NCBI GenBank assembly: GCA_022842285.1
Contig: JALHPV010000037.1
Location: 1 to 36,479, forward strand
Direction of reading: 5' to 3'
DNA: 36,479 nt
DNA from: Kofleriaceae bacterium
GTDB lineage: Bacteria; Myxococcota_A; Polyangia; Haliangiales; Haliangiaceae
The notes beneath the pieces are model-generated. The model ran no database searches. It was not told where the DNA came from and was given only the letters and a program-made list of their open reading frames with translations. Shown piece by piece: positions 1-36,479 of the stretch (position 1 is the stretch's first letter; each line of letters begins with the position of its first letter). Both the position numbers and the translations under genes were made by a program.

Positions 1-1604
1 GCGACGACGCCCCCGGCCAAGGCGACGCGGCCCGCGTGGACGCCCGCACGCCCGGCACGGCCCCGTCCGCGGCGGTCGTGCCCACGCCCCTGACCCGGCT
101 CGGCGGCTGCGCCGATGCGCCGGCCTTCCTCGACGCCGCGACCATCGCGTTTGGCTTCGCGAAGGACGATGTCCTCGACGTGATGACCACGACCGGCGAT
201 GGCTCGGTCCAGACGCTCGTGGGTGGGCCCGCGATGGACACCTCGCCGCTGCGCGGGCGTCATCTTGGCGAAGTGATGTACCTCCAGCTGACGGAGGACG
301 GCGGCACCGAGCTGCGCGCGCTCGATCGCGCCACCAAGCTCCACCGCGCCGTGCAGGCCGCCACCGCCGCGACCGTGATCGGCGAGACCATCTATCTCGT
401 CGCCGACGACGGAGCCGGGCGGATCTCGCGGCTCACCGCCGCGTCGACCGTCGAGCCCGTCGCCGAGACCCCCACCGGGACGACGCCCTTCCGGATCGCG
501 GGCGCGCCGACATCGCCTCGTCTCGTGGTCGTGGTCGCCGATCCGGACTCGCCGCCCGGGCTGTGCGTGGTGGAGCTCGCCTCCGGTGTCGTGCGCTGCC
601 CACCGACGGAGCGCTTGATCAACGGGGCGCCAGCCGTGACCAACGACGGGCGCTTCGCGTACTACGCCGCGCGCGCGGGGATCCGTCGCCTCGATCTGGC
701 CGGCGACACCGGCGACGTCCTCGTCGCCCCCGGAGTCCGCGCGAACGGCGGCCTTGCCCTCTCGCCCGATCAGACTCGCCTCGTGTTCTCCGACTGCCGC
801 ACGTACGGATCGATCGTCGCCGTGGGCAACGGCACCACGGAGATGCTCGTCGAAGCGGGCCTGGTCAAGTACCCGGCGGGCGGGCCGCGCGGGATGCTCG
901 CCTGGATCGGGGCCCGCGCGGGGGGAGGTACGAAGCTCCTCGTGCGCGCCCCCGGGGGGACCCCGCGCGACGTGGCCCAGGGCGAGACCGAGCTCGGCCG
1001 ACCGGCGTTCGACCAGGCGGGCGCCCAGCTCGCCTACAGCGACGGTGGCCTGGGCGGCGGGATCCGGACCGTTCCCGTCGCGGGAGGAACCCCGGTCGTG
1101 TGGACCTCCGAGCCGCGGGACCGCGGGCCGGTGTGGTTGCCGGGCGGCGGGCTCGCGTTCACGCGCCTCCAGGAGGGCGGCGCCCCATCGATCCTCACCA
1201 TCGCGTCGCCGGGCGCCACGCCGCGTCCCCTGTTCGCGGGCTGGAGCGTCGAGGACGTGGACCCGTCGTCGAAAGCGTTGCTCGTCTCCAGCGGCCACGA
1301 GCTCGCGCTGCTCGATCCCACATCACGGCGACTCGTCGTCCTCGAGATCGGCGACCTCGGCAAGCATGACCTCCTCGGCGCGCGGATCGCACCCGACGGA
1401 TCCTGGTTCGCCGTCCTCGGCGGCCCGACGGGCGGGACGTTCTACCGGGTCGAGCGCGACGGCAGAACCCGCGTGGTCCACGAGGTCCCGGCCAGCCAGA
1501 CGGCCGGGCCGCCCACGTTCCTCTCCGACGGCCGCATCGCGTTCCGCCCCGAGATCTGGCTCGGCGAGCTGTATCGACTCGATGGCGCGTGGGCGACCCC
1601 ATGA
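1..1604 (+). CDS. beta-propeller (TolB/PD40-like) protein, 5' end outside window
   Basis: The frame is open to the window edge, so the N-terminus is missing; the GTG at 36 is probably internal, because the residues before it (DDAPGQGDAARVDA) read as an Asp/Ala linker. The visible 530 or so residues are about seven short blade-like units of the form [aromatic/small]-x-PDG-x-x-hydrophobic, for example VTNDGRFAYYAA, LSPDQTRLVFSD, FDQAGAQLAYSD and APDGSWFAVLGG, typical of WD40-like PD40/TolB propellers that act outside the cytoplasm. In Myxococcota such a propeller can be the sensor part of a lipoprotein or the C-terminal extracytoplasmic part of a Ser/Thr kinase; the missing N-terminus decides which. 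Fold moderately sure, role unknown. Confidence 0.7.
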   Translation, partial: DDAPGQGDAARVDARTPGTAPSAAVVPTPLTRLGGCADAPAFLDAATIAFGFAKDDVLDVMTTTGDGSVQTLVGGPAMDTSPLRGRHLGEVMYLQLTEDGGTELRALDRATKLHRAVQAATAATVIGETIYLVADDGAGRISRLTAASTVEPVAETPTGTTPFRIAGAPTSPRLVVVVADPDSPPGLCVVELASGVVRCPPTERLINGAPAVTNDGRFAYYAARAGIRRLDLAGDTGDVLVAPGVRANGGLALSPDQTRLVFSDCRTYGSIVAVGNGTTEMLVEAGLVKYPAGGPRGMLAWIGARAGGGTKLLVRAPGGTPRDVAQGETELGRPAFDQAGAQLAYSDGGLGGGIRTVPVAGGTPVVWTSEPRDRGPVWLPGGGLAFTRLQEGGAPSILTIASPGATPRPLFAGWSVEDVDPSSKALLVSSGHELALLDPTSRRLVVLEIGDLGKHDLLGARIAPDGSWFAVLGGPTGGTFYRVERDGRTRVVHEVPASQTAGPPTFLSDGRIAFRPEIWLGELYRLDGAWATP

Positions 1605-1739
1605 CCGGCCGAGCATGACTTGCTCGGGCACCTGCGCCGGCCCTGCGCACTGCGCACGTTCTGCGCACCGCTGTGGGTCGTAACGCGCGGGGACCACACC
1701 GTCCGCATGTGGCCCACCGCATGCTCTGGGCTCGACGCG

Positions 1740-2036
1740 ATGAGCACCATCACGCGTACGCTGCTCCTGGTCACACTCCTCGGCGCCGGAGGCTGCAAGA
1801 AGAGCGAGGGCGGTCCCGCCATCAGCGAGGCCGACAAGACCAGCAAGCCGACGGAGGCGCAGTGCGATACGTACGCGGCCCACACCGTCAAGATCGGGGC
1901 GAACCCCGAGTCCATGCAGACGTACATCCGCGACCAGTGCGTGGCCCAGGCCTCGGTCGCGCTCGTGAAGTGTGTCGAGCCCGCGACCAAGACCGCCGAT
2001 CTCGGCAACTGCCTCGCGAAGTACCCGCTGAAGTAG
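1740..2036 (+). CDS. small four-cysteine lipoprotein
   Basis: A 98-residue protein. I chose ATG 1740 rather than the upstream in-frame start at 1620 because it begins a lipoprotein signal: charged MSTITR, a hydrophobic run, then LGAGGC as an imperfect lipobox with the lipidated Cys at residue 20. The mature part is charged and helical with four spaced cysteines (QCDTYAAH, DQCVAQ, VKCVEP, GNCLAK) and ends in AKYPLK. The Cys pattern resembles the lipoprotein at 3856-4209, so both may belong to one family of small surface or periplasmic lipoproteins. Function unknown. Confidence 0.7.
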   Translation: MSTITRTLLLVTLLGAGGCKKSEGGPAISEADKTSKPTEAQCDTYAAHTVKIGANPESMQTYIRDQCVAQASVALVKCVEPATKTADLGNCLAKYPLK

Positions 2037-2065
2037 CGGCCCGAGCTCGTACGTGCGCTCCCCGG

Positions 2066-2233
2066 CTATCGCCGGCCACACGTGCAAGCGGGGCGGGCCG
2101 TCGAGAACAGCCCCTGCGCGCCGGAGTGCGCGAGGCAGCTCGAGGGAGCGCGCGGAGGGACGGCCGACGACGGAGACTGGGCACCGCCGGTGACGGAGAG
2201 GAGCTGGGAGAGCGAGAGGGTCTGGATGGTCAT
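2066..2233 (-). CDS. candidate small peptide with double-glycine leader
   Basis: A 55-residue frame within a 440-bp stretch that otherwise has no gene. Its N-terminus reads TLSLSQLLSVTGGAQ, close to the bacteriocin/RiPP double-glycine leader pattern LSxxELxxIxGG, which is cut after GG by C39-type peptidase exporters. The predicted core is about 36 residues, rich in Ser, Pro and Ala, with three cysteines (SSCLA, PACTC). ATG 2233 has no convincing ribosome binding site, and no maturase or C39 transporter lies in the window, so this rests on the leader pattern alone. GC-rich DNA readily yields chance frames, so confidence is low. Confidence 0.3.
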   Translation of the reverse strand: MTIQTLSLSQLLSVTGGAQSPSSAVPPRAPSSCLAHSGAQGLFSTARPACTCGRR

Positions 2234-2477
2234 GGCCCGACGTATTCCACGTCCGATGCCAAGGGCCGTTGTCGCCGGCGGGAGACAGCGACCTGGCCCG
2301 CACGGGCCCGCGGAGCGCGGTTGTTCCTGCAGGGTGACAGCAGGTCCCCCAGCCAATGGCTCGTCGAGGCGTCGGCTAGGCACGTAGCACCGGATCGCGA
2401 CGGCCCAGGTGACCGACGATCTCGCGCTCGTGCGCTCCCGCTCCGCCATGCGAGCTGGTCGAATGGGGGCTCCCACC

Positions 2478-3155
2478 ATGCTCGTGACCTACGAGGGAGT
2501 CTCTACCCTGCGCACGCGGTCCTGTCGCGACGGGCTCGAGGCCACCCGTCGCTTCGTGCGCGCCGTCGCGGGCGAGGCCGCTGCGGGCGACCTCAGCGGC
2601 GAGCTCGCGCTCGGCGATGGCGCGCGTGTGGATGCGACCTTCGCCGCTCGCGCCCTCGCCGCGATGACGACGAACGGCTTCGCCGCCGCGCGCGTGCGCA
2701 CCATCACCGCCTCCACCCGTGAGCACCGGTTCGTGGTGCCCGGCCCCGAGCTCTCGCGGGCGGCCGCTCTCGTCGACTCACTCGCGCCCATTCCGACCGC
2801 GGGCCCCGTGTCTCCCGCCGCCCGCCTGGACCTCTCGATCAAGCCCCTCGTCCTCGTCGACGAACAGGGGCGGCCGTGGCCCCGCCAGTCGACGCGCGCG
2901 TTCGGCCGCACTCCCTACGATGGGTACGGCCGGATGCTGGGTGTCTCCCAGACCTACGCCCGCCTCAGCACCAAGACCACGCTGAGCGTCTTCCTGAACC
3001 TGCCCGACGAGGACGAGCCTTCGCGAGCGGCCTGGGTCGCACGCATCGCGCGCGTCACCCCGCTTGCCTTCTCGCGCACCGGCTGGAAGCGATGGCACCG
3101 CGCGACGTCCGGGACCTGGATCGCGAAGAAGATCGCGCCCGCGCAGGTAGGCTAG
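2478..3155 (+). CDS. conserved-looking hypothetical protein
   Basis: About 225 residues from ATG 2478, preceded by a purine-rich GGGGGC; an in-frame start at 2409 is possible but adds only low-complexity residues. No signal peptide or membrane segment. The sequence alternates strands and helices (LDLSIKPLVLVDEQGRPWPRQ, then YGRMLGVSQTYARLSTKTTLSVFLNLP) and ends in a basic tail (SGTWIAKKIAPAQVG). I do not recognise the family. It ends 9 bp before the next gene on the same strand, so the two are probably co-transcribed. Confidence 0.6.
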   Translation: MLVTYEGVSTLRTRSCRDGLEATRRFVRAVAGEAAAGDLSGELALGDGARVDATFAARALAAMTTNGFAAARVRTITASTREHRFVVPGPELSRAAALVDSLAPIPTAGPVSPAARLDLSIKPLVLVDEQGRPWPRQSTRAFGRTPYDGYGRMLGVSQTYARLSTKTTLSVFLNLPDEDEPSRAAWVARIARVTPLAFSRTGWKRWHRATSGTWIAKKIAPAQVG

Positions 3156-3164
3156 GCTCGGTCC

Positions 3165-3806
3165 ATGTCACGCCGCCATGACCTGGAGAGTCTCGGAGAG
3201 AGTCACACCCTCGTCGACGCCACGGACGCCCACCTCGAGCTCATCAGCGACGAGGACGTGCGGGACTGTGTCGACAGCGCGATGGTGTACCAGGGCGATC
3301 TCGAGCTCGACGGCAGGTTGAGCCTGCACAGCGGCGCGGTCCTGATCGTGACGGGGACGCTGACCGTCACCGGCGCGGTGCTGACCGACGAGACGGCGAC
3401 GCTCATCGTCGGCAAGGACCTGCGCGCGCGCCACCTGTACCTCGAGGGCAACCTGGTGGTGAATGGCGACGCGACGCTGCGGGGCGCCGTGTACGGCTTC
3501 TACGAGGCGGGGATCTCCCGCGTGAAAGGAACCACGCGCGCGCAGCTCGGCCTCATCGGCAATCACGACTGGGAGTCGGGCAGCGAGGAGTACGAGATCG
3601 GCGCGACGTTCTCGAACTACCAGCACGGCCATTGCGAGTTCTCGTCGGGTGACGCGGACGCGTTGCGGGCCGCGCTCGGCGCTGACGGCTACGCGGCGCT
3701 CGCAAAGATGCTCGGCCTCGGTACGGATGAACCCGCGGATGGAAACGCCGCCTGGGGGCTCAAGGCATTCGCCAACGTTCCCCGTGGCGAAGCGACCGAC
3801 CCGTGA
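3165..3806 (+). CDS. beta-helix/polymer-forming-like protein
   Basis: A 213-residue cytoplasmic-looking protein. Residues 40 to 120 are a run of short strands with regularly spaced Gly, Asn and Asp (YQGDLELDGRLSLHS, LIVTGTLTVTG, LIVGKDLRARHLYLEG, NLVVNGDATLRGAVYG), as in right-handed beta-helix folds such as bactofilin-like or polymer-forming proteins and their acidic cousins. The remainder includes an acidic stretch (NHDWESGSEEYEIG) and a helical C-terminus. Start ATG 3165 follows the previous gene by 9 bp. The fold is inferred from the strand spacing; no catalytic motif is visible and the function is unknown. Confidence 0.65.
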   Translation: MSRRHDLESLGESHTLVDATDAHLELISDEDVRDCVDSAMVYQGDLELDGRLSLHSGAVLIVTGTLTVTGAVLTDETATLIVGKDLRARHLYLEGNLVVNGDATLRGAVYGFYEAGISRVKGTTRAQLGLIGNHDWESGSEEYEIGATFSNYQHGHCEFSSGDADALRAALGADGYAALAKMLGLGTDEPADGNAAWGLKAFANVPRGEATDP

Positions 3807-3855
3807 GTGACCTGTAGCGGACGCCTGCCTTCGCGCCCGCTCTGCCCCGGCCGGG

Positions 3856-4209
3856 TTACTCGGTCGCCGTACCGGCGGCGATCGAGTCGGCGAGATCCTG
3901 CTTCTGCGCGTCGTCGAGCATGTCGCCGCATGCGCCCATCGCGGTCTCGTCGGCAGCGTTCACGAAGCATGCGCGAACCTCGGCCGACCAGCTCCCCGTG
4001 ACGCACGCCCCCGAGAGAGATGCGTGCACCTTTTGCTTGGCGTCGGCGTCGGTGATGCCTGCTTTCTCGGCCATCAGGGCGACGACCTTGTCGGCAACAA
4101 TTCCGCAATCGTTGGGATCGTCACTCGAAGGATTGGTCGAAGTCCCACCCTTGCTGGACCCACCACACGCGACCAGCGCCACCGCAATCAAGAGCTTCAT
4201 CACTTTCAT
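3856..4209 (-). CDS. small four-cysteine lipoprotein
   Basis: A 117-residue lipoprotein; start at ATG 4209 (MKVMKLL) or ATG 4200 (MKLLIA), both leading into MKLLIAVALVACGG with a clean lipobox LVAC. After a short Gly/Ser/Thr linker come helical segments with four cysteines (NDCGIVAD, GACVTG, RACFVN, GACGDM) and an acidic C-terminus. The spacing echoes the lipoprotein at 1740-2036: Cys, long helix, Cys, short gap, Cys, short gap, Cys. It is convergent with the gene at 3165-3806. Probably envelope-located; function unknown. Confidence 0.75.
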   Translation of the reverse strand: MKVMKLLIAVALVACGGSSKGGTSTNPSSDDPNDCGIVADKVVALMAEKAGITDADAKQKVHASLSGACVTGSWSAEVRACFVNAADETAMGACGDMLDDAQKQDLADSIAAGTATE

Positions 4210-4328
4210 GGACGACCAGGCTAAACCGGCGCGGGCCTGCGCGTCGCTCGGCAATGGCGAGAATAGGAGTGGCCAGCCACACCCAGGAGGTCGTTGCGAC
4301 GACGTTGAACTCCTGCGACGCTGGAACC

Positions 4329-4722
4329 ATGTGGAGCCCCCTTCGTTCTGTGATCGTCGCGGCGCTCACCCTGACGTCCTGCGGTGGAGATTCAGACAAC
4401 CGCCCCCCCGAGCTCGCTCGGTTACGACGGGCAGAGCGGCGACGTGCACGGCGGACAGGAGCACGACATCGCGAACGTCTACGTGGACACCGAATGGCAG
4501 CGCTTCGAGATCAGCGACTCGCCGACCTGGGACATCGGCCCCAACCAGTACGGGTCCAACACGACGGGCATCGCCCGCGAGGTGCAAGGCCGCTGGCGCC
4601 GCGTGTCAGACACCATGGTCGAGCTTCACCTCAACCACGGCCAGTTCGCGTCGCTGGCGGGCAAGTACCTCTGGTACGTCGACAGCTTCACCACGGCGAC
4701 GCTGATCGGCCGCTTCGAGTAA
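4329..4722 (+). pseudogene. lipoprotein gene broken by a frameshift at a C7 tract
   Basis: ATG 4329 opens a lipoprotein signal (MWSPLRSVIVAALTLTSCGG, lipobox LTSC) that runs in one frame up to a seven-C run at 4403-4409. The coherent rest of the protein (SSLGYDGQSGDVHGG through TTATLIGRFE, stop at 4722) is in the next frame. Removing one C from the run joins the two into one lipoprotein of about 130 residues with a small beta-rich mature domain (YVDTEWQRFEIS, TWDIGPNQYGS, MVELHLNHGQFASL). Without that change the first frame continues into arginine-rich nonsense. Sequencing error, a fixed pseudogene, or slippage-based on/off switching would all look the same here. Confidence 0.65.
4403..4409 (+). 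repeat. homopolymeric C7 tract at the frameshift
   Basis: Seven consecutive C bases within the codons just after the lipobox region of the lipoprotein gene starting at 4329. Six C bases would restore the frame. Such tracts are prone both to replication slippage and to sequencing indels. Confidence 0.9.
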
Positions 4723-4885
4723 GCGGGCCTCGGCAGCACGAAGAACTGCGCGGCGCAGGGTCAGCCGGCCCGCCGCTCGGAGCGGCGACAATGCGCCCTG
4801 GCCCCATCGGCCGTGGACCGGACTCCGCGGCAGATTGTCCGTAACGAACCGCGCGCGCTCCCGACTACCGGCACCGGAGAACCCG

Positions 4886-5956
4886 ATGTCCGAACCCGAC
4901 ATGGTTTTTACCGAGAGCGAGGTCGCGGCGGCGGATCGCGCAGCGGGACGGCGGTACCACGGTCCCGCGCCGCGAGGCCCCGACATGGTGTTCACGGAGT
5001 CCGAGGTGGCGGCCGCGAGCCCGGCCGCGCCCGCCGGGACCACCGCGGAGGAGCGTGATCGGATGCGCCGGCCCGCCGGACCGTCAGCGGAGCGAGCGGC
5101 CGCCCTCGCCAGCGCGGGAGACTCACGTCGCTCGGAGGTCGTCGGGGCGCTTGGTGGAGTCAACGACACGGCCGCCGCCGTCGGCGCATACCGCGGAACC
5201 AGCGAGTGGCTGGCCCCCGGTACGCGCGGGCCGTTCATGCCGCGGACGCCTGCCCCCGGCGGTGGCCCGGATCTACGCCCGCCGACGTTTCGCCCCGCGG
5301 CGCCGGTGAGCGATGTCGCGCTCGGCGGCATCAGCACCGCGGCGGGACTCGCGCAGATGTACGGCTCGTATCGCTCCGGGACGCGCGATGGCGCGACCGA
5401 TGCGGATCGCCGGCAAGCGGCCTACGGCATCGGCGTCGGTGCCACGGGCGCGGCGGGAGGCATCATGACGATGGCCGGCTCGGCACCGGCAGCGAGCGCG
5501 TTCGGTGTGGTCGGTGGCGGCCTCGAGGTCGCTCAGGGCATCGACAACATCCGCCACGGTGATGTGGCCGCCGAGGGCGCCGGCTACCAACAGGTCCTGC
5601 ATGGCGGCCTGACCGCAGGCGCGGGCGCCGCCACCCTCGCGGGTGCCACCACCGTCGCGGCGCCGGTCCTTACGGCCGCCGCGGCGGGGGTCTCGGTCGG
5701 GACGGCGATGCAGCAGCGAGCCGACGCGGTCTCCCTCGAAGAGGGCCGCTTCACGGAGCGACGCATGTCGGGGCGCGGCCTCGATGCGAGGATGGAAGAT
5801 CACAACATCTCCGCAACCGATGCCGCCGCCCAGGCCGGCATCGAGGATGGCCGGGTGTGGTCCGAGTTGACGGGGAGCGAGAACGTCGGCCTCGTGATGG
5901 GCGGCCTCAGCACCGTCGGGCACTCCATCTACAACACGTTCACGAATCTCTGGTGA
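4886..5956 (+). CDS. Ala/Gly-rich protein with duplicated N-terminal motif, effector-like
   Basis: A 356-residue protein from ATG 4886 with CGGAGA just upstream; an in-frame start at 4835 is less likely. Residues 4-16 and 32-44 are the identical 13-mer PDMVFTESEVAAA. The two DNA copies differ at seven bases, all silent. Then follow a Pro/Arg/Ala linker, a central region (about 155-290) of long Gly/Ala-rich hydrophobic segments (GIGVGATGAAGGIMTMAG, GGLTAGAGAATLAGATTVAA) resembling glycine-zipper hairpins, and a polar C-terminus ending TVGHSIYNTFTNLW. There is no N-terminal signal peptide. The plan resembles contact-dependent effectors or membrane-inserting proteins, but no toxin domain, immunity gene or secretion gene is visible, so the role is conjecture. 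Confidence 0.7.
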   Translation: MSEPDMVFTESEVAAADRAAGRRYHGPAPRGPDMVFTESEVAAASPAAPAGTTAEERDRMRRPAGPSAERAAALASAGDSRRSEVVGALGGVNDTAAAVGAYRGTSEWLAPGTRGPFMPRTPAPGGGPDLRPPTFRPAAPVSDVALGGISTAAGLAQMYGSYRSGTRDGATDADRRQAAYGIGVGATGAAGGIMTMAGSAPAASAFGVVGGGLEVAQGIDNIRHGDVAAEGAGYQQVLHGGLTAGAGAATLAGATTVAAPVLTAAAAGVSVGTAMQQRADAVSLEEGRFTERRMSGRGLDARMEDHNISATDAAAQAGIEDGRVWSELTGSENVGLVMGGLSTVGHSIYNTFTNLW

Positions 5957-6193
5957 TCGCGACCGCGCGTGCGGCACGCGCCCCACGGACACGCGGAACA
6001 TGCCCTGGAGCCCGCGGCCCCTGGTCATCTGCGCCCCCGCCCGGGGGCTCCTCGCTCGGGTCTGCAGTGCCCAGCGACCGTCTCGCGCGTCGGACTATCA
6101 GCAGTTACGGCGCGAGCGGCGGAGCCGGATCCAGCCCAACCGGCGGTGGCGGCACTTGGCGTCGAACGTGCTGAAGCCATGGGTCACCCATCC

Positions 6194-7285
6194 ATGAAAA
6201 GCTCCATGCAACCAATCGTCATCACTCTCTCTTCGCTCCTCGTCACGGCCTGCGTGATCGGCGAAGAAGCCCAGCCGTCCGACTACCTCGACGACGGCGC
6301 GGGCTCGATCGTGAACGCGACGAACTCCGATGATCGCGCGCACACGCAGGTCGGCATGATCACGATGTCGGATGGCTCGCTGTGCAGCTCGACGCTGATC
6401 GCACCGACGATCGCGGTCACGGCCGCGCACTGCCTGAAGGGCACCACCGTGACGACGTTCGAGAGCGATGGCTTCAAGGCGAACGTCATCGCGCAGGTCA
6501 TGCAGCCGGACTACCTCGGCGGCGTCGAGGATGACGACATCGGCCTCGTCCGGCTCGACCGCCCCGCTCCCTTCGCGCCGGCGTCGATCGATCGCAAGCA
6601 GGTCCAGATCGGCACGCGCGCGCTCGCTGTTGGCTACGGCTACACCGGCCCCAACAACGGCGATCCCGGTACGCGCCGCTCGGGCACCTTGAAGGTCGAC
6701 GAGGTCGGGCGCGTGTACGGCGACATGATGTCGGCGCTCCCCGATCCTTCGACGATCTGCTACGGCGATTCGGGCGGTGCGCTCCTCGATGGCGGCCGCC
6801 TCATCGGCGTGACCTCGGGAACGGCCATCTTCGACGGAGGCTGTAAGTCCTGGGCCTTCTTCGTGCGCATCGATCGCCACTACGACTTCCTCGCGAACCA
6901 GGTCGCCGCCTGGGGCGAGACGCTCGCGCCCCCCGCGCCCGCGTGTGGCCTCTTCGACATCAACGAGCAGCTCCTCCCGGGTCAGGTGAAGACGTCGTGC
7001 AACCGCCGCTTCCAGCTCATCCACCAGACCGATGGCAACGTCGTCCTCTACGAGCTCGCCGACGGCCTCGTGCCCCGCTGGGCGACGTGGACGCACGGCC
7101 AGGCGACCACGACGCTCGTGATGCAGGGCGACGGCAACCTCGTGGTCTACGGACCGGCGGGCGCCGTCTACAACACGCAGACGAGCGGCAACCCCGGCAC
7201 GGTCGGCTACGTCCAGGACGACGGGAACTTCGTGCTCTACGCTCCCGGCACCCGCGCCCTCTGGGCGAACGGCACCGCCCGCTAG
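6194..7285 (+). CDS. trypsin-like serine protease with C-terminal B-lectin domain, lipoprotein
   Basis: A 363-residue lipoprotein. ATG 6194 was chosen because it begins the signal MKSSMQPIVITLSSLLVTAC (lipidated Cys 20). Residues 38-245 are an S1 (trypsin-family) protease with a complete triad: His79 in TAAHC, Asp115 in DDDIGLVRL, Ser193 in GDSGGA. Residues 250-363 are a bulb-type lectin domain with three QxDxNxVxY mannose-binding motifs (QTDGNVVLY 278-286, QGDGNLVVY 311-319, QDDGNFVLY 341-349). The likely picture is a surface-anchored protease targeted to mannose-type glycans, suiting a predatory or saprophytic lifestyle. Its end overlaps the convergent gene at 7282 by 4 bp. The domains are certain; the substrate is unknown. 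Confidence 0.92.
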   Translation: MKSSMQPIVITLSSLLVTACVIGEEAQPSDYLDDGAGSIVNATNSDDRAHTQVGMITMSDGSLCSSTLIAPTIAVTAAHCLKGTTVTTFESDGFKANVIAQVMQPDYLGGVEDDDIGLVRLDRPAPFAPASIDRKQVQIGTRALAVGYGYTGPNNGDPGTRRSGTLKVDEVGRVYGDMMSALPDPSTICYGDSGGALLDGGRLIGVTSGTAIFDGGCKSWAFFVRIDRHYDFLANQVAAWGETLAPPAPACGLFDINEQLLPGQVKTSCNRRFQLIHQTDGNVVLYELADGLVPRWATWTHGQATTTLVMQGDGNLVVYGPAGAVYNTQTSGNPGTVGYVQDDGNFVLYAPGTRALWANGTAR

Positions 7286-7671
7286 TCGACGATCTGCTGC
7301 TGCTCGTTCAGGTACGGGAAGCGCTGCATCAGCAACACGCGCTCGAGCAACTTGCTCGCGAAGAAGCCGATCACGGCCATGAAGAACCACTGATCGATGA
7401 GCCCCGGCAACCCCGGGTACAGCCTGCCGCGCAGCTTCCAGTAACCGGGCACCAGCACCATGCACGCGCCGATCGTCCCCATCCCGATCGCCACGCCGAT
7501 CATGCGCGCGCGGGTCTCTGCCTTCTGCCGCAGGCGCAGATCCACGTCGTACATCAGCTCGCGCACCTTCTCGTCACGCGTATCGAGCGTGTCGCCCTTC
7601 CCGCACGCCGCGCACGCGCCCTTGTCCGCCTGCCTCGCTCCACAGTCGATGCACACCCACGGCTTCGCCAC
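7282..7671 (-). CDS. zinc-ribbon protein with two membrane segments
   Basis: A 129-residue protein. The N-terminus is a four-cysteine zinc ribbon (WVCIDCGARQ, then GACAACGKG). A charged helix (DEKVRELMYDVDLRLRQKAETRAR) and two hydrophobic segments follow (MIGVAIGMGTIGACMVLV and WFFMAVIGFFASKLL), giving a small inner-membrane protein with a cytoplasmic metal-binding head. It overlaps the protease stop codon by 4 bp on the other strand and starts 40 bp from the divergent HNH gene. No specific function is recognised. Confidence 0.75.
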   Translation of the reverse strand: MAKPWVCIDCGARQADKGACAACGKGDTLDTRDEKVRELMYDVDLRLRQKAETRARMIGVAIGMGTIGACMVLVPGYWKLRGRLYPGLPGLIDQWFFMAVIGFFASKLLERVLLMQRFPYLNEQQQIVD

Positions 7672-7711
7672 GCGTGGAGTTTACCGTCGTACCCGGTCGG
7701 TATCGTGCGTC

Positions 7712-8386
7712 ATGCCGCGTCCATCGAAATACACGCGCGAGGTACTCGCTCCCATCGTGGAGCAGGTGTCGTCGGTCACGGAGGTGATCCTCGAGCTCGG
7801 TCTTCCCGTGAACGGCGGCAATCACCGGCTCATCGCCGCGCGGATCCGCAACGCAGAACTCGATACAGAGCATTTCAAGTGGGGGGCGTTCGGCCGCCGC
7901 ATCGCAACCATCAAGCGAACGAAGCTGAAAGAGTTGGTAGCCAGCACCGGTAGCGTCGCCGAGATCCTTCGAAGCCTCGGGCTCCCCGAGGATGGTCGGG
8001 CGCATCGCCTGATGTCCGAACGGATCCGGACAGAGGCGTTCGACACGAGCCACTTCAACGGTCGAGGCTGGTCTCGCGGACTCACGCGCCAGACCGATGC
8101 CCGGGTCGATCGCGCGACCGCACTCAGATCTCATCCAAACGACGTCGTGTTCATCGAGAACTCGCGAGCCATCATGAATGGGCCGGCCCTGATCCGGCGG
8201 CTCGTCGCTATGGGCCATACGTATGCGTGCCAGGGCTGCGGCATCTCCGAATGGTGCGGTAAGCGGCTCGTGCTGCAGCTCGACCACATCAACGGGATCT
8301 CGAACGACAACCGCCTCGAGAACTTGCGCATCCTGTGCCCGAACTGCCACTCGCAGACGCCGACGTTCTCGAATCGGCGTCGCTGA
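7712..8386 (+). CDS. HNH endonuclease with tandem helical DNA-binding repeats
   Basis: A 224-residue protein from ATG 7712. Two N-terminal repeats share the pattern V-x-x-x-x-SV-x-E-[IV]-L-x-x-LGLP-x-[GD]G-x-x-HRL-x-x-x-RIR (PIVEQVSSVTEVILELGLP, then ELVASTGSVAEILRSLGLP), likely helix-turn-helix DNA readers. The C-terminus is an HNH nuclease with a CQGCG/CPNCH zinc site and the core LDHING-x3-DNRLENLRILCPNCHSQT, with catalytic His and Asn in place. This layout occurs in free-standing phage- or homing-type HNH genes. It ends 25 bp before tRNA-Leu and overlaps the tRNA promoter region, a typical landing site for such selfish genes. It looks intact. Confidence 0.85.
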   Translation: MPRPSKYTREVLAPIVEQVSSVTEVILELGLPVNGGNHRLIAARIRNAELDTEHFKWGAFGRRIATIKRTKLKELVASTGSVAEILRSLGLPEDGRAHRLMSERIRTEAFDTSHFNGRGWSRGLTRQTDARVDRATALRSHPNDVVFIENSRAIMNGPALIRRLVAMGHTYACQGCGISEWCGKRLVLQLDHINGISNDNRLENLRILCPNCHSQTPTFSNRRR

Positions 8387-8393
8387 CAGCGCA

Positions 8394-8402
8394 TGCTATA
8401 AG
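8394..8402 (+). promoter_or_regulatory. extended -10 promoter for tRNA-Leu
   Basis: TGCTATAAG lies 9 bp upstream of the tRNA and matches an extended -10 element (TGnTATAAT). No good -35 box is visible at the right distance. It sits between the HNH stop codon and the tRNA. Confidence 0.45.
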
Positions 8403-8411
8403 TGGCGCCAC

Positions 8412-8492
8412 GCGAGCGTGGCGAAATGGCAGACGCGGCAGTCTTAGGCGCTGTTGGGTAAAACCGTGGGGGTTCGAGTCCCCCCGCTCGCA
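8412..8492 (+). tRNA. tRNA-Leu(UAG)
   Basis: An 81-nt class II tRNA. Acceptor stem GCGAGCG (8412-8418) pairs with CGCTCGC (8485-8491), with discriminator A at 8492. The T arm is GGGGG-TTCGAGT-CCCCC (8468-8484). The anticodon arm GCAGT-CTTAGGC-GCTGT gives anticodon UAG, reading CUA and, by wobble, other CUN leucine codons. A long variable arm separates anticodon and T arms, as expected for leucine. The 3' CCA is not encoded (CTT follows), so it must be added after transcription. Confidence 0.93.
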
Positions 8493-8757
8493 CTTCTCAG
8501 GCAGCTGACTTCGTGGAGCTCTCGCTCGTCGACGTCGGACTCACTGCCACGCCACTGCCACGAACCTCCGTCATGTCGACGCGTGCTCCGAGCATCGCGA
8601 GCACGCGCTGATCGGGATCATCGACCTCGCGCGATTTAGCGCGGACGAGTTCCGGCAGCTCGCGGTGGCGTCAACGAAGACTCGTGTCCCGATGTGCTCG
8701 AACAGCGAATCGAGATCCACGGATGCCTGTGCGTCCAGGCAACCGGTGCCCCACGAT
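8493..8757 (+). other. intergenic stretch with coding-like remnant and hairpin
   Basis: Between the tRNA and the next gene. One plus-strand frame reads like protein (HREHALIGIIDLARFSADEF) without a convincing start, and it stays open into the following lipoprotein frame, so it may be the decayed end of a lost gene. A 9-bp stem (CGCGTGCTC 8580-8588 with GAGCACGCG 8599-8607, 10-base loop) lies in the same place. No known family is recognised. Confidence 0.35.
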
Positions 8758-9744
8758 ATGCTTCGAATAGTGCATGCCAGGGCCCTGCCGCACCCGCTCG
8801 TCTGCGCCCTCACGGTGTCGCTCGGCTGCGGACGCGTCGACTTCGAGCTCCGGACCGACGGCGCCGCCGCGGCGGTCGATGGCGATCCAGCCGCCGACGA
8901 CGCTGACGGCGCGGACGCCAGCGTGACCTGCCAGCCGGCGGCGCCGCCGCCGCGCAGCGACTTGGCTACGAGCTTCTCCCAGCCGGTCCCGTTGCTCCTG
9001 CTCAACTCCGCCCAGGTCGACGACGACCCCTCGCTGACCGCCGACCGCCTCACCGTGTGGTTCCAGTCCGACCGCAACGGCCAGGCCGACGTCTATACGT
9101 CCACGCGGCCTACGCTGGCGGCCGACTGGAGCACACCAGTCGCGGTTGCCGAGCTGCGCATCGCCAGCGCCAACACGCCGAAGGTGTCACCCGATGGGCT
9201 GCGAATGACCATGGCCGGCGCCGGTCCTGGCGGCGACTCGGACCTGTACTTGTCGGTTCGTCCTGACTCGACCGTGGCATGGCCGGCGCCGACCCGCCTG
9301 GCCGACCTCAGCTCGACCGCCAGTGACACCGGCATGGCCGAATTCCTCGGCGGCTACGGCGCTGTGTTCTTCAGCGACCGCGCCGGCGGCCCGGGCAGCG
9401 GCGATCTGTGGATCGCGGAGCGGTCGGGCACAGGTTGCGCCTTCGGGCCTCCAGCGCCGGTGGCGGGCGGCGTGAACACGGCCAGCGCCGAGGCCAACCC
9501 GTGGATCAGCTATGACGGGCTGGTGCTGGTCTGGCAGAGCGATCGCAGCGGCGGGGTCGGCGGGTCGGATCTTTGGTGGTCGACTCGCGCGTCCATCACT
9601 TCCCCGTTTGGCCCGGCCAGCCTCGTCCCGGGCGTAAACGCCGACGCCGTCGACGATGACCCGTGGTTGAGCGAGGATCTGCGCACCCTGGTGTTCGCGA
9701 GCGTGCGCAGCAGCAATATCGAGCTGTACCAGGCCACGCGCTGA
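8758..9744 (+). CDS. beta-propeller (PD40-type) lipoprotein
   Basis: A 328-residue lipoprotein. ATG 8758 was chosen because a signal follows (MLRIVHARALPHPLVCALTV, then SLGC with the lipidated Cys), and upstream residues of the same frame do not resemble a signal. An Asp/Ala linker (DGDPAADDADGADA) leads to five or six propeller blades, several containing D-x-x-P-x-[LIV]-x-x-DGL (VDDDPSLTADRLTVWFQSDR, ANPWISYDGLVLVWQSDR, VDDDPWLSEDLRTLVFAS). The repeated QSDR/FSDRAGG[xS]G-DLW pieces are typical of WD40-like PD40 repeats. Probably outer-membrane anchored; binding partner unknown. Confidence 0.82.
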   Translation: MLRIVHARALPHPLVCALTVSLGCGRVDFELRTDGAAAAVDGDPAADDADGADASVTCQPAAPPPRSDLATSFSQPVPLLLLNSAQVDDDPSLTADRLTVWFQSDRNGQADVYTSTRPTLAADWSTPVAVAELRIASANTPKVSPDGLRMTMAGAGPGGDSDLYLSVRPDSTVAWPAPTRLADLSSTASDTGMAEFLGGYGAVFFSDRAGGPGSGDLWIAERSGTGCAFGPPAPVAGGVNTASAEANPWISYDGLVLVWQSDRSGGVGGSDLWWSTRASITSPFGPASLVPGVNADAVDDDPWLSEDLRTLVFASVRSSNIELYQATR

Positions 9745-9898
9745 GACGCAGGGTTCAGGTCATCTCCGACGGCCTGGGCGAGATGTCGATCGCCGAGCTC
9801 GCGCCCAGCACGTGGACCCTCGCTGCGGACGGGTGGCTGACGATGGCAAACGGCCGAGAGACCACGGGGCGCCGGCGGTCTCGATGGGGCGCCCGCCC

Positions 9899-10711
9899 TT
9901 ACGAGCCTCCGGGGCTCCCTGGCGCACGGGCTCCGGGCGGCACGTCCCCGGGCGGCGACTCTGGCAGTGGTGCCCCAGGCGTGGGCGCCTCGGCCCCCAG
10001 CAGTCCCCGGGCGCCGTCCGTCATCGGCAGATCTGCGGCCCTCGGCACTCCGCATTCCGCGGCGATCTTGGCGTTGTCAGCAGCCACGGCCCCGATGAGC
10101 CGCGGCCCCCACTCGCTGCGGCGGAACAGCCGTTGATCGACGTGGTGTTCGTTCGCGTCCTTGAATGACGTGCCCCACACGATCAGGGGGATGAGCCCAA
10201 CCGTCAGCAGCGCTCCGCCGCCTCCCACCAGCGGAATCGTCAGCCCGTCGGGCTCGCCGTCGAGAAGGGTGAACGACCCGACGAGGACCGCGACGAGCCC
10301 CACGCTGACGAGTGGAACCCAGAGTGCTCGCCCCACGCCGGCGCGCCGCGCGGCTCCGCGCGTGCTGGCGAGTACGTCCTCGTAGCCGCGGGCGAGGTCT
10401 GGATCTGGGAGCTGAGACAGGACCTCCTCGGCGTGCACGTGTCGGTCGCCGCGGTAGAACGCGACGCCCGCGTCGCCCCAGGTCTCGGTTATGTACGAGT
10501 TGGCTTGCTGGTAGCTGTAGCTCCAGGTCGCGGAGCCGCGGGCGAGGGCCAGGCGCCGAGCGCGGTAACACGCGACCCGCTCGTCCGCCGACGGCTCCGG
10601 GAGCGGCGGACGCTCGATCCGGTACCGTGGAGCGCACGCGGTGACCAGCATGGGCGCGACGAGCGCGAGCGCGGCTAGCCGACGCCGCACAGCGCAGAGC
10701 AGAACCTCCAT
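9899..10711 (-). CDS. lipoprotein with two hydrophobic segments
   Basis: A 270-residue protein. The signal MEVLLCAVRRRLAALALVAP leads to MLVTAC, with the lipidated Cys at residue 26. The mature part has a charged helical region (VHAEEVLSQLPDPDLARGYEDV), two adjacent hydrophobic segments (LWVPLVSVGLVAVLVGSFTL and LVGGGGALLTVGLIPLIVWG), then a helix and a Pro/Gly/Ala-rich tail. The same order (lipobox, D/E-rich helix, two glycine-rich hydrophobic segments, A/N-rich helix) recurs in the lipoprotein at 16441-17070, which suggests one architecture. Function unknown. Confidence 0.78.
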   Translation of the reverse strand: MEVLLCAVRRRLAALALVAPMLVTACAPRYRIERPPLPEPSADERVACYRARRLALARGSATWSYSYQQANSYITETWGDAGVAFYRGDRHVHAEEVLSQLPDPDLARGYEDVLASTRGAARRAGVGRALWVPLVSVGLVAVLVGSFTLLDGEPDGLTIPLVGGGGALLTVGLIPLIVWGTSFKDANEHHVDQRLFRRSEWGPRLIGAVAADNAKIAAECGVPRAADLPMTDGARGLLGAEAPTPGAPLPESPPGDVPPGARAPGSPGGS

Positions 10712-10742
10712 GCGAGGAGTCTATCGAGCGTGTCCGCGGACT

Positions 10743-10756
10743 GGCAACACGTTGCC
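10743..10756. promoter_or_regulatory. 14-bp inverted repeat upstream of the 9899-10711 gene
   Basis: GGCAAC-AC-GTTGCC, a perfect dyad about 32 bp upstream of the start codon of the minus-strand lipoprotein. The size and position suit an operator, but no regulator is identified and chance is possible in this sequence. Confidence 0.3.
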
Positions 10757-10790
10757 GGAGAGCTCGTCTGTGGTGTTCGCCGCCGGGAGG

Positions 10791-10849
10791 ATTCGACAGG
10801 GGGGCGCGAGATTTCTCGTGGCGAGCGACGGCGCCCGTCGTCCTTATCT
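10791..10849. repeat. intergenic repeat, copy A
   Basis: 59 bp, nearly identical to 12321-12378, with two substitutions and one extra G in this copy. Inside are two hairpins: CGAGA-TT-TCTCG (10807-10818) and CGACGG-CGC-CCGTCG (10826-10840). Both copies lie outside genes, in the same orientation, on either side of the lipoprotein gene at 10976-12082. Read on the plus strand both spell GARFLVASDGARRPYL, but no gene structure surrounds this. Likely a dispersed REP- or MITE-like element. Confidence 0.8.
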
Positions 10850-10975
10850 GCCCGCCGGAAGGATCCGCCGCTTCGAGAAGCCGCCCGCACAAGGTCGTCG
10901 AGGACGACGTCGTGATCGCGTGACAGCTCGGAGAGAGTGGCCGGGAGACGCACGGCGCAGCTGTCGGGGGCTCGT

Positions 10976-12082
10976 CTAGTTGTGGGGCACGACGGGCACG
11001 GGCACCGCTTGCTTCGTGCAACCGCACCCGGGCGGCAGCAGTGCGCGCAGCTGGTTCAGGAGCTCGTTCTTCTTGGCCGCGTACTGCGTGTTCACGTTCG
11101 TCACGGCGTTCTGCACGAGGCCGGGGAGGCGCTGGTTCGCGAAGTTGCGGGCGAACTGCGCGATCGCTTGACGGACGCGCGTGATGAGCGGCCCCTGCAG
11201 GCGCGGGAAGAAGAAGCCCTGGAACGTCGCGTCGTCGATGTGCACGTTCACGTGGATGGCGGGCGTGCCCGGCGTCGTCACCACCACACCATCGCAGCTC
11301 TTCGAGAAGGTCACGCTATCGGAGAAGGTCGCGTTGCCCGAGGCGGTCGCGCTCCCGATCGAGAACCACTCGCGGCGCCTCCGGCTGACGAGCTCCTGGA
11401 AGGCATCGACGCGGGCACTGATGTTCGCCGCGCCGGTGACCGAGATCGTGGCCGACCACGAGTCCGCGTTGCCGGTGATCGTGCCTGCGAGGGTGGCGGT
11501 CGCGTTCACGTTCGCGGTCGCACTCGCATAGATGTTGTGCTCGCGGAGGACACCGAACGACCCCAGGAACGTGAGCGGCACGCTGACGTTTGCCTGCGCG
11601 CTGAGCGTGAGCGACGCGGAGCCGCTGTAGTTCTCCGCAAAGCATGCATCGACCGCGACGGACGCATCGATCGCCCCATCGACGTACGCGTCGACAACGC
11701 CCGCATCGATGACCGCATCGAACGGAATGGGCGGGGTGCCGGCATCGACGCCGATCTGCTCGGGCTCCGCCTCGACCTCCGGACTGGTGCGGGCGACATC
11801 GGGCGGCTGCGGTTCTTCGCTGGACGGAGGCCCCGGAAGCCCGGTCGGGTGCAGCGCCTGGTCCGCGTCGAACTGCGCCTCGAAGTCGGAGACCTCCGCC
11901 TCCGTGATGCCCTGGAACCAGCTGGCGTAATCCTCGGTGTCTGCAGATGGGTCACCGGCGACGACCGTCGCATCGGGCTGGTCGGCCACGAGCTCCGAGG
12001 TCTGCTGGGCGGGATCCGCGGCTGGCAGGCAGGCCGCGAGGATGGTGGCGAGCACGGCGAACGTGGAGAAGGATCGACGCAT
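10976..12082 (-). CDS. lipoprotein with Asp-rich linker and beta-rich domain
   Basis: A 368-residue lipoprotein: signal MRRSFSTFAVLATILAACLP with lipobox LAAC (Cys 18). A long Asp/Glu/Pro/Ala linker (about 19-145) includes VDAGTPPIPFDAVIDAGVVDA. The next 130 residues are Ser/Thr/Ala/Asn-rich strands (SASLTLSAQANVSVPLTF, TATLAGTITGNADSWSATIS), and a helical C-terminus (ITRVRQAIAQFARNFANQRL) ends in a cysteine pair CGCTK. No named family is recognised. The linker would hold a surface-exposed domain away from the outer membrane. The gene is bracketed by the two copies of the intergenic repeat. Confidence 0.78.
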   Translation of the reverse strand: MRRSFSTFAVLATILAACLPAADPAQQTSELVADQPDATVVAGDPSADTEDYASWFQGITEAEVSDFEAQFDADQALHPTGLPGPPSSEEPQPPDVARTSPEVEAEPEQIGVDAGTPPIPFDAVIDAGVVDAYVDGAIDASVAVDACFAENYSGSASLTLSAQANVSVPLTFLGSFGVLREHNIYASATANVNATATLAGTITGNADSWSATISVTGAANISARVDAFQELVSRRRREWFSIGSATASGNATFSDSVTFSKSCDGVVVTTPGTPAIHVNVHIDDATFQGFFFPRLQGPLITRVRQAIAQFARNFANQRLPGLVQNAVTNVNTQYAAKKNELLNQLRALLPPGCGCTKQAVPVPVVPHN

Positions 12083-12455
12083 TGCCGGGCACCTACAGCA
12101 AAGGCCGGGCCGGCAGGTACGCGACGGGAATACGCCCGTTAGGACACGGTGCCCCTGGGGGGCCAGACCTGCACGTGACTACCGGAGCCTGCAGCCACGA
12201 TGCCCCGACTCGACGAGCGAGCGCGGCCCTCTACCCTCGGCCAAACGAGCTTGCTCGTCGACGTGCTGCGCGCCTCGGACGGCACGCTCGCAACAAGCAC
12301 GTCTGGAACGCTGCTGGAAGATTCGAGAGGGGGCGCGAGATTTCTTGTGGCGAGCGACGGCGCCCGTCGTCCTTATCTACTGACGCGCGCTGGCCTGTCC
12401 GGGATCGCCGGCATAGCCTTGCGCCAACCCTCCACCTCAAGGACTTCGATCGCAC
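12083..12455. other. intergenic stretch holding repeat copy B
   Basis: 373 bp between the divergent genes starting at 12082 (minus) and 12456 (plus). Apart from the repeat copy I see no gene. A weak AAGGA at 12439-12443 is the only ribosome-binding-like sequence before ATG 12456. Promoters for both genes must lie here, but no clear -35/-10 pair stands out. Confidence 0.6.
12321..12378. repeat. intergenic repeat, copy B
   Basis: 58 bp matching 10791-10849. The second hairpin is kept exactly (12355-12369); the first has one change (TCTCG to TCTTG) that weakens its stem. Confidence 0.8.
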
Positions 12456-13478
12456 ATGACCCGAATTTTGATGCTGTTCACGCTCTCGGTGCTCACGCTC
12501 CTGTCCGGTAACGCCGCCGCTCAGCGGAGCATCGGTACCCCAAGCGGCTGCAAGAAGCTCTCGGGCAGCGCCAAGCAGAGCTGCCTCGCCTGTGTCGGCG
12601 GCGGCAACTTCTGGCAGAAGGAGTCCAAGACGTGTGGGTTGGCGCCAGGGATGAAGAAGTCCACGCCGATGAAGGCCGATCCGCCGCCGCCCAAGCCCAA
12701 GAGCATGCCCAAGCAGAAGTACGTCACCGTACCGGCGGGTACGTTCCAGATCGGTGCGGTCGCGGGCGAGGACATGGTGGACGCACGCAGGGAGATCTTC
12801 GACAAGGCGACCGTGACGATCTCGCGCCCGTTCCTGATGAAGACCACCGAGGTCACCAACGGCGAGTGGTACTTCATGATGGGGTCGCTCACGCCGTCGT
12901 ACCGCAAGGACTGCGGCCTCGACTGCCCCGTCGGAGACGTGAGCTGGACGAAGGCGCTCGAGTACCTCAACAAGCTGTCCAAGAAGGAGGGCCTCGAAGA
13001 GTGCTACGACCTCAGCGGGGACCTGGCGGAGTGGAAGAAGGGCGTCGAGTGCACCGGCTACCGGCTGCCCACCCAGGCTGAGTGGGAGTATGCCGCCCGC
13101 GGCGGTACCGAGGGCCAGCGGTACGGCGAGCTCGCCGACATCGCCTGGTACGACGACAACAGCGGTGACGTCGCGCACCCGGTCGGCAAGAAGGCCCCCA
13201 ACGCCTACGGGTTGTTCGACATGATCGGCAACGTCTGGGAGTGGACGTGGGACTCCGAGCAGGCCGACAAGTCCTTCGCGGGGAAGATGACCGACCCGAT
13301 CATCGGCGGCCTCAATCAGGGCGACTCGTCGGAGGCGAAGAGCCGCGTGATCCGCGGCGGGAGCTTCCACCACGCCAGCTACGAGAACCGCGCCACCCGC
13401 TACTACCAGTTCCCGGTGACGTCGGTCATGAGCAGCCTCGGGTTCCGTCCGGTGCGGACCGTGAGCGCGACGAAGTAG
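12456..13478 (+). CDS. SUMF1/formylglycine-generating-enzyme-like protein, catalytic cysteines absent
   Basis: A 340-residue exported protein with signal peptide MTRILMLFTLSVLTLLSGNAAAQ. A short four-Cys segment (about 29-60) is followed by a complete FGE-sulfatase (SUMF1) domain: FQIGAV, FLMKTTEVTNGEWYFMM, GYRLPTQAEWEYAARGG, NAYGLFDMIGNVWEWTWD, VIRGGSFHH and SLGFRPVR. In true formylglycine-generating enzymes the segment after RGGS carries the two catalytic cysteines; here it reads RGGSFHHASYENRATRYY with none, so sulfatase activation is unlikely. Similar domains serve as non-heme iron enzymes or as binding modules. The fold is certain, the activity open. It is convergent with the kinase gene at 13528. 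Confidence 0.88.
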   Translation: MTRILMLFTLSVLTLLSGNAAAQRSIGTPSGCKKLSGSAKQSCLACVGGGNFWQKESKTCGLAPGMKKSTPMKADPPPPKPKSMPKQKYVTVPAGTFQIGAVAGEDMVDARREIFDKATVTISRPFLMKTTEVTNGEWYFMMGSLTPSYRKDCGLDCPVGDVSWTKALEYLNKLSKKEGLEECYDLSGDLAEWKKGVECTGYRLPTQAEWEYAARGGTEGQRYGELADIAWYDDNSGDVAHPVGKKAPNAYGLFDMIGNVWEWTWDSEQADKSFAGKMTDPIIGGLNQGDSSEAKSRVIRGGSFHHASYENRATRYYQFPVTSVMSSLGFRPVRTVSATK

Positions 13479-13517
13479 TTCCCCCGCGCCTTGGGGAACG
13501 GCCCCTTCGAAGGCCGT
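13478..13517. terminator. stem-loops between convergent genes
   Basis: Two adjacent stems lie between the SUMF1-like gene and the convergent kinase gene: GTTCCCC (13478-13484) with GGGGAAC (13493-13499), and ACGGCC (13498-13503) with GGCCGT (13512-13517). No T-run follows on either side, so if they terminate they do so weakly or with Rho. Confidence 0.45.
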
Positions 13518-13527
13518 CCAGTTCCGA

Positions 13528-15576
13528 CTACGGATTCGTTGTCGTGAGGCAGACGTTCAATGCGTCCGTCGGCGACATCGGATCGTAGTCGCTGAGCGCG
13601 CGAGCGCGGCGCGCATCGCCACAGTGCCCGTCGAGACGGGCGAAGCCGGTCGCGATCCACAACACGGAGGTCGAGAGCTGGATCCGTTCGCGGTCGGACA
13701 TCGCGGACCTGCCTCCCGCGTCGCGAACGATGGCGATCGCATTCGCGAGCGCCGCCGAGAGCTCGGACAGGGATCCATGCGTGAGGGACCCGGCCTGCGT
13801 CTCGAGCCGTGACAGGCGCTCCTGCCAGGTTCCGTTCCCTGACGTCGCCGGGCAGAGCATGCGGGTCTCGCGATCGACCTCCTCCGCGATCGTGGGCTTG
13901 GAGAGCCCGTCGGCGGTGTAGAGCGCCGTGATGCGGGCCGCCCCCACCTTGCAGTTCCCGGCGAGCAGCTCGCACCGCGCGCGCGCGAGCGTGTCGGTGT
14001 GGGGCGTGATCGCAGGAGGCAGCACGCCGTGCGCGGCATCGAACGTGGCGAACGATGCGCGGCACCGAGCATCGCGACCGCTGACGTACTTCATGGCGTC
14101 GACGTAGTGGTTCCACGCGGGGTTCGCGGCCGGGCCGGGCGCGTTGCTGCCCGGGTTGGGTGGAACCGTGGGCGTGGTGGGACCGCTGCCCGAGCTGCCG
14201 GCGCTACCACCCGCGGTTCCAGAGGCCCCCAGGCTCCGCGCGCCGGTGCGGTGGGCGCGGCGGCCGCCCCCATCAGAGCGATCCGGGTCATTGCGACCAC
14301 TACCCTCGCCCGGGTCGACGCTGCGACGAGGGTCGGCGCTGCCGGTAGCCGCCTGACCGTGGTCGCCGCCGCTCCCGGTGTGGAATTCGCCCGCGCCACT
14401 TCCGCCGGTGGTCGCGATGACGACCTGCTCGTCGCCGCTTCCGCGCTCGGCCCCGCGCCCGGCGGGATCCGCCGGACCGCGCATGCCAACCACGATCGCG
14501 GCCACGGCCGCCGTCACGACCACGGTGCCCACGATGATCCAGCGACGTGAACGGTGCGAGGTGGTCGGCGTCGTCGGCTCCGCCAGCAGCGCGGCCACGA
14601 ACGCATCGAGGTCGGGCCATCGCTCGTCGGGATCGAGCCGCAGCCCTCGCGCGATCGCGTCGGCGTACCGCGGCTCGACGCGCAGATCCGCGGCCGGCGT
14701 CTCAGGCCGCGGGCGTACACCACCCAGGGCCTCGGCGAGGGCGACACACAGCGAGAACTGATCGGCACGCGCATCGACGGGCATCGCCGCGCGCTGTTCG
14801 GGAGCCATGTACGCCGGCGTGCCGACGACGTGTCCCGTATGGGTCAGCACGTCGACAGCGGCGTCACCAGCGGTCGAGCTCCCTCGCGCGAGACCGAAGT
14901 CGCCGACGCGTACGCGACCATCGTGCCCGACGAGGATATTGGACGCCTTGACGTCGCGATGCACGAGCCCGATCGAGTGAGCGGCCGCCAGGCCCCGGCA
15001 CGCCTGCACGTAGACGTCGACGATCGCCGACGCGCTCTTCTCGAGCTGCCAGCGGTCAAGAGGCTCTCCCTCGACAAGCTCCGTGGCGATGAACACCGCC
15101 CCCGCGTGTTCGCCGACGTCGTACACGGCCACCACGTTCGGATGCGCTAGCTTCGCGGCCGCACGCGCCTCGCGCAGCATGCGCGCCGATCCATGTTCGC
15201 CCACTTCCGGACGCACCAGCTTGATCGCGACCATCCGCTCGAGCATCGGATCCCAGGCTCTCCACACGACGCCCATGCCCCCCGCGCCGAGCTGATCGCG
15301 TAGCTCGTAGCGACCAACCCGCGTAGACGTCGCCGTCGCCGGATCGTCGCTCCCCGCCAGGGCGCCGACCGTCGCGCGGCACCGCTCACATCGGTCGACG
15401 TGATCCGCGAGCGCTGCGACGCGACCGGTGTCGAGGGTCCTCTCGACCAGCGCGACGAGGGTCTCGTCACCGGGGCAGTCCGGCAGCACGGTTCCCACCG
15501 CGAGCTCGGCGTTCCGCGGCACAGAGCTCACGGCGCGGATCGTCTTCACGAGGGGGTTGGCCTGTTCGCCCTTCAT
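13528..15576 (-). CDS. Ser/Thr protein kinase with N-terminal anti-sigma-like zinc motif
   Basis: A 682-residue transmembrane kinase. Residues 30-75 resemble a zinc-binding anti-sigma (ZAS/zf-HC2) module with H59-x3-C63-x2-C66 (HVDRCERC). The kinase domain (90-335) is complete: LGAGGMG, K119 in VAIKL, HRDVKASN with D208, DFG 226-228, APE. A membrane helix (WIIVGTVVVTAAVAAIVVG, about 346-364) leads to a Gly/Ser/Pro/Arg-rich extracytoplasmic linker and a C-terminal helical domain. Its ATG overlaps the sigma factor stop codon as ATGA, so translation is coupled. Inference: the N-terminus holds the sigma factor and phosphorylation in response to an envelope signal modulates it. Paired sigma/kinase systems are known (EcfP/PknT, EcfK/PknS), but the fused zinc module makes this one less simple. 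Confidence 0.93.
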   Translation of the reverse strand: MKGEQANPLVKTIRAVSSVPRNAELAVGTVLPDCPGDETLVALVERTLDTGRVAALADHVDRCERCRATVGALAGSDDPATATSTRVGRYELRDQLGAGGMGVVWRAWDPMLERMVAIKLVRPEVGEHGSARMLREARAAAKLAHPNVVAVYDVGEHAGAVFIATELVEGEPLDRWQLEKSASAIVDVYVQACRGLAAAHSIGLVHRDVKASNILVGHDGRVRVGDFGLARGSSTAGDAAVDVLTHTGHVVGTPAYMAPEQRAAMPVDARADQFSLCVALAEALGGVRPRPETPAADLRVEPRYADAIARGLRLDPDERWPDLDAFVAALLAEPTTPTTSHRSRRWIIVGTVVVTAAVAAIVVGMRGPADPAGRGAERGSGDEQVVIATTGGSGAGEFHTGSGGDHGQAATGSADPRRSVDPGEGSGRNDPDRSDGGGRRAHRTGARSLGASGTAGGSAGSSGSGPTTPTVPPNPGSNAPGPAANPAWNHYVDAMKYVSGRDARCRASFATFDAAHGVLPPAITPHTDTLARARCELLAGNCKVGAARITALYTADGLSKPTIAEEVDRETRMLCPATSGNGTWQERLSRLETQAGSLTHGSLSELSAALANAIAIVRDAGGRSAMSDRERIQLSTSVLWIATGFARLDGHCGDARRARALSDYDPMSPTDALNVCLTTTNP

Positions 15577-16412
15577 GCATCGCTCCGCAGCACCCGCGAC
15601 AACGACAGTTCCAGGTTGGTCGCGAGGACACCGATCGCGCTCGCGAGATCATCAGCCGCGATACCGAGCTGCTTCGCGACTTCCGCGCGCGTTTGCTCGA
15701 TCAAATGCTCGCGCGCCGACGCGAGGGTGCGCGCCACCGTCGCGCGGTGAACGCCGTAGGTGGCGGCGATCTGATCGAGCGTCAGCCGGTCGACGTACGC
15801 GTGACGCAGGAAGGTCCGCTCGCGCGGTTGCAGGCTCGCTACCGCCGCGGCAAACGCACGCTTCACGGCGCCGCCGAGCTGCCCCTGGATGTGCGCGAGG
15901 CGTGGATCGGAAGGCGCGGCCATCCCAACGAGCTCTTTCTCGTCGAGCTCGTCCTCGTACTTGAGCGAGGCATCGCCGCGCGCCGCATCGACGAACAGCC
16001 GCGCCGCGGTGACCCGCAACCAGTTCTGCAGGAACCCGACGCCGGCGTACTCGACGATCTTCGCGGGCTCGACGAAGAGCTTCACGCGCAACCGTTGACG
16101 CAGCTCTGCCGCCGGCAACCGATGGAACCGCGCGACGAGGCGATCGATATCCGGTGCGAACTGGTGCTCGAAGGCGCGGATCCCCGCATCGTCCTGGGTG
16201 GACCACCACGCGAGGTACAGATCATCGAGTCGCAGCTCCTTGTCGGGCTGCTTCGCTTGCCTCGCGTCGACGTACGCCGTGAAGCGGGCGTCCTCGGGCG
16301 ACGGCCCACCGGGCCAGCGCGCGCGGATCTGCTCGATCACGGCCTTGGTCACCTCTGCATGGTGCCACGGCGAGGGGGGCCAGCTGATGGCGAATGCGGC
16401 CGGGTGGAACAT
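15573..16412 (-). CDS. sigma-70 family RNA polymerase sigma factor
   Basis: Up to 279 residues. GTG 16352 (VTKAVIEQIRARWPG) is an alternative start, as the first 20 residues look non-native. Region 2 is at about 125-146 (FLQNWLRVTAARLFVDAARG) and region 4 at 193-238, with a clear helix-turn-helix (LTLDQIAATYGVHRATVARTL). The long, poorly conserved N-terminus and the spacer between regions fit the Myxococcales-specific sigma family (TIGR03001-like) rather than a standard ECF sigma; this assignment is from memory of the family. It overlaps the downstream kinase by 4 bp and follows a lipoprotein gene by 28 bp, forming a probable lipoprotein-sigma-kinase unit. Confidence 0.88.
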   Translation of the reverse strand: MFHPAAFAISWPPSPWHHAEVTKAVIEQIRARWPGGPSPEDARFTAYVDARQAKQPDKELRLDDLYLAWWSTQDDAGIRAFEHQFAPDIDRLVARFHRLPAAELRQRLRVKLFVEPAKIVEYAGVGFLQNWLRVTAARLFVDAARGDASLKYEDELDEKELVGMAAPSDPRLAHIQGQLGGAVKRAFAAAVASLQPRERTFLRHAYVDRLTLDQIAATYGVHRATVARTLASAREHLIEQTRAEVAKQLGIAADDLASAIGVLATNLELSLSRVLRSDA

Positions 16413-16440
16413 GAGCGAATCGACGCCGCGCAGATCGCAC

Positions 16441-17070
16441 CTAGAAGGTCTTGTTGAGGCTCACGCCGCCGGTGGCCCCCAGCGAGGCGTTGTACTGGTT
16501 CGCGGCGCGATCGGCGACGCTGCGATCGACGGCGTGGGTCTCGGGATTCATCTGCCGCGCGCCCCACCAGCTCATGTAGTAGCCGCCCGAGACCGACAAG
16601 CCGCCGAGCGTGACCAGCCCGGTCCGGAGGCCTGCGTTCGACACGAAGAAGCCCGCGATCATCCCGACCACACCACCGGCCATGAAGCCAATGCCGCGGC
16701 GATTCCACGTCCGTCCGTTCTCGCGGAGCGCGATCGTCTCGTCGAGGGCCCGCTGGTCGCCCGCGATGCGGAAGAAGTCCTCATCGGACAGCTGCTCGGT
16801 GCCTTGCACCGGGTACCAGATCTTCGCCGTGTGCACCGTCGTCCGGTCCTCGTAGGTCGACGCCGTGCCGATCGCCCGACCGCTCTCGTCCCGGTATTCG
16901 GTCTCGGCGACCTTCTCCTTGGAGGTCGTGGTCCAGACCTTGAGGTCATCGACGACCGCGAGTTGGGCTCCGGTGGCAACGGCGCCCGTGCGCGGGCCGT
17001 CCTTCGGCACGAGGCAACCAGTGGAAATGGCAGCGAGAGTGAGGGACGTGGTGAGCGTGAGCATCTTCAT
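16441..17070 (-). CDS. lipoprotein with two glycine-rich hydrophobic segments, upstream of sigma/kinase pair
   Basis: A 209-residue lipoprotein. ATG 17070 has a good AAGGGG ribosome binding site and a signal MKMLTLTTSLTLAAISTGC (Cys 19). The mature part holds a strand-rich region (VAETEYRDESGRAIGTAS), an acidic helix (EQLSDEDFFRIAGDQRALDE), then hydrophobic segments GIGFMAGGVVGMIAGFFVS and GLVTLGGLSVSGGYYMSW, and an Ala/Asn-rich C-terminus (ADRAANQYN). The plan matches the lipoprotein at 9899-10711. Its place just before the sigma factor makes it a candidate sensor or target of that system (inference). Confidence 0.82.
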   Translation of the reverse strand: MKMLTLTTSLTLAAISTGCLVPKDGPRTGAVATGAQLAVVDDLKVWTTTSKEKVAETEYRDESGRAIGTASTYEDRTTVHTAKIWYPVQGTEQLSDEDFFRIAGDQRALDETIALRENGRTWNRRGIGFMAGGVVGMIAGFFVSNAGLRTGLVTLGGLSVSGGYYMSWWGARQMNPETHAVDRSVADRAANQYNASLGATGGVSLNKTF

Positions 17071-17177
17071 CGTGCCCCTTCGGACGAGAGGCCCTCCCAC
17101 GGAGTCGCACGTGGTCCGCGGAGATCGTCCTTCGCCAGCGAATGCTGCCCCCGGCGCAAACATTGCCTCACAGCGAG

Positions 17178-17203
17178 GCGAGCCCCGTTCAGGGGCGGCT
17201 CGC
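17178..17203 (+). promoter_or_regulatory. stem-loop in the leader of the DsbA-like gene
   Basis: GCGAGCC (17178-17184) pairs with GGCTCGC (17197-17203), and the inside extends with CC/GG and a one-base bulge. It ends 16 bp before the GTG start at 17220, where no strong Shine-Dalgarno sequence is visible, so it could affect ribosome access. It may also be chance in a GC-rich leader. Confidence 0.3.
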
Positions 17204-17219
17204 GTGGTATCGAGCGACC

Positions 17220-17828
17220 GTGAAGCTACTCGTCGTGATGCTCCTGGCTGCATGCGGGAGCGCGTCGCCGCCACCGTCGCCCGTCGGGAACACGGCTGCG
17301 CCTGCCCCGCAGGTCACCGAGACCGAAACCGACACGATCCCGTACACCGGCAATCCGGCGGCGCGCGTGCAGCTGGTCAGCTACTTCAACTATCAGTGCT
17401 CGCATTGCGTCGCGTTCGCGCCCACGCTCGACGAGATCGCAGCCCGGTACGGCAACAAGATCGTCATCCAGCACCGGGTGCTTCGCCTTCCCAACCACGG
17501 TCCCGACAACGATCTGCCGCACATCGCCGCGCTCGCCGCTCACCGGCAGGGCCGCTTCGAAGCAATGCATCGCGCGTTGTTCGCCGGCGGCGTGTTCGAT
17601 CGCGAGAGTGTGATCGGCTACGCCCGCACGATCGGCCTCGACGTCCCGCGCTTCACGCGCGATCTCTCCGATCCAAAGCTGCGGGCCCGGATCGACGCGG
17701 ACTCGCGCGCCGCCGACAGAGACCGGGTCGCGGGGGTGCCGGCCGTTCTGATCGACGGCCGCGAGTACCATGGCGACCCCACGATCGCTCCGATCAGCGC
17801 CGCGATCGATGCCGCGCTTGCGAAGTGA
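17220..17828 (+). CDS. DsbA-family thiol-disulfide lipoprotein
   Basis: A 202-residue lipoprotein from GTG 17220: VKLLVVMLLAACGS with lipobox LAAC (Cys 12), then a Pro/Ala/Thr linker. The rest is a DsbA-like thioredoxin fold (family PF13462-type): strand VQLVSYFNYQCSHC with active site C60-S-H-C63, an inserted helical region with PHIAALAAHRQGRFEAMHRALF, and the cis-proline loop AGVPAVLIDG. It probably oxidises or isomerises disulfides in exported proteins, fitting the many multi-cysteine lipoproteins nearby. The catalytic Cys pair is intact. It starts divergently from the sigma-linked lipoprotein and converges with the next gene. Confidence 0.88.
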   Translation: MKLLVVMLLAACGSASPPPSPVGNTAAPAPQVTETETDTIPYTGNPAARVQLVSYFNYQCSHCVAFAPTLDEIAARYGNKIVIQHRVLRLPNHGPDNDLPHIAALAAHRQGRFEAMHRALFAGGVFDRESVIGYARTIGLDVPRFTRDLSDPKLRARIDADSRAADRDRVAGVPAVLIDGREYHGDPTIAPISAAIDAALAK

Positions 17829-17849
17829 TCGTATCGCGCTGCGCGACGA

Positions 17850-18515
17850 CTACCGCGCGCACCGCGGTTGCGGGCCTTGCCGCGGGCGGGTCTCGGGCCG
17901 GCGCGCCGATTCAGTCTCGGTAAAGAACCGGCCATCCCAGCGCCACGTCTCGATCACCTGTTGGCTCGGCTGGCAGGGAGGATCAGACGGCTCGCCGCGA
18001 AACCTGGTCACACGCAGCGCGCCATCGCGGATCGCGATCGGGCCGAGGCCACCATCGCCGCGGTTGCCGCCGTACACGATCCCGAGCTGGCGTGGGCCAT
18101 CGGGACTCGCCGTGTACACCAGCAGCTTGTCATCGAAGCGCTCGCGGCCGTTGTTGTAGACGACGACGATCGCGGCCTCGGCCACGCCGTCGCCGTCGAG
18201 GTCGCCGTACACGGGCGGCTGGACCGCGAGCCATTCGAAGTTCGGATCGCCGGGCGTACTGGACTCGTAGACTCCGTCCACGACCGCGAAGTCCATCTCT
18301 CCCTCGCCCTCGAACATCGTGAGCTCGTAGCGGCGGTTCGCCCAATCGATCGCGGCCAGGGGGCCGTTGGCGCCAGACACGTCCGTGACGACACCGCGAG
18401 TCGCGACCGCGGCCCCTGACGCCGCCTTCGCGCCCTGGGCCGAGGGCGGCGCGCTGCAGCCGAGCAGCGCCAGCGCGATCGCGGCCGGACTCCTCCATCG
18501 ATCGAGCACTCGCAC
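17850..18515 (-). CDS. lipoprotein with an FG-GAP/EF-like Asp loop
   Basis: A 221-residue lipoprotein. GTG 18515 was chosen because a signal (VRVLDRWRSPAAIALALLGC, lipobox LLGC) follows. The mature part is strand-rich with one calcium-type loop GDLDGDGVAEAAIVVVY, as in FG-GAP/VCBS repeats, and ends in a basic tail (RPRQGPQPRCAR). It converges with the DsbA-like gene, leaving 21 bp. Function unknown; the domain reading is from one loop only. Confidence 0.7.
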   Translation of the reverse strand: MRVLDRWRSPAAIALALLGCSAPPSAQGAKAASGAAVATRGVVTDVSGANGPLAAIDWANRRYELTMFEGEGEMDFAVVDGVYESSTPGDPNFEWLAVQPPVYGDLDGDGVAEAAIVVVYNNGRERFDDKLLVYTASPDGPRQLGIVYGGNRGDGGLGPIAIRDGALRVTRFRGEPSDPPCQPSQQVIETWRWDGRFFTETESARRPETRPRQGPQPRCAR

Positions 18516-18684
18516 AGCTACCAGACTACCTGAACGCCGCCGCCCGCACGCTAGTGGCAATGCTGGTCCCCTGCTCGGGCCCGGGACCTTCAGGAACCTT
18601 CGCATTGCACCTTGCTGCGAATCAATGCCGCGATCGAATGCTTGCTGGTCGTCGTAGGCACGATCGGTGATAGTCGCCTCGAAG

Positions 18685-19983
18685 ATGCATGGGCCGACGC
18701 CCGCGTTCGCGGTTCTGGTGGTGGTGAGTGCGTGCGGCGACCCCGCTGGGAGCGGCCCGGATGCCACTGTCGATGGACTCGTCCCTGATAGTGCCGACGT
18801 CACGGTGAGCGACCAGGCACCGCTGATGGTCGAGGTCGACGACGACCTCGTGATCATCATTCCTGATGTCGACGGCGATGGGATGGCGGATCGAGTCATC
18901 AGCTCGAGGTTCGAGAATGGCGAGGGCACGACGGATGTGGTGGTGGGATGGCCGGAGCGGATCCGCACGCCGTTGCCGTTTCGTCGCGACGACCGCACCC
19001 TCCATGCGGTCGTGAACGACCTGAATCACGATGGGGTGCCGGATCTCGCGCTGAGTACGACCTATGGCCACCGGGTCGAGGTGGCCTTCGGACCGTTCGA
19101 CGGGGTGCCAAAGTCGATCGACGACGGGTTCTGGGTGGCACGCACCCGACGTGGGGGCGAGAATGATCTGTTGGGACAAGGGCTGTTGGCCGAGGATGTA
19201 ACGGACGACGGCGTCGCAGACCTGGTCATCGCGGCGCCGGGCGAGGGCGAGGAAGCGTGCACGTTCGCGCGGCCGACGCTGGTCTTCTTCGGCCCCCTCG
19301 CCGCCGGGCAAGCGAGCTCGCACGATGGCGGACGGACCGAACCGGACGACGACCGCGGCCGCCGCGCAGACGCCATCCTCACGAAGCCGTCGGACGGCCC
19401 CGCGTCGTATTGCCTCGGCGAACACGTCGAGCTCCGGGAGCCAACCGGGCAGCGATTGCTGCTGTTGTTCGACGGTGCGTCGTCGCTTCCGCGTCAACCC
19501 GCGGGGTATCCGCTGCCGATCCGAGCCACCTCGATGGCGTTGCCGTTCGCGGAGACGGAGAGCTTCGCGATGACCGATGTCGAGTTCGACGTCGATGGCG
19601 ATCGTGTGCCCGAGCCGCTGGACGTGCTGCCGTCGCGTGAGCAGGGTTGGGTTCGCAGCTCCGATGGAGCTGTCCTGACCGTCGTACCGGAACCGGGCGC
19701 CCACTCCATCGTCCCGATCGACGTGAACGGCGATGGCTACGGCGCCCCCCTCCTCATCGCAGACGTCGGTGAGGCCGGAGAGTTCGTGTATGAGGTCCTC
19801 GCAGCGCGCGCGCCCTGGACCGCAGTCGGCGAACTGCGGCTCTCGGGGTTGCCGGCTCCGCTCAGCTGGCGTCGTGATGCGCGGGCCGACGCGATGGTCC
19901 TCACCCGCGGCGACCTCGACGGCGACGGCCGCCTCGAGACCGCGATCGGCAACGCGATCGTCTACGCGACCGCCGACCGGTAG
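18685..19983 (+). CDS. FG-GAP/VCBS-repeat lipoprotein
   Basis: A 432-residue lipoprotein with a signal beginning at ATG 18685 (MHGPTPAFAVLVVVSACGD, lipobox VSAC); a GTG at 18667 is possible. It has at least six calcium-binding-type Asp loops followed by a hydrophobic strand: PDVDGDGMADRVI, LNHDGVPDLALS, VTDDGVADLVIA, FDVDGDRVPEPL, DVNGDGYGAPLL and DLDGDGRLETAIG. This is the pattern of integrin-like FG-GAP propellers. Likely surface exposed, with adhesion or glycan binding as a plausible but unproven role. It converges with the next gene, leaving 13 bp. Confidence 0.82.
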   Translation: MHGPTPAFAVLVVVSACGDPAGSGPDATVDGLVPDSADVTVSDQAPLMVEVDDDLVIIIPDVDGDGMADRVISSRFENGEGTTDVVVGWPERIRTPLPFRRDDRTLHAVVNDLNHDGVPDLALSTTYGHRVEVAFGPFDGVPKSIDDGFWVARTRRGGENDLLGQGLLAEDVTDDGVADLVIAAPGEGEEACTFARPTLVFFGPLAAGQASSHDGGRTEPDDDRGRRADAILTKPSDGPASYCLGEHVELREPTGQRLLLLFDGASSLPRQPAGYPLPIRATSMALPFAETESFAMTDVEFDVDGDRVPEPLDVLPSREQGWVRSSDGAVLTVVPEPGAHSIVPIDVNGDGYGAPLLIADVGEAGEFVYEVLAARAPWTAVGELRLSGLPAPLSWRRDARADAMVLTRGDLDGDGRLETAIGNAIVYATADR

Positions 19984-19996
19984 CATCCAGGCCGCC

Positions 19997-22150
19997 TCAC
20001 GGTGCATGCCAGGCGTCGTCGCCGTCCCAGTCGACCCCCGCGGTCTCGATGGCCTGCGCGAGCCGTGCCTTGTAGTGCGTGAGGACGACAGCGGCGCCCT
20101 CGGCGTCTGGGAGGTGCTGGGCGATCGCGAGCCAACCCGACCACCAGGTCTCTCCGATCCCACCGACGTCCCGTTGCGTGGGGTCGCTCATGAGGAAGTA
20201 CGTCGTGGGCTGACCGGAGGTCGCGTCGAAGAATGCCGTGGGCGCCGCCGCCAGGTAGGTGCGTGCGATCGTATCGGCCGTCGCAGGGTCCCAGCCGGCG
20301 ATCAGGGCGAGGCGCTGGAACTCCATGTGGAAGCCGGTCTGCCACGCCATGCTGACCTCCTGACCGGGATACTCCACGGTGAGCTCGACGCGCCCATCGT
20401 TCACCACCGTCGCGATCGCGGGGGCCGGATACATCGCTCGGCTCGCGGTGACCTTCGCGAGGTAGACGTCTCGGTTCTTCTTGATCGCGCGGCGCTTCAT
20501 CTCCGCCGCCGCGGGGGCTTCGTCGTCGAGCGCGTACAGGAGCACGGCCTCCTTCATCAGGCGGGCGGCGCGTTCGGCGCTCGTGTTGTTGGCCCATCCG
20601 GTGAAGTAGCCCCACGTGAGAAGCGACTGGTGGGCCCGCAGGAGGTCGCGCAGGTAGCCATCGCCCGTGAGCTCGTACACGGTGCGCACGGCGTTGTTGC
20701 CGTAGTGCTGGTCGTCCATCGATTCCCAGCCATGCGTTTGGCCCTTGGGGGTCGAGGCGCGCGCGGCGACGAGCGGATACGGCTGGTTCCAGCTCGCGTC
20801 GTAGTGGGGGCGCCCCACCCAGAACATGGCCTCGGGGAAATCGTCATGGCGAATGCGGTCGACCACGCCGCCGCGATCGATCCACCAGAAGCTCGGACGC
20901 AGGGCTTCGCGATCGACCGCGATCTGCGCGTGCCGCAACGGACAGATCGTCTCGGCCTGGAGCGCCTGGAGGGCGAAGACCGGCACGTTGCTCGTGAAGT
21001 CAGGTTGCGCCCCGGTCGATGGTGGAGCCTGGTTGACGTAGCCGAGATAGCTCGTGCCCGTTCCCACGAGCGGATCGGTGCAACCGCTCGCCAGCCCGGT
21101 CCGCGCGGCCGCCGGATCTCCGCTGCGGAGGGCCGGCACGGTTCCCCACGGTCCGAGCGCGCGCGCGTCGTTCCACGCCGCCGCCGAGGCCAGACCGACC
21201 AGAGGCGTCGCCGCGTCCGCGAGCAGGGTCGCCGGATCGCCTCCGACCGCGAAGCGCAGGCGCGCCGGTGCGGCCACGCCATCACCGAGCTCCGTGTTCG
21301 CCAGCAGCGGCCAGGATGTCACGTCGCCTTGGATCGTGGGCGTGGGAGCGCCGTGAGCCTCGGGCATCCGGAACGCGACCGCCAGGGGCGCGCGGACGTG
21401 GAGTCGTGCCGCCACGATCGGCTGTCCGCCGACCGGACGCTCGAAGGTGTCGTTTCCGATCAGCACGACGAGCTCGCCGGTGTCGCGGCCAGCGTCGAGG
21501 GTGAAGTACGCCGTGACCGCCAGTGGGTGCGTCGCCCCATCCTTCACGAGCGGGGTCCGATACCGACGAGTGACGCTCGCGCGTGATGACTGCACGTCTG
21601 CGACCTGCGCGCCGACCAGCGATGCGCGGTACGTGCCATCGGCCAGGTCGACCTCGATCCACGCATGGTTGCCATCCACCGCCGCCGCGAGCCACGTGGC
21701 GAGGGCCGCTCCGGGTGCGAACGGCTCGAGCCCCGCGGGCGCGAGTTGAGGTGTGATCGTCTTGCGTTCGCCGGGCGCGAGCGCGATCGGCACGTGGAGC
21801 ATCCCGATCGCGAGCGAGTGGCGCTCGCCCGTCGCCGCGTCGTAGTGCCACTTGATCGGGACCAGCTCGCCGAGGGCGCCGTCGGCCGCGACGTCCGCAA
21901 CGAGCCCGGGGTCGCCAACGGCGCCGCGCGGGAACGGCAACGCGATGCGGGCCCAGCCATCGCGCGGGACACTGGTGGGGTTCTCGATGGTGAATGCGGG
22001 GAGCGCCTCGCCGAGACAGGACGGGTCCAGGCATACGTCCGAGCCATCGTCAGCGGCGTCGCCAGTTCCGTCGTCCGCTCCGTCGTCCGAGCTGCACGCG
22101 GCCACCGTCAGAGCGAGTCCCACGCCAGCGTAGAAGCGCCATCTCGTCAT
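19997..22150 (-). CDS. large lipoprotein, possible polysaccharide lyase-like fold
   Basis: A 717-residue lipoprotein from ATG 22150 (MTRWRFYAGVGLALTVAACS, lipobox VAAC). An Asp/Gly linker is followed by a beta-sandwich-like domain (FTIENPTSVPRDGWARIALPFPRG, acidic WIEVDLADGTYR). The C-terminal half is helical with conserved-looking aromatic/His segments (THGWESMDDQHYGNNAVRTV, HQSLLTWGYFTGWANN, MAWQTGFHMEFQRL), which recalls an alpha/alpha toroid with a beta-sandwich, as in polysaccharide lyases such as the exo-rhamnogalacturonan lyase type. I cannot verify a family and see no unmistakable catalytic motif, so the enzyme reading is only a suggestion. Secreted and envelope-bound; glycan degradation would fit the lifestyle. 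Confidence 0.72.
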   Translation of the reverse strand: MTRWRFYAGVGLALTVAACSSDDGADDGTGDAADDGSDVCLDPSCLGEALPAFTIENPTSVPRDGWARIALPFPRGAVGDPGLVADVAADGALGELVPIKWHYDAATGERHSLAIGMLHVPIALAPGERKTITPQLAPAGLEPFAPGAALATWLAAAVDGNHAWIEVDLADGTYRASLVGAQVADVQSSRASVTRRYRTPLVKDGATHPLAVTAYFTLDAGRDTGELVVLIGNDTFERPVGGQPIVAARLHVRAPLAVAFRMPEAHGAPTPTIQGDVTSWPLLANTELGDGVAAPARLRFAVGGDPATLLADAATPLVGLASAAAWNDARALGPWGTVPALRSGDPAAARTGLASGCTDPLVGTGTSYLGYVNQAPPSTGAQPDFTSNVPVFALQALQAETICPLRHAQIAVDREALRPSFWWIDRGGVVDRIRHDDFPEAMFWVGRPHYDASWNQPYPLVAARASTPKGQTHGWESMDDQHYGNNAVRTVYELTGDGYLRDLLRAHQSLLTWGYFTGWANNTSAERAARLMKEAVLLYALDDEAPAAAEMKRRAIKKNRDVYLAKVTASRAMYPAPAIATVVNDGRVELTVEYPGQEVSMAWQTGFHMEFQRLALIAGWDPATADTIARTYLAAAPTAFFDATSGQPTTYFLMSDPTQRDVGGIGETWWSGWLAIAQHLPDAEGAAVVLTHYKARLAQAIETAGVDWDGDDAWHAP

Positions 22151-22230
22151 GCCCCAGGAGATTGCAGAGGGCAGGCCATCCCTCGATCGGCCCTGATTTC
22201 GACTACCTAGGCGCCGTCGGCGGGCACCAC

Positions 22231-22257
22231 TGTGGACCACCAAACCACGGGTCCACA
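22231..22257 (-). terminator. possible terminator hairpin after the RCC1-type gene
   Basis: TGTGGACC (22231-22238) pairs with GGTCCACA (22250-22257) around an 11-base loop, in the gap downstream of the RCC1-type gene (stop at 22305). No T-run follows, so termination is uncertain. Confidence 0.35.
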
Positions 22258-22304
22258 CGAGGGCGGGAGCACGTGTCTCCTGTGGCCCCCACCAAGCGCC
22301 GCCA

Positions 22305-23783
22305 TCAGTCCCCTCGGGAGCAGATGTCGGGCTCCGGGAACCTGTCGACTCCAATCGTGAACACGTCGCCCCAGCATCGGACACGATCGTCGACATAGAG
22401 AGCACACGTGACGTCGTCACCCGCCGCGACCGGACCGATCGCTTGCGGGGCCACCACCGCCACCGGCCCCGGACCGGCCACGCCTTCGCCGAGCTGCTGG
22501 AGCTCGTCGTCGCCCCAACAGTACGTGACCCCGTTCTCGGTGATGGCGCAGGTGTGGGCTCGCCCCGTCGCCACGCTGATGAACCTCTCGTCGGGCAACA
22601 CCTGCGTGGGAGGCACTGACGAGTCAGGGCTCGTCGGCGCCGATTGTCCGGACCCGTTCGCTCCCCAGCACCACACACGTCCATCTCGGATCGCGCACGC
22701 ATGCGCGACGCCGGTATCGAGGCCCGTGATCGAGCCACCACTCAGCTCGGAGACGATACCGGCCGATCCGCCTGGTACCTGGCCCCAGCACGAGACCCGA
22801 TTGCTGGTCGCGGCACACGTGAAGATCCCGCTCGCCGAGAGAATTCCGATGCTCTTCTGTTCGCCGCCCTCGTCGGGAAACGGCGCGTAACGTTTGGGCA
22901 GATACGCAGGTCCGCTGGCGTCACCCGTTTGTCCGAAACTGTTGTCGCCCCAGCACTCCACTTCGTAGCCGGGGAGGACCACCGCACACGAGTGCGCCAC
23001 CCCGGCGGAGATAGCAACGTACAGCTTCGCGCACGAGTCCCGGTTTGTGCCGTCGCATTCGTTCAACCAGTGCAGGAGCGAAGGAGGACTCGACGTGCCG
23101 AGCTGTTGTGCGTCGTTCGCGCCGTAGCAGAACGCGTACGGATTGATGAAGCAGAGGTGATTGTCGCCTGCGCTGACCATCATCGCCCGCTCGCTGCCGT
23201 AGCACCCGCGATTGCAGTCAGCTCTACAGGCAACGCATTGCGCCGGATCGGCCGGCGTCGCCGTCGTGCAGTCGGCCGCACAGTCGGCGGCACATGTCTC
23301 GCACTCGGCGGGGCATCGCTCGGGGTGCGTGAAGCACTCGTTGATCAGCAGCTCTCCGGCCCCCAGTCGGCCGGGCGGGAACAGCGGGAACGACGTGGCC
23401 CCCCAAAACGAAATCGGAGCGTCATCTATCACCGGCCCCGCGCACTTCGCGGCAAAGTTGTTCGAGGTCGCACTCAGCGTCGCGGTGGAGAGGCACCGCC
23501 CGGCGATGCAGCCGCGCCTGCCGGCACACGCGGTTTCGCCTGGCGTGCAGACCTCGCCGCGACCCGCGAGCTCCCGGATCTCGACACACGCGTTCGCGAG
23601 CTCCGTCGGGGCGAACGGCGAGAACCGCCGCCCCGATGCACAGTCGTCATCCGCGATGCTGCACGCGCCGGCGCTCGGTTCGCAGATCGCATCGAAGCCG
23701 CAATCGACCCAGTCATCACACCGGTGAACGGGCCGCTCGACCGAACACCCAACCAGCAGCACGAGGACAGCTACCAACCTCAC
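22305..23783 (-). CDS. cysteine-rich lipoprotein with RCC1-type repeats
   Basis: A 492-residue lipoprotein: signal MRLVAVLVLLVGCS with lipobox LVGC (Cys 13). Residues 20-200 are very cysteine-rich (CDDWVDCGFDAICEP, ECETCAADCAADC, CVACRADCNRGCYG). From about 210 on are RCC1-type propeller blades, each with a [SA]-[AS]-G-x-x-H-[ST]-C-A-[IV] and [VRC]-x-CWG-x-[ND] signature (GVAHSCAVVL, VECWGDNSFGQ, VAHACAIRD, VWCWGANGSGQ, AHTCAITENG, VTYCWGDDELQQ). This is a surface propeller known in myxobacterial secretomes. It starts 39 bp from the divergent FHA-sigma54 activator and may be controlled by it. Confidence 0.88.
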   Translation of the reverse strand: MRLVAVLVLLVGCSVERPVHRCDDWVDCGFDAICEPSAGACSIADDDCASGRRFSPFAPTELANACVEIRELAGRGEVCTPGETACAGRRGCIAGRCLSTATLSATSNNFAAKCAGPVIDDAPISFWGATSFPLFPPGRLGAGELLINECFTHPERCPAECETCAADCAADCTTATPADPAQCVACRADCNRGCYGSERAMMVSAGDNHLCFINPYAFCYGANDAQQLGTSSPPSLLHWLNECDGTNRDSCAKLYVAISAGVAHSCAVVLPGYEVECWGDNSFGQTGDASGPAYLPKRYAPFPDEGGEQKSIGILSASGIFTCAATSNRVSCWGQVPGGSAGIVSELSGGSITGLDTGVAHACAIRDGRVWCWGANGSGQSAPTSPDSSVPPTQVLPDERFISVATGRAHTCAITENGVTYCWGDDELQQLGEGVAGPGPVAVVAPQAIGPVAAGDDVTCALYVDDRVRCWGDVFTIGVDRFPEPDICSRGD

Positions 23784-23822
23784 GCTTCGAAGCTATCAGA
23801 TGGCAGGTGGTATCCTCCGGGC

Positions 23823-25142
23823 GTGGACGAGGAAGTGGATCTCGGCGCACTTGCGAGTGCCCCTGGCACGACAGAGCTCCTCGGCGGCGGGCGGCAACCG
23901 TCGGTCCATCGCTTTGAAGTCACGGGCGTGGATGGCCCCGCGCTCGGCATGACCTGGCGCTCGGCGGGCACATCGTGCGCGGTGGGCTCACATGGCTCCA
24001 ACGATGTCGTCATTCAGGACCCGGCCGTCTCGCGGTTCCACTGCGAGCTGCGACTCGAGCAGAACCGGATCCGGCTCCACGATCTCGACTCGACAAACGG
24101 GACGCTCCTCGACGGCGTCCCCATCGCGATCGGAATCGTGCGAGACGGGAGCCTCCTGCAAGTGGGGCGCTCCACGCTGCGGGTGCAGATCGGCGACGCG
24201 ATGCACGTGCCTGTCTCGCCGCGCTCCGAGTTTGGCCGCCTCGTCGGCACGTCCTGGGCGATGCGGGCGCTGTTCGCCGTGCTCGAGCGAGCCGCCCAGT
24301 CCGACGCGACCGTGCTCGTCGAGGGCGAGAGCGGCACCGGCAAGGAGCTCGTCGCGCGGTCATTGCACGAGGCGTCGCGCCGCGCATCACGACCGCTCGC
24401 GGTGATCGACTGTGGCGCTCTTCCCGGCGCCCTGCTCGAGTCAGAGCTGTTCGGTCACGCCGCCGGCGCGTTCACGGGCGCCGTCGAGTCCCGGGTCGGA
24501 GCCTTCGAGGCGGCCAACGGCGGGACCGTCCTGCTCGACGAGATCGGCGAGTTGCCGCTCGAGCTGCAGCCCAAGCTCCTGCGCGTGCTCGAGGCCCGCG
24601 AGGTGCGCCCGCTCGGCAGCACGAGCACGCGGAAGATCGACGTCCGCATCATCGCTGCGACCAATCGCGATCTTCGCTCCGAGGTCAACGCCGGACGCTT
24701 TCGCCCGGACCTCTACTTCCGCCTCGCGGTCGTCAGAGTCACGACCCCACCGCTCCGGACGCGCCCGGAGGACCTCCCTGCCCTCGTCGATCGCATCGTC
24801 GCCGGGCTCGAGCTCCCACCGGAGCGTGCGGCCCGGCTGCGCGAGCCGGTGTTCATCGCATCGCTGGGGCGCCACGCGTGGACCGGCAACGTGCGGGAGC
24901 TCCGCAACTACCTCGAGCGCACCGCGATCCTCTACGACGCCACCGATGGCGACACATCGAACACGGAAGAGCTCCAGCCCTATCAAGCCGCCCGCGACCT
25001 CGTGCTGGGTGAGTTCGAGCGCCGCTACGTCGAGCAGCTGCTCGGGGTTCACAAGGGGAACGTCTCCGCCGCCGCACGCGCCTCGGGGATCGATCGCACG
25101 TATTTCCACCGCTTGATGCGGCGGCACAAACTGACTCGCTAG
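23823..25142 (+). CDS. FHA-domain sigma54-dependent transcriptional activator
   Basis: A 439-residue protein; start GTG 23823, the only good candidate before the FHA domain. Residues 28-125 are an FHA phosphothreonine-binding domain ([20 protein letters not shown], then LDSTNGT). Residues 138-375 are an AAA+ sigma54-interaction domain with Walker A GESGTGKE, the GAFTGA loop at 215-220 that contacts sigma54, Walker B VLLDEIGE, and the R-finger region. The last 30 residues are a Fis-type helix-turn-helix ([21 protein letters not shown]). There is no receiver domain, so control is probably through binding of phosphothreonine made by Ser/Thr kinases such as those nearby; this FHA/kinase link is established for myxobacterial activators, while the partner here is inferred. 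Confidence 0.95.
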
Positions 25143-25178
25143 GCCGAGCTTGCGAGGCCGTCTGGTCCGTACAGGCGA

Positions 25179-25232
25179 GCGCTTCGCGAGCCGAAGCGCC
25201 GACGGCGCCGCAGGCGTAGCGCTTCAGCGCTA
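25179..25232. terminator. stem-loops between convergent genes
   Basis: GCGCTTCG (25179-25186) pairs with CGAAGCGC (25192-25199), loop CGAGC. A second hairpin is TAGCGCT-TC-AGCGCTA (25217-25232). They lie between the activator (stop 25142) and the convergent TPR gene (stop 25247), so may end transcription from both sides; there is no T-run. Confidence 0.5.
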
Positions 25233-25246
25233 TGCCCTACCGCTCC

Positions 25247-26032
25247 TCAGAAGGTACCGCCGAGGACCATCGCCCCCGACGGCGAGACGCCGAGGGTAAA
25301 CGCTCTCGCCTGGCGCTCCGCGCTCGCTCCCCTGGAGGGCGTGAGCACGAAACGAATCACGGCCGCACCGACGAAGCCGATGCTCGCGCCCAGCGCGATG
25401 CGAGAGAGGAGCAGCCGATCCTCCGCGCGTTCGTATTGCGACTCGACGTCGGGGAGCATGTCGAGGTCGGCGGCATCCGCGGCGGCGCTCCGGGCCTGCA
25501 CGTAGAAGACGCCGCTGGCTACCCCGAGGCCGACGCCGACCGATAGCAACCCGACCGCGAGCTTGTGCGGGAACGGCGTCTCGGCCGGAGGCATCGCCGT
25601 CGGATCCTCGAGTCCCGTGTTGTCGGACGAGAGCAGCGGCACCGGCGGAGTGACCACGGTGGGCGGAGTGACCACGGTGGGCGGAGCCGCCGCGGTACCA
25701 CCACACGCGGCGATGCCGTCGCGGGCGAGCTGAGCTGGTTGCTCGGGCGGCGCCGTCGCCAGGAACCGTTCATAGAGCTCGACAGCGCTGGGACATGCGC
25801 CCCGTTGCCGCTCCGACTGCGCCCACGAGAACAGAAAGCCGCTGTAGCGCTCTGCGGCATATGCGGCCGCGAAGAGCTGGCTCGCCTTCGCGAAGTCCTG
25901 GGCTTTGTACGCCGCCGCTCCCTCGGCCTGGAGGGCCTTGGCCTTCTCCGTCGTGGGGCCAGTGGGAGTGGGCCCATCGGCCGACGCAGCGATGGGAGCG
26001 GCAAGCACGATCAGCATGGCGATGCGGTTCAT
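25247..26032 (-). CDS. exported TPR-containing protein with C-terminal glycine-rich hydrophobic region
   Basis: A 261-residue protein from ATG 26032 with signal peptide MNRIAMLIVLAAPIAASA. Residues 30-100 form tetratricopeptide-type helices (ALQAEGAAAYKAQDFAKASQ, FLFSWAQSERQRG). A Thr/Pro/Val linker contains the 6-residue unit TVVTPP twice in tandem. The C-terminus has glycine-rich hydrophobic segments (KLAVGLLSVGVGLGVASGVF, ALGASIGFVGAAVIRF). It starts 7 bp after the kinase stop on the same strand, so the two form an operon. This kinase-plus-TPR pairing is common in myxobacteria; the TPR protein may scaffold or be a kinase substrate (inference). Confidence 0.82.
   Translation of the reverse strand: MNRIAMLIVLAAPIAASADGPTPTGPTTEKAKALQAEGAAAYKAQDFAKASQLFAAAYAAERYSGFLFSWAQSERQRGACPSAVELYERFLATAPPEQPAQLARDGIAACGGTAAAPPTVVTPPTVVTPPVPLLSSDNTGLEDPTAMPPAETPFPHKLAVGLLSVGVGLGVASGVFYVQARSAAADAADLDMLPDVESQYERAEDRLLLSRIALGASIGFVGAAVIRFVLTPSRGASAERQARAFTLGVSPSGAMVLGGTF
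25644..25679. repeat. 18-bp tandem repeat, two perfect units
   Basis: GGCGGAGTGACCACGGTG occurs twice without a gap (25644-25661, 25662-25679) and a third partial copy begins at 25680. It lies within the TPR gene and encodes the duplicated TVVTPP linker unit, so copy-number change would only lengthen or shorten the linker. Confidence 0.9.
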
Positions 26033-26039
26033 GACGAGC

Positions 26040-27476
26040 TCACTTTGCGAAAGGATCCACGACATCATCGAGGGCAGCGCTGCCAGAGCCCCGCGGCTCT
26101 GACCCGGTGGTTGTGGTCCCGGAGGGGCGGCGCGGCGGCTTGCGCTGCGCGGGCCGGGGCACATTACTCGGAGGCGGGGGCGGCGGGGCGACCACGGTGA
26201 GCGGCACGACGACCGGGATGCTCCCTCGCGGTTCTTCCCGCGCGATCGGGGGAGGGGCGGTGGCGGGCTCCATCGGCGGTGCGACCGTGGCTTCCGGCGG
26301 CGCGGTGACAGCTGCTTCGTCACCTCGCGTCGCGAACACCGCGGCGGTGCCTGCCCCACCCAGCACGAGCACGGCGGCGCCAGCCACGAGCGGCCACCGG
26401 GGTCGCCGCGGCCGCTTCAGTTCAGGCACGGTGACACTGGTTGGCGGCGCGACCTCGACCGTCATCTCGATCTCGTCCGACACCGAGAGCGGGCGGTCGA
26501 GAGAGCGGCGTAGATCTCGCTGATCACGCTCCCAGGTGTCGATCCGATCCGCGAACAGGCTCCGCATGAGCTCGCCGAGCGCACGACTCGACGTATCGAG
26601 CTGGGCAGAACGAGCATAGTCCTCGAGCGCGTGTTGAAAGGCCTGCGCCGAGGGCCAGCGTTCGGCGGGATCCATGGCAAGCGCCTTCATCACGATGCTC
26701 TCGAGGTGCGCGTCGTAGCCCGGGCGCTTCACGCTCGGACGCGGGATGTCACCCTCGGTGATCCGCGTGGCGATGAGGAAATCGCTCTCCCCCCGGAACA
26801 GCGCCTGTCCGGTCGTCAGCTCGTACAGCACGACCCCGAGCGAGAACACGTCGCTCCGGTGGTCGAGATCCGCGCTGGCCACGACCTGTTCTGGCGACAT
26901 GTAGCAGAGCTTCCCCTTCATGCCGCCGGCGGTGGTCTGCGTGGCGCGCGCGGCCGCCTTGGCGATCCCGAAGTCCACGACCTTCACGTGCCCATCGTAG
27001 GAAATGAGGATGTTCGCCGGTGACACGTCGCGGTGAACGATCCGCAGCGGGGTGCCATCGGGCCCGGTCTGCGTGTGCGCATGATGGAGCCCCGCCGCCG
27101 CGGCGATACAGATTCCGACCGAGACGGAAACCTTGAGACCGCGCCGGTTCGTACGCGTCGCCGCGATCAGGGCTCCGAGGTCCTGTCCGTGCACGTACTC
27201 CATCACGAAGTAGTAGCGACCGGCCTCGACGCCGACGTCGTACACGTCGATGACGTTCGGATGGTTGAGCATCGCGGCGAGCCGGGCCTCGTCGAGGAAC
27301 ATCGACACGAACTGGGCGTCTCGCGCGTGCTGCGGGAGGATGCGCTTCACCACACAGAGCCGCTCGAAGCCGGCGGTCCCCCGGGTCCGGGCGAGGTAGA
27401 GCTCTGCCATTCCACCCACGGCCAGCGGGGTGACGATCTCGTACTTGTCGAGGTGGGCTCCTGCCGCCAGGAACAT
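26040..27476 (-). CDS. Ser/Thr protein kinase, single-pass membrane type
   Basis: A 478-residue kinase from ATG 27476 (MFLAAGAHLDKYEIVT); the paralogous fragment at 33398-33463 begins at the same Met, supporting this start over a longer in-frame one at 27515. The kinase domain (residues 10-285) has the glycine loop AVGGMAELYLA with its last glycine replaced, K44 in CVVKRI, HRDVSPAN with D150, DFG 168-170, and SPE. A long Pro/Ala-rich stretch with a membrane helix (WPLVAGAAVLVLGGAGTAAVF, about 375-395) precedes a Pro-rich C-terminus (VVAPPPPPPSNVP). The TPR gene follows at 7 bp. The HRDVSPAN type is common in myxobacterial kinases. Confidence 0.93.
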   Translation of the reverse strand: MFLAAGAHLDKYEIVTPLAVGGMAELYLARTRGTAGFERLCVVKRILPQHARDAQFVSMFLDEARLAAMLNHPNVIDVYDVGVEAGRYYFVMEYVHGQDLGALIAATRTNRRGLKVSVSVGICIAAAAGLHHAHTQTGPDGTPLRIVHRDVSPANILISYDGHVKVVDFGIAKAAARATQTTAGGMKGKLCYMSPEQVVASADLDHRSDVFSLGVVLYELTTGQALFRGESDFLIATRITEGDIPRPSVKRPGYDAHLESIVMKALAMDPAERWPSAQAFQHALEDYARSAQLDTSSRALGELMRSLFADRIDTWERDQRDLRRSLDRPLSVSDEIEMTVEVAPPTSVTVPELKRPRRPRWPLVAGAAVLVLGGAGTAAVFATRGDEAAVTAPPEATVAPPMEPATAPPPIAREEPRGSIPVVVPLTVVAPPPPPPSNVPRPAQRKPPRRPSGTTTTGSEPRGSGSAALDDVVDPFAK

Positions 27477-27620
27477 GCGCGCTCGACCAGCGTACCACGC
27501 GCTCCTTGTCGCCACGTGTGCCCGCTAGTTGTCGGCGGCGCCCTCGAGGATCCAGGGCCGGATCCGATCACTGTCCACCTCGCCCAGGGGTGGTCGTTCG
27601 AGCGGCATCAGCCGACAGTC
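27411..27620 (-). repeat. left composite direct repeat (cytochrome-like 3' end plus kinase 5' end)
   Basis: Contains, in transcription order, the last 31 codons of a cytochrome c-like gene (27525-27620), a 48-bp spacer, and the first 22 codons of the intact kinase (27411-27476). It matches 33398-33588 in the same orientation. The cytochrome-like part differs at 3 of 96 bases; the kinase part differs at 12 of 66 by my alignment. See the right copy and the findings. Confidence 0.88.
27525..27620 (-). pseudogene. 3' fragment of cytochrome c-like gene
   Basis: Encodes DCRLMPLERPPLGEVDSDRI and PWILEGAADN followed by a stop, identical in 29 of 31 residues to the end of the gene at 33493-34797. It carries only the distal-Met segment of the cytochrome domain (LMP, PPL, WI-x-x-GA) and no heme-binding CxnCH. 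Residues upstream of it are unrelated (about 27621 onward), so the fragment has no start of its own. Confidence 0.88.
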
Positions 27621-27693
27621 GCGCCAAGTACGACGACGAAAGCACCGCGGCAGTGTACCCACCTGATCGTAGCAGACCGCATGAGCGATCTCC

Positions 27694-28716
27694 TCACCCT
27701 GCTGGCGACGCGACGACATGGTCAGCGCGCACCTCGTTCGAGAGGACGCCGCCGCGATCCAGCTCGGCGACGCTCTCCAGCGTGGTCGACGCGATCTTTG
27801 CCAGCGCCTCCCGGGTCAGAAACGCCTGATGCGATGTGACGAGCACGTTCGGAAACGTGAGCAACCGCGCCAGCACGTCGTCCTGCAGGACCTGGTTCGA
27901 CAGATTCTGGAAGAACACCCCCTCCTCCTCCTCGTACACGTCGAGACCCGCCGCTCCGAGATGGCCGCGCTTCAACGCACTGATCAACGCACGACTATCG
28001 ATGAGCGCGCCGCGCCCCGTATTGATCAGGAACACGCCGGCTTTCATGGCGGCGAGAGCAGCCGTGTCGATCATGTGATGCGTCGCCGGTGTCAGCGGCA
28101 CGTGTAGCGAGATGACCGCGGACTCGGCATAGAGCTCTTGCAGCGGTACGTACTGGACCCCGGTCGCCGATGCGAACGCGAGATCGGGCTGCTTGTCGTG
28201 GGCGAGCACGCGGCAGCCAAAGCCGCGGAGGATGCGCGCGGTCACTTGTCCGATGCGTCCGGTGCCGACGATGCCGACCGTCTTCTCGTGGAGATCGAAT
28301 CCCACCAGCCCGTCGAGAGAGAAGTTCCACTCTCGAACGCGGGCATAGGCTCGATGGATGTTCCGGTTGAGCGCGAGGACGAGCGCGACCGCATGCTCGG
28401 CGACGGCGTGCGGTGAGTATTCCGGGACGCGTACGACGCGGAGGCCGAGCCGCGCCGCCGCCGCCAGGTCGACGTGGTTGTAGCCGGCCGAGCGGAGCGC
28501 GACGAGCCGAGCCGCTCCGTCGCGGAGGATCTCGAGCGTCCGAGCATCGACGATGTCGTTCACGAACGAGCACACGACATCATGGCCGTGCGCCAGCGGC
28601 GCGGTGACCGAGGTGAGCCTGGGTTCCAGGAACGTGAGGTGATAGCCGACCGAGCGGTTCGCCTGCTCGAATGCCGCTCGCTCGTACTCGTGGGTGTCGA
28701 ACATCACGATCTTCAT
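27694..28716 (-). CDS. ldhA: D-2-hydroxyacid (D-lactate type) dehydrogenase
   Basis: A 340-residue NAD-dependent enzyme; ATG 28716 has AGGAGAG upstream. Motifs of the D-isomer 2-hydroxyacid dehydrogenase family are present: substrate-binding Arg region LVALRSAGYNHVDL, a Rossmann loop GIVGTGRIGQ with a cofactor-selecting Asp in HDKQPD, VISLHVPLTP, NTGRGALID, and catalytic His in VLVTSHQAFLT. The inserts EEEEGVFFQN and ending LSNEV are typical of fermentative LdhA (pyruvate to D-lactate). It follows the P-type ATPase gene by 66 bp on the same strand. It probably supports redox balance during oxygen limitation. D-lactate dehydrogenase is preferred, but other 2-oxoacid substrates cannot be excluded. 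Confidence 0.9.
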   Translation of the reverse strand: MKIVMFDTHEYERAAFEQANRSVGYHLTFLEPRLTSVTAPLAHGHDVVCSFVNDIVDARTLEILRDGAARLVALRSAGYNHVDLAAAARLGLRVVRVPEYSPHAVAEHAVALVLALNRNIHRAYARVREWNFSLDGLVGFDLHEKTVGIVGTGRIGQVTARILRGFGCRVLAHDKQPDLAFASATGVQYVPLQELYAESAVISLHVPLTPATHHMIDTAALAAMKAGVFLINTGRGALIDSRALISALKRGHLGAAGLDVYEEEEGVFFQNLSNQVLQDDVLARLLTFPNVLVTSHQAFLTREALAKIASTTLESVAELDRGGVLSNEVRADHVVASPAG

Positions 28717-28782
28717 CTCACTCTCCTGTCGTGGTCGTTTCGACGATCCTTGCCCGGGACTCACCCCGCATCGTTCGGTGCA

Positions 28783-31533
28783 TCACCGCGTGGCCGCCCG
28801 CGCGCGCCGCCGCACGAACAGCTTGCGAAGCTCCTCGACCCAGAGGACCAGACTCGCTACCGCGCCGATGGCCAGCACCTCTCGGATGTCGATCGGAACG
28901 GTGTGGAAGACCTCAGCGAGCGGGGTCCAGAACACGACCGCGATGTGGAGCAGGTTGCTCACCACGAGCCCGCCGATCAACCACGGGTTCTTGAATAGAC
29001 TGAAGTTCAGCGCCGAGCGCCGGTCGGAGCGACAGTTGAGGACGTTGAACCACTGGCAGACGGCGAGCACCGTGAACGTCTCGGTCTGGGCTTGTGCGAA
29101 CGGTACGCCGCTGGACAGTCGATACGCGAACCATCCGAAGGTCGAGATCGCGATCGCAGGCGTCATGAACGCCAGGCGCGCGAGCATGCTCCGGGTAAGC
29201 AGCGGTTCACGTGGCGAGATCGGGCGCTGCCTCATCTCGTCGCCTTCCGCGGGCTCCATGATGAGGTTGACCGTCACGGTTCCCTCGGTGACCAGGTTGA
29301 TCCACAGGATCTGGACGGCCGCGAGTGGCGGCGGATAACCGAGCACGAGCGCGGTCAGGAGGACCAGCACTTCTGCCATCGAGGTCGTGAAGAGGTAGAG
29401 GACGACCTTCTTGATGTTCCGGTAGACGACCCGGCCTTCCTCGATCGCGGCGACGATCGAAGCGAAGTTGTCGTCGCCGATCACGATCTTGGCCGAGTCC
29501 TTGGCGACCTCGGTACCCGTGATGCCCATCGCCACTCCGACGTTGGCCTTGACCAGCGCGGGCGCATCGTTGACGCCGTCGCCGGTCATCGCGACGATCT
29601 CGTCGCGCCGCTGGTAGGCACCGACGATCCGCAACTTCTGGGCCGGGTGCACGCGCGCGAACACCGAGATGCCGTCGATGCGGTCGCCGAGCTCGGCGTC
29701 GGTGAGTCGCTCGAGCTCGCGGCCATCGACCGCGTCGTCGCCATCAAGCGCGATACCGAGCTCCCTCGCGATCGCGAGCCCGGTCGCCTTGTGATCCCCG
29801 GTCACCATCACCGGCCGGATCCCGGCGGCGCGGCAACGCGCGACGGCGTCCTTCACTTCGGTACGCGGCGGATCGATCTGGCCGAACATGCCGAGCCACG
29901 TGACCCGGCCGCGGAACGCGTCGAAGCCCGCAGCGCCATCGACCTCGCCACCGTCGACGACGCCGATCGCGAGCACGCGCAGGGCGCGCGCGGCCATGTG
30001 ATCCGCAGCATCGCGTAGCGCCGCTCGGGCCGGGTCATCGAGCGTCAGGTCGCGTCCTTCTCGCCGGACGGCGTGGCAGAGCTCGAGCACGACCTCGGGC
30101 GCGCCCTTGATGATCACCCGAGGTCCGTCTGGCGCGTCGTGTTGCGTCGCCATCAGCTTCGCCGCGGGATCAAACGGGATCTCCGCGCGGCGCGGCATGC
30201 CCGCCCGCAGCTCCGCCGGGATGATACCGGCCTTGATCCCGAGCGTCACGAGGGCGACTTCGGTCGGATCCCCGATCGGCTTCCATCGCGGCGTGGAGTC
30301 GGCGGCGGGTCCGACGAGCTGAGCGTCGTTGCAGAGCACGCCCGCCTCGACCAGCGCTCGGACGTCCTCCGGAATCGAGCTGATCACGCACCCGTCGTCG
30401 AGAAACTCACCCTCGGGTTCATAGCCGGCGCCTCTCACCGTCAGCTCGCGGCCATCGGGCAACGCGATCGCGGTCACTGTCATCTCGTTGCGCGTCAGCG
30501 TGCCCGTCTTGTCGCTGCAGATGACGGTCGTGGAGCCTAGCGTCTCGACGGCGGCGAGCCTGCGCACGACCGCCTGACGGCGCGCCATCCGCTGGACGCC
30601 CACCGCGAGGGCGATCGTCATCGCGACCGGGAGCCCCTCGGGGATCATGCCGACGAGTTGGCTGATCCCGATCATCACGATCTGCGCGGCGGGTAGTCCG
30701 CGCACGAGCCCGATCGCCAAGACCGAGAAGAACATCGCCACCGCGGCGATGATGATGTAGCGGCCAAACTGCGCGATCCGTCGCTCGAGTGGTGTCTGCG
30801 AGTCTTTCGCCGTCCCCGCGAGGGTCGCGATGTGGCCGATCTCGGTCGCGAGGCCAGTGGCCACCACGACGGCACGGGCGCGCCCTGCGGTGACGTGCGT
30901 GCCCGAATAGACCATGTTCCGGCGGTCGGCGAGCAACGTAGGCGGTGTGAGCGCCTCGAGGCTCTTGGCCACCGGCACGGACTCTCCGGTAAGGGCGGCC
31001 TCTGCGATCTGGAGTGCGACGCCGTGGAGAAGGCGCGCGTCGGCCGGAACTGCATCTCCCGCCTCGAGCATGATCACATCGCCGGGCACAACCGCACCGG
31101 CCTCGAGAATGACCTCGTGTCCATCCCGTACCACCCGAGCCTTGTGCGTCGCGAGCTTGCGGAGCGCTTCAAGCGATCGCTCGGCGCGGCCTTCCTGCAG
31201 CGTGCCGATCAGCGAGTTCAAGAGGACGACGATGAAGATCACGAGCGCGTCACTACGATGACCGAGCGCCAGAGCGATGCCCGCGGCGAGGAACAGTAGG
31301 TAGATCAGCGGACTCTTGAACTGCCCCCCGAACACCGACAGCAACGACCTGCGCTCGTGCTCGGGGAGTTCGTTGGGGCCGAAGCGCGCGAGTCGGGCCC
31401 GGGCTTCCGCCTCGGTGAGGCCGTGATCGCTATCCGACTCGACGGCCACCAACGTCTCGGCGACGTGTTGCGCGTGCCAGGGCGGCCCGTTCTCTCGCGG
31501 ACGAACGCGAGCTCCTGCGTGCTGTGTGGTCAT
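28783..31533 (-). CDS. type II (Ca2+/cation) P-type ATPase
   Basis: A 916-residue membrane pump; ATG 31533 has GAGGAG upstream. It has the cation-ATPase N-terminal domain (about 20-75), actuator motif TGES (182-185), M4 ion site PEGLP (298-302), phosphorylation site DKTGTLT with D341, nucleotide-domain KGAPE, hinge TGDG-x-NDAPAL, M5 acidic residue in TTSMAEVLVLL, and M6 INLVTEG where SERCA has NLVTDG. This is the SERCA/PMR1-like IIA/IIC group, exporting Ca2+ or a related cation. Single-gene bacterial pumps next to universal stress proteins are usual. The M6 Asp-to-Glu change may alter ion choice. Overlap with no neighbour; 38 bp downstream of the stress protein gene. Confidence 0.94.
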   Translation of the reverse strand: MTTQHAGARVRPRENGPPWHAQHVAETLVAVESDSDHGLTEAEARARLARFGPNELPEHERRSLLSVFGGQFKSPLIYLLFLAAGIALALGHRSDALVIFIVVLLNSLIGTLQEGRAERSLEALRKLATHKARVVRDGHEVILEAGAVVPGDVIMLEAGDAVPADARLLHGVALQIAEAALTGESVPVAKSLEALTPPTLLADRRNMVYSGTHVTAGRARAVVVATGLATEIGHIATLAGTAKDSQTPLERRIAQFGRYIIIAAVAMFFSVLAIGLVRGLPAAQIVMIGISQLVGMIPEGLPVAMTIALAVGVQRMARRQAVVRRLAAVETLGSTTVICSDKTGTLTRNEMTVTAIALPDGRELTVRGAGYEPEGEFLDDGCVISSIPEDVRALVEAGVLCNDAQLVGPAADSTPRWKPIGDPTEVALVTLGIKAGIIPAELRAGMPRRAEIPFDPAAKLMATQHDAPDGPRVIIKGAPEVVLELCHAVRREGRDLTLDDPARAALRDAADHMAARALRVLAIGVVDGGEVDGAAGFDAFRGRVTWLGMFGQIDPPRTEVKDAVARCRAAGIRPVMVTGDHKATGLAIARELGIALDGDDAVDGRELERLTDAELGDRIDGISVFARVHPAQKLRIVGAYQRRDEIVAMTGDGVNDAPALVKANVGVAMGITGTEVAKDSAKIVIGDDNFASIVAAIEEGRVVYRNIKKVVLYLFTTSMAEVLVLLTALVLGYPPPLAAVQILWINLVTEGTVTVNLIMEPAEGDEMRQRPISPREPLLTRSMLARLAFMTPAIAISTFGWFAYRLSSGVPFAQAQTETFTVLAVCQWFNVLNCRSDRRSALNFSLFKNPWLIGGLVVSNLLHIAVVFWTPLAEVFHTVPIDIREVLAIGAVASLVLWVEELRKLFVRRRARAATR

Positions 31534-31571
31534 CGATGAACTCCTCTCGGCGAGTTCCGCCTCGCCCCTGC

Positions 31572-32462
31572 TCACGGCGGCGCGAACGAGAATCGGACCG
31601 GCCGCGCCACGAGGACGTCGCATCGCGCGTTCGCGATCACATCCTCGGCGACACTACCGACCAGTGCGCGCGCGAGCCCCGAGCGCCCATGCGTGCCGAT
31701 CGCGATGACGTCGGCGTGGTTGAAATTCGCTTCGTTGAGCACGATCGACCTCGCGTCGCCGGCGCGGACGATCTTGCGCCAGCGGGCCTGGTCCTCGTAT
31801 GGCGCTACGAGTGCATCGAGTTGCGCGACCGCCTTCTCTCGATACGGCTTCCGGACCACGCCCAGCGCCCCCCGGGTCGGGGCCATGAAGCTCTCGAACG
31901 GGACATGAAAGGCGTGGACGACGCGCACGGTCGTGCGCGAGTCGACGATGCGCAGGCCGAGCTCGAGCGTGTGTCGCGACGTGTCCCCGAGGTCCGTGGC
32001 AACAAGCGGCCGACGGTACGGCTTTGCGCCACCAGCATTGACGACGAGGACCGGGGTGTCGCCCAGCCTGACCACGCGAGTGGCTGTCGCGCCGATGAAC
32101 AGATCGCGCACCGGACGCCGCCCATGTCGGCCGATGACGACTAGCTCGGCATCGATGCTCCGCGCGTGGCGGATGATCTCGACGTGTGCTTCGCCGCGGA
32201 CGAGCGCTGACGTGACCGCCAGCTCGCTGCCCGCGGACGACATCTGCGCCACGGCGTCCGCGAGCGACTCGCGCGCTCGAGCCTCGACCGCCGCGCGTAC
32301 CTTGGCCGGAATCGACGCGGGGAGGACGTGGAGGAGCTCGACGCGCGCTCCCTGTGCGAGCGGCAGCGCGAGCGCCCGAGCGATCGCCGAACGGCAGCCC
32401 TCCGTGAAGTTCGTCGGCACCAGCAGGGCGGCGAACGGCCGTCGAGCTGTGCGCGCGGACAT
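31572..32462 (-). CDS. tandem-domain universal stress protein
   Basis: A 296-residue cytoplasmic protein with two USP domains; ATG 32462 follows a strong GGAGGTG. Domain 1 (about 8-145) has the ATP-binding pattern G-2x-G-9x-G in VVIGRHGRRPVRDLFIGATA. Domain 2 (about 155-290) has GTHGRSGLARALVGSV, matching G-2x-G-9x-G-S. Both appear able to bind nucleotide. Two-domain USPs accompany stasis, oxygen-limitation and stress operons; the neighbours are a cation pump and a fermentative dehydrogenase. A short frame ends in a TGATG overlap with this start. Confidence 0.92.
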   Translation of the reverse strand: MSARTARRPFAALLVPTNFTEGCRSAIARALALPLAQGARVELLHVLPASIPAKVRAAVEARARESLADAVAQMSSAGSELAVTSALVRGEAHVEIIRHARSIDAELVVIGRHGRRPVRDLFIGATATRVVRLGDTPVLVVNAGGAKPYRRPLVATDLGDTSRHTLELGLRIVDSRTTVRVVHAFHVPFESFMAPTRGALGVVRKPYREKAVAQLDALVAPYEDQARWRKIVRAGDARSIVLNEANFNHADVIAIGTHGRSGLARALVGSVAEDVIANARCDVLVARPVRFSFAPP

Positions 32463-32644
32463 CAACGCACCTCCGGCCGCCGGGAGGCCAAGGCAGCGAT
32501 CGAGGCCGCACGCTTCACGAGCGGCTCTGACCGCCCCAGTTGCATGGCCGCGATGGCGGCAACGTTCGGCATCGCGCTGTGGTCGTGCACGATGGATGCC
32601 CGTGTTTGCCCTAGAAATCGCCAGCGACGACGCAGTTTCTGCAC
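32462..32644 (-). CDS. possible small leader peptide coupled to the stress protein gene
   Basis: A 60-residue frame, GTG 32644 to a TGA that overlaps the stress protein ATG (TGATG). It is basic (MQKLRRRWRFLGQ) with a helical Ala-rich end. The coupling is the only argument; there is no good ribosome binding site and no known family. It also overlaps the inverted repeat at 32641-32661. Confidence 0.25.
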   Translation of the reverse strand: MQKLRRRWRFLGQTRASIVHDHSAMPNVAAIAAMQLGRSEPLVKRAASIAALASRRPEVR

Positions 32645-32661
32645 CTCGCATTGCGAGATGC
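32641..32661. promoter_or_regulatory. 21-bp imperfect palindrome upstream of the stress cassette
   Basis: Two 10-base arms around one central base, GCACCTCGCA and TGCGAGATGC, with one mismatched pair. It lies about 180 bp before the universal stress protein start, in the only gap long enough for a cassette promoter, so an operator is plausible. No regulator is identified. Confidence 0.4.
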
Positions 32662-32716
32662 GCAGAGCATGCGCGCGAGAGCGGTCGGTAACCTCACGTG
32701 CAGCCCCAGCGCGTGC

Positions 32717-33463
32717 CTACTTGGCTGTTCCACAGCGATAGCTCGTCGTGACCTCGGACCGATCAGTCAACTGGAACCACACTTCGCCGTGCTCCGGTTG
32801 TGGCTTCGAGCGCGGCTCACACTGCGAGCCGGTGCCCACAACCATGCGGGTCGCCGTGAGGCCACGTGCCTCGAGGGCGGCGGCAACGAACGCGACTCGC
32901 CGCGGTCCGAGATCAGAGCGCTCCACATCGCGCTGCCCGCCGGTCGCACAGAGAATCACGTTCGCCTTGATCGAGCCACTGATCGCGACCAGCTCGTCGA
33001 GCAGGTCCGTGAACAACTGGGTCTCGGTCGCCTCGGGCGGAAAGCTGACCACCTTCAACTCGAGCTGTCCGGCCGGCGACTTCAGCCGTCTGAAGATCGG
33101 GCAGGCGTCCGGTCGCCCTGGCCCAGTGACAACGCGCTCGTTCGCGAGCGGTCGCGGCTCCCCGCTACTCGAGCCCCGCTCGGGGCAGCCGTCCTCATCG
33201 TTCAGACCATTGTAAGTCTCGCGCTCATCGGGGCACTGATCCGCGTCGTCAAGCAGATCGTCACCGTCGGCGTTCGCCACTGTTGGCACTTCAGGTTGAC
33301 CGGTAGAGACGATGGCCGGCCCCATCGACGACTGACTACTCCCACACGATCCCGCCGCACATACGAACCAAACAATAGCGAGGCTCCAGATCCGGACGCC
33401 GCCAACGGCCAGAGGCGTGACGCTCTCGTGCGTGTGGAGGTGGTCTCCCGCAGCCAGGAACAT
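32717..33463 (-). CDS. OmpA-like lipoprotein with a chimeric N-terminus taken from a kinase
   Basis: A 248-residue protein. Residues 1-22 (MFLAAGDHLHTHESVTPLAV plus GG) match the first 22 of the kinase at 26040-27476. They are joined in frame at codon 23 to a signal-like VRIWSLAIVWFVCAAGSC. The codon at the junction is GTC, so the native start is gone. The body has a thrombospondin type 3/calcium-type segment (DGDDLLDDADQCPDERETYN, GLNDEDGCPERG) and a diverged OmpA-like C-terminal domain (RRVAFVAAALEARGLTATRM, VVGTGSQCEP), as in outer-membrane OmpA-family proteins that bind peptidoglycan. Whether the lengthened N-terminus still exports is uncertain. Confidence 0.8.
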   Translation of the reverse strand: MFLAAGDHLHTHESVTPLAVGGVRIWSLAIVWFVCAAGSCGSSQSSMGPAIVSTGQPEVPTVANADGDDLLDDADQCPDERETYNGLNDEDGCPERGSSSGEPRPLANERVVTGPGRPDACPIFRRLKSPAGQLELKVVSFPPEATETQLFTDLLDELVAISGSIKANVILCATGGQRDVERSDLGPRRVAFVAAALEARGLTATRMVVGTGSQCEPRSKPQPEHGEVWFQLTDRSEVTTSYRCGTAK

Positions 33464-33588
33464 TCGTGACCGCAGCGTACCGGTAGTTGTCGCTAGTTGT
33501 CGGCGGCCCCCTCGAGGATCCAGGTCCGGATCCGATCACGGTCCACCTCGCCCAGGGGTGGTCGTTCGAGCGGCATCAGCCGACAGTC
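33398..33588 (-). repeat. right composite direct repeat (cytochrome-like 3' end plus kinase 5' end)
   Basis: Counterpart of 27411-27620. Here the cytochrome-like gene is whole and its last 31 codons (33493-33588) form the match; after a 29-bp spacer come 22 kinase codons (33398-33463) that now begin the OmpA-like gene. The spacer carries a local duplication, TAGTTGTCG, next to the stop codon. Homology stops sharply at both outer ends. Confidence 0.88.
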
Positions 33589-34797
33589 ACCCGTGCACAG
33601 CGCTGGATCGAGGTGAATCCACAGCGAGCTCCCCGCTGGATCGCCCGGGACGATCTTCGCGGCTAGCGTGTCGAACGCAGCCTCCTGCGAGCTGAAATCG
33701 ACGCCGCCCACGTCTCCCGTGTTGTGACACGCCCCACCGGCACACTTGCTGGTCAGGATCTCCGCGTAGATCGACGCGAACGTCGCGACTCCCGTCTGCT
33801 CTCCGGCCATCACCGGACACAAGCCTTGCGCTTCGCAGTTGGGGCCCGGCTCGGGGTAGATGAGCTCCACCGCGGGGCTCGGCCTGCAGCTGTCGTAATC
33901 GATCGGATCCTTGGCGTTGCTTCCATCAGGTGCGAGCCCATCGATCCAGCACCACAGCGCCCGCACGTTCGCTCGATTCCACGAGCAGCAGTTCGCGCGC
34001 GGCATCAGCGTCCCGATCGTCGGGTCGGTGAGCCGACGCATCAGGTAGCTGCGCTCGGGGTCCCCCGGCTTGATGAGCTTCGCGCCAATGTCGTGCCCAT
34101 AGGTGTGGTTGCGGTTCGGATCACCGACGTTGAAGCGATCAGGGCGCGGCAGGGCCGACTCGGCGAGGAAGCTCGTGATGATCGGAAACGGCGGACCTTC
34201 GGGGATCGCCATCAAGACCGTGCGCCCGCTCGGGTCGTCTGCGTCGAGCTGATACGCGAAGTGCGTGAGCCCCATCGGCACGAACGGGACCTCGATCTCT
34301 CCGCCTGCCCCGTCGGGAACGCGGCGCAGTGTGGTCATGGGATCCTTGTAGGCGGCGGTCTGCGGCAACAGCTTCGTGGGCGGATCCCGAAGCACCATGC
34401 GCCAGATCGTTGGCCCGAAGGTCGGATGGGGCTCGAGGTAGCCAAGCTCGATCCGTTCGAACCCGATCTCGGGGTTGCCGAACTCGACCACGTCACCACG
34501 GCGCTCGCACAGGTCGTGGAAGCGATCGCCCGAGTCCTGCTTCTGATTGCAGGGGACGCCGATGTTGTCGATGATCGATCCGAGCGAATCGAGGTTGGGG
34601 AACTCGTTCCCGTTGTGGCAGACGCCACCGTTCGGACCGCAGCCGCGGTAGATGCCCTGGTCGCCGTCGTACAGCGCGGCCAGATCAGGGTACTTCGTGC
34701 GGGCCTCGAGGTCGGTCTCATCGATCTGCGGCGGGGGCGTGGTCGCGCTGTCGCACGCGATCACGAACCCCACGAGCGCCACGAGCGCCGCCCTCAC
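33493..34797 (-). CDS. two-domain cytochrome c-like lipoprotein
   Basis: A 434-residue lipoprotein; GTG 34797 overlaps the DUF1501 stop as GTGA, with AGGAG 8 bp upstream. Signal VRAALVALVGFVIACDS gives a lipidated Cys 15. Two domains resemble Planctomycete cytochrome C (PF07635-type). Domain 1: C53-x6-C60-H (CGPNGGVCH), KPGDPERSYLMRRL, and LMP265 to WCWIDGL. Domain 2: C352-x4-C357-H (CAGGACH), VPGDPAGSSLW, and LMP409 to WILEGA. Both heme motifs depart from CxxCH, and CX4CH is known in some deltaproteobacterial cytochromes, so heme binding is possible but not certain. Coupled with DUF1501, its usual neighbour in Planctomycetes and Myxococcota. Confidence 0.85.
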   Translation of the reverse strand: MRAALVALVGFVIACDSATTPPPQIDETDLEARTKYPDLAALYDGDQGIYRGCGPNGGVCHNGNEFPNLDSLGSIIDNIGVPCNQKQDSGDRFHDLCERRGDVVEFGNPEIGFERIELGYLEPHPTFGPTIWRMVLRDPPTKLLPQTAAYKDPMTTLRRVPDGAGGEIEVPFVPMGLTHFAYQLDADDPSGRTVLMAIPEGPPFPIITSFLAESALPRPDRFNVGDPNRNHTYGHDIGAKLIKPGDPERSYLMRRLTDPTIGTLMPRANCCSWNRANVRALWCWIDGLAPDGSNAKDPIDYDSCRPSPAVELIYPEPGPNCEAQGLCPVMAGEQTGVATFASIYAEILTSKCAGGACHNTGDVGGVDFSSQEAAFDTLAAKIVPGDPAGSSLWIHLDPALCTGDCRLMPLERPPLGEVDRDRIRTWILEGAADN

Positions 34798-36266
34798 GAC
34801 CACAACTCCTGGATCGGCGAGCCCACGCCGGGCAGGCCCCATTGCTCGTCGAGGTGATCGAGCCCGAGCGCATCGAGGATCGTGACGAGGAGCTGCTGCG
34901 GCGAGTAGCGCGTGGTGGACTGCGTCGCGTTGTAGCTCTCGGTGTCGACCGGGCCGACCAGGCGATTCGGCCGCACGCCCGCGCCCATCACCGCATGCGC
35001 CAGATAGAAGCAGGCGTGATCGGCGCCGTGGTCGGTGCCGAGACCCGGGTTGAAGCCCGTGGCCTCCGAACCGGGGTCCCGACCGAAGTCGCTCATCGTC
35101 ACGACGAGCGTGCGGTCGAGGAGCGTGCCGCCATTCCCCGCGGGAATGCGCCCGAGCAACCACCACAACGCCGCCCAGGTCCGCGCGAAGTACCGATAGA
35201 GCGGAGGTCCGAACTCCGCTTCGCCCGAGTGAAAGTCGAACGTCGGCGTCTCGAGCGTGACCGCCGGGCTACCGATCTGAAGCAGCCGCACCGCGAGAGC
35301 GAGGTTGTCGGCGTACGCATCGTACTGAGAGCCAAACGGCTTTCCCTTGTGAAAGATCGCCTTCAGGATGCCGTTGGTCAGAGGCACCGCGCTTCCGAGG
35401 GAGACCGTTCCCAGCGCGGCTTCATCGCGGGCCGCATTGCCGAGCGCGAAGTCATCGTTCGCGAGCCGCGCCCCGATGTCGCGCGCCGCGCGCCGGTGAA
35501 ACGACAACGTCTCCGTCACCTGTTTTCCCACCGAGTGGCGCTCGGCGACCGCGTGCGCGTCGAGGCGATCGCGCATCGACTCGTCGGTGGCAAAGCCATT
35601 CCCCGTCGCGACGTTCCATGCCGGCAGCGCGTTCGCCGCGCTCGGGATGGAGCCAATGCCGGCGAGCGACACCGGGACGTGACGCGTGAGCCCGCCGAGG
35701 GCCGCGCCGAACTGCGCAGCCGGCGCGAGGTGAAACGCCGGCGCGCCGGTCGCGGTCGAGGTCGCCGCGAAGCCCGCACCGATCCGCGTGAGGATGCCCG
35801 GCGCAGCTCCGGTGGCATTGCCGGTCGGCTCTTCGATCCGGGCCCGGAGGTGATCGCCGCGCTCCTGGGCATAGGTACCGAGCACGCTCATCGCGGAGGC
35901 CATGGCGCGAAAGCGCGGCAGCGTCACACCGTCGAGGGCGGCGGGATGTGGTCGCGGCCCCTCGGCCACCGGCGCGAACTCGTAGGTTCCGTCCGGTCCC
36001 GGATCGTCGAGCAGATTTCCCAGCGCGAACGGCGTGGTCCCGCTCGCCAGGAGCCCCCACGGATTGTGCGACCGCTTCGAGGAGGCGTGGAACGCCGCGC
36101 TCGACCGGACTCCGCCCGCGAGGTTGATGATGAGCACGCGATCGGCGCGCGCCGCCGGTCCTGGAGCCGCCTGCGCGAGTCGGCGCAGGGCAGGTAGAAA
36201 CGCGAGCCCGAGCGCGCCGGCGCCGCACCAGCCGAGCAGATCACGACGAGATAGTGGGTTCGACAT
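34794..36266 (-). CDS. Tat-exported DUF1501 protein
   Basis: A 490-residue protein from ATG 36266, with AGGAG 4 bp before it. Its N-terminus is a twin-arginine signal (LSRRDLLGWCGAGALGLAFL, cut near AQA). The DUF1501 body has RVLIINLAGGVRSS, PTFDFHSGEAEFGP, RTLVVTMSDFGRDPGSEATG and LGTDHGADHACFYLAHAVMG, which carries the metal-binding-like Asp/His set of the alkaline phosphatase/sulfatase superfamily. Function is not known with certainty. It sits in a tight unit: 7 bp after the upstream gene and overlapping the cytochrome-like gene by 4 bp. Confidence 0.9.
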   Translation of the reverse strand: MSNPLSRRDLLGWCGAGALGLAFLPALRRLAQAAPGPAARADRVLIINLAGGVRSSAAFHASSKRSHNPWGLLASGTTPFALGNLLDDPGPDGTYEFAPVAEGPRPHPAALDGVTLPRFRAMASAMSVLGTYAQERGDHLRARIEEPTGNATGAAPGILTRIGAGFAATSTATGAPAFHLAPAAQFGAALGGLTRHVPVSLAGIGSIPSAANALPAWNVATGNGFATDESMRDRLDAHAVAERHSVGKQVTETLSFHRRAARDIGARLANDDFALGNAARDEAALGTVSLGSAVPLTNGILKAIFHKGKPFGSQYDAYADNLALAVRLLQIGSPAVTLETPTFDFHSGEAEFGPPLYRYFARTWAALWWLLGRIPAGNGGTLLDRTLVVTMSDFGRDPGSEATGFNPGLGTDHGADHACFYLAHAVMGAGVRPNRLVGPVDTESYNATQSTTRYSPQQLLVTILDALGLDHLDEQWGLPGVGSPIQELWS

Positions 36267-36273
36267 GTGACTC

Positions 36274-36479
36274 CTAGTAGGTGGAGAACTCGACCGAGTC
36301 GATCATCCGGCTGCAGAGCCAGCGCGCGGCGATATCCGGACTCGCACAGCCAGCCGGACCCGCCGTCACGCACGCCTGCATCTCGTCGACGAGCACGTCC
36401 ACCTCGCCCGGTCGAGGTGAGCGGTTCCAGATGCGGTCGATGAGATGCGTCGCGGCAACCGACAGGTCACCATTCCAGC
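36274..36479 (-). CDS. C-terminal end of an unidentified protein, 5' end outside window
   Basis: The minus-strand frame ends at TAG 36274-36276, reading ...WNGDLSVAATHLIDRIWNR then PRPGEVDVLVDEMQACVTAG and RWLCSRMIDSVEFSTY. It lies 7 bp upstream of the DUF1501 start, so belongs to the same operon. Four Cys are visible near the end (QACVT, GCASP, LCSR). In such operons this position is usually a second large DUF1501 partner, but 68 residues are too few to assign. Confidence 0.7.
   Translation of the reverse strand, partial: WNGDLSVAATHLIDRIWNRSPRPGEVDVLVDEMQACVTAGPAGCASPDIAARWLCSRMIDSVEFSTY

Follow-up and report, generated by a model that had tools for sequence, protein, structure and literature searches.

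A four-gene block between two copies of a cytochrome–kinase junction in a Kofleriaceae genome

Genes of the locus

The window analysed here is a contig of 36,479 nucleotides (JALHPV010000037.1, hereafter C37) from the genome of a Kofleriaceae bacterium, the assembly of which (GCA_022842285.1) amounts to 7.9 Mb in 550 contigs, with a completeness of 96.65 per cent and a contamination of 4.06 per cent. Read along the minus strand, on which the genes of the locus lie, it consists of genes for a DUF1501 protein and a cytochrome-type lipoprotein, the right copy of a composite junction, genes for an OmpA-like lipoprotein, a universal stress protein, a P-type ATPase, and a 2-hydroxyacid dehydrogenase, the left copy of the junction, and genes for a protein kinase and a TPR protein.

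Upstream of the right junction copy are the C-terminal end of a PSCyt2/DUF1549 gene (36277–36479; Pfam PSCyt2 on the open reading frame [ORF] of contig C201), the DUF1501 gene (34794–36266; Pfam DUF1501, 5.9e-18), and the whole cytochrome-type lipoprotein gene, which has a PSCyt1-like C-terminus (33493–34797, with a GTG start at 34797 picked by eye). Because the ends of C37 and C201 overlap by 383 bp at 99.48 per cent identity, the PSCyt2/DUF1549–DUF1501–cytochrome cluster probably runs on into C201. A second similar overlap of contig ends joins C9 and C18 (176 bp, 98.9 per cent). At the other side of the locus, the whole Ser/Thr protein kinase gene (26040–27476, 478 amino acids; Pfam Pkinase, 1.7e-37 in a scan of 26040–27515) is followed by the gene for a TPR-type protein of 261 amino acids (25247–26032), which matches Pfam TPR_14 at an E-value of 0.16 only.

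The block between the junction copies is about 5.8 kb long and holds four genes, all co-directed. The first is a chimeric ORF of 248 amino acids (32717–33463), in which 22 kinase codons lead in frame into the signal sequence of a lipoprotein that is OmpA/TSP3-like and degenerate. The second encodes a universal stress protein with two domains and 296 amino acids (31572–32462), in which Pfam Usp matches two stretches (2.3e-43, in a scan of the longer ORF 31572–32651). The others encode a type II cation-transporting P-type ATPase of 916 amino acids (28783–31533; Pfam E1-E2_ATPase, Cation_ATPase_N, and Cation_ATPase_C) and a D-isomer-specific 2-hydroxyacid dehydrogenase of 340 amino acids (27694–28716; Pfam 2-Hacid_dh_C, 2.9e-55). 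In NCBIfam, the PMR1-type Ca ATPase model ranks first for the ATPase, under its own cut-off. The names that had been given to these four genes from the letters of the window are supported.

Two copies of the junction

The composite junction consists of the last 31 codons of the cytochrome gene with its stop codon, a spacer, and the first 22 codons of the kinase gene, and it is present twice. In the left copy (27411–27620), a stump of the cytochrome tail (27523–27620) and a 48-nt spacer precede the start of the kinase gene that is whole (22 codons, 27411–27476). In the right copy (33398–33588), the true end of the cytochrome gene (33491–33588) and a 29-nt spacer between stop codon and ATG precede a kinase stump of 22 codons (33398–33463). 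Both host genes are therefore whole, the cytochrome gene at the right copy and the kinase gene at the left one, and each edge holds the stump of the other gene. This geometry had been described in the original prediction, and BLAST confirms it, aligning 27412–27620 with 33399–33588 at 81 per cent identity.

The cytochrome tails (31 codons, the stop codon, and two further nucleotides) are identical at 95 of 98 bases, and the kinase starts at 54 of 66. In the kinase part, seven codons are silently changed and 5 of the 22 amino acids are altered; the right copy carries K11T, Y12H, and I14S in the stretch that precedes the glycine-rich part, as expected of a sequence that is no longer used as a kinase. 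The divergence of the two parts is unequal (3/98 in the cytochrome part vs 12/66 in the kinase part; Fisher test, P-value = 0.0016, with linkage between sites ignored). A promoter scan of the left copy found no sigma-70-type site.

Exact direct repeats in the window are at most 48 nt long, the length over which the cytochrome tails first run without a mismatch. A repeat by chance is excluded, since the same measure gave 15–19 nt in 20 mononucleotide shuffles. No third copy of the junction was found in the bacterium's own genome (40 of the 72 first-look candidates were scored, which gave 41 matches at E ≤ 10). The hit that ranks next there (E = 8.5e-4) is a stretch of 47 nt of kinase coding sequence, and the junction is therefore not a frequent dispersed element, a possibility that the original prediction had raised and that we reject.

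A survey of 1.65 Mb of the same genome for direct pairs on one contig, with at least 75 per cent identity over at least 40 nt, yielded 56 pairs. Eleven of these are spaced by more than 1 kb, among them the junction pair (81 per cent identity overall, 97 per cent in the 98-nt core). Two of the eleven reach 90 per cent over 60 nt: a 657-nt pair within repeated ORFs on contig C11, and a smaller pair in the window itself (64 nt, 94 per cent), which brackets one gene at 10979–12082. The pairs on five other contigs are mostly similar coding sequence, and contig C4 carries a CRISPR-like series.

An artefact of assembly or binning, in which a chimeric contig was joined at the repeat, has to be considered in so fragmented and bin-like an assembly, with the contamination given above and with near-identical overlaps of contig ends (C37/C201 and C9/C18) that suggest a strain mixture. 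However, 15 substitutions in 164 ungapped bases and 19 nt of spacer separate the two junction copies, which hence are not one sequence placed twice. Assemblers join contigs at exact words, and the composition is uniform over the block and its flanks. We regard an artefact as highly improbable.

Chimeric start of the lipoprotein gene

The right kinase stump, MFLAAGDHLHTHESVTPLAVGG, runs in frame into the lipoprotein, VRIWSLAIVWFVCAAGSCGSS. Because it is part of the open frame 32717–33463 that encodes the OmpA-like lipoprotein, the stump appears to be a chimeric start and not merely debris. The kinase ATG is the sole in-frame ATG, GTG, or TTG ahead of the signal sequence, that is, before the cysteine that we take to be that of the lipobox, placed by its motif. 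The codons CTG, ATC, and ATT are also present before this cysteine, and a rare start is therefore possible. The N-region of the chimeric leader, slightly acidic as judged by eye, is odd for a signal peptide. Nothing at the locus is more unusual than this chimeric start, which illustrates how expression signals can reach a newcomer gene through a duplicated junction.

The chimeric lipoprotein remains unmatched in Pfam at E ≤ 1. It is weakly similar (28–38 per cent over about 145 amino acids) to ORFs of which both that were scanned carry Pfam OmpA, and every one of the 30 family genomes contains weak matches to it (E ≤ 0.001), many of them to a short TSP3-like stretch alone. We saw no OmpA peptidoglycan-binding motif in it by eye. 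The block lipoprotein is a degenerate member of the OmpA-like proteins.

Composition and signs of mobility

The block has a GC content of 0.673, and its tetranucleotide distance lies at the 82nd percentile of 249 windows. By codon cost, the ATPase, stress protein, and dehydrogenase genes stand at the 58th to 65th percentile of 1158 ORFs, and the lipoprotein gene at the 86th. In composition and codon use the block does not depart from the genome, so that the comparison suggested for 27621–33397 does not mark it as foreign, and a foreign origin by composition is not supported. Given this match, any import would either date far back or have come from a similar source.

Among the four block genes, Pfam revealed neither a transposase nor an integrase, which bears out the original prediction for these genes, and neither a replication or mobilisation gene nor restriction–modification cargo. 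There is no terminal inverted repeat: the longest exact inverted match between the block-end 80-mers is 6 nt (shuffle mean 5.8). The target duplications of transposons are usually 2–14 bp in size. A composite or unit transposon is rejected, as the block lacks a transposase and inverted termini and its flanking duplication measures about 200 bp. A tRNA-associated island is likewise rejected; the sole tRNA gene found in the window, for tRNA-Leu (8412–8493), is far off. Both junction copies start and stop inside coding genes, and beyond them the block holds no remains of the flanking genes at E < 0.4.

Cytochrome and kinase neighbourhoods in relatives

We searched with the cytochrome protein at three levels, each including the bacterium's own genome: 16 genomes of the genus (E ≤ 0.001), 30 of the family (E ≤ 1e-10), and 35 of the order (E ≤ 1e-30). 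The order search recovered one close relative among the 34 other genomes (57 per cent identity, in genome G028), the family search found matches in three of 29 others (G028, G006, and G016), and the genus search yielded a single distant cluster (in G006) besides short matches to the C-terminus in five other genomes. In G006, the cytochrome cluster is followed by an AAA-type gene, MoxR-like by eye, with no kinase gene, and the gene lists show no kinase downstream of the cytochrome gene in any of the three genomes. Six further loci in the genus, with shorter and weaker matches to the C-terminal domain (L073–L078), were inspected by tblastn, and a kinase follows the match in none of the six. At one of them, in G008, a kinase domain (33 per cent) lies about 1 kb before the C-terminal match, on the same strand. 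A short-peptide-pattern search of genome contigs with the cytochrome protein found no relative; its query had an untrue N-terminal stretch.

An empty site, with a kinase gene directly after the cytochrome gene, was accordingly not found in the relatives examined in the genus, family, and order, and neither was a conserved adjacency of the two genes in the neighbourhoods of the matches. The original prediction had spoken of a split cytochrome–kinase–TPR operon and had pointed to relatives for the uninterrupted order. That order did not turn up at any of the three levels, and since no relative examined has a cytochrome gene directly followed by a kinase gene, the duplicated junction is what the claim of a split operon stands on.

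In G028, the genes for a kinase, a TPR protein, a PSCyt2-type protein, a DUF1501 protein, and the cytochrome lie on one strand in this order. The order in the window, when C201 is included, is a circular permutation of that in G028, and is therefore as loss from a tandem array would give. In that scenario, a tandem duplication whose middle was replaced later, the five-gene unit would have been amplified to at least three units, the block would have replaced the middle unit save its first 22 and last 31 codons, and the outer units would have lost their redundant halves. Duplication of a unit ordered as in G028 would yield a cytochrome–kinase joint, and the overlap of C37 with C201 could be a near-identical second copy. 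However, this history needs three units, several losses, and an insertion. The genes supposed to have been replaced have left no relic: in 27621–33397 there is none of the kinase, TPR, DUF1501, PSCyt2, or cytochrome genes at E < 0.4 (tblastn to E 5; best E 0.41), and on C201 no relic of a TPR or kinase gene immediately precedes the PSCyt2 gene. The kinase match at 8880–9701 of C201 is a distant paralogue (29 per cent). The G028 kinase ranks fifth among the kinases of its genome by match to the window kinase. In a kinase tree of 58 rows, the window kinase stands without a near neighbour and apart from the G028 kinase; a tree that forces the two together is 9.15 log units worse, which does not suffice to reject the clade (approximately unbiased [AU] test; P-value = 0.0996). 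Pairs of kinase and TPR genes recur elsewhere in the family, for example near an argH-like gene (by eye) in G005, G013, and G011. We consider the duplication and replacement unlikely.

Block genes in other genomes and on plasmids

Among the 15 other genomes of the genus, the ATPase has matches of 63–75 per cent in two (G007 and G008), and the genus search at E ≤ 1e-100 found two further genomes at 37–40 per cent. The dehydrogenase has a match of 60 per cent in one (G007) and matches of 33–43 per cent in 12 more. In G007, the two genes sit on different contigs, with the stress protein beside neither, and the dehydrogenase relative carries a fused cyclic-nucleotide-binding domain. The block genes are thus accessory in the genus, and their relatives have other neighbours than in the window.

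Among the matches found outside the genus, the nearest ATPase is that of a Bdellovibrionales metagenome-assembled genome (MAG; 68 per cent), and neither there nor in G008 is it accompanied by other block genes. In a tree of 23 rows, made by a quick method with 19 of 80 named loci picked by hand, the window ATPase groups with those of a gammaproteobacterial MAG and a Variovorax plasmid (58–59 per cent), in a clade that also holds the Bdellovibrionales MAG. Five of the 80 named ATPase loci have a match to the stress protein, two have one to the dehydrogenase, and none has both. A conserved stress cassette that moves as a unit is rejected, given that the genes lie apart in G007, that the ATPase stands alone in G008 and the Bdellovibrionales MAG, and that none of the 80 loci has both partners; no copy of the whole block was found in the genomes and plasmids compared.

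Two plasmids carry partial likenesses. On plasmid 3 of Variovorax sp. RA8, the gene for a universal stress protein is found two genes from the ATPase of the same clade, on the opposite strand; IS1071 transposases are near this ATPase, and the stress protein is only 29 per cent alike. On Sphingobium pTK1, a 2-hydroxyacid dehydrogenase gene (57 per cent) adjoins a stress protein gene, and the stress protein of the window has no match on this plasmid at E 1e-10. Both plasmids differ from the window in gene order and partners and lack a match to the lipoprotein, and IS1071 is present in Variovorax only. Two further plasmids that were inspected have no partner of this kind alongside. On the strength of the plasmid copies in Variovorax and Sphingobium, the block genes look like accessory cargo elsewhere as well.

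When a circle integrates by a Campbell-type single crossover, the homologous segment comes to lie as direct repeats on both sides of the insert. A circle with the four genes and the junction of about 200 bp, recombining with the junction in the chromosome, would yield exactly the geometry of the locus, and the unequal identity of the copies would be the divergence between donor and host strains. Unlike a Campbell-type case, though, the locus offers no circle, replicon, or integrase that we could find, and the homology spans only about 200 bp. A circle bearing just this short joint of the host would be odd, and the four genes include no replication, mobilisation, or integrase gene. None of the 898 plasmid records with a match covers 80 per cent of the region, and of seven phage records, the five listed show short pieces only. 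Integration by single crossover strikes us as distinctly unlikely.

Origin of the arrangement

The reading that we prefer, and to which we give about even credence, is an old insertion with a long target duplication. In the ancestral state, the kinase gene would have directly followed the cytochrome-type gene. The block of about 5.8 kb would have been inserted between the two, and the target, over about 200 bp, would have been copied, leaving one copy at each edge. This could have happened by a transposase-free route, through the filling in of a break with long staggered ends or through a template switch. The insert would have taken its start codon from the displaced kinase gene. The left cytochrome stump may now be the leader of the kinase gene, which would be why it has diverged less than the kinase stump; gene conversion of the cytochrome tail is an alternative for the unequal divergence. 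One insertion that copied about 200 bp of its target accounts for why both host genes are whole, why each edge has a stump, why the block is clean, and why mobility genes are missing, and it needs fewer steps than either a single crossover or a duplication with replacement, the two mechanisms, both possible, that the original prediction had named. The accessory distribution of the block genes, in the genus and on plasmids, also speaks for it.

Several observations speak against an insertion with target duplication. The difference between 3/98 and 12/66 is not explained by one duplication without constraint or gene conversion. The composition of the block is ordinary, the empty site was not found among the relatives examined, and the block is not a known unit, as shown by the position of the stress protein in G007 and by the 80 loci, none of which holds both partners. 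The odd N-region of the chimeric leader and the lack of a sigma-70-type site in the scan of the left copy count against it too.

A close likeness is the insertion with long target duplication that was recognised in Helicobacter pylori by comparison of two strains (Nobusato et al. 2000, Gene 259:99–108) and that is described or cited in PMC1643837, PMC4978471, PMC3031569, and PMC3154945. In these accounts, the cargo is frequently restriction–modification genes, and, as at the present locus, the inserted genes lie between long direct repeats of the target, with a transposase not named as needed. The present locus differs in its stress genes, its diverged copies, and the absence of an empty-site strain among the genomes searched. 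In Arabidopsis, according to PMC2869330, non-transposon genes at new places are associated with flanking repeats; the association is the same, but the genome is that of a plant. The papers retrieved on Myxococcus held nothing to the point.

The structure is real, the event is of a recognised kind, and the genes are ordinary. The evidence base is one locus in one fragmented assembly, with the empty site absent from the relatives searched. If this is a true case, stress-gene cargo in an uncultured, kinase-rich lineage with large genomes would suggest a more general use of this route.

Two further suggestions go beyond the insertion itself, and we think it quite improbable that both hold. First, a long target duplication may give acquired genes a working start: the kinase gene would keep its leader, and the first acquired gene would get a host start codon with its upstream context. 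Second, the 64-nt pair around the gene at 10979–12082 may likewise have arisen in this lineage by that process, with no transposase involved.

Other direct repeats in the genome

The window contains a second direct repeat pair (10786–10849 and 12316–12378; 64 nt, 94% identity), which encloses a single gene (10979–12082) with no match in Pfam. Each of the two copies is positioned upstream of a gene, and the pair may therefore represent a duplicated control region. No further full copy of the 64-nt repeat was found within the 1.65 Mb of the same genome that was surveyed for direct repeat pairs.

Elsewhere in the genome, contig C11 carries a 657-nt direct repeat (20705–21361 and 23077–23733; locus L244; 97.7% identity) located in adjacent large open reading frames, and the small genes that come after these frames resemble each other. 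Judged by eye, this repeat pair looks like a duplicated module of the toxin-immunity type. The direct repeat pair on contig C8 (14015–14134 and 15409–15542; locus L237; 81% identity), which extends across the 5' ends of two open frames on the minus strand, resembles in weaker form the junction repeat that flanks the stress block in the window. Additionally, contig C4 has a recurring unit in a CRISPR-like series (about 52900–57500; about 12900–17500 of locus L193), recognized from recurring peptides in translated frames.

Contig ends and related genes

At its right end (36097–36479), the window contig shares an overlap of 383 bp, at 99.48% identity, with contig C201 of the same genome (positions 1–383 of locus L083), and the ends of contigs C9 and C18 overlap similarly. 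These overlaps reflect variation between strains at the points where contigs break, or else second copies that are nearly identical. C201 also matches the window's sigma-54/FHA regulator gene (24324–24617) with 71% identity over 297 nt (L083 12455–12745), and the matching stretch is probably a paralogue.

The closest relative within the genus of the D-isomer-specific 2-hydroxyacid dehydrogenase of the stress block (60% identity) is encoded in another genome (G007, contig C573; L200 3403–4956) and carries a fused N-terminal cyclic-nucleotide-binding domain.
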